A stretch of 64,000 nucleotides of DNA from Scilla litardierei. Taxonomy: Eukaryota; Streptophyta; Magnoliopsida; Asparagales; Asparagaceae. The notes under the pieces are model-generated. The model was not told the DNA's origin and searched no databases. It saw nothing but the letters and a program-made list of their open reading frames with translations. Position 1 is the first letter of the stretch, and the number at the start of each line of letters is the position of its first letter. The stretch lies in the NCBI GenBank assembly GCA_030789695.1, contig CM061140.1, forward strand, positions 172,198,319 through 172,262,318. The letters run 5' to 3'. Below, one piece after another: positions 1-64,000 of this stretch. Position numbers and translations under genes: made by a program.

Positions 1-140
1 ACTACACTTGCCATGCCACTGCTTTGTACACTACACTTGCTATGTTGACTTCTCTGTACACCACACTTGCTATGCTCGCTACTTGTACACTACAGTTGCC
101 ATTCTCGCTACTTTGTGCACTACGCTTGACTTGCTCATAC
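1..140. repeat. Short minisatellite, about five ~29.5-bp units
   Basis: Units beginning actacacttg (with variants) start at about 1, 30, 60, 89 and 119. Each is followed by a pyrimidine-rich tail and the next gtacac. The ORFs across it are products of the repeat. The array may continue left of the window. Confidence 0.7.
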
Positions 141-1700
141 TCTTCTTATGCTACCATGCTCTAATTATTGTAAATTCTATTATGTCACTCATATTGCCAT
201 GAAATTGATTTTGAAAACCTTGCCAAGGGTCAATTTTCTTAACCTTCTAAATCTTGTCGAGCGACCCTTGCTGACGTATATTTCCTTGTTTCTTCTTGTG
301 AAATATACGTCAGGTGTTAGACAGATTTGCAGGGGAGTATGCCTTGAGGCTGGGCAGGTTGATCAGGAGTGCCATGCCGCTGAGATCCCCCGCTGAAGAG
401 TAACGTGCCTTCGTAGCAACGTTGTGCTCAGTAGTCTTTCAATATTTGTATGGCCTTTATGACCCTCTCCTTTTACATTCTTTCATTGTTGTAATCCTTT
501 TGAGACTTGAGATTGTAATTATAAATTATCTGTGTTGTTGAGTTGCATGTAAGAATCTGTAAGTTGTTATCACAGACGCTTATTGTGCTTAATCCAAGAA
601 GAAAAAAAAAGAAAAGTACATCATCTTTGATTTAAGCACATGCAGACCTACTCGCGTCCTCGCTCCCAAATATAATAGGAAGCGGGAAATGACATGCAGT
701 TCCACACCTTCAAGACCTTCATCCGAGAAGGAGATAGGTGGCGTAGAATCTCTGGGGCACTTTCGCCCCACAGATACGGTCATCAACCTTCCGGCGTAAG
801 AGCTTTGGAGAGAGGTCGATAACTCCGGGTGCGGGTGACCTCCCATTATCATGCTGATCAGACCGACACTGGTAGGTCTTGTGGCATCCTCGGAGGATGT
901 GGATGGGTGAGTCGACATGCGAGTGATTCATCGATCAGGATGTCGACTCGTGGTTTCTCACAGACGACGCCAAACTGTTAAGGCCAAAATTGGCCGAGAC
1001 GGTTGTCAATCTGACGTAGACTCGAGATGCTGAGTCGGAGCCTCGTCAGCGGTTGGAGTGGGACCCTCTGTTAGAAGAACCAGGGCCGGATGATGGTAGT
1101 TCATGATGGTGCGGTGCTCGATCGACCTTCGAGCAGCAGTTGCGTCGACAATTCGAGGCTAGGAGGCTCAATGACGACCTTCGACGTTGGATGATGACCG
1201 TCGATCTGCACCACATGGACACGTTAGGGGGCGGATCTGGGTTCTGACCCAAATCCCCTCCGATGCTTAAGTTAGTGTGTGAACTTAAGGAAGAGAGGGA
1301 GCTTGGTGCAGCTGAGATCGACCTACAGAGGTTCGTTTCAAGACTGGCGACGCAAGCTCGAATGTATAAGCAGTATCAGCAGAGAAAGTAAAGTTCTATG
1401 TCTTAAATCTCGTACCTTTGAATTGGAACCCCTTTGCCTTCGTTCTTTATTCTATTTAATGGTGTTTAATCGTCCCTTATTGATCTGGACACGATCTTCT
1501 CCAGGAATCGAGTTAACGACTGTCCATTTACTCGGCCATATTAACTTTCCCCTGAATGTTAGTGCCAGCCCAACGGTCGAACGACCCATTCGTCTGAATT
1601 GGCGGTACCCCCGCTATGAGGGGGGGTATCGGGTTGCGGAAGCTAAATGGGTCGGGTATGAAGATACTCCTGTTGGATTCGTATCCGTGAACTAACAGTG
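141..1700. repeat. Degenerate LTR-retrotransposon-like repeat sequence, no intact gene
   Basis: No convincing coding region is visible. The part around 480-560 reads like the transcribed end of a plant LTR. The part 560-1300 contains two landmarks, cacagacgacgccaaa (about 960-976) and ccctccgatgcttaag (about 1255-1270). These recur in the same order at about 54630 and 54860, so the two regions are probably diverged members of one repeat family. A short inverted repeat (tgacgtatatttc / gaaatatacgtca) lies at 272-312. Family assignment is uncertain; a non-autonomous LTR element is my best guess. Confidence 0.4.
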
Positions 1701-2520
1701 CCGAATGCGTCCGCGTCAAATTTGTTGTTATACACTAATTTGTTATTCTGCGCTGAAGGCAGCCGTGTCGAATTTGTTGTTCTGCTCTGAATTTGTTGTT
1801 CCGTGTCGAAGGCGCCTGTGCTGGATTTGTTGTTCCGCGCCGAAGTTGTCCGTGCCGCTAAATATTTTTACGCTAATTTGTTGTTCTTTTAAATTTGAAT
1901 AATTTTTTGGGAAACAAAGATTTCGCATGTGAAATTCTTAAATGAATCATGGCGACGTGCATGTGTTTTTTATACTCTAATTTGTTGTTCTGCGTCGAAT
2001 TTGTTGTTTTACGCTAATTTGTTGTTTAGTATCGAAGGCGCCTGTGCTGAATTTGTTGTTCTGCACCGAATTTATTGTTCCATACCGAAGGTGCCGTTGT
2101 CGAATTTGTTGTTTCGTGTCGAATTTGTTGTTCCGTGTCGAATGCGTCTGTGCCGAATTTGTTGTTCTGAGCCGAAGGCGCCCAGCCGCTAAATAATTTT
2201 ACGCTAATTTATTCTTTTAAATTTAAATAATTTTTTGGAGAACAAAGATTTCGCGGGAAAAATCTTAAATGAACCGTACCTGCGGGCACGAGTTTATTTA
2301 TGCCAATTTGTTGTTCCGCGCCTAAGGCGGCCGCCCCGAATTTGTTGTTCCGTGTCGAAAGCGTCTGCGTCGAATTTGTTGTTCCGCGTCAAAGGAGCCC
2401 ATGCCGCTAAATATTTTCACGCTAATTTGTTGTTCTTTTAAATTTTAATAATTTTTTGAGGACCAAATATTTCGAGGGGGAAAATCTTAAATGAACCGTG
2501 CCCTCGGGCACGGGCTATGA
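1700..2520. repeat. Tandem repeat array built on gaatttgttgttc
   Basis: The word gaatttgttgtt and close variants recur about a dozen times, alternating with ccgaaggcg-type spacers. A longer module (ccgctaaatatttt, an AT-rich stretch, then aaagatttcg and tcttaaatgaa) occurs three times, starting near 1855, 2187 and 2403. A fourth, isolated copy lies at about 9676-9780, beyond the Copia element. The ORFs called across this region follow the repeat and are not genes. Confidence 0.7.
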
Positions 2521-2698
2521 CTCATGTATATTACATTCGAGGACTTTTTTGAATTGCTTTGCTGACTAGGACATGCTGAATAAGACAAAAGGGTTAATAG
2601 AAAAACGGTTGCGATTCAATCTAAAGAAATCAATCGTTGAGATGAGTGTTTGTGAAAACTTTTGGGGGGAAAATTTTGTATGGGGGGGGGACAATTTG

Positions 2699-2703
2699 AG
2701 TGG
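2699..2703. repeat. Left target-site duplication of the Copia element (agtgg)
   Basis: agtgg at 2699-2703 is repeated exactly at 9333-9337, immediately outside the two LTRs. Confidence 0.9.
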
Positions 2704-2823
2704 TGTTATGAATAGGCCCAATGGGCTAATTGGGTATCCAACCCACTATTGAAAGATATAAATACACGGGTAGGGGGCTCTTAACCCCTTACACCTATTT
2801 CTCCCTAAATTCCCTTCACAACA
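2704..2823 (+). repeat. Copia 5' LTR (120 bp)
   Basis: It starts TGTTATGAATAGG and ends TTCACAACA. A TATA box, tataaata, lies at 2757-2764. The copy at 9213-9332 is identical except for one C/T difference near the start (ggctaatt here, ggccaatt there). Confidence 0.95.
2757..2764 (+). promoter_or_regulatory. TATA box of the Copia 5' LTR
   Basis: tataaata sits in the middle of the 120-bp LTR, as expected for the U3/R border of a very short LTR. The transcript would start roughly 30 bp downstream. Confidence 0.6.
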
Positions 2824-2845
2824 CGTTATCAGCACGATCACGCTC
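2824..2845 (+). promoter_or_regulatory. Putative primer-binding region of the Copia element
   Basis: The sequence directly after the 5' LTR reads cgttatcagcacgatcacgc. It does not match the usual plant site TGGTATCAGAGC, which is complementary to the 3' end of initiator tRNA-Met. It may pair with another tRNA or with an internal tRNA segment. The position is certain; the primer is not. Confidence 0.4.
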
Positions 2846-4182
2846 GTTGGAGGAGACGGCGGCTCGCGGGAAAGGAGATCCACAAATCGCTCAGAAAAAG
2901 AAGATCGTAATATTCTCAACGGGGAGCGAAAAGGGCATCCTTCACCAACCGTCGCCTAGATTCCTCGTCGAATCTAGAAGGTAAAAATCCAAACTTTTAG
3001 ATCTAAACCTGCTTTTCTCATTAGATCTGCATGTTTTAGGATCAAAAAGTTGATAATCTCGGTAAAATTCAACATTTTTAATAAGATCTGCATGTTTAAA
3101 ACAATAAAAACTTGTTTTTTAGCGATCAAAATTGTTGAAAAACCCGATTTTTTTTACCTCCCCGCCTTTGATCCAAATTTCCGTACGCCCATAGGGCGAA
3201 ACGGCGGCGCGCCCTTCGCGCCGCCGGCGGAAACAATCGCCGCGGCCAACTGCCGCGGCCTGAAGCCGCGGCCCGCCGCCGCGGCGACACGCCGCGGGCC
3301 CCCCTAGGGTTTCCAGAAACCCTAACCCTAAACGGGCTATTTTTCGGGGGAGGCCCAATATTAACCCTAATGGGTTGTTTTCATGGCCCAAAAGGCCAGA
3401 AAATTAGCCCATCCACAGAAATTATTTTATTTATTTTTTGGCCCTAAAAAGCCCAAAATAGTTAAAAGAAATTTTTAAAAGGGTTGAAAGCGGTAAAATA
3501 AAACAATAAAATATGGATCAAAAAGGCAAAAGTTTTCAAAAAAAAAATGTTCTTGCACGTCGCACACAATTTTTAAATTATTTTAAATGCCTGTGTTTCG
3601 ATTATCTGCGTGGTTGTATGTTGCAAAAATATTATCTGCGTGGATGTGCAAATATTAGGCTATGTTTTTAGGGATCAGCCAGGTTTCCGACACCGTTTTA
3701 AATTCCCGCAATTTTTCTTTTCTTTTGAGAGAAACTTTGTATGTGAGGATGAAAATGTAAAAAGAAGACCGAAGGACACCAAAAAGAAGCTGAAGGCGTT
3801 TCGCTCAATGAAGATAGGGGCTTCTCTGTGAAGTTCCCGAGTTGTAATTTATTTTCATGTTTTTTTATTTTTGATGTAACCTCGGACTGGACTTTTTATT
3901 TATTTTTCGGTGTCGGCTGGCTGATCCCCATAGCCTAAGGTCATTATTTCTGTTTTTCATTGTTTTTGCATTAAACTGCGTGGTTGATTAATTAGCTTTA
4001 ATACCATGTTTTAATGTCACAATGAAAACCATCAAACAGCATGCGTGATTGTTAATTTTTAGTAATTAATTATTCACATTACCTGAAAAAAGCATGTATG
4101 TTAAAACCACAGTAATTTAAATTCATGAAAATGACTACATTACATGCGTGGATGTCTATCTTATTTTCAGTATTAATGATAC
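2846..4182 (+). other. Long Copia leader with a GC-rich structured island and candidate intron signals
   Basis: This is 1.3 kb of non-coding leader. A strong donor-like site (agaag|gtaaaa) lies at 2980/2981, and an acceptor-like site (ttattttcag) ends at 4170, just before gag. Between 3175 and 3305 the DNA becomes extremely GC-rich with stacked inverted repeats, for example gccgcgg/ccgcggc, in an otherwise AT-rich leader. ORFs at 2730-2984 and 3050-3307 are not recognisable proteins. Confidence 0.6.
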
Positions 4183-5238
4183 ATGCTATTTTTTCCGTAC
4201 ATGCTAGATCATAAAATGGCCAGACTCGCAATTGTAGACTTCTCAGTCCTGAAGGCTGATGGGTCAAACTACCTGAGGTGGCAGTTGGACCTGAAGTTCC
4301 ATCTGCGCTCTCATGGTTTCAGTCTCACACAGACTGAAAAGGCAACAACTAGTACTGCCCCAGCTAACAAGGAGGCTTCAGTGGAAGCACCTCATACAGA
4401 GGAAGTTTCCGATATATTAAAGGCGAAAGCCATTATATATATCAGGAAACACTTAGACTCGACCTTAAAGGACGAGTACCTCACTGTAGAGGACCCTTAC
4501 GAGCTGTGGGATGCACTCGAGGAGAGGTACCGACATCAGAGGGATGTCATACTCCCCCGTGCACAGTACGAGTGGACTCACCTCCGCATACAGGATTTCA
4601 AATCCGTAGCGGAGTACAACTCAGCTCTCTTCCGCATCACCTCACGCCTGAAGTTGTGTGGTGAACCAGTGACGGAGAAGATGTTGCTGGAAAAGACGTT
4701 TACGTCCTTCCACGAAAAGGACATGATCCTTATGCAACAATATCGAGAGAGGAAGTTCACAAAGTACTCTGACCTTCTTTCATGCCTGCTCATGGCTGAA
4801 CAGAACAGAGACCTGTTGGTTGCCACCCACAACCTGCGCCCTCCTGGCTCCGCTCCATTGCCACCTCCTGCAGAGGCCCACTTCCAGTCTTCCCAGAAGA
4901 AGAAGACGGACAAAAAGGCAAAATTCCAGAAATGGAAAGAACAGAAGCAGCGGAAGAAGGCCACTCACCCAGCTCCTCCCCAGAACCAGAAGTTCGTGGA
5001 CAAGAAGCAGAAGAGGATTCCCAACAAAGGAGGCACTCCCAAGAAAGACTGGGAGGACAAATGCTCAAAATGCGGGATGACGGGCCACTGGTCCAGAATC
5101 TGCCGCACAGCAAAACACCTCCAGGACCTCTACCAGGCAAGCCTCAAGCCTCGAGCTGAGACAAACCTGATGGAGAGCGCAGCGTTGGCAGAGACCTCAT
5201 GGACTCCCGAAGATTTCATGGGAGATGATACTCTCTAG
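4183..5238 (+). CDS. gag: Copia Gag polyprotein
   Basis: 351 codons from the ATG at 4183. A second ATG at 4216, followed by ARLAIVDFSVLKADG, is the more family-like start. The protein has the plant Copia Gag (UBN2-type) core, with LKADGSNYLRW near the N-terminus, then ELWDALEERY and a basic lysine-rich stretch. A CCHC zinc knuckle C-x2-C-x4-H-x4-C lies near residues 294-307 (CSKCGMTGHWSRIC). Gag forms the virus-like particle and binds element RNA. It ends at TAG 5236-5238 in frame 1, while pol is in frame 2, so pol cannot be made by simple readthrough. Confidence 0.9.
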   Translation: MLFFPYMLDHKMARLAIVDFSVLKADGSNYLRWQLDLKFHLRSHGFSLTQTEKATTSTAPANKEASVEAPHTEEVSDILKAKAIIYIRKHLDSTLKDEYLTVEDPYELWDALEERYRHQRDVILPRAQYEWTHLRIQDFKSVAEYNSALFRITSRLKLCGEPVTEKMLLEKTFTSFHEKDMILMQQYRERKFTKYSDLLSCLLMAEQNRDLLVATHNLRPPGSAPLPPPAEAHFQSSQKKKTDKKAKFQKWKEQKQRKKATHPAPPQNQKFVDKKQKRIPNKGGTPKKDWEDKCSKCGMTGHWSRICRTAKHLQDLYQASLKPRAETNLMESAALAETSWTPEDFMGDDTL

Positions 5239-5398
5239 ATCTGGACCACTTTTATGCAATTAGCAATGTATCTTAAATTTTTATGCATCGTATCTAGTTC
5301 TATTTTCCATGTCAAACAATATCTTTTTAGCATTTATTTATGAAAGTGAATCTTTTATCTATATTTATTGCTTGAATGTCTTTCCCCATTTTTTAGAT

Positions 5399-6943
5399 AT
5401 GGAACTTATCTGCCTAGTGGACAGTGCATCGACGCACTCGATCCTTCAAAACATAGACTATTTCACGAGCGTAAGTAGTTATTCTGGCCCACTGAGAACA
5501 ATCTCAGGACCAGCAAATATAATCGAAGGATCAGGGGAAGCAATTATATTGCTCCCCGGCAACACACAAATAACACTTAAAAATGCGTTATACTCCCCAA
5601 AATCCATCCGAAACCTCCTAAGTTTTAAAGACATCTGTTTAAACGGATATCACTTAGAGACGGTCGAGGAAGATAAAAGGGAATACTTGCTTGTAACGGC
5701 TCTTACAAATGGTTCAAAAACCATTGTGGAACGTTTCAAGGGACTCCCCTCGGGACTCTACCAAACAAGTATACAAACTCCAGAAACATCCATGGTGGAG
5801 CACCTGCAGTGCCCCCAAACACCAGAATTCCAACTCTGGCACAGTCGACTGGGACACCCTGGTTCGGTTATGATGTACCGCATCATAAAGAACTCCAGAG
5901 GCATTGACCTGAAGAACCTGAAGATTCTTCAAAAAGGCAAATTCCCATGTCCACCCTGTTACAAGGGTAAACTGATCACGAGACCCTCTCCACTGAAAGT
6001 GGATGTGGAGTCTCCCAGCTTTCTGGAAAGAATCCACGGAGACATTTGTGGGCCGATTCACCCATCAAGTGGTCCGTTCAGGTACTTTATGGTCCTGATA
6101 GACGCATCAACTAAGTGGTCACATGTGTGCCTACTGTCCACCCGTAACCTAGCACTATCTAAGCTTTTAGCTCAGATAATAAAGTTACGGGCCCACTTCC
6201 CCGATCACCAGATAAAGAAACTTCGTCTGGACAATGCGGGGGAGTTTACGTCACAAGTCTTTCTAGACTATTGCCAAGCTCAGGGAATTGAAGTCGAACA
6301 TCCTGTAGCGCATGTTCACACCCAAAATGGGTTAGCAGAATCTCTAATTAAGAGACTGCAATGGATCGCTCGTCCATTATTACTTCAATCCCAGATGCCA
6401 GTGAATGCGTGGGGTCATGCAATTTTGCATGCTGCATCTTTAATAAAATTAAGACCCTCTGGAGGTCAGTCATCTTCTCCAATGCAACTAGCACTTGGAG
6501 CCCCACCAATTGTCTCACATTTGAGAATATTTGGTTGTGCAGTATACGTCCCCATAGCACCACCACAAAGGACAAAGATGGGTCCACAACGTCGCCTATG
6601 CATTTATGTTGGGTTTGACACCCCCTCCATAATTAGATTCCTAGAACCCCTTACGGGGGACGTCTTTAAGGCACGTCTAGAAGACTGTGAATTCGATGAA
6701 ACATCGTTCCCAAGACTAGGCTCGCAGACAAAGAAGCCAGAAGCTTCAGAAAGTATCACTTGGGATACAAAAACTTTATGTCACTTTGATCCGCCAACAA
6801 GCCAGTGTGAGGAGGAGGTCCTGAAGATTCTCCACATCCAAAACACTGCCCATCTCTTGCCGGACAAATTTACTGACAACCAGAAGATTGTCAAATCACA
6901 CGTCCCTGCTGCTAACACTCCAGCTAGGATTGACATACCGTAA
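5399..6943 (+). CDS. pol: Copia Pol, first part: protease and integrase
   Basis: The ORF is open from an ATG at 5309, but the family-like start is the ATG at 5399, right after an acceptor-like polypyrimidine tract plus AG (5395-5396). Domains in order are: aspartic protease with the DSASTH active-site motif, D at residue 8 from 5399; a GAG-pre-integrase segment (LWHSRLGHPG); and the integrase core with its D,D-35-E residues in RIHGDICGP, LRLDNAGEF and NGLAESLIKR. It processes the polyprotein and inserts cDNA. The frame is cut by TAA at 6941-6943 and continues in the same frame as the RT/RNase H part, so one nonsense codon separates the halves. Confidence 0.9.
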   Translation: MELICLVDSASTHSILQNIDYFTSVSSYSGPLRTISGPANIIEGSGEAIILLPGNTQITLKNALYSPKSIRNLLSFKDICLNGYHLETVEEDKREYLLVTALTNGSKTIVERFKGLPSGLYQTSIQTPETSMVEHLQCPQTPEFQLWHSRLGHPGSVMMYRIIKNSRGIDLKNLKILQKGKFPCPPCYKGKLITRPSPLKVDVESPSFLERIHGDICGPIHPSSGPFRYFMVLIDASTKWSHVCLLSTRNLALSKLLAQIIKLRAHFPDHQIKKLRLDNAGEFTSQVFLDYCQAQGIEVEHPVAHVHTQNGLAESLIKRLQWIARPLLLQSQMPVNAWGHAILHAASLIKLRPSGGQSSSPMQLALGAPPIVSHLRIFGCAVYVPIAPPQRTKMGPQRRLCIYVGFDTPSIIRFLEPLTGDVFKARLEDCEFDETSFPRLGSQTKKPEASESITWDTKTLCHFDPPTSQCEEEVLKILHIQNTAHLLPDKFTDNQKIVKSHVPAANTPARIDIP

Positions 6944-8902
6944 AATGGATGCAATCCGCCTGCAGCAGAAATGGTTGGACCTCTCAAAAAGAGAGGACGA
7001 CCACCGGGATCCAAGGACCAAGTCCCTCGAAAGAGTAGGACCCTTGGCAATGGTAAACAAATACCACCACAGTATGCTAATTTAAGCCCTGCTACCCCAT
7101 CTCTCCCAAACTCTCATGAAGAGGAAAAACCGGTAGAAAATGAAGTATCGATACACTATGTACGAACTGGGGAGTATTGGGACAGAAAAAGCACAACAAT
7201 AGATGACACATTTGCGTGTAATATTGCCATCAACGTCGCGTACTGCGACGATGATATTGAACCACGCTCTCTGACAGAATGTCAAAGCAGAGATGATTGG
7301 CCAAAGTGTAAAGCGGCAATAGGAGTGGAGTTGGATTCACTCACCAAACGCAAGGTCTTCGGACCAATAGTCCAGACACCAAAAGGTGTAAAACCTGTGG
7401 GTTATAAATGGGTATTTGTTAGAAAACGAAATGAACAGAATGAGATCGTACGCTACAAAGCAAGGCTTGTAGCGCAGGGTTTTACCCAACGTCCTGGGGT
7501 GGATTTTGAAGCCACATACTCCCCGGTCATGGACGCGATCACCTTCCGATTCCTCATTGGCATAACAGCACAAGAGGGTTTAGATATGCAACTCATGGAC
7601 GTGGTTACTGCATACCTATATGGCAACCTAGACCGAGACATCTATATGAGATTGCCTGACGGTTATTCTTTGCCTGCAGCACTAAAAGAGAGAGAACGTG
7701 ACATCTACTCAGTGAAACTGCAAAGATCATTATATGGTCTAAAACAATCTGGAAGGATGTGGTATAACAGACTGAGCGACTTCCTTGCACAGCAAGGATT
7801 TAAAAACGACCCAGTCTGTCCATGCATCTTTATAAGAGCAAAGGCAACAGGATTTGTAATTATAGCCGTCTACGTAGACGACTTAAACCTCATCGGATCT
7901 CCAGAAGAGATCTCAAAGATTTCTAGAAGCCTGACAGAAACTTTCGAGATGAAAGACCTCGGAAAATCAAAATTCTGTTTAGGCCTTCAGATAGAGCATC
8001 TTAAAGATGGGATCCTGTTACACCAGTCAACTTACACATCGAACTTATTGAAAAAGTTTCAGATGGATAAGTGCCACCCCCTCAGCACTCCGATGGTCGT
8101 CAGATCATTGGATGTACACAAAGACCCCTTCCGGCCGCTGGAAGAGGGGGAGGAAGTACTAGGCCCCGAAGTGCCTTATTTAAGTGCTATCGGTGCACTC
8201 CTTTACCTGGCTAACTGCACTCGCCCTGACATAGCGTTCGCAGTAAACTTACTAGCCAGATATAGTGCTGCACCTACACAGCGGCACTGGGCCGGAGTTA
8301 AGCATCTTCTGCGCTACCTCCAAGGGTCCATAGACTTAGGTCTATTCTACAGGAAAGGGGCATCAACTGGTTTAGTTGGTTATGCTGACGCAGGTTACAG
8401 GTCCGATCCTCATACAGAGAAGTCTCAGACCGGATACATGTTCACATATGGCGGCACTGCCATATCCTGGAGATCTGTGAAGCAGACCATGACGACCGTC
8501 TCATCCACCCACTCCGAGCTACTTGCGATCTTCGAAGCAAGCAAGGAATGTTTTTGGCTACGCTCGGTGATCCAGCACATACTCACCTCCACCGGCCTGA
8601 CGACCGGCGTTCTTGCACCCACTACACTCTATGAAGACAATGCAGCATGTATAGCCCAGATACAGGACGGCTACATCAAAGGTGACAAGACGAAGCATAT
8701 CTCCCCCAAGTTCTTCTGGACGCACGACCTTCAGAAGCAAAAGCAGATTGAGGTACAGAAGATCCAATCATGTAATAACTTGGCGGATCTGCTTACCAAA
8801 TCCCTGCCTACTAGTATCTTTGAAAAACTTGTACATGGGATTGGGATGAGGAGAGTGAGTAAATGTAAACTGGGTCAGGATGAGAGAACTATGAACTCAT
8901 AG
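6944..8902 (+). CDS. pol: Copia Pol, second part: reverse transcriptase and RNase H
   Basis: Same frame as the integrase half; the first ATG after the stop is at 6971. It opens with a basic KKRGRPPGSKD tract, which is common in plant Copia Pol linkers. The reverse transcriptase follows (KWVFVRKRN, RYKARLVAQGFTQ, QMDV-like QLMDVVTAYLYG, SLYGLKQSGRMWY) with the catalytic YVDD at nt 7871-7882. RNase H comes next: GYADAGY, SSTHSELLAI and LYEDNAACI carry the acidic residues, and the usual C-terminus NLADLLTKSLP is present. All catalytic residues I can check are present. It ends at TAG 8900-8902, about 300 bp before the polypurine tract. Confidence 0.9.
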   Translation, partial: NGCNPPAAEMVGPLKKRGRPPGSKDQVPRKSRTLGNGKQIPPQYANLSPATPSLPNSHEEEKPVENEVSIHYVRTGEYWDRKSTTIDDTFACNIAINVAYCDDDIEPRSLTECQSRDDWPKCKAAIGVELDSLTKRKVFGPIVQTPKGVKPVGYKWVFVRKRNEQNEIVRYKARLVAQGFTQRPGVDFEATYSPVMDAITFRFLIGITAQEGLDMQLMDVVTAYLYGNLDRDIYMRLPDGYSLPAALKERERDIYSVKLQRSLYGLKQSGRMWYNRLSDFLAQQGFKNDPVCPCIFIRAKATGFVIIAVYVDDLNLIGSPEEISKISRSLTETFEMKDLGKSKFCLGLQIEHLKDGILLHQSTYTSNLLKKFQMDKCHPLSTPMVVRSLDVHKDPFRPLEEGEEVLGPEVPYLSAIGALLYLANCTRPDIAFAVNLLARYSAAPTQRHWAGVKHLLRYLQGSIDLGLFYRKGASTGLVGYADAGYRSDPHTEKSQTGYMFTYGGTAISWRSVKQTMTTVSSTHSELLAIFEASKECFWLRSVIQHILTSTGLTTGVLAPTTLYEDNAACIAQIQDGYIKGDKTKHISPKFFWTHDLQKQKQIEVQKIQSCNNLADLLTKSLPTSIFEKLVHGIGMRRVSKCKLGQDERTMNS

Positions 8903-9200
8903 ATACATAGGAGACTGATGTATAGATTCATAGGAAATCTGCAAGCCTGAAGCTTGGTCAGATAAGGGGGTGTCAACTGCAGAGTTGTACTCTTTTCCCT
9001 TGGCTACAGGTTTTTTCCCACTGGGTTTTCCGTAGTCAAGGTTTTGACGAGGCAACCTCGTTGACTCTGGATCCTGAAGTATCCACCCCTAGACACATCC
9101 CCAAAACAGGGGAAGTTATGGGTTAACTGTTCTTTCTTTAACAAGACAGTTACCCTAACTCGGATCCTGAAGAATCCACCTCTTATTTCAATGTTGATTG

Positions 9201-9212
9201 GATAAGGGGAAG
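9201..9212 (+). promoter_or_regulatory. Polypurine tract of the Copia element
   Basis: gataaggggaag directly abuts the 3' LTR, the expected place for the plus-strand primer. Confidence 0.8.
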
Positions 9213-9332
9213 TGTTATGAATAGGCCCAATGGGCCAATTGGGTATCCAACCCACTATTGAAAGATATAAATACACGGGTAGGGGGCTCTTAACCCCTTA
9301 CACCTATTTCTCCCTAAATTCCCTTCACAACA
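9213..9332 (+). repeat. Copia 3' LTR (120 bp)
   Basis: Same length as the 5' LTR with one substitution. A TATA box copy lies at 9266-9273. It is followed by the target duplication agtgg at 9333-9337. Confidence 0.95.
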
Positions 9333-9337
9333 AGTGG

Positions 9338-9908
9338 GAATTTAATATAGCTGTTTGTGGGAACTTGCAGCAATGGTGGTGTTTAATTTCATGCATTTAA
9401 TATAGCTGAGTGTGTGGAAATTTGAATCCGATTTGATTTTGCAGATGGAGGAGCTTTTGAATCTTTGATTAAACATCATTCACCAGATATATTTGACTAA
9501 CTAAATATACCGAGGTCCATTCACTTAATTAAATCTCTCACCCTCAACAGTGCACCAACTTAACATTTCCGTCATCTCTCTGACGTGGGGCCAATTAAGT
9601 GGGATGGGCATGCATGTGCAACATAGAAAATGATTTCGGCGCCCGCGAAATTTTTTTGCGCTAATTTGTTGTATCCGTGCCGCTAAATATTTTTACGCTA
9701 ATTTATTGTTCTTTTAAATTTTGGCTGTGGAAATAATTTTATGGAGAAAAAAGATTTCGCGGGGAAAATCTTAAATGAATGAATAGTCCATATATAATTT
9801 AAAAAATAGTATAGTGCACCATAATGACCTTTTAAGGAAACAACTATTCAATTTTTTTGGAAACATATAGTAAACACAAAATCAGAATAGTTAGTAGATT
9901 ATACTAAG
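9338..9908. other. Intergenic; contains one stray copy of the 1.7-2.5 kb tandem-repeat module
   Basis: No gene is visible. Between about 9633 and 9780 lies a single module with gcgctaatttgttg, ccgctaaatattttt, aagatttcgcgggg and tcttaaatgaat. This shows that the flank belongs to the same repeat domain as the DNA left of the Copia insertion. Confidence 0.6.
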
Positions 9909-9920
9909 GAGAATCTAATG

Positions 9921-10110
9921 CCGAGCGTGTTTGGCGCTGTGGCAGCCGGGTCCCGGGTTCGAGCCCTACCCCATATATATGTAATATCCCTCCCTTCCCT
10001 TAGTGTAGGTGCCCCCCCTCCCGCGTTTCGAACCCGGGTTGCCAGCCTGGCCTCCGGGCGAGGCTTTCCAAAGCTTTCAGTTGAACCAAATAAAAAGAAA
10101 AAAGAAAAAA
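9921..10110 (+). mobile_element. tRNA-derived SINE
   Basis: A pol III A-box-like sequence (tggcgctgtgg, about 9932-9942) and a B box (gggttcgagccc, about 9955-9966) lie at tRNA-like spacing. The body ends in an A-rich tail (taaaaagaaaaaag). It is flanked by near-identical direct repeats, gagaatctaatg (9909-9920) and gagaactaatg (10111-10121), as expected for a retroposed insertion. The ORF starting at 9918 is only this element read as protein. Confidence 0.7.
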
Positions 10111-10121
10111 GAGAACTAATG

Positions 10122-11210
10122 ACAAAATGAGAAAGAAATAAGGAACATTTAATCTAACACAGCATATGATATAATATAATATAAATAAAACAGAAGACGT
10201 GAAATTACACAAACATGTAATTACGGAGTCAACCTCATCGTATTTTATTACATTATCAACTTGACTTAAAACTATAATTTACTCTATTTATGATTCATCT
10301 TTTTATTATCAATCTGCCATCCTGAATCAAAGATATTATAGCAAAACAACAATAAAATAAAATAATAACCACTCCGGCATAAAAAATCTACGGAAAATAA
10401 TATTATAAACACCCATTTGAGCTCTATAAATGATTCAAATAATTTATTAGGATAATATTTTAATGATGAGAATTTTATTTAAAAAGGAGGCAGAAGTAAA
10501 AAGAGAATAACGTGTATTATATGACATGTGATGAGAGTCATTTCCTTATATGTAAGACATAAAAAGTGGGGTGGTACAAAGTTTGTATTTGTTGTACTAC
10601 ACCATTTTTCGTGTCTTGTAATATGAGAAGTTGTCTACAGTGTCAAATATTACCCATTATTCTCATGTTAAAAAAAACTTATATCCAATAATAGTTTAAT
10701 ACAAAATAAGGATTTGATAAATTAATGAATTAGAAATTCTCAAAAAAAAAGTTTTACTCAAGGAGTCAAATTGTCATGGTATTCGAAACCAAAAGAAAAC
10801 AAACAATCCAAGAAAATCGGCATTGCAAAATATGATAAACAACGGGAGAGAGAGGGTGAAATGAGACTTGTAACATGACATATTTGTTACTTTTGGAAAA
10901 AAAAAATACATACAGACCTTCTTGTAGGGTGTATACAGCAAATGCCAAAAAATCAACTAGTTTGTGTCTGATCAATCCATTAAAAATACTGCTCACAGAA
11001 CAAAATTAATTAAAAAACAATAACAAATGCTTTCACGTTGGAAATGCAGCAAAGTTTCAAAAAGAGTAAAAGAAAGCTTATCATCTTCTCCTTCACTCTC
11101 CTTCGTCTTCGTCCAAAATTTCCTTTTTTCCCCCCAAATACCAAATGAGTCACAAGGGAAACCGTCTCTGATCCTTGGATTTTCTTTGATTATTTCATAG
11201 GCATTGCAAG
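10122..11210. other. AT-rich intergenic region and 5' flank of the DUF604 gene
   Basis: No coding or RNA gene is recognised. The last ~200 bp contain pyrimidine-rich tracts (ttctccttcactctccttcg) typical of a plant 5' UTR. No confident TATA box was assigned. Confidence 0.4.
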
Positions 11211-12915
11211 ATGAAAGGCGGTGGAAACTACAACCACGGCAACAAGTACTCGTTCTCCGACAGCAACGGCGGCAAGAACTGGGCCGCGGCGGCCCACGGC
11301 AAGCCCACCACCACCTCGATCCCAACAAAGCTCATCATACCACTCATCATCTTCATCTCCTTCATCTACTTCCTCTACATCCTCTCTCTATTCTTCACTT
11401 CCCCTTCTTGCCCTCTCCCCCTCCCGGCCGCCGCCGCCGCCGCCTCCAAATCCTCCATCGTCGTCTCCAACTCCTCCTCCTCTCCACCGCCGCCTCCGAT
11501 TGCAACAAACGCTACACAAAAATTTCTTGATGAGACGGCCGCAGCCACAACGACGACGACGCTCGATCACATTGTTTTCGGCATCGCGGCATCCGCCAAG
11601 CTGTGGGACAAGCGCAAGGAGTACATCAAGATCTGGTGGCGTCCCCGGAAGATGCGTGGCTACGTTTGGCTCGACAAGCCCGTGAAGGAGATGAGATCCC
11701 GATCCTCCTCCTCCGCGCTGCCGGAGCTCAGGATCTCCGGCGACACCGCCAAATTCCCCTACAACCACCGCCAGGGCCATCGATCCGCCATCCGCATCTC
11801 CCGAATCGTCTCCGAGACCGTCCGCCTCGCCCTCCCCAACGTTCGGTGGTTCGTCATGGGCGACGACGACACCGTCTTCTTCGCCGACAACCTCGTCGGC
11901 GTCCTCAACAAATTCGACCACAGGCAGCCCTACTACATCGGATCTTTATCCGAAAGCCACCTCCAGAACATCTACTTCTCCTACGGCATGGCCTACGGCG
12001 GCGGAGGGTTCGCCATCAGCCGGCCGCTGGCGGAGGCGCTGGCCAAGATGCAGGACGGGTGCCTGCATCGGTACCCGGCATTGTACGGCAGCGACGACCG
12101 GATCCAGGCCTGCATGGCCGAGCTTGGGGTCCCGTTAACGAAGCATCCGGGGTTCCATCAGTACGACGTCTATGGTGATCTCCTCGGCCTCCTCGCGTCC
12201 CATCCGATCGCTCCCCTCCTATCCATCCACCATCTAGACGTCGTCCAGCCCATCTTTCCCAAAATGTCGCGGCCAGATGCGGTCCGGAAGCTGTTCGAGG
12301 GCCCGGTCCATCTCGACTCGGCCGGAGTGATCCAGCAGTCGATCTGCTACGAGACCGACAAGCGGTGGACGGTGTCAGTGTCTTGGGGGTTCGTGGTGCA
12401 GATCGTGAGGGGAGTGATGTCCCCGAGGGAGATGGAGATGCCATCCAGAACGTTCCTGAATTGGTACAAGCGAGCGGATTATACAGCGTACGCTTTCAAC
12501 ACAAGGCCGGTTGCTCGGAGTCCTTGCCAGCGGCCTTTCCTTTATTATCTCGATTCCGCGAGATTCGATGGCAGGCTGGGCACGACGGTGACGGAGTACG
12601 TCCGGCACAGGGAGAAGCATCCGCCGTGCAAGTGGAAGACGGAGGATCCGTCGCAGTACGTGGATCGGATCGTCGTGCACAAGAAACCCGACCCGGGTCT
12701 TTGGGAGAGGGTACATTTTTTTGTCGTGGACTGACTACTATTCAGTTAATTAATTGGTTTCGTTTAATTAAATTAATTATTTTTTTTAAATTCATGGGCA
12801 GTCGCCGAGAAGGAATTGCTGCAGATTGAAGCCGGTGGCGTCGAAGAAAGGGGCGAGGACGATGAGCATTGATGTGGGAGTGTGCAGACCGGACGAGATC
12901 AGCCGGACGTCGTAG
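11211..12915 (+). CDS. DUF604-family beta-1,3-glycosyltransferase-like (Fringe-like) protein, two exons
   Basis: Exons 11211-12710 and 12802-12915 are joined at phase 0 for 537 aa. The 91-bp intron has GT (after gggagagg) and AG (gggcag). Reading through it gives a false stop at 12734, while splicing yields the C-terminus PRRNCCRLKP that is typical of this family. It is a type II membrane protein with a single hydrophobic segment near residues 41-63 (IIPLIIFISFIYFLYILSLFF), then a Ser/Pro/Ala-rich low-complexity stem and the glycosyltransferase domain. MGDDDTVFF near residues 216-224 is the metal-binding DxD motif, and GGGGFAISRPL follows. Golgi-type glycosylation is inferred from the family; donor and acceptor are unknown. 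Coding DNA is strikingly GC-rich compared with its flanks. Confidence 0.88.
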
Positions 12916-13485
12916 CGACGTCGGAAAAATGTCTCTGATTCTGCTTGCAGAACATCGTTTGCAGATGTGCTTGTATCTCCCTCTCACTTACGCTTCTTTG
13001 GAATTTTTTTTTGCAAATGTTTAGCTTTTTAGCTTCAGGGACACCCTACATATTTGTGTGTGCATATTCCAGTTTAGTTATTAATTACGATAGTATTAGA
13101 AATAATCCTTGCACGGAGGGGGAAAAAACAGAATGGTGATCAGTCTATGGTGATCTCCTCAGTTAGCCTTTCTCAAAAAATAATAGATAGAGTTTGTGAA
13201 GAGACGGGTTGTTTGGTTATTTATTTCTGAAAAAAACATTCATCATTGCCCCCACCGCGGTTTCGCTGTGTAGATAGCCCTCATCTAGATTTTTGGTATG
13301 GTTATGCCACGCATCCACAGTCCACTCTGGACTCTAGAAAGTAGACGTTGAAATTATAGCAGTCATGGGGGCTGGGGATAGCTATCATGGGTGTAAAAGC
13401 ATTTATTTCCGTTTGCATCATTTTTTGTCATTTTTTTCCACACATTGCAGACGGTTGTGTTGACTGATTGTGATTTGAGAATTGC
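12916..13485. other. 3' flank of the DUF604 gene; no gene seen
   Basis: Probably contains the 3' UTR. No recognisable gene or repeat is visible up to the foldback element at 13486. Confidence 0.4.
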
Positions 13486-13641
13486 TACATACACCCCTAT
13501 AAATAGGGGTGTATGTAATGATTATGGCCAAAAAAAGGCAAAAACAAGGGAAGGATGCTTTGAAATGAAAAGAAGATGGGAGATAATTTCCATTTTTGAC
13601 ACCCAATCATTACATACACCCCTATCACAGGGGTGTATATA
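13486..13641. mobile_element. Foldback MITE-like element A, arms themselves palindromic
   Basis: The left arm (13486-13523) contains a 14-bp-stem hairpin (tacatacacccct... / ...aggggtgtatgta, loop 13500-13503). The right arm (13605-13641) contains the same hairpin with one mismatch and a 5-nt loop. The arms are also inverted repeats of each other, for example tgtatgtaatgatt against aatcattacataca. The 80-bp centre is unique and purine-rich. No clear target duplication is seen. Confidence 0.65.
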
Positions 13642-13721
13642 GTTCAACCCTTGTGATTTTTGATGAATGAACTGTCGTCGGTTGAAAATGATGTTTGTTA
13701 AATTTCGTTCCAGGACTTTAA

Positions 13722-14388
13722 GGGCATGTTCTTTTCTAAGATTGTGGGGTTGGAATTCTGAAAATTCTACTGTTTATAAACTGTTCAAAAGATATTCGTT
13801 GGATTCCTTGCGGGTGATTTGTTTGCGTGTTCTTTTGCAAAAATGTTGATTTGTGATTTGAGGCTGAGGTGGCAGGTGGCAGGTGGATTCCACACCGTTT
13901 TTATTTTGCCTGCAAAATGCCAGGAATACAAAGGATTCCAAGCAACGTGTGGGTCCCAATGTCTCCTATCCTCCAATCCGGAGCCAAGCAGGTTTGGATT
14001 TTTTTTTTTTGACTTTCGCATTGGCTTTGGCAGAGTTAATTCGGTGGGCCCCCAGCTATTTGGACGTTTTATTACACTAATAGTACTCAATTAATAATAT
14101 TAAGTAGTAATTAGTTTGTATATTAATTAATTAAATTAGCTTTACTTATTTAGTTTAGGTGTAAATAGCACAAATTTAATTTGAGTGGAACCCACGCTAC
14201 TTTCCAACATACAACTTTCTTCAACCAAAAGAACACACTACACGGAGTGGGACCCACCTCAACTTTCCAACTCCACAATCCAACCCCACTTTATTACAAA
14301 AGAATACACTACACATCAATTTCTCTCTCATCAGATTCCTCTCTCTCTCAGCTTTCTCATTTATACTTTCCTACAAAAGAACAGGCCC
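13722..14388. mobile_element. Tourist-like (PIF/Harbinger-type) MITE, 667 bp
   Basis: The terminal inverted repeats are gggcatgttctttt at the left and aaaagaacaggccc at the right. They are flanked by the 3-bp target duplication taa (13719-13721 and 14389-14391), which is diagnostic for PIF/Harbinger MITEs. There is no transposase. ORFs inside it are not genes. Related sequence, with one terminal repeat, lies at 54.9-55.4 kb. Confidence 0.75.
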
Positions 14389-14391
14389 TAA

Positions 14392-14850
14392 GGGGCATAT
14401 GATGGTGTTGTTTTCCGCTATTGTTATTGCTAATCATTAGTTTGGACGTCAACAAAAGTTCGGTGAATTAACTTTAGGTTAAATTGCATAAAAATATTCT
14501 TATGGTTTGAGCCATTTTTTAGGAAGAGAAGTGATATATACACTTAATATCAAGTGTATGGATGAGACTATGTCCCAAAAAAATAAGAAAAATAAATTAA
14601 AAGGTCAAATCAAATCATCTCTCTTTAACTGTCTTTCTATTTTTGGAAAAATTTCACCTCCATGCATCGAAAACTTCGATGTATAGAGGTATTCTCTTTA
14701 AGTAAATAGTAAATACTCTGAGCTTTACTTTGATCAATTTTAATATCCAAACGTTTAGCTCCGGTTTCAAGTTGATATCTTTTTAAATTTTCCGTCCAAA
14801 AAAACAAAGAAATTGGCTGGAAATACCCCCCTTATTTCAGCCATCTCTAT
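14392..14850. other. Intergenic, nothing recognised
   Basis: AT-rich DNA without a recognisable gene, repeat or RNA. Confidence 0.3.
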
Positions 14851-14859
14851 CTCAATCAC

Positions 14860-15250
14860 GCGCGCGCGCACACACACACACACACTCTCTCTACACATCC
14901 TCTCTTTACCGATCTCTCTCTCTATCTCTCTACGGATTCTCTCCCCCCCCAATTCTCTCTCCCTCTCTACAGATTCGTGCGCGCTCTCTCTCTCTCTGTG
15001 GTATGTTTGCATGGGGTGGGTGGGTGGATGTGTGTGTGTGCATGGGGTGGGTGGGTGGATGGGTGGGTGGATGGGGTGTACGTGCGCGCGTGTGGGAGGG
15101 TGTGTGCTTGGAGTGTGTGCGCGCGAGCGCGAGCATTGGGGTGTGTGTGCATGGGTGTATGTGCATGGGGGTGCGTGTGTGTGGGTGCGTGCGTGCGCGG
15201 GGGGTTAGTGTGTGCATGGGTGGGGTGGGTTGTGTGCATGTGGTGGGTGG
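14860..15250. repeat. Compound microsatellite: (CG)n(CA)n, (CT)n, then (GGGTG/TG)n
   Basis: cgcgcgcg runs into cacacaca, then about 110 bp of CT-rich repeats, then about 250 bp of gggtgggtggatg/gtgtgtg-type repeat on the plus strand. A minus-strand ORF of 259 codons (14930-15709) and a plus-strand one of 131 codons arise only because the repeat lacks stop codons. Confidence 0.85.
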
Positions 15251-16009
15251 GTGTAATGGCCCAGAGTGCCATCTACGGTAGAGTATATAATACTGTGAGA
15301 CATGTTTTCTATATAGTGCATAAGTGGCTGCATTTGGTATAATATACTGAGCAACCATGATGTGTGTATAATATTGAAGTGGTATAACTATGAAATGGGT
15401 GTATATGAGTGACATGGATGCATATGGTATACTTAATATAATGATTATACTTAGATCGAGATATGTGTAGTAAGACGTGCAAATGTGTGTGTAAAGTGAC
15501 ATTGTTTGTACATATAGTACTATGGTGTGTGTGTATAGTAATTTTGTGTGTTTATAAAGTAATTGGGTGTACAAGAAGTCATATGAGTGTGGATATTGAT
15601 TGATAATGATATGATGATGTTCTCTAATGGTGTGATGTAAATTAGAGAGAGGGTTAAGTGGATAGTGTAGGGTGTGAGAATGGGTGTATAGTACAAGTGT
15701 AGTGTGCATAGTAGGTAGGTGTGTGTGTGCATATTAAGAAGTGGGTTGTGCCGAGCTAGTATGGATGTGTATATGGATGGAGAAGAATAAGATTTGCAAT
15801 CATGCCCCTCAAGTTTATATTTATTCCCAAGATTGTGTACATTTCTAAATTAGTCTAGAAATGAGGGTTTTTGTGCAAAAGTGTCAAGAAGTCTTTGACT
15901 CTAATTTTCTTGGTGGGCTTCTTGAATTGGGTAATGAGCTTATGAAATGATTGTGAGCTTATGAAGTGGGCCTAAGTGGAGGATGGACAAAGGGACAAGG
16001 GAAAGAGGG

Positions 16010-16162
16010 AAAGGGACAAAGTGGAGGAGGCTAAATGAGACAAATGAAGGGCAAAAGGGGCATTTACTAATCCATGAAGAAAGGAAAAGGAGGAAAGGGA
16101 CAAAGTGGAGGAGGGTAAATGAGACAAATAAAGGGCAAAAGGGGTATTTACTAATCCATGAA
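16010..16162. repeat. Tandem duplication, about 70 bp repeated at an 84-bp period
   Basis: aaagggacaaagtggagg ... tccatgaag occurs at 16010-16079 and again at 16094-16162 with three visible base differences. Confidence 0.8.
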
Positions 16163-18060
16163 GTTTCTACACATTAGACACCTCACCATCTCTCTTTTCC
16201 CTCATTACTTTAGCCCTAGGCCGAAGTCTCTAGGGGTCTTCAAGAAAAATCAAAGGAAAAAAGGAAGAAAGAAGAAGAGAGAAAGAAAGGGAAAACCCTG
16301 AGGCAAAGAGAAAATAAAGGGGAGAGGATGAGCTTGAAGTAGGAGAAGCCAAATGGATTTGGGCTACCCCTTTTCTCTCATCACCCTAGAGGTAGGAATC
16401 CCTTCTCTTGTGGTTTATTATTCTAACACATGTTAAAATAATTTAGTTCCATGCAAATCCCTTGGCTGAATTTGTAGACAGATTCTGTAGCTTGTTTCTA
16501 TGGTGATATATCTTAATTTAGACTTGAATAAATTTTCGAAAAAATATACACTTGTAGATCTTGAAGTTCTACCCCAAAATCATATAAAATTTGACATAGG
16601 TTTAATTCAATAATTAGGAGTAAAAATTCCATCTTTACAACTTGTCTGAATTTCATTCAGACTGGAAACAGTTCAGTAAAACTTATCTCAGTCTCTACAC
16701 ACTTCATGGAATTTTGTATTCTTGGTCTTGTTGTAAAGTTAACAAGTTTTTCTATAACTTCATCTGAGTGCATGTTTTTCGAAATTCTGACTGCAACATG
16801 TCCTAAATTAGCAATCTTTACAGCCCTAAGAATCTGTCTGAAAAACAGATTTGACAAGCTTCACCAAACATTTCACCATAAATCACATAGGATGTATTTC
16901 GGCATGAAATTTTATATGTGGGTCCAGCACTTCTATACCTACAACTTTCATTTAGGAAGTTTTATCAAATTCATAAAGGAAACAGATGATAACTGCTACT
17001 GTTTATGACTGTCTGCACTTTTCTGCAAGCTGAATTGCCTATATGGTGTTTTGAATTGTGTGTTGTTGCTAATCGTAATTCTATTGCACATGATTATTGT
17101 TGTTACATGCAATAGAGTTTATTATTATGGTTTGTTAATGGATATACCAATGTGCTTGTGGCTATGCTTATGACGCTCATCACATGTTTGTGGAAATGCA
17201 TAAATGAAAGGATGTGTGATTGTGTTGCTTGTGCAAATGCCCAAGTGAAGGCACATGCAAGAATGTGAGATATACCCAGTTCTATGGGATGTGATATGAT
17301 GTTGTTAGGGACACGAAAGTGGAGTGCACAGGCATGGACAAAGTGGCCGCGGTAGGAGGCGTGAGAATTCGCCGTGGGCTACCTCTTGATCCATTAGGTG
17401 ACTCCACATTGATAACAGAGTAGAATCACGATACACTTGCACGCCAGCACATTCATGGGATCCCACTGCATTGCATCATTGTGTTTCATATGCATCATGG
17501 CATCATTGAGCATTATGTGTGAATTGTGGTTATAGATATGGTTGTTACCTTATATGTATGATTGTTGCCATGAATGCATGAGTTGCTTGAAATGGTGGTG
17601 TGTTGGATAAATGAGTTTATGTCATATTGTGCTTCAAGATGTTATCTTTTTATGTTTGGGTTTACCTTTGTTCATCAAATTGTGGTCTTTTTAAATAATT
17701 GGATTGTGTTAGGCATAAAGTTGTTGTTTTGTTGAAAAATTCATGTGTTGTTAAGAGAAGGTGATGCCTTTAAGTAGTGGAATGCACAACTCAACCATTG
17801 GACAAATAGTTCTAAGAACGCTATTGCCATAAACTTAAACTTGTGGTTAATTGTCCTTTCGCTTAGGTTCCAATTGTTAAAGATAAACATGCTTTTAATA
17901 TTGTGGGTTGCCATTCTCGAATGTTGTAGCTTTATGTCTCTTCTTAATAAAGCTATGCCATGATGACCACATGCTCCACTCATGTATGTCACTACTAGCC
18001 TACAACCATGCTTAATGCAAGTTGTAATAATCGAGAGCAAAGTATGAATTGTAAATGGAG

Positions 18061-18190
18061 GTGGCACCTGATCCACTGGATCAGGTGCAAAACACAAAAA
18101 GGTGGGGCCCCACGAGTACAAGCCCATGTGGGGGCTTGTACTTCCCACCTTTTTTGTGTCTTGCCACCTGATCCATTGGATCAGGTGTCA
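18061..18190. mobile_element. Foldback MITE-like element B, arms themselves palindromic
   Basis: The left arm (about 18060-18106) and right arm (about 18143-18190) are inverted repeats of ~47 bp with a few mismatches. Each arm contains the near-perfect palindrome cacctgatcca-N-tggatcaggtg (18065-18087 and 18165-18187). The centre forms a third hairpin, gtacaagccc / ggggcttgtac. No clear target duplication is visible. It lies inside the LTR at 15252-18779 and is absent from the related LTRs. Confidence 0.7.
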
Positions 18191-18779
18191 TCTTTTCTAC
18201 ATTAAATCCATTGTAAATTGTAGTTTCTTTCCTTTTATAACATATATATCCATATGCCTAGAATGCAATATGTTATTCTTGTAGTTGCTATTGCAGATGA
18301 TGATGTTTCATTTCATTATGCCATTGCATTCATGGTTGAATAATATGCCATTAGAGCTGGGCAATTCCTACTGGGTCACGCGTTGACGTGCTCTGCTGAC
18401 TGTTTCAGGTGAGGTTCTTGGAGATGGCAGATGGAGCATGAGGTTGAGTTGGACTTCTGTTGTTGGCAGTTGGAGCTTCGGTTGGGTGGTGAGGGGTGAG
18501 GAGAGAGCTGTGCATACCTTGGGTTTTCTGTTGGTGTGAGAGATGCTTGTACTATATGAATTGATGCACAATGATGCTCTGAGGTGTATATGAAATTGTA
18601 CGATGTTTGTTTTATTTTAATATTTCTCTGTGGCTTTGTGTCTCTCTGTGTTCATTGGTTGGTTGGTTGTTGAATGCTACCTGTATTATTCCCAGCAGCG
18701 CGTAGTAGACCTGCAGATACGTTTTAGTTCTCTTCGTGTAACTTGTCTTTCTGGGTATCCCAGGGGAGGGGACGTGACA

Positions 18780-19365
18780 CCCTCAACCACCCCATCACCA
18801 TACCCATCCCCATCTTCCCCAACTCCATTCAACCCTCGTCCCCATCCCCTACCCCCTACCCCATCACCGCCCCCTCCTCTTAGCACGATATTCCTGCGAA
18901 TCGCCGCCGCCGTCTTCGCCGACCGCACATGGCAGTGACCGAGGGGACAAGGAATGGGCGGGGGAGGTCGGATGAGGGGGCGGAAGAGATGGACGATACC
19001 CCAAAAAGCCCCGAAAATTTGGTCATGAGAGTGCACGGTAAGCAATTTCAGTACTAAACTTGCAAATAAGTGACGTGCTGCGGGAATAATGTCAAACTTG
19101 TAAATAAATGGTATGTGCGCGTGTGTAGAACGGTGGGTGCGCAAAGCAACTCCCTTTATCTTGGTCTTCCGTCTCCTCCACCGCCACCACCACCCTAGAA
19201 GTCATTGCCTGCAGGCCATTCTGCCGGACTATCGTCGTCATGAGAGGAAGACCAAGAAAAGAGCCCTACAAGCAAAAAGGAAGATCTTTGCTCGATTTAT
19301 TGCAAACGAAATGGGTCTGGATGATTTGGTCCAGATCCAAACAAATCAAACGGAGAGGAGTCAAG
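18780..19365. other. 5' flank of the FRO gene
   Basis: About 585 bp separate the end of an LTR from the chosen start codon. It contains a C/A-rich low-complexity stretch (18780-18880) and no confident TATA box. An in-frame upstream ATG at 19240 would lengthen the protein by 42 residues of poorly conserved, basic sequence. Confidence 0.4.
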
Positions 19366-22300
19366 ATGAGATTCGGGGGTCCCTCTTCTTCTTCACTAAT
19401 GATTTTAAATGCAATTAAACTGCTGCTTGGCCTCATGTTCTTGTGCTGGCTGCTGATTTGGGTTATGAGGCCGACCGAAACTTTCAAAAGAAATTGGCAA
19501 CCAAAGCTCCGATTGCTGACCAACTCCACATATTTTGGGCGACAAGGTTTCAAATCAATTGGGCCTTGTTAATATGTTAAATTTTTGTATATTTGTTCGA
19601 TAATTTGTTGATTAATATAGTTTGGGTTTGTTGCAGGGACGAACATGTTGATATACACTTCCCCAATATTGTTCATCTCTGTTGTTGGATGCTTTTATCT
19701 TCACTTGATGAAGAAGAGAAGTGACAATGTTCAAAGGTAAGGGTTTTACATTTTATGCGCAGCCGTATTTAAGTTGAAATGGCTATGCACTTGGATTCAA
19801 ATCGTACACACATCCTTATCTTAACACCGACCACTTGAGATGGAAAGAAGCAACCGACACATCTAGTAGTGCTGTAATGCGAGCAATGTGTTTGTGAATA
19901 GGGATGAGAATGGGCATGCCCAAAGCCCGTTTGGGCTTCCAATTGGGCATGCCACATCATCATCCCTACAAAATCCTTCACAAATCATTCTAGGATTTGT
20001 GAAGGATTTTATAGGGATGATGATGTGGCATGCCCAATTGGAAGCCCAAACGGGCTTTGGGCATGCCCATTCTCATCCCTAGTGAATATGCCAGCATCAT
20101 GGTCATCATTTGTTGGTGCATAATAGGTGTTGGGAGCATGCATAAGTCTATCTAGCTTCGTGAATTCGTCAGATATCACTACCACAAACCATTTGTTGAG
20201 CAACTCATGTTTTGGGTCAACGCAGTCATATGCTCCAACACATAGTGATGTTGGAGCTAGGTGCAATGACCTGCTCACCATGCGTTGGAGAAAAATGGGA
20301 CGGTGCATTTTTTGCTCCATCTTATGAAGTACTTGATCTGGCGCATATGTGCGTCGGAGCATAAATACATTTAATTTTGCATCCAAAAATATTTAATTTA
20401 TATATCTAGAGCAATTTTTTTATTAATAGTAAAATTCTATTTATTAGCTTTCCTTTGACGCCTTCCAAGTTCGATTAGCATTTTCAAGTATTTTTTAAAA
20501 AAAATTTCAGTTCATTACAGTGCTCCGCCTAGTGGATATGTCGGAGCGAATACGATTTTAATTTTAATTTTTTTGAGTATGCACAAATTTGTTTTTCTCC
20601 AAACCTTCGGAAAGTCGGAGACATCTGCACTAATCAATTTGTCAGCTGGGGGCGAGTGTCTTGTTTTTTTCCAATAATTTTTTTCATACATATATAATCA
20701 TACAACATGATCCATATTTTATAACTTCTTGTAGACATATCTATAAGCAAAAAGCAATAACTGCACAATACCCATTAAAAGCTTCAAAACCAAAAAAAAT
20801 ACCACTTAAAACAAAATGTATAATTTCATATGGCTTTTCAACATCAATTAAAAGCTTCAAAGACAACAAAAATACCACTTAAACAAATATTGCAATTTCA
20901 TGTGGCATTTCATGATAAGACAGTACCAAAATTCAACCCACACTTTGAAACACCAACTGAACCATTCATAAAGAGATAATGATGTCCAAACTAACACATT
21001 CGAAAACACAGGTCACATGTTTAGTGTGATACTTTCACTACAAGTCCAAGAAGAAAAAAGATAAACATACACAGAGTAAATAGATCCCATATCAATTAGA
21101 TTTGTCCCATTGTGTCTCCTTATGTGAACGGCTTCTCCTAATTGTTATGCTATCATTGGCTTTAAAATATCCACTATCGGTAAAATGTAGCTAGTGTTTT
21201 GCCAATGCTCATGTTGTGTTGTCTATTTAAAACTACATATTTGTATCCCAGGAAAGACAGCTTAAAAGGATATTAAACATAGTTTGATTGATTAATTCAG
21301 GCGCAATGATGGATTGTTAGCTGCTGCTAGAGCGGAGTGAATTGTAGTAGATCAGCCTCATGCACACATTTTTCAAAATACAAATTGATAAAGTCGAGTA
21401 ATTAAAACAAGGTAAACAATGATAAAAGTTGTCAGAATATTGTATCTATATGAAAATATATAGATAAAAGTAGCTTATGTAAAAAATTTCTCAAAGAAAC
21501 TATTCAATGAATTTGCATGTAAACCTTGACTTTTGGGTTGATTGGGATGTATAGTGTACACGTTATTTGAGATATAGTTTAGGGTGGAGCAAATGTTAAT
21601 GTTCAGGTTGTAGTTTTAGATGCGTTTGTTGTATTGTTCATGTTGCAAACAATAATGTTCCTATATCAAAAAGAAGGCCTACTTCTTATGGTCTGCCTAT
21701 AAATGAAAATGACTTGATACAGTTCAATCTAATTTCGATTTCGGTGTATTATTCCTGATTTGATCTTTGATGAGACTGAAACTTGACTATTAGACAGAAG
21801 ATTACTAGACTTATCTAAGTCGAAGTGTTTTGCTGCTGGCCTGAATAGATATTACTTTGATTTTAAGAGTGCTATAGGATTGAAGGAAACTGCAGTCATC
21901 ATCCAAGCATTACTTTGACATTCAACAAGATAGTGCTTTGACAGTCAACAAGATAATGCCTAAACAAGCACAAATAACACACTGTACTAAGAAATAAATC
22001 CAAACATATCCATACTGGATCCACTGGCACGTATCTGTATCGGATATATGTGTGCTACCAATATTGGAAGCACATGTGCATACCTGATACCAAGAACTTT
22101 AAATAGCTTAATAATAAAAAAGCAACAAATGTTACATTGTGATGGCTTAACAAACATTATAACTATACAGAGATAATAGGATACTCGATCCAAATACATA
22201 ATCAGCAAGCTTATGAAATACAGAGTAAATGAGTTGATAGGCTTACAAAATACTATATCTCGGTGATCTCACTATTTATGGCCTCAAGAATGGCAAGCTT

Positions 22301-25300
22301 CTTCTCATAGTCTTCACGTTCACATACCCAGCTTTCTCACTCTTCAATGGCATCAACCAGAGCCCAAGCATGCGAATCCTTCATAATCACCCTTGATGGG
22401 CCAAACCTCAGAATCCATTTCACATCCCCACAATGTTTGCCACTGTCTTCATCCAGGATTGGGGTTATAGATGCATTAGGATCACTCGGTGGAACTAACA
22501 GACTCCATCTCTCTTGCACTTTAAGGTGAACCTTATCCTGCAAACAGATTTAAATCAAGCAATAAAAATACATGATTTTCACATTAGCATATTACAAAAC
22601 CAAATATAAATTACTTTTTATTTATATTAACCCAATATCATAGCAAACTTAACATGTTTCTATTTGTGTGCTCATCAAACAAGTACGTTTCTTGGTGATA
22701 TGGTCCTTTTATTTGGCAATAATTAAAACTGTACCTATCATCGTATTACTCGCCAATTTCATCCCTTTGTTATTGAATGAAATAGGTTATTCAAACAGGT
22801 TACCCTGTGTTTAACACTTACGATTAAATGATACATTAGGTCACCTGCAGTTACATGTATTTGGAACAATTAATAGTATCAAACTATAATACTCAAAGAA
22901 TGTAATAAACAAATGCATATATAATAGTTCAATAATTTTACCAGTATCTTACAAGCACAAGCATGAGAAATGGAATCCGTTGTACCCATCAACTCGTCTG
23001 TTAGGAAATTATGATTCTCGTTGTTGTACATTGAGTCTGTCTGCTTTGAAATAATAAGAGGAAATATATTTGAAGTCTTAAAGTTGTTTACATAGCATAG
23101 AAGTTTGTGTAGCTGTCATTGGAAAATTCCATCAAGCGCTTGGTTGAAGATGACTTAAAGAGTAAAAATTATTGTGAAGGAAACAAAGATAAGCTATAGC
23201 ATCACATGTGTAAGATATCATGTTTGCTTTGGTAAAATTGAAAGCAGATACTACTGAAAAGATTTTCAATTTTGTAAAATTGAGTAAACAATTTCGGAGG
23301 TGATCTCTTAGTTCTGTCGTATGTATGTAGCAAGTAATGACATGAACTATGAACATAATTTTCTATTCCTGTATGCTGTTATTTAGGAGTAATGTGGTCA
23401 AATGGTAGATTTATTGTTAAAAATTTGATCTATCATATGTATTATTATATAAAATGTATACAATACTTTTTTACTTGATACATCATTGGCTTTATATTTT
23501 CTATGATGCATTCTCTCCTAAACATTGCAGCTCATCAAGTTATCTGATGAAGCAAAGGTTAAATCAATGATATAACAAAATTATGTCATTTGAATACCCA
23601 ATTCTTTGTGATTATGACCCTTCAGCATAAGTGACTATTTTGACACCTGTTTTTAAGATCTTTTATTTTTAACTGCCTTAAATTGCATATTTCAACAAAC
23701 CCAGAATTGGTTGGCACTGCATACATCTATTTTACTTGGGTAGCGAGTTCTTAAGATTAAGAAATTATCAACCAATTAAGAAGACATGTAAACTGTTGGG
23801 ATCATGTAGATGGCAAGCAATATTGGAGGGGGAGGGATAAATAGGATTGTCAAAAATTAAGTGCTAATTGAAAAATCAAACCCCTCTAAAAATTGCTTTA
23901 AGTCTCTTATGACTGTAACTTCACTTGGTATCTAGACAACTACTCAATTACATGCAATCAAAGATTAGTATAATGTGAAAATAAACAATAATAATGCAAG
24001 TAATCGAGAATAATAGAGACAAGAGACAATGATAATCATAAACACACAAGAAGTATACTGGTTCATCCACTTGTGGGCTAGTCCAGTCCCAAGCACTGCT
24101 TGGAGTCCCACTACCTTGCCTCAAATAAAGGGCTTCCCAACACATTGTCTCATTACAATGATTTCTTACACCTATGCATATTCTTCAATAAAATGGCTTA
24201 TACAACAACAACAACAATAACAACAATAAGCAGTGAGGACCTCTCGTAAGAGGCTTGCCACCAATTATAATCACCGAGTACAAAGACTTACCACCACACC
24301 CTTATATGGATTTTACTTACGCTTTCGCTTTTAAAGATATGTACAACATTTCCTATTGCTAATAAGTCGAAGCTCTTTATGATTGTGAAATATGGCTAAG
24401 GAAAAACCTTTTTGATCTCAATAATAATATGAAAATAAAGCAATGGAGATCAAAAAAATTTTGATTGTGATCTCAAGATTGATCAAGATAAAGCTTGATG
24501 AGATTTACAATACAATGGCCAAGTAAAATAGTACGCTTAAAAGCTTTGAAAGATTTAAGACTATTGGTAAGGTCTTTGGCATATTGGTAAGGTCTTCGGC
24601 CCCGACTACCCAGATCGAGGGTTTGATGGGCGTTTGGTGGGCGACCTGTAAGTCCGCTGTAAGCGGTCTAAGGGCCCGGAGGCTTGCCCTGGCCCGTGGT
24701 GGGGACCGCTGCCTAAACCACCTGAACTTTTGCTTACCAAAAAAAGATTTAAGACTATTTGGCCAAGATAGAAAACAAGAGAGATTAGAGAGCTTTGAAA
24801 CACTAGAAAATTACTTTAGAAAATGCTTGAAATTCAATAATTTTTATAAAAGCCATATGCAATCCTTCTATATATAAAAAGAATTTTTGCACTAAACAGA
24901 TACCCAAAATCGCTCTCCAACGGCTCCAAATCGACACCCTTGCGTCAATCAAGGAGAAAGTCAAATGTGACCATTGGGGGATGGGGAGTCGCCTCTTGTA
25001 TGCCAGGGAGTCGACTACTAATTTGGAGTCGACTCCTTGCAATGATGCAATCGACTATCTAGTAGTCCGAACCTACCCTGGAGCTGCCAAGCTCCAGTAG
25101 TCGACTCCTATAGGATGGAGAGTCGATTACTTTTTTGATACATTGATATTTATTAGAAAAGTGTATGAAACTTAATCGAAATGATTATAAATCATTGTCA
25201 AAACATTTTTATGCATTAAAAATATTTTTCAAAGTGATAAAAATATTTTTCTATGTTTGTGCAAGCTTCAAACCAATGGTTTTACAAAACTAAGACAAAT

Positions 25301-28300
25301 TACAAATTTGATACATTACTCACACAATATCTTGAAGTCTTGGAGTCTTCATCTCTTGACTTGCCTTGAGAACCTTGTACACATCATTAGTCCTTGGATA
25401 AGCTACCGATCTTCATGTTGAACTCCATATCTATTGACTTTCCATCTTCAAGCTTTTGACTCTATGTTATCATTTTTACAAGCTTGATTAGATTAATTGA
25501 CCATGTTAACTTTATTTTCCTACTCTCACAAATCTCCAAAACTTATCAGTAACATAAATTGTTTGCATATCATCAAAACTAATCTAGAGGTGATGCAATA
25601 ACCAACATAAACTACAACTTAGCATTAGCAAATGGCTCTCTTTGTTAATGCTTGTGGATTTATTTACCATTCTACTACCTTAACAACAACCATTAACAAT
25701 TTCCATTTAAACTTCAGCCTATGTTCTATAAGAAAGTAAAAGAAAAATAAGATGACATTTCACAAAACTGGAAATTCTACATAAAAATATGTAACAAGAT
25801 TAAAAAAAATCTACTTGAGAAAATCAATTTCTAATTTACCTTAAACCTATCACTCCCAAAATAATTGCAAATGGTAGGCCAATGTACTCTAGGGATCTCT
25901 CATATGTATTGCTCATTTTTCAATTATTGTGATATCTTATGTTGCTTCCAACCAGAAGGTAATATATTCTTATTTATCTGATGCATCCATTCACAAAGCT
26001 TTCTCCAAAAAGAGTTCTTCAAATAAACCCAAATTGTGCTTCTATTTAAGGGTACCTCTAACAATCCATTAAGATTGGAATAACACGGCCAATGAATTTA
26101 TAATGCTTCTACATTCATTTAAACACCATATTATCTAATGTCGTTAAAAAACTTCACTAAATATGATCACTTAGCATGTGTTACCTTAGCTTTCTTAAAA
26201 ACACATACCAACCGTGATAGAGATACGACCACGATATTTATTTATTTTATTTTTGAATTTGAGCCTTTAGTTGTTTTTGAGTCTATTTGAGTGATTTAGT
26301 CTCTTAAGAGTTTAACATTGGATAGGAGTAGTGAAGTATTTGGATGGTAAGCCTATATAAAGGCTCCTAAACTTGTATTTTGAAATCAATCAATCAATGA
26401 AAAAAATAAAAATGAGAAGTTTTCTCATAGCCTGTGAAGGGTTCATCATTTCTTGGTGAGAACACTCGAAAAATATTGGTGAGAACCCACGAAAAATCTT
26501 TGTGAGAAGCGAAGAACCATTGTTATCCAATTTCTTCCCTAAATCCACGACCAAAATCCCTAAAATCCATCTCATCCTACATCAATTTGGTATCAGAGCC
26601 GAAAATCTTATTTTTGCTCTTTTCAAATTCCAAATCCCCCCAAAAAATCAAAATCTTAATAAAAAAGTAACCTAATCTTCCCACCACTGCCTTCGCTAGC
26701 AACATCCGCCCAAAACCCATCTTTCTCTCTCATCGGCATTGCACTGACGCCCCCTTCCCTCCACCTCCCAATCTTGTAGCAAAAAAGGAAGAGAGAGATG
26801 AAGAGAAACAAAAAACCCTAATCCATAGCTGCCTGGCCTTAGCATACATCAGAACCCTTCGCCGTCACCTCTTTTGATGGCTCCGACGACCATCGGCGCC
26901 CTGCAAGCCTTCCCACATCGTCGTCGACATCAAATCTACCCAGCAGTGCTCACACCACCGGTCAAAACTTGCTGGGCAGACGTCACCGCTTCTGCCATCT
27001 CACACTGCAGTCGTCGACTGCCTTCCCGATCGACGCATCTTCTATTACGACGTCCCTACACCCTTGCCGACTTCGTTGAAGCCCAAAACCGTCGCTGTCG
27101 TCGAGCAAAAACGTCGAGCCCCTCGCCGTCAAAGTTTCGAAGACTTGCTGGTGCAATCACCGACGCCGACCGGCACCATTGACCCTTTGGGAAGCTTTGC
27201 CTCTCTCAAGCAAAGCTAAAGGAAGGAGACTGACGACGAATGGCCGTCGGAGTCGTCAGAAAACGGTGTCGACACCACCCGTGCTGACACCCATGCTGAC
27301 CGAATGCGAGCCAGCACGACAACGAGCCGAGTCGACTAAGCCGACTAAGCTGAGACAGTTGAACTGCCAACGATTTAGCCGAGCCGTAGCTCAGCCGAGC
27401 CGGTTGATCAAGTCAACGGCTCGCAGTGTGCCGTTTTATTTTCGGCTATTTTTGCGGGTTTTCTGGAGTTTTCTGCACATCTTAATTGTTTTGACGATTC
27501 TGGATCTGTTAAATAGCTGACACAACCAATTACACAAAGATTCCCCTCAATTTGCGCATCCACACATGCCCTCCACAACTGGTTACTTGCTGGCAATAGT
27601 TTGATCAAGAGATGATATATTTCCAATGGTTTCAATCTGTGTTCCTGCAACATGGAGTTTTCTAGGCCAAATTGGGAGGCAGGCTTAGGTTTTTCACTCT
27701 GGGTGTAGAATTTGTTTGCTCATACATATTATCACCACCACTGCTTAGGCTCAACTAATCCTAGGCAATCCACTAGAAATGCCTCACCTCCATGTAACCA
27801 TTTCTCAGGCTCCCTGTAATTGCCTCCCACTAACCATCTGTCTCTATTCTTCCATGTCCCCTTTATCTCTTTCTCTATTATCCTCCTCTATCTTCTTTTT
27901 ACATATCGAAAAATGGGGAAGTTTGTCTGTCCTTTCCCTCGAAGATAGAGACTCGTCCTGCCTCTTGAAATGGGATTTCCTTTACAACCTGAGATTCCAC
28001 TAGCAAGATGTTGGCACGAGAGGCTGGCTACGGCCACCAAGGACCAATATTTGTATGAATATAAATAAAGCAATGGAAAACAATTATCTTGCTAACACTT
28101 ATTTTTGTCCTAATATTCATTGACCACAGCAGAAAATTAAGCAGTCATCTCGAGACATGGAAGAAGCCATTGATTGTGAATGGCCCTTTGGGGATCATTA
28201 CTGCAATGGAGCTAGCCTTTTGCCTGATGTTTTTAGCGATGCTGGTGTGGGCTTTATCAATGTATATAAGTAATGGCTTTGCTCGCATAACAGAAGATTT

Positions 28301-31300
28301 GGCGGAGAAAAAAGGGCACAAAGTGTAAGTCTATAAAAGCATTTACTATTAGAAGTCAGCTTTTGTTCTTTTTCATTGAATTAAGTTTCTGAGAATCATA
28401 TACACTATTTTTCTTTTTCTATGCTTTTCTTTGTTGTGCACTTCTGCTAATATGTTTGTTATTGTTTTTTAATATGCTTCTTTTTTGTCCCATTAGGTTA
28501 TCCTCCCCCCCCGCCCCTTCTTTCTTCTTTTTATGAACAAAGTGTGTTGCTTATGCTTGAACCTTAAACTGAGGACTTCATACTATCCAAGCACAGCCCT
28601 TTCTTGAGTTAAGCTTGAGGACCTTTCATCTTCTGTTAGCCATCTATCAAGTACAATTTCATAATTAAAATAACTGCAGTACACATAATTTAGTGTCATA
28701 GTATCATGTATAAAGACACATTTATGGTTTTACATAATGAGATTAGACTTTTTAAGTAAACCAGTAGGTTACTCAAATATCAGGAATGCCTATGGAAAAA
28801 GTTCACATATCATGATTTATTTATGATATCCAAAAAAATTAAACATTTATATTAAAATAAAAACCTAAGCATTTCAAAAAGAAGTCGATGAATCATATCT
28901 TATTTATCATGCTAGAAGGAGAGTAGACTGGTGACTTGTAAATGTGACATGTAGAAAAATATATCTTACCTATAATATTAAGGGTAGAAAGGCCTACAGA
29001 TCAAAATGCAAACGCCTAAATGCCTCAATAGATGAATCAATAGGACTCTAAGATTCTAGATTGATTTACAGTTTAATAGTGAGATCACCTTCCTATGCAG
29101 ACACATGTCCAAATTACATCTGCTGTGTTGCAGGGAAATGACCACTCCGACATAGATATGACATTCCAACACATGGCAAATGCTAAAAAGTACATAGAAC
29201 ATGTGGCAGACATGGTTACGTCACAACATGGTGTCGCGATATGAATGCCTTTGCGCATAGCATATCATAGAGACTACATAATGGATTACCCCTAAAACGA
29301 ATTCCAGAATAGAAAAGATGAACAAAATTAAAGGACTAAGTTTATCCTTTACCTTTACATAATTATCCGGGGAAAATCATTTAGTTGCTAATGTTTTCTT
29401 TTGCAAAGTAACTAATGCTCCATTCTGGTGACTAACCTGATGGAGTATACCTTATTATGAATCTCAGCTTGTTTCCTTTATAGTTATTATATAAATTATT
29501 TAGAACATTTACTAAAAAAATAAAAAAGACACTTAAAAGGGTACATTTGCAAAGATTATGGTTGAATTGTATTTATGAGAGAGTACATCCAGCACTTTCC
29601 GCACTCTGTTTTCCCTCCAAATTTCAAATTTGTGGTAGTAATATTATAGTACAAAAAGAGGACATTAATACTTCCTTTTATATGTAGGGTGCTACAAATT
29701 CAAAATGGAAATGGGACTGGTTATGGCATCATATAAATATAAAATTTTGATTCTTTTTTCGGAATAGAGTGCTGCCATTCAGACTACATAATTACAATGA
29801 AAAATAAGAAATATTGATATCTTGATATTTCGTATCACATACATGATCACATCAGGAAGTTTATCAAACTTTGGCAGAGATGCCAGTCGCAATAATATCA
29901 AACAAATCAGATCCTACCTCTATACACTGTCAGAACACAATAGTTTCAGCTAAATTATCCAAACATTTGGTCAATTTGGCTTCACTGGTCATTTTCTCAA
30001 GTTTTACAATTTTATCTTCTTATGTGCTTTTAGATCAATTATTCTAAGTGGCGACGGTTATGTTTTTTTTAAAGATGGCAAGCTAAATTGGAAACTGTTG
30101 GCTTAAAATTTGCCCTGCTCGGAAACACATGCCTCGCCTTCCTTTTCTTCCCTGTCACTAGGGGATCCACGCTTCTCCCTCTCATTGGCTTAACATCAGA
30201 GATGAGTGTCAAGTATCATCTTTGGCTTGGTCACACTGTTATGGCCCTTCTGACTACACATGGGTTCTGCTACATCATCTTGTGGATATCTACAAACCAT
30301 GCTTCATTGGTAAATTGAAATTAACCAGATATTTTTTGTTGTTGTTTAATTCCAACTTTGTCAGTAAAATTCGTAGTTTGTGCAATGAAATTCTTTCTTT
30401 ACAGGTTCTACAGTGGGCTACAGATGGCGTAGCAATCCTGGCTGGGGAAATAGCTCTAGTATCTGGTTTGATCATGTGGGTCACATCTTTTCATCGCATT
30501 CGGCGCAAGATGTTTGAGCTCTTCTTCTACACTCATCAGCTCTACATCCTCTTCTTCATATTCTACCTGCTTCATGTTGGCATGTCTTTCTGCTGTTTGA
30601 TTCTGCCTGGTATCTACCTCTTCATGGTGGATAGATACCTACGCTTCTTGCAGTCACGACGAAAGGTTAGGCTTGTTTCGGCCCGCCTTCTGCCATCAGA
30701 AACGGTTGAGTTGAACTTCTCCAAAAGCCCATGTGATGCTTCACCCTAACATCTTTGCATGAATATTACCTTTTAAGTAGCGTGACATAATTTCTTCCAG
30801 TGTTGTAGGGTTTAATTACAGTCCAATGAGTATTCTGTTTATCAATGTGCCGATCATTTCATCTCTTCAATGGCACCCATTTACTGTGAGTTCAAGCAGC
30901 AACTTGGAGCCTGATAAACTCAGTGTAATCATCAAGAAAGAAGGAAGCTGGACCCAAAAGCTGTACCAAAAGCTTAATCAGGCGTCTCTTAAACACATTG
31001 CTGTTTCAGTGGAAGGCCCTTACAGTCCTGCTTCAGCGAACTTCTTAAGGTACAAATAAACTGTGTGTTTGAAGTAGGGTTACTAATATTACTGTGAAAA
31101 CTCCATTTTCACAAGTGAAATTCTGTATTGGACACATGCACAATTTTTTTACCTTGGACACCCGTGTCTCATGACTTGGACACAGTTCATATTTAAAAGG
31201 GCAAACAATTTGTTAAAGAGGGAAAGGAGTTGGAAATCTAAAAGTATTTAGAAAATCACCTAGCATTTTACTCGGAGAAAAACTTTTGATGCGAATGAAT

Positions 31301-32578
31301 GTGTGTACGTTTATGTGTGTGTGCATGCATTGAGAATTATATCCATCTTAACAAATTTCTTTCTTTTAGTTCAAATTTTAGGGACGATTCTTTCTTTATA
31401 CTTCTTATTTTTGTCAGTTTTATTGAAGTACTAAAATCAGCTTGAGTTCTTTATTCCAATTCTAATTTTGATGTATCCGGAACTGACATCGTACACCAAT
31501 TATCTCATTTCTTTTGGAATTACTTGTCCAGTATTTGTGTCACGTGTGATACTGTATTTTATCTTGTCTGGGTAATGAAGTTTGGAACAGTAGACCCCTT
31601 GTTCAAGACAACATGCAGATTTACCACCGGTATTTTGCAGGCATGATTCTCTTGTAATGGTGAGCGGTGGCAGCGGAATCACCCCCTTCATTGCGACAAT
31701 CCGAGAGCTCATCCATCTGAGCACGACTCCCAATGCTCCAACCCCCAGCATCCTCCTCATATGTGCATTCAAGACCTCAGCTGATCTCACCATGCTCAAT
31801 CTTCTTCTCCCTGTCTCCGGCAGCATCCCCATTATCTCCAAATTGCAGCTAAGAATTGAAGCTTTCGTCACTAGAGAAAAAACTCCAGCCTCCGATTCAC
31901 ACAAACTCATCCGTACAATATGTTTCAAGCCCAACCCCTCGGATCTGCCCATCGCTCCTGTCCTTGGCCCCAGTGGATGGCCTTGGCTTGGTGCCATAAT
32001 CTTATCATCCTTCCTTGCGTTCCTTGTTCTCATCGGCATCCTGACTCATTATTATATTTACCCGATCGAAAGCACAGGCGCTACCTATTCTTGGACATCG
32101 AGGGCTCTCATGAACCTGCTCGTGATGTGTTTGTGTATTGCTGCAACCTCTAGTAGTGTTGTCATGTGGAACAAGAAATGGAGCATGATAGATGGGAAGC
32201 AAGGGCGGATGTTAGATGAAACAACTCCGATGATGTCTCTGAGCTCTTGGGCTGATAACGGTGATCGAGAGCTGGAAAGCTTTCCTTGCGAGTCTCTTGC
32301 TCAAGTTACCAGGGTCCATTATGGAACAAGGCCCGATGTTAAGAGTATGTACCTCCTTTTCTAGCCATCCTTTTCTTTAATGCTGCATTTCTAGTCGATA
32401 TAGAACGGGTTGATATGGATTATGTCTTTGAGGTGCAGATATGCTTCGGGAGGCTGATGGATTGAGCGTAGGTGTGATGGCCAGTGGACCGATTGGGCTG
32501 CGTCGCGATGTTGCAGCCATTTGCTCTTCTGCTCAGGCTGATAATCTGCACTTCGAATCTGTTAGTTTCTGTTGGTGA
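19366..32578 (+). CDS. FRO: Ferric-chelate reductase of the FRO family, eight exons
   Basis: Exons: 19366-19546, 19637-19736, 28130-28324, 30075-30309, 30405-30732, 30809-31049, 31641-32344, 32439-32578. Together they make 2124 nt, 707 aa, with every junction GT-AG and in frame. FRO2-type reductases reduce Fe(III) chelates across a membrane, using NADPH, FAD and two hemes. The N-terminal membrane segment is LLLGLMFLCWLLIWVM. Heme histidines are at 207 (KYHLWLGH) and 221 (TTHG), and at 281 and 294 (YTH...LLHVG). FAD-binding HPFT starts at 369, NADPH-binding GGSGITPF is at 436-443, and the C-terminus is NLHFESVSFCW. Length and exon number match the Arabidopsis FRO2 type. The start at 19366 was chosen because the conserved membrane segment follows closely. 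I cannot tell which FRO paralogue or membrane it serves. Confidence 0.88.
19899..20081. mobile_element. Near-perfect hairpin MITE C (hAT-like ends)
   Basis: Two arms of about 86 bp are almost exact inverted repeats separated by a loop of only about 7 bp (attctag). The ends read tagggatgag...ctcatcccta, like many plant hAT MITEs. gtgaa flanks both sides (19894-19898 and 20082-20086). The arms contain smaller palindromes (gggcatgccc, ccaattgg). ORFs on the two strands across it encode the same peptide simply because the sequence is a palindrome. Confidence 0.8.
20090..20386 (-). other. Protein-like open stretch of unknown origin
   Basis: A minus-strand ORF reads through this stretch into hairpin MITE C. 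The part outside the MITE has a reasonable amino-acid mix (RRTYAPDQVLHKMEQKM) and could be a relic of a coding sequence that the MITE entered. I recognise no family, and it may be chance. Confidence 0.2.
22262..23040 (-). pseudogene. Antisense relic of an unidentified gene: two exon-like blocks in FRO intron 2
   Basis: Reading the minus strand, block 1 (23040-22942, 99 nt) is preceded by an acceptor-like AG and followed by GTAAAA. Block 2 starts at 22537 after tgtttgcag. Both are phase 0 and read on well (DELMGTTDSISHACACKIL, then DKVHLKVQERWSLLVPPSD and GDVKWILRFGPSRVIMKDSH). An in-frame TGA at 22339-22337 interrupts block 2, and similar-quality sequence (EREDYEKKLAILEAINSEI) continues to 22262. 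I do not recognise the family. It could be a captured or decayed host gene fragment. Confidence 0.4.
23794..25607 (-). mobile_element. Solo LTR of a Copia (SIRE/Angela-like) element in FRO intron 2
   Basis: TGTTGGG...CCAACA ends are flanked by a perfect 5-bp duplication taaac (23789-23793 and 25608-25612). The text resembles the LTR at 36209-53800: the ggatcatgta start, an atcatcaaaa block near the end, and gtcgact motifs within. Length is 1814 bp including a SINE insertion of about 194 bp with its duplication. Minus orientation is inferred from similarity to the gag-bearing element at 60.7-64 kb. Confidence 0.75.
24566..24742 (+). mobile_element. tRNA-derived SINE nested in the solo LTR
   Basis: It is flanked by a perfect 17-bp duplication aaagatttaagactatt (24549-24565 and 24743-24759). 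It has an A-box-like tggcatattggt, a weak B-box-like gggtttgatgg, and a short A tail. The insertion is 177 bp. It is a different family from the SINE at 9921. Confidence 0.75.
26215..27510 (+). mobile_element. Truncated LTR retrotransposon: 5' LTR, primer site and part of the leader
   Basis: The LTR is about 26215-26584 (TGAT...ATCA, ~370 bp), with a TATA-like ctatataaag near 26350. Three bases later comes a perfect initiator-Met primer site, TGGTATCAGAGCC (26588-26600). After it the DNA becomes C-rich and then GC-rich to about 27500. An ORF at 26874-27182 shows no recognisable domain. No second LTR or pol is seen, so the 3' part is lost. Confidence 0.65.
26588..26600 (+). promoter_or_regulatory. 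tRNA-Met(i) primer-binding site
   Basis: TGGTATCAGAGCC is complementary to the 3' end of plant initiator tRNA-Met and begins three bases after the LTR. Confidence 0.85.
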
Positions 32579-34207
32579 TTGCACTGGACACAATGCTGCT
32601 TTATGATGCGGAAGAGAGATAAATCGCGTAGAGTCTTGGTTTAGACGGTGGTATTATACGAATGGGAAAGTTAGTTTAGACCCCTTATTTGACATTGATT
32701 TCTCTCTGGCTCCTCTGACCAAATGGGATTTTGGACCCACTACTCGAGGGAGTTGGTCGAGGGTCATGCTATATGTAAATGGAATCCAAAGGCATTGTGC
32801 ATTCGTGGAGACTTATTTTTCTTTTAGGTTGAAATACATCTTCGGTGTGATACATGGCAGATTTTAAGCGGACTTGAGCAAACTTATTGCGTGTAGTGTG
32901 CAATTTTGGATCGAGCATCCATTTGTACTCATAGCGTACAACATGTAAAATTTTTACATGTTGTGTGCGTTAGGTAATTTTGCTATGTGCATCCAGTTTT
33001 ACTTACCGTACACAACATACAAAAATTTTAGTGAGGTTGTTGAGGTGGTTATAAAAGTCATCTTGTAGGGAGGCAATGCAAGTCCTCGGTTTGAGGCAAG
33101 TATAATCTTCTCCTTAGGAGATTGATTAGTGGAACTCCAAGCACGGCGTGGAACTAGATGTAGACTAGGATTTTGGGTGAACTAGAATGAAACTTGAGTT
33201 ATTGCATTGCTCTCTTTGCGCCTCTTTGCTATTATTTCTTGCCAATTGTGCTTGAAATTTCGTTGCTTCTATATTCTTTCAAGTATTCTTGAGATTGTTT
33301 AAGATTCAAGCAAGGTAACACTCATTGGAATCTTAGGTACACTTCAGAGGGAGTAATTTTTTAAAGTTAAAATTTTATTTGATATACATTATGTATCCCT
33401 CTCTAGTGTCTATTTGCCATCTATAGAAGATCCAACATGATTAATGTTGTGTTAGACATTTTATGCTTGCCTTTTCTTTTGAACTCATTCAAGAGATAGA
33501 GCGATCGAAGAGTTTCCAAGTAGTTTCCAAGTAATAGTGCTCGTAATATTTCCATGATGTTTGCTTGGTATTGAGTTTCTCATTGGGTTGATTTTATCAT
33601 GTGTGTATGATAGGTATGTTTTGAGTTATCAGGTCATGGGTATGAAAAATCTAAGATCTCTAACCTAGTTGTGTACATCTTTCTGTCCTTTATATATTAC
33701 AAGTTATTACCCGTTACTATAGGTTATGTGGCATTCAAAATATTTCCCCAAAAAATTCCAATCTATTCAAAATATCTTCCGCTGTCAAAAAAATTTACAG
33801 CCTTATTTAAAATATTTCCCCTAATAATTTTTTTTAACCACATCAAAAGTAAAATTTAGTTCCATTGAGAGAATTTATTTCCCATTAAAAATTTTAGTTT
33901 CTCCCAAAAATTAGTTTTCTCCAAATATATTTCTCATCAAAATTTAGTCTCTCTCCATATTTTAGTTTCCACCAAAATTTTCACAAACTCTTATTCTAAC
34001 CATCAATTACTTAAGATTAGATACCAACCATCTTTCTACAAATACTTTTGTCTTAAGCATCAAATCCATTCAAAAACTTCACTCAATTATAAGGGGGAGA
34101 GAGAGTAAAATTAAAGAAGGCAAACTACAAAATCAAGACATAAATTTTCAAACTATAAAAAGAAAGAAAAGAAAAAGCAAAGAAAGCATATCCGACTGAA
34201 TGCTACT
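32579..34207. other. Intergenic between FRO and plastocyanin; small repeats only
   Basis: It includes a short hairpin (acaacatgtaaaa / ttttacatgttgt, 32938-32964) and a loosely repeated gcatccatttt...gtacaacat module (about 32915 and 32990). A stretch at 33055-33250 reads like the transcribed end of a Copia LTR (cctcggtttgaggcaag). The rest is AT-rich, with the 3' UTRs of both genes. ORF 33671-33859 is not gene-like. Confidence 0.4.
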
Positions 34208-34711
34208 TCAGTTGACGGTCACTTTTCCGACCATGCCGGCGCCCTGGTGGGGCGAGCAATAGAAGGAGTAGGTCCCCTTGGCGTTCAGCGTCACGGAGTA
34301 AGTCTCTCCCGGCGCATTGAGCAGATCCTCGTCGCTCATCGAGATGGCCGACACGTCCACCCCCGACGGCACCTCGTCCTCGTCGAACACCACGTTGTGG
34401 GGGAACCCGGCGTTGTTCTTGAATGTGATCTTCTCCCCCGCGGCGACGCTGAACTCGTTGGGCACAAAGGCGAGGGACCCGTCCCCCGCTCCGAGGAGAA
34501 CCTCCATGGCGAGGGCGTTGCTTGCCAGCATCGCGCTGGCGGCCACTGCGGCCGCGGCTACGCTGACGTCCTTGAGGGACGATTTTGCGGAGAACGCCAT
34601 CGGAGCCGCCGCCGGTTTTGCGGAGGCGGTGGCTCGGGCAGCAGAGGAGTAGGCGGCCTTGAGGCCGGTGAAGGAAGGGATTGTGACTGCTGCAGAGGCG
34701 AGGCTGGCCAT
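34208..34711 (-). CDS. petE: Plastocyanin, chloroplast precursor
   Basis: Intronless, 167 aa. It is a blue-copper protein of the thylakoid lumen that carries electrons from cytochrome f to photosystem I. Residues 1-68 form a bipartite transit peptide: a Ser/Ala-rich stromal part, then a hydrophobic Ala-rich lumen signal ending in SNALA. The mature 99-residue protein starts at [10 protein letters not shown]. All copper ligands are present: His105 (GFPHNVV), Cys152, His155 and Met160 ([10 protein letters not shown]), which are His37, Cys84, His87 and Met92 of the mature numbering. The acidic patch DEDEVPSG and [13 protein letters not shown] are typical. Coding DNA is very GC-rich, so large ORFs appear in other frames; they are shadows. 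Confidence 0.97.
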
Positions 34712-34768
34712 TTTCCCCCTTTTGTTCTGATGTTTTAGGCAAGAACGGGCGGAGTGGGGAGTGTGAGA

Positions 34769-34778
34769 GTTATATAAA
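34769..34778 (-). promoter_or_regulatory. TATA box of the plastocyanin gene
   Basis: On the minus strand tttatataac lies about 60 bp before the start codon, a normal spacing for a short 5' UTR. Confidence 0.6.
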
Positions 34779-34779
34779 C

Positions 34780-35200
34780 GGAAGGATTGGGTTGTGGTTG
34801 ATGTTTGGATTGGGGGAGTGAGTGGTGGAGAGAAGGCATGTTATCTTAATTGGATGGTCTGGATGACAGTGCTCCCGATAATGCATGGATGAGCGATGTG
34901 TGGTGGGGAAATATCAACGTAGGATCGATGAGCGATTTTCTTTTACGTATTTGTTAAGAAATTGGGTGTCGGGTGGTCGGGGTCGGGTTGGCTCCTTCGC
35001 GTGTAGGATCATCCAACGGGGCGTAAACCGGTTGATGAAACATTTTTTTTCTTTGTGGACCCCACCATGCACTGAGAGGGGAAATGAGACAAAGAGGTGG
35101 GTGGTGGGGCCCACAAAGTGGGAAAAAAAAGGTTTGATCGAACTGTTCACGTCCCTTTGGACAATCACATGGCCATACACGCGTAGGAGCCAAACCGATC
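34780..35200. other. Plastocyanin upstream region
   Basis: Promoter flank; no gene recognised. ORFs on both strands here overlap each other and have no recognisable content. Confidence 0.3.
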
Positions 35201-35209
35201 CCCCGGTGA

Positions 35210-36208
35210 TCAAGGGCAAAGGAAAGTGAATTGCTACGCGCACGACCGGTTTTACTTTACACACTACTAGTTATTTACATGTTTGCCATTACTCCCGTGC
35301 ACGACCCACTTATTTACAAGTGAGTTGCACGGCCGTGCGACACAAGCAGTTAACTACCAAGTGTTTTGGCCCGACCGTGCCAAACACAGTATAGGATTTG
35401 GCACGGCCAATCAACAAGGACCGGTTCAGAAGATTGGCATGATGGTGCCAAAACAATGCAGAACTAGGCACGGTCGAGCCAATACGACAATAGTTATGCT
35501 CAAGAATTTGGCACGACTGTGCCAGCTTTGACACAACCATGCCAAATCGTAAAATATGGTTTCGACTTAATTTTTATACCCAAATTAGATGGGGATGACT
35601 AGGCATATAAATACCCGTTTTGTAGAGGGGATTGGACACGTTTTTTTCTTGGTTATTTTTATTGTAATTTTGACGGCTACTCTTCTTACTTTTGGAGACT
35701 TTTGTTCAACTTTCTTGGTGAACAAGGATTGAAGACTTGGAATCTTATTGCTTTGATCAATTAGTAACTATTTCTCTTCCCTTTTTCTTTGAATTTATTA
35801 TATCACATATGAATTGCTTGGTTGTTTTCGCTATGATTTGTGAGTAGTCATCTTGTCTAGGGTTGAGTTGAATCCTATCATGGATGATTATATGAATTAA
35901 TCTCTTTCTTCTCAAGTTATTGAAGTAATTGATTATGGTTTTGTCTTGGATGTTCATATTATTATTATTTTTTCTTCTTGATTTGCTTTCAATTGACAAA
36001 TCACCAATAAGAGTTGGGGTTTTGATTTGATGTACATTGAGGGTTAAATTAATTTCTACGCATTTAAGATTATCAACGAGAGTTGGATCTTAAATTAGAG
36101 CTTCTCGACATTGATCTCACTTCTCCCATGAGAGTGGGCGAGAACAACTGTTGGGAATTATTTATTATTGATTTTAATACATTTATCATGATTTGGAAAC
36201 CACGAGAG
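35210..36208. mobile_element. Left part of a Tat/Athila-like Gypsy LTR (level 1 of the nest)
   Basis: The sequence runs from inverted ggcacg/cgtgcc repeats (35283-35550) through a TATA-like catataaata (about 35605) into a transcribed-type region (cttggtgaacaaggattgaag). It resumes beyond the nested insertion at 53801, ending near 54048 after gctacgataactcgtacgcttgcgg, which is typical of Tat/Athila LTR ends. The exact left border and target duplication were not found. Confidence 0.45.
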
Positions 36209-38777
36209 CGTTAGGATCATGTATACTATTCAACACACACTAGAGAGAGGTGAATAGTGTAGTGGTAATTAAAAATGCTAATTAAAATTAATTAAGCAAG
36301 TGCGGAAATATAATTGCAACACATTTAATAATCACACAATAACAATCACAAACACACGATGTATCCTGCTTCGGCTACGCCTACTCCAGTCACACACTCG
36401 TAAACCCAAGATGTTGATTTCCACTAAATGCATCATAACTGGAGCAACACTACTCAGCACAAGTACAATCCCTAAAGCGGGATACAAGGAGTAAACCCTC
36501 CCTAAGATGGAGCAAACCCTCAAATTTGGGGTAAACCTCCAAAATGCTCTCATAACCTGAGAGCTAGGTTAAAATGAAATGTAAACAAATTAACACTCTT
36601 ACCTAAGACTTGTAGATGATCTTATAACCACATGCAGTGAAGGCTAGGATGAGTGAAAAACCAAGTGCTTGAAAGTTCTGGCGGCTTGGAAGAAAAACAC
36701 TCTTTGAATTAAAACTCTTTTGAAGAGAAAGAGAACATTGGAAAGCTTGGAAAGCTTGGAAAACTTAGAAAATGTTCTCTAATAGATAATAATGGATGCA
36801 AAAACTATCAACAAATCCTCTTTAAGTAGACTTCAAAAAACTGTTCAAAAATATGGACCAAAACCCCTTACAATGGAAAAGGCGACAATTTTCCGTAAAA
36901 GTCGGAACTGTATTTTTTCCAGCGGTAGTCGACCTCTGTGTTAAGGGTAGTTGTAACGCCCCGCTCCCCGAAATACCCGATAAGTGCGAATCCGTATCAG
37001 ATATTCCCGAAGAGGCGGGTGTTACGAAGGAAATGCAAAAAAATTTCAAAACACAGGCAGGCCCACTGTGCACTGCTGGGGTAGTACCTGTAGCATTCCA
37101 GACATCACAGAAATACAAAAAGAGCCATCAACTCAAACACCAGTATACATATATAAGAACTGTTCAATTACAACATCAATTACAAATCTCATATACATTA
37201 TATAATCCAACTCACCCAAATACATTATCACACCCAAATCTCTCTCAATCTCACTCCCACACTTAAAACCAACCAACGGGGCTCGTGGGCCTCTGACTCC
37301 AAGATCCAACACCTGAAAAATAATAATGGGACACGTCACATCGTGACCCAGTAGGATGTCCAAACCCAACTTACATGGTACACAAAAAAAATGCTCTACT
37401 CTAGCTAACAACAGAAACTATCTCATGGCATATCACAATAAGCGCAAACGAAAATGTAGATAGTATCATTTCCAAACACGTACCTGCGACAAGAGGATAA
37501 CCTGCAAAACCAAGTAAGTAGGACATATAGAGAAATGAACTGCATTATTAATGAACTGAAACTTGTCATTACAACCTTTGGGCTACAACATATATTTCAA
37601 GCTTTAGGCCATTTAGCATTCTTAGCAAATTAAAACATTCCTTAACCACTTATGCCAACTCTAATAACCAACATATACCTAAGATGGAAAGTATGTCAAA
37701 CATTAGTAAATTTTAGCCTACCTTCCGAGGAAGGATTTAATCCCTGGCATTATCAACTAATTGTACATCTAACATAAGTGGATAATAATGCAATCATGCT
37801 ACACATAGGTTTTCACAAATGCTAACTTTAATTAAGAAGACCAAGAAGGGTTCCAACTTTTGCATAATTGGGCTATTTACTTAAGGAAGGAACGTTGGAA
37901 ATTTTGTAGGGAGTAACAAGTAAAATTTTGGGTATTATTCCTAGCTTAAGTGTCTAATACTTCGGATGTCATGGAATTCTTAAAAATTTCGGCAGAGTTT
38001 CTCTTGTATTTTCCAATCTTTTCCAAATACAACACAAATAATTTTTACAAGAAACCTGCTTGATTCATAAGACAAATATAACAACGATTAAGAAGTATAA
38101 AAGAAGTGCCTTGATGGAAAAGGCATGCATTAAAATTATAAGCCAACATACCCACTTTAAGCTCTTTGATGTAAAACAACATTCAATTCACTAGCTTCAC
38201 AATTTCCCAACAAAATTCCAACAAGACTCATATTCCAACAAACTCAAGGACAAGTTGAATTAGCAACCATTAATTCACATGAAATGGAGAGTGCGCAACT
38301 CTACTCCCATTAACACAATTTGCCATGAAGTTAGTAACTTGGACATAACCTAGAAGAAATGACTAATTATAGCATGACTAGTTCATTCAAAAGACACTAA
38401 GCATCAACTTTGGTAAGAATCACCACCTACATGCAAAAGAGGGCAGTTTGCATATTATTCAATAAAGTTTCCAAGATCTCATTGAGTGTAGCCAATGAAG
38501 GGACTAACTACGCAAGGGTGCCAACTTGCTCATGGGTTCTCAATCAAATGAACTTCTTGAACACCAAGTCTTAATACTTGGCAAGGGCAATCTTAACATC
38601 TCCAGGAACTAAAGTGGCCAACTAGTTAGCAAGGCCCTTAAGGACATTACCCTAATAGAAGTACAACATCGAATTAGGAAGGATGGAAACTTGCACTAGG
38701 TTCTTAAGTAAAACAACAATATCTCAACAATTAAGACCATTAGTAACTTGACGATCCAAATTACTTGGAAAGGAGTT

Positions 38778-41184
38778 TGTCACGACCCACTTCCCTAAAA
38801 TGGAGGCGAGACGTGAAAAGGTCCGCACGGGAGAGGAGCTATGAAGCCCCAAACCCGATAAGCGTCAATGATACATAAGCAGGTCCCTGTAACCACAACA
38901 GAATAACAATAATAACACAAGGAGAGACTGAAATAAAATCTCACATCTCATACAATGTCCAACAAGAAAATAAGTTCAACATCCAGAAAAGCCACCAGGC
39001 TAAAAGAAAAGAGTCTAAAGGCCCAGAACAAGGCCAACACAAGCAATAACAACAACAAAGTATCGGTGCTACGCACCGATAACAAAACAACTGTCTAACA
39101 AAAGTAAAACACGACGAAGACACTAGGACTGGTCTCCAGTGTCCACGTACTCCCCGTCAAACACAAGCACGGGCTCGGCGTCAGCAAACACCTCGTCCTC
39201 AACAAGTAACTCAGGCTCGGGCTCTAACATGTGTCACCCAAAAGAGAAAAGGGGCACATGTCAGCAAGTCGAAAGACTTGTGCAAGGAAACAGGAATAAT
39301 GGTAAACTAGCAACCTAGCAATTAAAACATGGTTCATGGCAAGTAAAGTACGGTGGTAACAAGTAAGGTAAAGGAGAGTACAAGTGGCAAGTATCAAGTG
39401 GTAGGGGTGACATGTAATGTCAAGTAACAAGTAAGGTACAAGGGATCACTCAACGAGTGCCCTATTGCCCGCAGGCTGTGTTCAAGTATCAAGTACAAGG
39501 GGTCACTCAACGAGTGCCCTATTGCCCGCAGGCTGTGATGAGCTCGTCTTCTGGAACACGAGCCAGAAAGTGTATTTGATAAGTATGGCGTAGGGGTGCA
39601 CCTAGCCGGAACAAGTAGCACTAGTATGTAGCGATGCTACGCAATCACGATGAGTATTCAAACATGCAATGACATGAGCAGTTAATACGCGTACTGTTAA
39701 TTGTATTTAAACGTGACAGGCAAAATGCAATGACATGAACATATTCGCGTACCGTTAATTAAATTAAACATGGCAGTTAAAATGCAATAGCGGTTAAGGA
39801 TGCATGGATGACATGAGCAGTTAATACGCGTACCGTTTAGGGAAATTAAACGTGACATACAAGCATGATGAGGGTGACGGACCAAGCTTCGTTGTCAAGC
39901 TAGGTCAATGGCGTCTAAACGGTTATCCTTTCACCGTCTAGTCTCTTTTACGCTAAAGCAAGGTAAATGGCCTAAAACATGGCCTAAATCAAGAGATGCA
40001 AGTTTCACTTGCCTAGCACCGGGGATGGCGACTACTTCGTCACACGGATGCCAATCTATGGGGAAAATCACTGTTATGGGGGAACAACCATCAAACACCA
40101 TGAAATTTATTAGGGTTTCATAAAAATACCAATAGACTATGAAAACATAGAGGAATCGATTTCTTACCAAGAGGAGACGGGAAGAACACTCCGGGGAACC
40201 CTAGGATCAGATCTGGAAAAGATTGGAGAAGTTTGGGAAAACTAGGGTTTCGGGGGATTTGGGGATTTTGATGGGTTTTGGTGAGATTTTGGGGAAGATG
40301 AGAGGTAGATGGAGTGAATGGATGGTTTGGATGATGGATTTAGGGCTTGGAATGGAGAAATGAAGCTTGGAGGAAGATGGGGGCTGAAGGGGGAAGATTT
40401 TAGGGTTTTGGGTCGTGTTGGAGAAGAAGAAGTCGTTTGGGTTGGGTTTAAATAGGTTGAGCTGGCGGCTACCCAGAAATTAGGGTTTTAACACTGGTTA
40501 GTCGGTCAAGGAGCAACCACTGACCGACTAGTTTGGCAACTAGTCGGTCGGTCGACCAACGCAGACCGACTAAGTGCAAACAGTAACTCCTGAACGAAAA
40601 TAGGATTCTAGAGTTAGTCGGTCCATGAACAAGTACTGACCGAATAGTTTAGCATCTAGTCGGTCGATGAACGTTCTTAGACCGACTAAGAGTAAACAGT
40701 AGCTGTTACAAAAATAAGATGATGAGTTAGTCGGTTAAAGAAGCATTGCTGACCGACTAGTTTGCAACCTAGTCGGTCAACCAACGTTCTTAGACCGATT
40801 AACGATAAACAGTAACTCCTGAGAAATTTAGAAAGCTAACTAGTCGGTCCAAGAAGGATTGCCGACCGACTGGATCGTCATCTAGTCGGTCGGTGGCCCT
40901 TCTTACACCGGCTAATGAGCACCAAAAGTTCCGATACGGAGCGCGGGGCCCCGGGATCGATTCCTAAGACTCCTAGGCTTGATCTAATAGTTAGATACGA
41001 CCGTTATGAAGTCCGTCACGAGTGACACACTTCGAAATCGATGATCCTAAGGAAGAAGCGAGAAAATACGACGAATCGATCGGAAATGAAAGCTACGGAG
41101 ACGAAAACCACACATGAGGAGAAAATCCACCAAAACATATATTATATTATATTAAATCCAGATACATGAAAAGCAGTCGTTACA
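38778..41184 (-). repeat. Chromovirus 3' LTR (2407 bp)
   Basis: On the plus strand it starts tgtcacgaccc and ends cagtcgttaca. It carries a four-unit array of tagtcggtc/gaccgacta hairpin motifs (about 40497-40920) and a TATA box on the minus strand at 40447-40454. Confidence 0.95.
40497..40920. repeat. Array of about four ~110-bp units with paired tagtcggtc / gaccgacta motifs (in the LTR U3)
   Basis: Each unit has tagtcggtc, ~20 bp, gaccgactag, ~12 bp, ctagtcggtc, ~15 bp, gaccgacta, then a ...aaacagta... spacer. Every unit can therefore form two hairpins. The same array is in the other LTR at about 47734-48157. In the element's own direction it lies upstream of the TATA box. Confidence 0.85.
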
Positions 41185-41194
41185 TCCTCCCCAA
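41185..41194 (-). promoter_or_regulatory. Chromovirus polypurine tract
   Basis: On the minus strand ttggggagga lies directly before the 3' LTR, the expected site of plus-strand priming. Confidence 0.85.
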
Positions 41195-41230
41195 CTTAAG
41201 AAAAATTCCGTCCTCGGAATTTCCAAAAAC

Positions 41231-44200
41231 TCACGAGTCCGGAAACAAAAGTGGGAAACGCTCTCGCATCTCATCCACATTCTCCCAAGTAGACTCTCCA
41301 GGTGAACCGTGTCGCCACATCACCCTCACAAGATTGACAATCTTGTTCCGAAGCGATTTCTGACGCCTGTCCAGAATTTGCACTGGATGCTGGTCATACG
41401 TCAAATCGGGGCGAACGGTAATCTCCGAAAAATCCACCGCATGAGACGGATCGCTAATGTATCGACGAAGCTGCGACACATGGAAAACATTGTGAACTCC
41501 TTCCAAAGACGGCGGCAAGGCCAAGCGATAAGCTACCTCGCCAACCCTCTCCAAAACGTCAAACGGTCCAATGTATCGCGGGCTCAACTTCCCACGCTTC
41601 CCGAAACGAATCACACCACGATTCGGGGAAATCTTCAAGAACACATGGTCGCCCGGCTGAAACTCCAAAGGACGACGTTTAGCATCCGCCCAATGCTTAA
41701 AACGGTCCTGAGCAATTCTCAACCTCTCCCGAATATTCCTGACGATATCCACGGCCTCCACGATCATCTCAGGTCCCAACAACTCCCGATCACCAACGTC
41801 ATCCCAACTCAATGGCGATCGACATTTCCTCCCATAAAGAGCGGCGAAAGGTGCCATGCCAATACTCGCCTGGAAGCTGTTGTTGTAGGAGAACTCCACC
41901 AAATGCAGATGGTCCTCCCACGAACCCTTGAAATCCAACATGCACGCCCTCAGCATGGCTTCCAAAATCTGAATCGTCCTCTCGGACTGGCCATCCGTCT
42001 GCGGATGGTACGCCGTGCTGAAACTCAGACGCGTACCCAAGCTCTTCTGCAAACTCTGCCAGAACTGAGATGTGAACCTCGTGTCTCTGTCCGACACGAT
42101 GCTCACGGGGATTCCGTGAAGTCGCACAACCTCCTGTACGATTCACGTTACATCACTATCCAAACTAGGAAAAGGAAATAAAAACGGAGGGTAAAAGAAT
42201 TTTATCTCCATATATCTCCTCGCTAGCGCCTCAGTGGACTGTCCCACTCGGAATGGAATAAAGTGCGCAGATTTGGTCAATCGATCTACGATCACCCAAA
42301 TCGCGTCATTCTGCTTCGGACTCCGGGGTAGTCCAGTTACGAAATCCATAGTGATGTGTTGCCATTTCCACTCCGGAATCGGAAGCGGTTGTAGCAACCC
42401 GGCTGTTCGCTGATGCTCCGCCTTCACTTGCTGGCAAACCAAGCACTTGGCTACACTCTGAGCCACACTCCTCTTCATACCATGCCACCAATAATTCAGA
42501 CGAAGATCCTGGTACATCTTGGTGCCACCAGGATGCACAGAATACGGCGAACTGTGTGCCTCCACCATCAGCTCCTCTCTAATATCCCCAGCTGGCACAC
42601 ACAACCTGGCTCCAAACCTCAGCGAGCAATCCTCATGAATCAAAAAGTCAGTCTGCAGACCGGCTCCCACCTGCTCCCGAATCTTCACCAGCCTCGGATC
42701 CTCGGCCTGGCCAGCCTTAATCTGATCAACGATCGTCGACTGTACCTGCATGTACATCAACGATGAAGCCTCTCCAGGAAGAACAATCTCCACACCAGAC
42801 TCGCAAAAATCCTGCTGCAATCTCCACTGCGAGGTCAAAATCATCACCGCTGGAAGCCTACTCAAAGCATCCGGAACCACATTCACCTTGCCAGGGTGAT
42901 ACTGCAAATCAATCTCATAATCCGCCATAAGCTCCAACCATCGACGCTGTCGCATGTTGAGCTCCTTCTGAGTGAAAATATACTTCAAGCTTTTGTGATC
43001 GGTGAAAATCTTCACTTTCTCACTCAGCAGGAAGTGCCTCCAAATCTTAAGAGCAAACACGACGGCAGCCAACTCCAAATCATGCGTCGGATAATTCTTC
43101 TCATGAACCTTAAGCTGACGAGACGCATACGCCACAACATGCCCGTGCTGATGCAACACACAACCGAGACCCTTGCCAGAAACATCGCAAAAGATCTCAA
43201 ATCCACTGCTGCGATCAGGCACAACAAGAATAGGGGCAGTCGTCAACCTCTCCTTCAGAATACCAAAAGCACTCTCACAATCACCCGACCAAACAAAAGC
43301 AACATCCTTCCGCGTCAACCTGGTCATCGGCTCAGCAATACGAGAAAAGTCCTTAATGAATCGCCGATAATAACCAGCAAGTCCAAGGAAACTCCGAATC
43401 TCAGACGCAGACGACGGAACAGGCCACTCCCTGATGGCCCGAATCTTCTCGGGATCCACTGAAATACCATCTCCAGTCACCACATGCCCGAGAAAAGCAA
43501 CTCTATCCAGCCAAAACTCGCACTTCGAAAACTTAGCATACAAACGATGCTTCCTCAAAATTTCCAACACCGTCCTCAAGTGCGAGGCATGCTCCTCCTC
43601 CGACTTCGAATAGATCAGAATGTCGTCAATAAAGATAACGACAAACTTATCCAAAAAGTCGTAGAAAATCAGATTCATCAGATTCATGAAAATTGCGGGC
43701 GCGTTGGTTACGCCGAAAGGCATAACCACAAACTCATAGTGTCCATACTTCGTCCTGAACGCTGTCTTCGGAACATCTCCCTTCTTCACCTTCAACTGAT
43801 GGTAACCACTCCTCAGATCCAATTTTGAAAACACCCTCGAACCTCCAAGCTGATCAAAAATATCATCGATGCGAGGCAACGGGTATTTATTCTTAATGGT
43901 CACCGCATTCAACTCCCGATAGTCCACGCACATGCGACGCGAACCATCCTTCTTCTTAACCAGCAACACCGGTGCTCCCCACGGAGACACGCTAGGATTA
44001 ATATAACCCTTCTGCAAAAGCTCATCCAACTGCTTCCGCAACTCTTCCAACTCTGCAGGTGCCATACGATACGGCGCCTTCGAAATCGGCTGCGCACCTG
44101 GAACAAGGTCGATAGAAAATTCCAAAACCCGATCAGGCGGCAAACCAGACATCTCCTCGTGGAAGACGTCGCCAAAATCTCGCACCACAGCTGGCCACTC

Positions 44201-44625
44201 CAGCTCCATCTGCATATCCACAGCCTCCACCGGCCTGGCCCGAAATCTGACAGGACCAAGCGAACTGCTACCACGACTGAACTCAAACACTGGGTGTCCG
44301 GGAATCTCGAACACCACCTTCTTTCTCTTGCAGTCAATCGTAGCATAGAAGCTCGCAAGCCAGTCCATCCTAAGAACTGCATCATAGTTGATGATGTCGT
44401 GGACAATGAAATCAGCATAAAGCTCACGTCCACAAACCACCAACGGGCAAGAATTGCACCCACGATGCACCGAGACGACACCGTTCCCTGTGACGATATT
44501 CCAACTCTTAGGAAGAGAGGACGTCGACAAGGAATGCTTCTCCACGAAGCTCCGGGCCAAAATGCACATCGATGCACCAGAGTCAAAGAGGACTCGTGCA
44601 GGAAATGTGCAAACCAAAACCACAC
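41231..44625 (-). CDS. pol: Chromovirus Pol: protease, reverse transcriptase, RNase H, integrase, chromodomain-like tail
   Basis: Domains in order on the minus strand are: protease with VLFDSGAS; reverse transcriptase with CVDYRELN and catalytic FIDDILIYS; RNase H with [23 protein letters not shown] and [12 protein letters not shown]; integrase with the HHCC finger (H...H...CLVCQQVK) and core residues in [18 protein letters not shown] and DGQSERTIQ; the C-terminal LSPRYIGPF region; and a chromodomain-like tail ([24 protein letters not shown]). The frame is open except for one TGA (42145-42143) inside a 72-nt extra segment of the integrase (about 42208-42137). The coding block starts at 44625, the exon after the apparent intron, in the same frame as gag. 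Confidence 0.9.
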
Positions 44626-44739
44626 CTAACAAGCAATTAACAATCAAATCCTAGTCTAGCAAACAATCATGAGCAAGCAACCAATATAATCAAAATTTCA
44701 AACTAACTAAGGAAGATAAATAGCTAGAATGAGCATTAC
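44626..44739 (-). other. Apparent 114-nt intron between gag and pol of the chromovirus
   Basis: On the minus strand the donor is gcag|gtaatg (intron starts at 44739) and the acceptor is gcttgttag|gtgtgg (exon resumes at 44625). The segment is AT-rich, is a multiple of three and contains the gag stop TGA (44692-44690). Removing it joins DEVIAG to [17 protein letters not shown] in frame, which is the expected Tekay-type Gag-protease junction. Confidence 0.7.
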
Positions 44740-45871
44740 CTGCAATAACTTCATCCACGGCCATGCTCTCCTCCTCAGTCATCAGAAAGGCCTGCCCTCT
44801 CGGCGGAACAGCCTGCCGAAAGGCCTGTCTCTGTGGAACAAGGGGCGCTCCACGTCCAACGGGCACAGGAGCTCGCTGCTGCAACGGCTGTGCTGCAATA
44901 GGAGCCCGCCAAGGCTGTCTCGACTTCGGACACTCCCGGATGGTGTGGGCAGGATCTCCGCAGACAATGCACTGTCCTAGAAACCTCCTACACTGATCCC
45001 TGAGGTGTCCAGTCTTGCCACAGAAATGGCAAGTCTTCAGAATAGGCCCTCCTGGCCTCTTGAACTGCACCGGATGACTAGGCTTGTAACCAGGCCTAAC
45101 CACAGCCCTGGCCTGCTCCATAGGCCTCTTCCCAGCTCCGGAAACATGTCCCTTCCTCTGATTCAAATTCAACTCTTGCCGCCTCGCAGCAATCAGAACT
45201 TTCTGATATGTCTCCAAGTCAGAAGAGGTCACAAAGCTCTGAAGCTCCAAGGCAAGTCCCTGGAGAAATCGCTGAGCTTTCTCATCGGCATCCTGCACCA
45301 TCTTAGGTGCAAACCGACTGAGCCTCGTGAACTCCTGATGGTACTGATCCACCGTCAAGCTTCCCTGCTTCAGATCTATAAAGCGCTGCAACATCACTTG
45401 CCGAGCAGCCTTCGGGAAGAACTCTCCATCGAATCTGGACTTGAAGGTAGCCCAGACGATCGGCTCCACCAGCATCTTCTCTTCCGCATCCCACCAATTC
45501 CTGGCGTTGTCCTTCAGCTGCCTCTTAGCCAGATCAACCCATCCAGCCGGGTTAATCTTCGCCATTGCCAAGTTATCCTCAATGTTCCTTATCCACTCGT
45601 CGGCAGCCAGAGGACCCTCAGAACCATCAAAATATGCGGGACCCAGCTCCCGAAATTGCTTCGCTCCCGGCTCAGAGCGAGGGGCATCCGGAAGAGCCCG
45701 GGCAGCTCGAGCAAGTGGAGCATTCTGGACTTGCAGAAGCACGCCCTGCTGCACTTGCATCATCTGGAGCATCATCCGCATCATCTCACCGCTGGTGGGT
45801 TCCCGCTCAGGCTCCTCATCATGAGGGATCGCGCCACTACCCCCACCACAGGTGAAACGTCTTCCTGCCAT
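44740..45871 (-). CDS. gag: Chromovirus Gag
   Basis: It starts at the ATG 45871-45869. It would end at TGA 44692-44690 (393 aa) if unspliced, but the family-like part stops at 44740. It has a Retrotrans_gag core (AADEWIRNIEDN, LKDNARNWWDA, FKSRFDGEFFP, LTVDQYHQEFTRLSRFAP), then two CCHC zinc knuckles at residues 281-294 (CHFCGKTGHLRDQC) and 301-314 (CIVCGDPAHTIREC). A Pro/Gln-rich linker leads towards protease. It forms the particle and packages RNA. Translation of the unspliced RNA would give Gag alone, and of a spliced RNA Gag-Pol. Confidence 0.9.
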
Positions 45872-46014
45872 CTAGTGACACAGAAAACGATTCAGATTAG
45901 ACTCATAGCTTATGACTCGGACGTCGAACTTAATTTATTGGACATTCTAATATTATTATCGCTATTCCAAAAATCGCAGTTACAGAAGGACCTGCATGGG
46001 CCACCAACAAAACC

Positions 46015-48421
46015 TGTCACGACCCGCTTCCCTAAAATGGAGGCGAGACGTGAAAAGGTCCGCACGGGAGAGGAGCTATGAAGCCCCAAACCCGATAAGC
46101 GTCAATGATACATAAGCAGGTCCCTGTAACCACAACAGAATAACAATAATAACACAAGGAGAGACTGAAATAAAATCTCACATCTCATACAATGTCCAAC
46201 AAGAAAATAAGTTCAACATCCAGAAAAGCCACCAGGCTAAAAGAAAAGAGTCTAAAGGCCCAGAACAAGGCCAACACAAGCAATAACAACAACAAAGTAT
46301 AGGTGCTACGCACCGATAACAAAACAACTGTCTAACAAAAGTAAAACACGACGAAGACACTAGGACTGGTCCCCAGTGTCCACGTACTCCCCGTCAAACA
46401 CAAGCACGGGCTCGGCGTCAGCAAACACCTCGTCCTCAACAAGTAACTCAGGCTCGGGCTCTAACATGTGTCACCCAAAAGAGAAAAGGGGCACATGTCA
46501 GCAAGTCGAAAGACTTGTGCAAGGAAACAGGAATAATGGTAAACTAGCAGCCTAGCAATTAAAACATGGTTCATGGCAAGTAAAGTACGGTGGTAACAAG
46601 TAAGGTAAAGGAGAGTACAAGTGGCAAGTATCAAGTGGTAGGGGTGACATGTAATGTCAAGTAACAAGTAAGGTACAAGGGATCACTCAACGAGTGCCCT
46701 ATTGCCCGCATGCTGTGTTCAAGTATCAAGTACAAGGGGTCACTCAACGAGTGCCCTATTGCCCGCAGGCTGTGATGAGCTCGTCTTCTGGAACACGAGC
46801 CAGAAAGTGTATTTGATAAGTATGGCGTAGGGGTGCACCTAGCCGGAACAAGTAGCACTAGTATGTAGCGATGCTACGCAATCACGATGAGTATTCAAAC
46901 ATGCAATGACATGAGCAGTTAATACGCGTACTGTTAATTGTATTTAAACGTGACAGGCAAAATGCAATGACATGAACATATTCGCGTACCGTTAATTAAA
47001 TTAAACATGGTAGTTAAAATGCAATAGCGGTTAAGGATGCATGGATGACATGAGCAGTTAATACGCGTACCGTTTAGGGAAATTAAACGTGACATACAAG
47101 CATGATGAGGGTGACGGACCAAGCTTCGTTGTCAAGCTAGGTCAATGGCGTCTAAACGGTTATCCTTTCACCGTCTAGTCTCTTTTACGCTAAAGCAAGG
47201 TAAATGGCCTAAAACATGGCCTAAATCAAGAGATGCAAGTTTCACTTGCCTAGCACCGGGGATGGCGACTACTTCGTCACACGGATGCCAATCTATGGGG
47301 AAAATCACTGTTATGGGGGAACAACCATCAAACACCATGAAATTTATTAGGGTTTCATAAAAATACCAATAGACTATGAAAACATAGAGGAATCGATTTC
47401 TTACCAAGAGGAGACGGGAAGAACACTCCGGGGAACCCTAGGATTAGATCTGGAAAAGATTGGAGAAGTTTGGGAAAACTAGGGTTTCGGGGGATTTGGG
47501 GATTTTGATGGGTTTTGGTGAGATTTTGGGGAAGATGAGAGGTAGATGGAGTGAATGGATGGTTTGGATGATGGATTTAGGGCTTGGAATGGAGAAATGA
47601 AGCTTGGAGGAAGATGGGGGCTGAAGGGGGAAGATTTTAGGGTTTTGGGTCGTGTTGGAGAAGAAGAAGTCGTTTGGGTTGGGTTTAAATAGGTTGAGCT
47701 GGCGGCTGCCCAGAAATTAGGGTTTTAACACTGGTTAGTCGGTCAAGGAGCAACCACTGACCGACTAGTTTGGCAACTAGTCGGTCGGTCGACCAACGCA
47801 GACCGACTAAGTGCAAACAGTAACTCCTGAACGAAAATAGGATTCTAGAGTTAGTCGGTCCATGAACAAGTACTGACCGACTAGTTTAGCATCTAGTCGG
47901 TCGATGAACGTTCTTAGACCGACTAAGAGTAAACAGTAGCTGTTACAAAAATAAGATGATGAGTTAGTCGGTTAAAGAAGCATTGCTGACCGACTAGTTT
48001 GCAACCTAGTCGGTCAACCAACGTTCTTAGACCGACTAACGATAAACAGTAACTCCTGAGAAATTTAGAAAGCTAACTAGTCGGTCCAAGAAGGATTGCC
48101 GACCGACTGGATCGTCATCTAGTCGGTCGGTGGCCCTTCTTACACCGGCTAATGAGCACCAAAAGTTCCGATACGGAGCGTGGGGCCCCGGGATCGATTC
48201 CTAAGACTCCTAGGCTTGATCTAATAGTTAGATACGACCGTTATGAAGTCCGTCACGAGTGACACACTTCGAAATCGACGATCCTAAGGAAGAAGCGAGA
48301 AAATACGACGAATCGATCGGAAATGAAAGCTACGGAGACGAAAACCACACATGAGGAGAAAATCCACCAAAACATATATTATATTATATTAAATCCAGAT
48401 ACATGAAAAGCAGTCGTTACA
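46015..48421 (-). repeat. Chromovirus 5' LTR (2407 bp)
   Basis: Same length as the 3' LTR, with about a dozen visible substitutions. A TATA box lies at about 47684-47691 on the minus strand. The DNA just inside the element (45990-46014) shows no clear match to the usual initiator-Met primer site; tggtggcccatg, about 8 nt in, is the nearest TGG-starting candidate. Confidence 0.95.
47684..47691 (-). promoter_or_regulatory. TATA box of the chromovirus 5' LTR
   Basis: tatttaaa on the minus strand (tttaaata on plus) lies after the hairpin array and before a pyrimidine-rich 5' UTR-like stretch. Confidence 0.55.
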
Positions 48422-51400
48422 GAGTTAGCTTGGGCTAATGGGGTGTGAAATAATGTAATTTTGGCCTTAAGTTAAGATATTAATAACAATGCCAACACTA
48501 ACAATAACATCAATAACCACTACGACAATGTCATCAACAATAACATAACATCCACAACAACATTTACTTCAAGGGAAGGAAAACACAACTCCACCCCAAA
48601 TTCATCTTCTAGCAACCCCCAAACCCCACTTTCCAACATATAACCATTTCAACATATAATGCATTCATGGCAACTTTCATTCTCATAAAGCAACAGTCAC
48701 ACATATTGATACATTACCCCAATCACACAAATGCTCAATGATGCAATGATGCGCATGAATCACAAGCAATACGATGCAATGCAATGCAATGGGGATCCCA
48801 TGAGTGAGCCGGCGTGCATGTGCAAATAATTCTACTCCGTTATCAACGTGGAGCCACCGAATGGATCAAGAGGTGGCCAACGGCGTATTCACCTGCCTCC
48901 TACCGCGGCACTTTGTCCATGCCCGTGCACTCCACTTCGTGTCCTAATGTGACCAAGTCACACATTCCATATTCCACGTGTATCCAACACCACACCGCCA
49001 ATTTTCCCATCTCTCTTACATTTCATATAATCTTCATTTCATGCAAATTAAATGAACTTCATTTCATGCAAATTAAATCGAGTAAATCATTTCCAACAAG
49101 CCAAAATGAGTGCAACTTCATTCATTCAATGTAATGAGATGAGAACAATTGCATTTAGTCAATGGAACCGAAAGCGAACAATTTCATTAATGAAAGAAAT
49201 TCCATAACACGCGAGCAATTATAACTCCCCATGTTTAATTAGAGTTATTCCACAGAACTAGCGGCTCAAATCATTCAAGGGCATCATCAACATTGACATA
49301 GCAATTTATGGCGTTATATAATTCATTGCAACATACACAAAGCAACTATCCATAGCCAAGTTTACATAAGCATTTCATTACCAAATATTGCATGACATAA
49401 TCTCACCCCACACAACATGTGAAACCTTAGTCGAAGGCACATCTCAATACTATGTCACAATTTCATACATTCTACACGAAGAGAATTTCCCAATGAAACT
49501 TTCAACAATTCAAATGAGAGCTCTCAATTAAATGGGAGCTTCTAAGATTTAATAATGAGGCCTCCAACATCGTACATTTTCATTTTCATAGCTTCTAAAA
49601 TTCATTTTCATTCTTCTTACTAATGAGGCTTCCAATATTTATATTAACATAACCACCAACAAAATTAATGAGGACAAGTTGAGGACAAATTTACAAAATT
49701 AGTGAAGCAAGCTATTCAATTGCCTCATAAACATAAACATCATAGTTCATGGTATCATATAATTCCATACAACAAATAGCTTCTATATGGATGCATCATG
49801 CCAAGAAATTTCCAACAAAACCCCTAAAAATGCAAACTTTAGTCTCAAATCCAATAAAATCAAACACATGAGTAGGGTTGGACTCCTACCTTTTGTAGAA
49901 ACTCAAATCCTCTCCCAATTTGATGAATTCCACCATTGATCTTTAAGCCCAAGCCCTAATTTTCGAAATCCCCAAAATCCTCCTCCAAATGAGATGAAAT
50001 CCTTCTCCACATTCATGAAAACCCAAGAATCCCCCAAGCTTCAACCCTAATCTCCATCTTCCCCCCAATTTCGGCAGCTCCCCAACAAATTTTGGCCATG
50101 GCTGTTCCCCAATTTCGGCCATGGAGTTGGGAGTGATGGTGAAGATGAAAGGATAGTTGGAAAGGGTGGCTTAGGGCTTACTTCTTCTTCTTCTTCCTTC
50201 TTCTTTCTTCCCGCCTTTCCTCTTCTTTTCTCCTTCTCCTTTTGCTTGCAAATTTTCGGCCATGGCCCTAGAATTCGGCCTGGGGAGTTGGCTGCGTTGG
50301 CTTTCTTTCTTGGGGAGAAAGTGAAGAAGGAGAAGAGTAAAGAATTAGGGGGAAGAATGTAGAAGGGGTTGTCTATTACAAGTTTGCCATTCCAACTAGA
50401 TCAAACCCTCTTCTCTCAACTAATAGTCTAGCCCAACTATCAAAACCCAATCAACAGTAACTAACAACAACCCAAGCCCATCTCTGGCTACCAAACTTAA
50501 TTAAGGCCTACACACTAGCAAATGAGAATATTAATCAACATTAATATTAAGAGACATTCTAATACCAATAATAATAAGAATTTCACCAATCATCAATAAT
50601 AATAATAATAAGATCTTTCAGTAATAATTATCTCAGTATCACCAATTATCATGAACACACCATTTCACGATACACACTTACCAACTAAAATTGCTAAGCA
50701 CGCTAACAAACACTGTTAGCACGCTAACAATAATTTCGATTTACCACCCAACCACACGCATTCACTTATATATACAACGCACATCATAGTCATACATGTA
50801 GGATTTTACTATACACACAATAAAATCGCTATACGCACATACGCACATAGTATTTCACACACACGAGCATTACAGTAGTCGACTTCTGGCAAAGCTGCGG
50901 TCGAATCCTAGAAGAGTTGCGGTCGAATCCTAGCTGCAACAGAGGGAAACTTGTATTCTCTTAAGAAAATAGCCTAATCTTATGAAAAAAATAGTCGACT
51001 GTTATGAGCAACATTGAATAAAAACAGGCATAACATGCACAAATGAACTCCGATTGAGGTGATTCAAGATGCGTTGGAAAGCTAATGAAATATGCAATCT
51101 AATGAGATAGGAATAGATGAGAAATTCCAATCAGAGAAAAAATAACAGATGTTAGAAGACTGAAACAGATTTCAGAAAAAAAGATACATGGATAAATAGC
51201 TTGAAATTGTTTGGGAAATTGTTTTAAATCATTTCAAAACTTTTTTAAAACATTTTTGTGAGTTTGAAAAGTGTTTTCAGGTATGAATGAATGCATATAT
51301 AAGGCATACAAAGCATCTAAAAATAAAGATAAAAATTAGACAATGAAGAGCATAATAATATATCTTTAAGATTGTGCATGCTTTGCAATAGCCTTGAGCT

Positions 51401-51526
51401 AACACTTTCCTCTTTGACTCATCATTCCAAGCATCTCTCCTTTGATTCATCATTCCAAGCATCTCATGACTTTGTCTCAATTATGAAATGAAATGAAATT
51501 TAATTTGAGACTAAAACGAATAAAAT

Positions 51527-53727
51527 TGTAACGACCCACTCTCGGGGTCTGTTACTGTTTGGAACATGCACAAGTCCTGCTTGACACCAATGAAGTCAAC
51601 ACAGGCTCTGTTGCAGAAATATGCCAAAATACTCAGACATGAAAATGGTTTACAAACTTAATACAATCCAGCAGCGTACATGAAAGGAAAATACAACTGA
51701 AAAATAGATGATACATCAAGCCACTCTGAAAACAACAAAGCAAGTCTCCCATACTCACTCTCAATACCCAGTGTCCTGCTGGTCAAACTCACCTGCAAAC
51801 TCAGCGTCTGCAGTCTGTGGTGCGAACTCTTCAACCTGAGAGATATCTGGCTGGTCCATCACAAAGAGAAGGGTCGCCAGGATCAGACGTAACTCAAAGT
51901 ATCTCTAAGCATGGATATTAAAACAATGTATAAGCATGGAAATCTAAACAGAAGTAAAGTGCAAACAATAGTGGTAAGGTAAAAAGAACAGAAAGTAACT
52001 TTACAGTTTTACAATTATCAGCAATTTCTAGCAGTTAAATGTACACTATTAAAAGTGACCATGTTACAAAAGTCTAACTGTGCCGTACCTAGACTGTGAC
52101 TTATAATGTGGGGTACAGTAAGCAACCAATAGTCCACCTCTTACCACGGGTGCTACCCGGGCGAACAAATCTCTGAGAAATGTGAAATAATCTATGATCT
52201 GTGATGGTTGTCACCGGCTACTGTGATGGGTTGCTAGAACCCGCACGGTGACAACAAGGCCTGAACTAGTCGCTCCCGCACCGTCACTATTATGAGTTAC
52301 CCCAAACCCAGTGTCTATGCTGGTTACCATAGTTGCAATTTACGAGTCATTTACTATTCACACATTTCTAGTTACATCTTCCTGTCAAGCAAGTCACGTA
52401 GTCCAATTCGATTTCTTTTACGATACTGTACAATTTACGAGTTTATCTAACAGTTCAAAATGGAAACACTATGAAATCGAAATGACACTAGATTAGCATG
52501 CATTTATTTTTGTCTTAACACCCATAGCAAGGATACGATGAGTTACCGATACGTTGCGTCGTTAATGCGTGGTCCAATCAGCGGTAGCGTTACCTGCTTC
52601 ACACGTGTTACATGACAAATTAGTTACTCAAACTAATAGTAAAACGAATAACATCATTATAACTAAGTTCAAGACTTAACTAATTTATTAACTTAACTTA
52701 TTAAAAATCATAACTTAAATTTAATTAATAACTTATTTTATCACTTATATTAAAACTTAAAACTTATATTAAAACTTTATGTAATAACTTATCTTAACAT
52801 ATATTATTGACTTAAACTTATATAACAAATTAACTTAAGTTATAAAATAAGTTTTCTTTAACATAACTTACTTTAGTCGGTAACTTATATAATAATCTTA
52901 TATAATAACTTAACCAAAACTTAACTCATATAACAAATAACTTAACTTATACTAAAAATAAACTTTTATAATAAATAAACTTACTTTATAAAACTAACCT
53001 AATAAAACCTAACTTACCCCTCTCTCTGTCTCTTCCTCTCGTTCTGCTCTTTCTTCTTTTTTTTTGTTTCTTTGCAGGTGGGCACCGGCGGGGAGGGAGC
53101 AGCGGTAAAGGGGGGCCGGCGGCGGGCTCTGGCAGGGGGCGGCGACCAAGTGCGCACGGGCCGGGAGCGGCGGTGCAAAGGGGGGCCGGCCTGGGGGTAC
53201 GATGGCGGCGGCGACCCGTTGGGCGGCCGAGAGGGCAAGGGGAGGGGCTGTGCGTGGCTTTGGGAGGAGGGGCAAGGGATTTGGGGGATTTGGTTGTTGT
53301 AAGGTTTAATTCCAATTTCAATTTCAGCTTCTCCCTCTCTTAATCTGATTTGGTTGTTTGATTTGGGTGATTGGTTGACGGAGGGGGAAGATGATGAGGT
53401 TAATGACGATGAAGTGGTTTGTTTCCCGTTGGGTTGAAGGAGGGGGGATGATGAAGAATGGGATAGTGAAGGGGGTTATAATGAAAGGAAACCCCAACGG
53501 TTGAGGGTGGGGTTTGATTAACTGATATGTTGGATCTCACCAACATTGTAGGATGGCAATGGAGGGTGGTTACCGACAGATGAAAAAGGAGGGGGGTTTA
53601 GGGATTAATTAGTTGGGGGGGTAATAGTAATAGGCTATGGCGGTAATCAAAATAGCAACTCGGACTACCGAAAGTGAAATACAGACACACTACGACCAAA
53701 CATGCCTAAAAAATACCGGTCGTTACA
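51527..53727 (-). mobile_element. Gypsy-type solo LTR, 2201 bp (level 3b)
   Basis: It starts tgtaacgacccactc and ends ccggtcgttaca. Flanks are aaaat and caaat, a 5-bp duplication with one mismatch. The left part resembles the chromovirus LTR in layout, so it is probably a related Tekay-like family in the same orientation. It contains a 340-bp AT-rich tract dominated by aactta (52650-52985), then a sharp change to GC-rich DNA (53080-53230). ORFs in the GC-rich part are low-complexity and not genes. Confidence 0.75.
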
Positions 53728-53800
53728 CAAATCATTAGCAATAATATAATGTGGTGATCATCATCAAAATTATATTGGGCTTAATGGCCAATATTTAACA

Positions 53801-54050
53801 GAGAGTAGGTGTCATCTCATGATTTGACTCTTGAGATCAATTTTATGATTAATTCATGATAGTGGATATACTTAACCCTAGTGTTTTTCCCTATTTGATA
53901 ATCTTTTAATAAAAATCCCATCACTCGACCAAAAATTGTGAAGCTAACTTGTAATCTGGAATTGGCTAGTATTTAGTCCTAATTTCCCTAAGATCGACCC
54001 ATTTTTGCTACGATAACTCGTACGCTTGCGGTAAATATTTAACTCAATAA
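53801..54050. mobile_element. Right part of the Tat/Athila-like LTR (level 1)
   Basis: It continues the LTR from before 36208. The first five bases are the duplicated gagag of the level-2 insertion. It ends with the typical tcgtacgcttgcgg phrase near 54037. Confidence 0.45.
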
Positions 54051-54930
54051 CCTACGATGAGGGCTCTAACTTCAACCATGACGGCTTTCTTGGAGTTGAT
54101 CATCAGCCTGAGATAGGCGGCCGTCCTCAGCTCCACCAAGTGAGGGCCGCGGGCCCCTTAGACCGGATGTAGTTGAGATGTGGCCCCCAGTCTTGCTGCT
54201 CTGAGCTACTTCAGGACGAGGGGAGATGGGGCTCTATTGTTGTTGCAATGAGAAAGAGGGCATGAGAACCGTTCAGGTTAAGAGGTATAGTTCCTTGGCC
54301 GTTGTCATGACAAGCAGCATCATCGGATGTTGTTAATGAAGAATTAGGATAAGTGGTGGATTCGTGCTCGTATTGGATTGCGCACTCGTTAGTCGTTCGA
54401 TCACAGTGGTCAGCGCTTGGATGTTGACGCTCACCTACTTGCGAGAACGAATGGAACTGCTCCAAAGTTACTAATTGTGACTCGTGCATCTCATGAAGTG
54501 AGGAACATAGATCCACGGAGGGTGTGCACCATCTGCCGTCCACGTGGTTACTGGCCTCTCAGGCTCATGGTTGGTGGGTCGAGTCATTATCGGTGCGGTT
54601 GATGACGTGATGCTAACTCGATTTCCACAGACGATGCCAGATGTTTACTGGTGTTTTCTCACCGTTAAATTTTTAGGGAGATGATTCGATTGCAGTTGTA
54701 GACTTGGGATGACGTTGGCGCTGACTAGGTACCGAGCAAGCTAACCACGAGCTGAATAGGCTCTGATACAAGCTATTGGAGTCGGGTTGTATCTGTATCA
54801 GGGTTGCTTGAAACACAAGGAGCTCGTCCGGGGTGTCGGATCTGGGGTCCGACCTAACCCCCTCCGATGCTTAAGTCAATAAGTGAATGTGAGGTTGCAG
54901 AACCATGCTTAATTCAATAAGTGAAGTTAG
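54051..54930. repeat. Degenerate LTR-type repeat related to 560-1300
   Basis: It shares the ordered landmarks cacagacgatgccaga (about 54630) and ccctccgatgcttaag (about 54860) with the left part of the window. No intact ORF is present. Confidence 0.45.
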
Positions 54931-55396
54931 ATAGGTGTGAAATCCGAGGAGAGAGAAAACGGAGTTTTGTGTTTTTTGCTTGGAAAGTTATATGGAAAGT
55001 GGAGTTGAGAAAGTAATGTGGGGTCCACCCCACTTTCTTTTGTTCTTTTGGTTAAAAAAGTTGGATTGAGAAAGTGAGATTGAGAAAGTGAGTATAGGGT
55101 TTTGGTTACCCCCAAGGAAGCAGCGAAATTGGGAACGAAAGAAGCACGAGCGCGACGCGTGAGGGGTGCACGCAGCCAGTGGGTCCCACCCATCCGACAT
55201 TCCTACCGTAATCCCCTCCAAAACCGGGATTAAAAATTGAGAAAGTAAGTCACAACATAAGTCGAGAATCCATCCTCTATTTTCCCCCAAACGAACAGCC
55301 AAGGAGAAAACAAGCCGAAAACTTCAACTTCAGGGCCATGAACGGTGTATTTTTGGGGGACTCTCATCGCCTTTCTTGCAAAAGAACATGCCCTAA
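54931..55396. repeat. Partial or degraded Tourist-like MITE sequence
   Basis: The right end aaaagaacatgccc|taa matches the terminal repeat of the MITE at 13722-14388 in reverse orientation. Internal words (gggtcccacc, gttcttttggtt) are also shared. The left terminus was not found. Confidence 0.4.
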
Positions 55397-55981
55397 AAAG
55401 AATGTGGTGGTATTTTGTTTGAGGTTCCGCCAAAGCATCCAACTCCACACCCAAGACCTCACCCCCCAAAACTCTCTCAAACACTTTGTCCTAGTAGGAC
55501 AACGAGGTTTCACATGGTACAACCCTTTGTACTAGGAGGCAAAATTCAAAACCAACCCACTATACATTGTAGGAAATGAACCAATTCTCAACGAACCACC
55601 CTTCTACTCTCCTTCCATCCACACAACCTTAATTAGCCGCGTTCCATTCACGCCATCAATCGATTAATTAACCGCGTTAAGAATGGGGTTATTCATCGAT
55701 TTTACCGTCTAAAGCCTTGTTTTGTTCCCTCACTTATTCCGAATTCAAATTTAAACACCTCGTCATTAATTTACCCACCCAACCATCACCGTACACGTGT
55801 CACTCCCTCATGGTAGGGATACAATCACATCCGTCCGTTTTCAGGGAAGAAAGGGCGAGAAAGCAGTGATGATGAGAGAGGGCAGAAACGAAGGAAACAT
55901 GACAAAGGGGAGAAGAATCCAAAATCAGTTTGTGAAGCATTGTATTCCAAATAAAACCAAAAGCCAAAAAACAAAAAAAAT

Positions 55982-56027
<46 letters not shown>

Positions 56028-56097
56028 GTGCCTTCTTCGTCTTATATATCCCGAGGCCCAAAGGATCCTTTCTTAGGCATTGGATCGAGTAGGGTTC
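55397..56097 (+). promoter_or_regulatory. Upstream region of the DVL/RTFL gene, with G-box/ABRE, (GA)n and TATA
   Basis: acacgtgt (G-box/ABRE core) lies at 55793-55800, a (GA)n microsatellite at about 55985-56022, and ttatatat at 56042-56049, some 50 bp before the start codon. No gene is recognised between 55397 and 55790. Confidence 0.5.
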
Positions 56098-56271
56098 ATG
56101 GGCCAATGTGCGTCTCGGAGAAGAACGACGAGGAGAGGAGGAGAAGAGGCCGCGCCGTCATCGGATAAGTTGGGGTGCCTGGCGGTGGCGAAGGAGCAGC
56201 GGTCGAGATTCTACATCGTCAGAAGATGTGTAGTCATGCTCCTCTGCTGGCACAAATACGGAAAGTATTGA
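56098..56271 (+). CDS. DVL/ROTUNDIFOLIA-like small peptide
   Basis: 57 aa, starting at the ATG 56098. The in-frame reading from 56080 begins with TTG and is unlikely to be the start. The C-terminal half is the conserved DVL/RTF domain: [20 protein letters not shown], then [11 protein letters not shown], containing the invariant RF/LYI-RRC-x-ML-CW pattern. Members of this plant-specific family are short, plasma-membrane-associated peptides that limit cell proliferation and alter organ shape when over-expressed. The N-terminal half is basic and poorly conserved, as usual. It is a single exon ending at TGA 56269-56271. Confidence 0.88.
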
Positions 56272-57411
56272 TTACTGTCTGTGTTCTGTTTTTCGTTTCT
56301 GCTCACAATTTTACTAGCAACACCGGATTAAATCACAGTCTAATCGTCCAGGATGTTCTCATGTGTCACGTTTTATTGATGATAACTAAAGTCTTATAAG
56401 TGAATGCAGATTTTCTTATTTTATTGATGTTAAAGAGAAAATTTTAATGAAGAAGAAGAGTATCAATAGCCTGTTTTTCTTGAAGTTTGTTTATAGTATA
56501 AAATTTCATGTGTTGCAATTCTTGAATCGATCATGTATGCCGCGGATTAAGGCATGACATATTGTGCACATGGTACATTGCAAACACTTTGTATGGTGCA
56601 CATGCTTGAAATCTTACACCCCTCTTGGAGCTAGAGTATAGATGTTAATCATGACCGATTTGTTATAAAAACAAGTAAACACCTTACAAAAAACAAGTTT
56701 GGTAAAAATTCCTTTAGCTGGTTTGAAGATCGAGTGAAGGGTGTAAATAAGCTTTTCTATAACAACCAATGAATTAAATGACAATCTATCTATATATTAT
56801 TGGCCCTCTCATGCAATACTAGATTATTATCCATGTAAATGACAACTTGTTATTATAATGCATAGGCTTGAAGATACCATTCTGCAAACCATGCTTCCAT
56901 ACCAAAGTTTTTTTATCTCAACATTTCATAAGCCATGTCGACCATACCTCTAAATTCTACTTCTGCACAAGACTAAGGTACAACATTTTACTTCTTGCTT
57001 CTCCATGTGACCAAATTTCCATCAACATATGTGCAATTGCGTGAAGTTGATTTTTTTATCTCTCTTACCAACAACATAACTGGAGTTTGGGATTATTTCA
57101 ATTCTTAAATGTCCATGATTTTTGTACAATAGACCCTTATCTAAAGACCTTTACCATATATCAAGTTCCACAAAGTTGCTCTTAATCTTTTACTTTTTAT
57201 GCTATTAGTAGTGCCAGGTTTAATAACTGTTAGTTTACTAACCAGTCATAGTCTTCTGCATCGGACACATCATCAAATAGGTGAGAAAAATCAATCCATA
57301 TGGCAATGTCTACATCTATGTGTTAGTTGACTGGCTTGCAACTTGGTGGTACAGTCTCATATACCATGTACAATGCATACATTTTTTGGAAAAGAATTAA
57401 TTTATACTTGA
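56272..57411. other. Intergenic, nothing recognised
   Basis: Contains the 3' UTR of the DVL gene and then AT-rich DNA with no visible gene or repeat. Confidence 0.3.
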
Positions 57412-60093
57412 TGTCACACACCGCTCCACAGGATACCCGAGAATTTTGAAACTTTCACTGTTTCACATGACTCCTATAGATATGAGTGTGATGAGAGAGA
57501 AAAGGAGAGAGAATACAAAGAAGAACAGGCAGGCCACTGTGCACACACTGAGATGGTACAGTTAATGCTCCAAAACACCACAAAACAATACACATGAGAA
57601 ACACATCTATAGAATCATTCATATATTACATAAATTCAAGTACAACAGTTATATACAAAGTACAACTCCAACTCAAAGGCACCCCCACTACAACTCACTC
57701 CCTAGTCTACAATGCCTCCACAGCTCCATGCCAACACTCGCCTAAGGAACTACCACAACTTCGCTATCTGAAGGATCCACCTGTCTAATACCTGTGGGAA
57801 AAGGGGGCTGTCATATCACAGTGTGCCCAGTACGAACACCCAACTCTAAATGGCATATTATTTTTACAACATATGCTATAAGGTATGAGAATTGACATAA
57901 AGACAGTAAGGCATGGAAACATGTATAAGAAAGCATAAGTGAGCATAAATAAGCATGTGAGCATAACAATGAGCATGTGAGCATGTGAGCATAAGTGAGC
58001 ATAAATGAGCGAAGATATAAGTAACGACACACTTGGTACAACTACATGCATTATACACTTCCATTAACCTAGTTATATTTAATGGTGAACATGAATATGG
58101 AATCATATTGTCATATTGGTCAATGTGCTAAGGAGTTCTTTGGCATGGCTTCCTAGTTTTTCCCTTTTCTTTCTTTCAAATTTCATTACTCATTCACAAA
58201 GGGCCATGTATCTTCTTGTGCAACCTTTTTTCCATCATAACATAAACTTAGAAATCCATGCCAACCTCCTACCATAGCTAACTTAGCCATGAAAATAGGA
58301 CACACTTCATGCCATCACATTCCAATTCACATATCAATCTCCACATCCATATAAATCTCCACATCCATATATTCATCTTTCAATAGCATTCGTCACATAC
58401 TCATTGTTCAAATAAGATATCATCACAACTTGTACTCTTGCCTTAAGGAAAATTTTCACAAAAAACATGTCTTTTCACATAGAAGAAATTAAAGCATGGC
58501 ATTAATATGTAAAACATGGTATGTGACTAATCTTAAAACTACGAATCTGTTCTGAGTCTGGATTCTGGAAAGATCAATAAATGTCAGGCATTTACAGCTA
58601 GAATCATATAGATGGCTCAACATGAAGATTGTAGGTGTTTTAATGGGAATTACAGACTATCCAAGATCATAATAATTGGATAACTATGGTAAAAGTTATA
58701 GTCCGTACCACGCAGTATGGCAGAATCTGCCCAGAATTGATACTCAGGTAAACATCATCTATTTTCATCTACTTTCAGTCAGAATTTGAATTCGGTTTCT
58801 ACATGAAAATTGTAGCTAACTTGAAGAGCTTTCAGGATTATATTAAATTATAATTTTTGGAGAATTGTATGAAAAGTTATGCTCAATGGAAATCACAGTA
58901 CAGAACTGAAATAAGAAACATAACATCTTACTAATGCAATTTACTTTAACATGTTACTACAACAAAACAAACATGGCAATTAAACACATAATGAAACATG
59001 ATTATTTAGCATGACATATTGAAAAGGGAATCATAATAAGGAAAATATGGCAATATGAACATGATGCACAATAAAAAGGTAACATGGAACTTCAAGCTAA
59101 GTTAGCATAGCAACAACTTGAATTCATTTGTACAACAACTAATAATAACATGCCATTAAGAGTGAGGATTGCTACCTCTCAAGTCCATCTAAACTCCATC
59201 ATTCTCCTCCAAATCCAGCTTGAGCTCCTCCAACCAATACTCATTGCATTCTTCTATCAAGCACTAGTCCAAAGGAGAGAAAAGAGAAGGAGAAGAGAAA
59301 AGAAAGAGAAAAGAATGAATGAATGAAATCATGTCATATTCTTTCTTTTGTTTTTTCCCTTCATTTTCTTAATTTCCTTTTCTCCAAAAATCCATGAAAA
59401 GCAATGTGTCTCATGACTCATCTAAGATGAAGCATGGTGTAATGCTAGGTGTATTCCTTAGAAATTTAGGATTTTAGGAAAATAACTAATTATCATGACA
59501 TATAAGAGAAGACCCTTATACCACTTACCAATTCAAGAAGCCTAATGACCATTCTACCCTCACTCCTTCTAGCTATTAACAAGAATACCATTCTATGTAA
59601 CAACCCCTCAGCTTAGATAGATAATTACAATCATGCTACTATTCATACATGCAACTACATGTACATACAAAATTACACACATTTATGCACACATATATCT
59701 ATCTCCATGTACACCTACTATACACCCATATATCCACATATACACAAGACAAGGCATACATACACACATACATACACTAGTCTAGGTATACACTCCCAAT
59801 ATACATACTTACACACACCAATATTTTTAACATAACTTACAACCATATATACCCAAACATAGTCCATTAATTTATATATCACTACATAAATATGTTAACA
59901 TATATACTAAATACATGTTTTACTAAACATCTAATGATGGACACACACACACACACATTCACATATAACACACCTTATATCCATATATACTTCCCTACAT
60001 ACAAAGATAAAATACATACAAGATAGACATGCATACAAGTATACAAGTATAGAAGCATACACAATTATAGTATTTCACACACAGCGCATTACA
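57412..60093 (-). mobile_element. Solo LTR, 2682 bp, same superfamily as 36952 and 15252
   Basis: It starts tgtcacacaccgctcc and ends cagcgcattaca. Flanks are cttga and cttgg (one mismatch). The block aggcaggccactgtgcac (about 57527) matches the corresponding block in the level-3a LTR, and the acatac/cacaca-rich stretch near the right end mirrors the GT-rich stretch of the plus-strand copy. No ORF of interest is present. Confidence 0.7.
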
Positions 60094-60732
60094 CTTGGTA
60101 TAGCAGTTTCAATCAATTTTAATCCTAACGAAATATCTTCGATTCCATATACTATACTAATTATGAAGCATTCCCAAAGGTACTCCTTGGGTCATCTTAA
60201 TATAATACACGAATTTAAGAAGGATGACATCAACATAAACTGCAAAAAGAACAGATTCAGATATGTCTTGATGTATAAAAACGGCATGATTGGAGTTGCA
60301 CCATTGGAACTAGGCATACATAACAATTTTACTAAACTTAACAAACCATGCCCACGAACTTTATTCCAAACATAGATAGCCTTCTAAATTTGCATGCCAT
60401 GTTATCTTCCTAACCAACACATACTGAAGGATGCTTTATATAAAAATTTTTTATGATCCATATATTAAAGACATTCTTCACATCTGCCTAAAACATGGAT
60501 CATTGTTGACTAACTATAATGGACAAAATGACATGAATATAGTTAAGTCACGAAACAAGACAGAAGATAATAAAATAGTCGATGTCATGCGTTTGAATGA
60601 AGCCTTTAGGAACCAATCTAGACTCATCTTTATCCATGATTCCATCGTGACAACGCTTGACTATAAAAACCAAACGAAAGACCCCAACGGCTTATGCTGA
60701 AGAGCCGGAAACTAGCTCACATGTACCTCATG
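60094..60732. other. AT-rich spacer between two LTR elements
   Basis: Two ORFs (60163-60375, 60431-60700) have no recognisable content and are probably chance. Confidence 0.3.
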
Positions 60733-60965
60733 TGTTAATTCAGTACGCAGTAATAATCAATAAAGCCAAAGGATCAACACAAATCAATCAAAGACACACA
60801 AGACTTGGTAACGCAGTTCGGTGCACACACCTACATCTGCGGGACAACGCCCAGAAAATCAGAATACTTCACTAAAATAATCAATGAGTACAATCACTAA
60901 TTATCGCGATTCTATTAGGAGGAACAACCTCCCCCTCAATACAAACCGTGATGGGTGGTCTCTAC
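60733..60965 (-). repeat. Truncated 3' LTR of the SIRE/Maximus-like Copia element
   Basis: It begins tgttaattcagtacgc and aligns with 63395-63627 until ggtctctac, after which the two differ. Only the terminal ~233 bp of the LTR remain. Confidence 0.7.
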
Positions 60966-61310
60966 ACATCCAGAGGCTCCTCTGTCTCTCTTATTAGTAA
61001 ATAAATCCTCAGGCACATCGGAATAAGAGGAAGAACACTATACCTCACATTTGACAGTAGGCTGTCCAAATGGAATGATATCCAGTGTAGAAGTCAAGCT
61101 CTGAGGGGCCGAAAGAGAAATCGAGTTAAAGACATCGGCGGTGCTGACAGAGAGCCTTCGGTGATCTGCATGTCAAAATTTGGAGACATGGATGCGGTGG
61201 AAACGGCGAAGAAGTGGACAGAATTTGGTGAAGTCAGCCGGTGTAGGTGAAGAGGCCGTGAAAGATAGAACAGCGATGGATTGCCGTACTGGAGAAGGTA
61301 GATGCAAAGA

Positions 61311-63319
61311 TCAGATGGCACTGGCGGAGGATGAGCAATGAGCAGAGGGGCGAGATAACACTCTGATAATTCTAGAGGAAGAGTCATGAGAATTTGTATC
61401 CTGTTGCTCACATTGATTGTTGAGAAATGTCGAGTCTGATGTCATAACATCTGCAGTAACATCGTTTTGTGTTGTATCTAATGTTGCAACATTAGTCACA
61501 ACATGAAGTGTACTCCCTGAAGCTGAGTGTTCTTGCTGTATAATTCAGAATTCCTGACCCATTGCTTCTTTATCTTCATATCAGGATGTCTGACATTTCT
61601 TCCTTCTGACCAATGTCGCATGCGGCTGAAGCAGTTTCTCTCAGTATGGCCTATGAATTTGCAGTAACTGTACACAGAACGACAACCTTTTATACCTCTA
61701 ATCTGCCTCTTCTTCTGATCATGGCCCTTGTGCTGACCCATTCTTTCAAGTTCTTTGGTAACTTAACTTCTTCTTTCAGCAGACACATTATAAAAAGCTC
61801 CTCTATTGTATCCCACACCGGTACGATCTCCTGAAATCTTACCCATGTTCAAGATATCATCCAGCTTTGCTTTTCCAGAATTCCACTTCTCCAATGTGCA
61901 TTCAGCTTTCTCTGCCCTGAGAAGAACATTTTTGAAGTTGCTTTCCAATTCTCTACAGTTCTCCTCAGCTTTCAGACATTCGATTTTGACCTCCTCCTTC
62001 TCTTTCTTCAGTCTTTCATTCTCCTCCTTCAAGACTTTGTTGATATTGCAGATTTGCATCCATTTCTCAAACATCATCTGGTATGCTTTTTGGATATCAT
62101 CGTCATTAACTTCCTCATCGCTATCAACCTCAGAATTATTGTCACTGTCAGATGTTGTACTAAATGTTGTAACATTCTTTCTGACATTTGCAATTTTGTC
62201 TTCCAATGTTGTGCTAGATGTCGCAACATTAAGTCCAATACAGCTAGGGGTGTCGCATTCGGATTGATCATCAAGAATAGCCGTAAAAGCCACATAGTTG
62301 CTGCTGATGTCCTCATTTCCAACACTTCCTTCTGAATCCTCATCCCTCCAGGTACTAGCTAATGATTTCCCTTTCTGCTTCTTGAGGGTATTGGCACATT
62401 CGGCTTGTATGTGCCCAAAACCCTCACATTCTCTGCACTGTATCCCTTTGCCTTTGTTCTTTAACTCATACCTTTGAGTAGGACGGCTGGTGGTATTTTC
62501 AGTAGTGGGAAGATTTGGTCGTGCCATCTTGTTGATAGATCTTGTGTTCTGACCCTTGTTGCTGATCTTTCTCATCATTCTACTGAAATTCTTGGTCAGC
62601 GATGCGATGTCGTCATCAAGTTCATTTATGTGCTTCACAAGCTTCTACCTTTAGTGCCACCCTTTTGTCCCTTATGTTTTGCTTCAAAGTCATTTCATAG
62701 GTCTGAAGTGAACCCATGAGTTCATCCAGTCTCATAGCAGATGTGTTCCTCACTTCTTCAATGGCCGCAATCTTCGCGGAGAACTTATCGGGAAGGGATC
62801 TCAAAGTTTTTTCAACCAACTTCTTTTGAGAGTACTTCTTCCCCAATTGAAATGCCTGATTAGCTATGTCGTGCAGTCTCCCATTGAACTCAGCTACAGT
62901 CTCATCATCATTCATCCTGAGATTTTCAAATTGAGATGCGAGCATTTGAAATTTAGATGCTCTTACCGTACTGGTTCCTTCATGAATATTCTGTATTATA
63001 TCTCATGCTTCCTTTGCATACTCACACGTAGAGATTAACTTGAATTGCTCTTCGTCGACAACGAAAAAAATAGCATTAATAGCTTTAGAATTGCACATGG
63101 CAGCATGTTCTTCAATCCGACTCCAGTCTCTTGCCGATTTGAGGTGTTCTTGGCCATCTTCGTCAATTTCGATCGGCGGTGTCCATCCTTCAATGACAGC
63201 GATCCTTGCCTTCTCATCAAGTGATTAATGAATGCACGCATCCGAGACTTCCAGTAAGTGTAGTTAGTACCACTGAGCAATGGAGGACGAACAATAGATG
63301 CACCTTCTCGTGTAGCCAT
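61311..63319 (-). pseudogene. gag: SIRE/Maximus-type Copia gag, broken by frame changes
   Basis: Pieces in order on the minus strand: 63319-63035 (ATREGASIVRPPLLSGTNYT, the usual Gag start); 62945-62622 (MNDDETVAEFNGRLHDIANQ, LPDKFSAKIAAIEE); 62638-61763 (zinc knuckle CRECEGFGHIQAEC, acidic linker, then a coiled-coil-rich stretch KVLKEENERLKKEKEEVK); 61741-61496 (second knuckle, CKFIGHTERNC); and 61499-61311. The pieces fall in different frames, so at least two frameshifts have occurred. The large Gag with two separated knuckles and a coiled coil fits SIRE/Maximus. Non-functional. Confidence 0.8.
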
Positions 63320-63380
63320 GATTCAAGTACTGAAATCCAAGATCAAACCCTCTTTGATAAAAAAGTAACACGGGTGACCT

Positions 63381-63392
63381 GCTCTGGTACCA
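63381..63392 (-). promoter_or_regulatory. Primer-binding site of the SIRE-like element
   Basis: tggtaccagagc on the minus strand lies two bases from the 5' LTR end. It is the initiator-Met site with one change (T to C at the sixth base). Confidence 0.75.
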
Positions 63393-63394
63393 AT

Positions 63395-64000
63395 TGTTAA
63401 TTCAGTAACGCAGTAATAATCAATAAAGCCAAAGGATCAACACAAACCAATCAAAGACACCCAAGACTTGGTAACGCAGTTTGGTGCGCACACCTACATC
63501 TGCGGGGCCATGCCCAGAAAATCAGAATACTCCACTAAAATAATCAATGAGTACAATCACTAATTATCGTGATTCTATTAGGAGGAACAACCTCCCCCTC
63601 AATACAAATCGTGATGGGTGGTCTCTACCAAACCGTGGAGTATTCTCGGTAAGCTCCCCTTGCACAACCGACTAGATCAACTCCCTTGATCCTCATGCGT
63701 AGCCGTCGGCCTCCGTCCCCGGATGTTAAAAATCGCAAGATCCCCTTGCACCACCAACTAGAATCAACTCTCTTGACTCCTCCACCGTCGGCCTCCCTCC
63801 TGGAGTTCTTCGATCAACTTTCGCAAAAGCCGTGCCCTAGCCGCAAAACTGCGCAGCCCCTATATACTGCGCTCCCCATGATTGCGGAGTAGATATGAAA
63901 GTTCGGTGCGGATTCGACAGCCCGCAAGAATCTGAACCAATTCGGGCAATTGGTTCCGCATTAAACAACTGATTTGCGGATGAGAATCTCTCCAACCGAT
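63395..64000 (-). repeat. 5' LTR of the SIRE-like element (partial, runs off the window)
   Basis: It begins tgttaattcagtaacgc on the plus strand. The first ~233 bp match 60733-60965; the remainder continues beyond the right edge. Confidence 0.75.

Follow-up and report, generated by a model that had tools for sequence, protein, structure and literature searches.

The window, a stretch of 64,000 nucleotides of the Scilla litardierei genome, holds five LTR elements in four layers of nesting: a chromovirus (L4) lies inside an LTR-only element (L3), L3 inside a solo LTR of putative Copia type (L2), and L2 inside an outer, Athila/Tat-like LTR, with another LTR-only element (L5) also inside L2. We attribute this nest to successive integrations, and we read the polyprotein gene of the L4 family as split by two putative spliceosomal introns; we place the probability of this whole account at roughly 0.85. 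The genome of the same plant (3.68 Gb) was searched, and each layer was compared with uninterrupted copies. The intron-like inserts, which were absent from the first-pass annotation, are judged the more interesting part.

Structure of the innermost element

L4 (38778–48421) carries two 2407-bp LTRs on the minus strand, at 38778–41184 (3' in element sense) and at 46015–48421 (5' in element sense). They are 99.5% identical, with 12 differing sites, in keeping with the youth that the first-pass annotation had ascribed to this element. A polypurine tract of 8 purines (41185–41192, minus strand) adjoins the 3' LTR. The gag (44740–45871, minus strand) was recognized by Pfam Retrotrans_gag (1.1e-16), and a gag search returned 4 proteins out of 7997 candidates. 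Protease, RT, RNase H and the N-terminal part of integrase occupy 42206–44625 (minus strand; 71% to P0003), where RVP_2, RVT_1, RT_RNaseH and Integrase_H2C2 follow the Ty3-type order PR-RT-RH-INT. The C-terminal part of integrase (41231–42133, minus strand; 76% to P0003) contains an SH3-like domain (SH3_Tf2-1, 3.4e-28), and at its expected C-terminus a weak match to the Pfam Chromo domain (E 0.0034, below the curated cut-off), similar to that of P0003 (E 0.0022). An initiator-Met primer-binding site (PBS), common in chromoviruses and not defining for them, was sought beside the 5' LTR with a 12-mer, and the best match had 5 mismatches in 12. A search of viral contigs with the L4 pol pattern matched 2 stretches, neither of which was confirmed as a relative. 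The family is very abundant, with thousands of copies. The first-pass annotation had called L4 intact, which holds for its structure but not for its gag-pol frame, which is interrupted by two intron-like inserts, the second without a canonical donor in the window copy. The stops in pol were initially read as decay, and this reading was rejected when the genomic copies showed conserved inserts.

Two intron-like inserts in the L4 polyprotein gene

In the window copy, the first insert (44626–44739, minus strand) is 114 nt long, lies at the gag/protease boundary, reads CAG/GTAATG..TTAG/GTG across its two splice points and has two in-frame stops; the second (42134–42205, minus strand) is 72 nt long and lies inside integrase. 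We compared 8 copies out of 10 places tried, two of the 8 sharing one contig; the other 2 places showed no match where one was expected, and one of them has the gag/pro region on the other side. GT..AG ends of both inserts were found at fixed coding positions in 8/8 copies. Insert AT content is 0.69, against 0.41–0.50 in flanking exon sequence. Homology to P0242 and P0003 breaks off at the first insert's splice points, at the donor codon in the case of P0242; by our reading, the P0003 residues are not compatible with AG at the exact acceptor. In the flanking exons third codon positions are the most variable; among the 8 copies themselves this excess is weaker (0.030 vs 0.016 and 0.019; 0.023 vs 0.012 and 0.012), and the variability of the inserts (0.020 and 0.021) is not above that of third positions. 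The gag/protease insert thus has conserved GT..AG ends with coding sequence outside and non-coding sequence inside, and the integrase insert shows the same at family level, together with copies that precisely lack it.

Genome-wide occurrence was counted from exact matches to short words only. The gag/protease insert was present at 578 places and absent at 0 (backward control 0), and the integrase insert was present at 3622 and precisely absent at 280 (backward controls 0). Among the matches listed, which display the donor side and not the acceptor, GT followed the upstream word in 100 of 100 from the 578 gag/protease places and in 100 of 100 from the 3622 integrase places. All 40 copies of the gag/pro region that were scored, out of 2910 candidates, spanned nearly its full length, and these were not used as a count because such a list favours full-length copies.

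We read both inserts as spliceosomal introns, on the evidence of genomic copies. Unspliced RNA would serve as genome and Gag mRNA and spliced RNA would yield Gag-Pol, so that the first intron, probably a Gag/Gag-Pol switch, would be required. The second intron would be dispensable and occasionally lost when spliced RNA is reverse-copied. That this chromovirus family uses host splicing for Gag/Gag-Pol control, keeping its first intron at 578 of 578 places and repeatedly losing the integrase intron exactly, through leakage of spliced RNA that left hundreds of processed beside thousands of unprocessed copies, is a proposal to which we give about an even chance. It is also possible, if somewhat doubtful, that the integrase intron was recently gained in the L4 family and that the insert-less copies represent the older state, as the lack of this insert in P0003, which comes from another source, and in the relatives P0011 and P0023 would suggest. 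Copies with and without the insert, however, share exon variants (47 variable exon columns, 0 fixed differences, 8 shared variants), and the gag pieces of 8 fetched insert-less copies are 82–100% identical to that of the window; both observations argue against a recent gain, though RNA recombination could mimic this.

It is very improbable that the inserts are linkers which ribosomes read through or recode. Some elements do recode between gag and pol, as would fit such linkers, and the insert lengths of the window copy, 114 and 72 nt, are divisible by three. Across the 8 copies, however, insert lengths are mostly out of frame (112–114 nt for the first, with 113 nt in 6/8; 71–72 nt for the second, with 71 nt in 6/8), and every copy has in-frame stops, 2–3 in the first insert and one in the second. 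The GT..AG ends, the AT-rich composition and the 280 places that precisely lack the second insert likewise speak against linkers.

A gene layout with two introns, as read here, has been reported from few plant retrotransposons. A review describes plant LTR elements as generally intron-less, except notably Ogre and EVADE (PMC12786077), and a large survey of plant elements singles out Ogre and Bianca, whose ORFs are separated by a non-coding stretch (PMC6317226). In Ogre, a Tat element, an intron spliced from part of the transcripts enables translation of the whole polyprotein, according to the same survey (PMC6317226). The Ogre intron lies between gag-pro and RT of a non-chromovirus, whereas the L4 inserts lie at the gag/protease boundary and within integrase of a chromovirus-like pol, and L4 is not of the Ogre type. 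In the Ty1/copia elements EVADE and BARE1, the Gag-to-Pol balance is set by splicing (PMC12786077). There splicing yields a short Gag message, whereas in L4 splicing would yield Gag-Pol and unspliced RNA Gag. Tekay/Del chromoviruses, such as Bongo of beet, are characterized in PMC3605345 by a Ty3-type pol, a chromodomain-like C-terminal end, a 5-bp target site duplication (TSD) and LTRs mostly of 2.5–3 kb. L4 resembles them in pol, TSD and LTR size and, by its weak Chromo match, perhaps in the C-terminal end, and differs by its two putative introns and by the initiator-Met primer site, which was not found beside its 5' LTR. With a first intron never seen lost and a second precisely absent in a minority of copies, the L4 family would make it testable how genomic RNA stays unspliced and how often spliced RNA gets copied, and would preserve in its copies a record of how an intron is lost or gained in nature.

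Nested insertions and their order

The borders of the nest were scanned for exact 5-bp TSDs with TG/CA ends within ±80 bp. Exactly one match was found in each of the L4 and L3 scans, against 0.13 expected by chance in each. L4 is flanked by GAGTT at 38773–38777 and 48422–48426, and L3 by GTAGT at 36947–36951 and 50875–50879. The L2 scan gave two matches, against 0.22 expected, with the left end wrong in both, and the main weight is placed on the empty sites in other copies rather than on these scans. The empty site of L4 in L3 is exact in 25 of 29 L3 copies and within 10 bp in 3 more. L3 itself consists of 4274 bp in two parts (36952–38777 and 48427–50874), placed by the scan and by genomic copies. 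Both flanks of L3 occur with no L3 between them in 26 of 29 L2 copies, 8 of which join within 3 bp and 3 of these exactly. Copies elsewhere in the genome run through the breakpoints without the insertion, and four-deep nesting with a readable order of insertion was borne out. As a substitute copy, a diverged L3-like LTR was noted at 18779–15252 (minus strand), with 3 colinear blocks and 0 matches on the opposite strand.

L2 is split into three parts on the minus strand: 36209–36951, whose start was aligned in 26 of 29 L2 copies; 50880–51526, which adjoins the left part in the L3-free copies; and 53733–53800, the match stopping at 53800 in 19 of 29 copies, those with a placeable right end. Its TSD, GAGAG, is located by L2 and outer-LTR copies at 36204–36208 and 53801–53805, and was accepted after initial doubt because the L2 copies place the true start at 36209. 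All three TSDs named in the first-pass annotation (gagtt, gtagt and gagag) are therefore real, and the left border of L2 is corrected. TGTTGGG at 36149 was rejected as the start of L2, having no TSD and lying inside the outer LTR while L2 copies begin at 36209, and GAGAG at 36130 was rejected as its TSD, since this position falls within the outer LTR. L5 (51527–53727; ends TGTAACGACC..GGTCGTTACA; nearest copy 88%), described before as a second LTR beside the third level, proved to be an insertion within L2. Its flanks, aaaat (51522–51526) and caaat (53728–53732; TSD scan and L2 copies), match at 4 of 5 positions, and the L2 flanks overlap by exactly 5 bp in 10 of the 21 L2 copies that have both.

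The outer LTR spans about 35321–54049 on the plus strand, in a left part (35321–36208) and a right part (53806–54049) defined by genomic copies, the best at 87% identity. Its 3' end lies at about 54049, and its 5' end at about 35321 is weakly placed, by one copy. For the insertion of L2, 10 outer-LTR copies were fetched, with 39 other places listed. The match to the left part reaches 36208 in 8 of the 10 and 36206 and 36204 in the other two; 36208 joins 53801 directly in 9 of 10, and the tenth is off by 1 bp. About 84 bp after 53822, present in 8 of 10 copies, are missing from the window.

An old Athila/Tat-like LTR would thus first have received the putatively Copia-type element L2, which would then have received L3 and L5, both long-LTR elements whose ends are chromovirus-like, and L3 would have received L4 some 0.1–0.4 million years ago. 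Best identities to another genomic copy are 99% for L4, 98% for L3, 88% for L5, 87% for the outer LTR and 82% for L2; identity cannot rank the ages of the outer LTR and L2, because the former value exceeds the latter. L2, L3 and L5 would have been reduced to single LTRs by LTR–LTR recombination. The first-pass annotation had timed this recombination between the insertions; we do not retain that timing, because a crossover may precede or follow a nested insertion, which leaves no readable order for the formation of the solo LTRs. It is improbable that L2, L3 and L5, instead of being solo LTRs, are truncated or non-autonomous elements, given their LTR-type ends and TSDs, the TSD of at least 4/5 in 5 of the 18 L2 copies in which both ends are present, and the PBS-like stretch left of some L2 copies and PPT-like stretch right of others, as in the paired LTRs of full elements. 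The Copia assignment of L2 comes from its LTR ends; the PBS-like ataccaat, found on the left side of 4 among 26 L2 copies (L063, L064, L070 and L071), fits most chromoviruses too. That unrelated repeats were joined at LTR borders in assembly is hardly credible, since there are TSDs at every inner layer (exact for L4, L3 and L2) and empty sites elsewhere join at the exact base.

Nesting of such depth is ordinary for plants. A report on wheat chromosome 3B gives 30,199 nested insertions in up to 8 layers (PMC4290129). Maize and wheat likewise have LTR retrotransposons inserted into one another, along with solo LTRs, and the four layers found here in another monocot do not differ in kind. The nest illustrates sequential insertion cleanly and to the base, and its value is purely local. 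For the outer LTR, the border scan found no TSD, and a 25-mer had no match among viral contigs. A start at 35207 was rejected; 35223–35321 also matches 19157–19058 (72%), ending where the outer LTR appears to start. In one of the 8 outer-LTR copies viewed (L113), the LTR is followed by a tRNA-Asp-like PBS.

Continuity of the interrupted LTRs in other genomic copies

The first-pass annotation had claimed, from the sequence alone, a nest of LTR elements with four or more levels at 35210–54050, with a readable insertion order and target site duplications (TSDs) at three levels. Comparison of each restored site with other genomic copies bore out this nesting: the interrupted sequences are continuous elsewhere at the sites of the chromovirus L4 (inside L3), of L3 and L5 (both inside L2) and of L2 (inside the outer LTR). 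Copies came from the 3.68-Gb assembly that holds the window in contig C11; the best 40 candidates per similarity search were scored and at most 30 loci cut out. Nesting of LTR elements in up to eight layers is on record (PMC4290129).

By self-comparison of the window, the L4 LTRs lie at 38778–41184 and 46015–48421 (2407 bp each; L4 on the minus strand) with the TSD GAGTT. They split L3 (36952–38777 and 48427–50874, 4274 bp; TSD GTAGT), whose flanks join with an overlap of exactly 5 bp in 25 of 29 further excised L3 copies and with one within 10 bp of that in three, the site being uncovered in one. Both flanks of the L3 site in L2 were present in 26 of 29 copies cut out, none with space for L3 between them; the overlap was within 3 bp of expectation in eight (three exact) and off by 6 to ~200 bp in the remainder. 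For L5 in L2, 10 of the 21 copies with both flanks overlapped by exactly 5 bp, nine by 33–36 bp because the left match ends ~90 bp early, and two by −2 and −17. A short L2 repeat runs on across the L3 site; its score was equalled or bettered in 27 of 4922 random window pairs and in 6 of 2000 shuffles. Applied to the L4, L2, L5 and outer borders, this continuity test gave nothing.

The right end of L2 was set by matches ending at 53800 in 19 of 29 copies with a placeable right end, and the left end by 26 of 29 copies lining up from 36209 (matching in the other three begins at 36235–36267). These ends therefore give the TSD GAGAG at 36204–36208 and 53801–53805, the third of the claimed duplications. 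Scans of ±80 bp for an exact 5-bp TSD with TG/CA ends returned one match each for L4 and L3 (0.13 expected) and none around L5 and the outer LTR; two matches around L2 were discarded, the left end being wrong in both. The scan overlooked the true L2 left end because the first L2 base in the window differs from 25 of the 26 copies aligned there. A diverged L3-like LTR at 18779–15252 (minus strand) carries the left and right L3 blocks in order, and a second L3-like right end lies at 59983–60093.

The outer-LTR site was fetched from 10 of at least 39 other places listed. Nine copies match 53806–53822 at 13 or more of 17 bases after the site and keep at least four of five TSD bases, and the tenth shows a one-base shift; among 20,000 random 17-mers, 12 or more of 17 matches occurred once. 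The stretch matching 53819 onward begins 97–100 bp past the site in eight copies and was not found in the fetched piece in two; the window therefore lacks ~84 bp there. The outer LTR ends at ~54049 (3′), where eight copies diverge; in one of them, L113, the stretch that follows is presumably a tRNA-Asp-like primer site. Its 5′ end, placed from one copy of ten, would be at ~35321.

Order and age of the insertions

The nesting itself gives the insertion order. In best identity to another copy, the L4 LTR reached 99%, L3 98%, L5 88%, the outer LTR 87% and L2, over its whole query, 82%; judged by these values, the inside is young and the outside old, with L2, L5 and the outer LTR inseparable. The L4 LTR pair has 12 differences (K2P 0.005). 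Substitution rates of 6.5e-9 to 3e-8 per site per year put its age at 0.08–0.39 million years.

From their ends and TSDs, L2, L3 and L5 would be solo LTRs (the annotation had counted three solo LTRs among five elements); the timing of their reduction to single LTRs is unreadable, because LTR–LTR recombination can retain an insert on the kept side. A PBS-like stretch on the left of some L2 copies and a PPT-like stretch on the right of others suggest that L2 is on the minus strand.

Two intron-like inserts in the innermost element

L4 encodes gag (44740–45871) and a pol made up of protease, RT, RNase H and integrase; the end of pol shows a weak chromodomain match, and the element has a polypurine tract. 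Its highest-identity relatives among those listed were the proteins P0035 (74%) and P0003 (71%). No recognisable initiator-Met primer site adjoins the 5′ LTR (45981–46014). Each L4 LTR contains four degenerate 113–116-bp tandem units with inverted GTCGGT motifs (40497–40930, 47734–48167).

The reading frame is broken in two places, both on the minus strand. The first insert, between gag and protease (44626–44739, 114 nt), runs from CAG/GTAATG to TTAG/GTG; gag homology to the related protein P0242 stops at the donor codon and protease homology to P0003 begins just past the acceptor codon. Four in-frame GT..AG pairs skip both stops, and one of them fits both borders. The second insert, in integrase (42134–42205, 72 nt), has the 3′ end GTACAG, and its flanks align with P0003 through residue 850 on one side and from residue 849 on the other.

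Both insert regions were sought at 10 further places, and eight matched (two on one contig); at one of the unmatched places, the gag/protease region is listed on its other side. All eight copies have GT..AG ends on both inserts, lengths of 112–114 nt (first) and 71–72 nt (second), and in-frame stops (2–3 and 1, respectively). Relative to the window, third codon positions of the exon flanks vary most (0.031 vs 0.009/0.013 for the first, 0.081 vs 0.013/0.012 for the second) and the flanks are therefore coding-like; among the eight copies themselves this excess is lower (0.030 vs 0.016/0.019; 0.023 vs 0.012/0.012). Insert variability among them (0.020, 0.021) is no greater than that of third positions, and it is the stops and lengths, not variability, that mark the inserts as non-coding. 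Both inserts are short, AT-rich, bounded by GT..AG and fixed in position within the coding sequence, and on these grounds spliceosomal introns are their best interpretation.

Distribution of the inserts across the genome

Whole-genome counts used exact matches to short words on either side of each insert; backward-pattern controls gave 0. Words bordering the first insert were 110–125 nt apart at 578 places and 2–10 nt apart, as in its absence, at none. Those bordering the second were 66–80 nt apart at 3622 places and 0–6 nt apart at 280 (7% of 3902), a rate at which ~41 of the 578 places would be expected to lack the first insert, against 0 observed. GT follows the upstream word at all 100 places listed for each insert-bearing search, the acceptor lying outside the listed sequence, and the words directly adjoin at all 100 insert-free places listed. 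Eight insert-free copies chosen among the latter have an integrase gap of exactly 0; seven keep a clean gag/protease intron (108–113 nt), and its left edge is unplaceable in the eighth.

Hundreds of copies lacking the second insert this precisely would be expected if spliced RNA had been reverse-transcribed. That the integrase intron was instead recently gained and spread by recombination is possible but somewhat doubtful. Around the integrase site, between eight copies with the insert (including the window and leaving out L022, a copy with a ~36-nt flank deletion) and the eight without, 47 variable columns held 0 fixed differences and eight shared variants; such sharing counts against a recent gain, although recombination between RNAs could mimic it. 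The group difference was reached by 117 of 2000 shuffles.

Under the reading as spliceosomal introns, translation of unspliced RNA would stop after gag and that of spliced RNA would run on into protease; that the first insert was not seen absent at the places counted fits a needed switch. The second insert in the window copy has no canonical donor, so a whole integrase by ordinary splicing is probably impossible. The innermost element, first annotated as intact and young, is thus young and structurally complete but likely not autonomous.

Introns are reported to be generally absent from plant LTR elements, Ogre and EVADE being exceptions (PMC12786077), and a survey names Ogre and Bianca for separated ORFs (PMC6317226). 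Among the titles and abstract openings listed in searches of the open literature for introns in such elements, none shows an intron-bearing chromovirus; subscription papers lie mostly outside that literature, and a report may exist. Passages of PMC3605345, PMC1142308 and PMC9289625 describe no intron in a Tekay-type element.

Other features of the window and genome

A Copia element at 2703–9335 has 124-bp LTRs (98.4%), gag and pol as three separate ORFs, and the apparent TSD AGTGG on both sides. A short element at 60733–63628 combines LTR-like repeats of ~234 bp (95.3%) with a fragment of Copia gag (62622–63002, minus strand); two other ORFs scanned held no pol domain. Ferric-reductase/NADPH-oxidase-like exons lie at 30162–32364, ~3 kb left of the nest. 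An intact-looking DUF604/Fringe-like host gene occupies 11190–12734, its top-ranked named matches being from banana, yam, iris, Canna, oil palm and cattail (61–79% identity), which places the host within the monocots.

Elsewhere in the assembly (G000), contig C3214 carries three consecutive L4 LTR matches ~7.3 kb apart in each of two stretches (70432–85708 and 163866–179096), forming LTR-body-LTR-body-LTR arrays of the kind expected from unequal recombination. Contig C2 has three gag/protease matches spaced 7150 bp apart at 118962225–118976662, and six at ~58–72-kb spacing at 109060225–109380829, similar in the printed part and perhaps a large segmental tandem repeat with the element.
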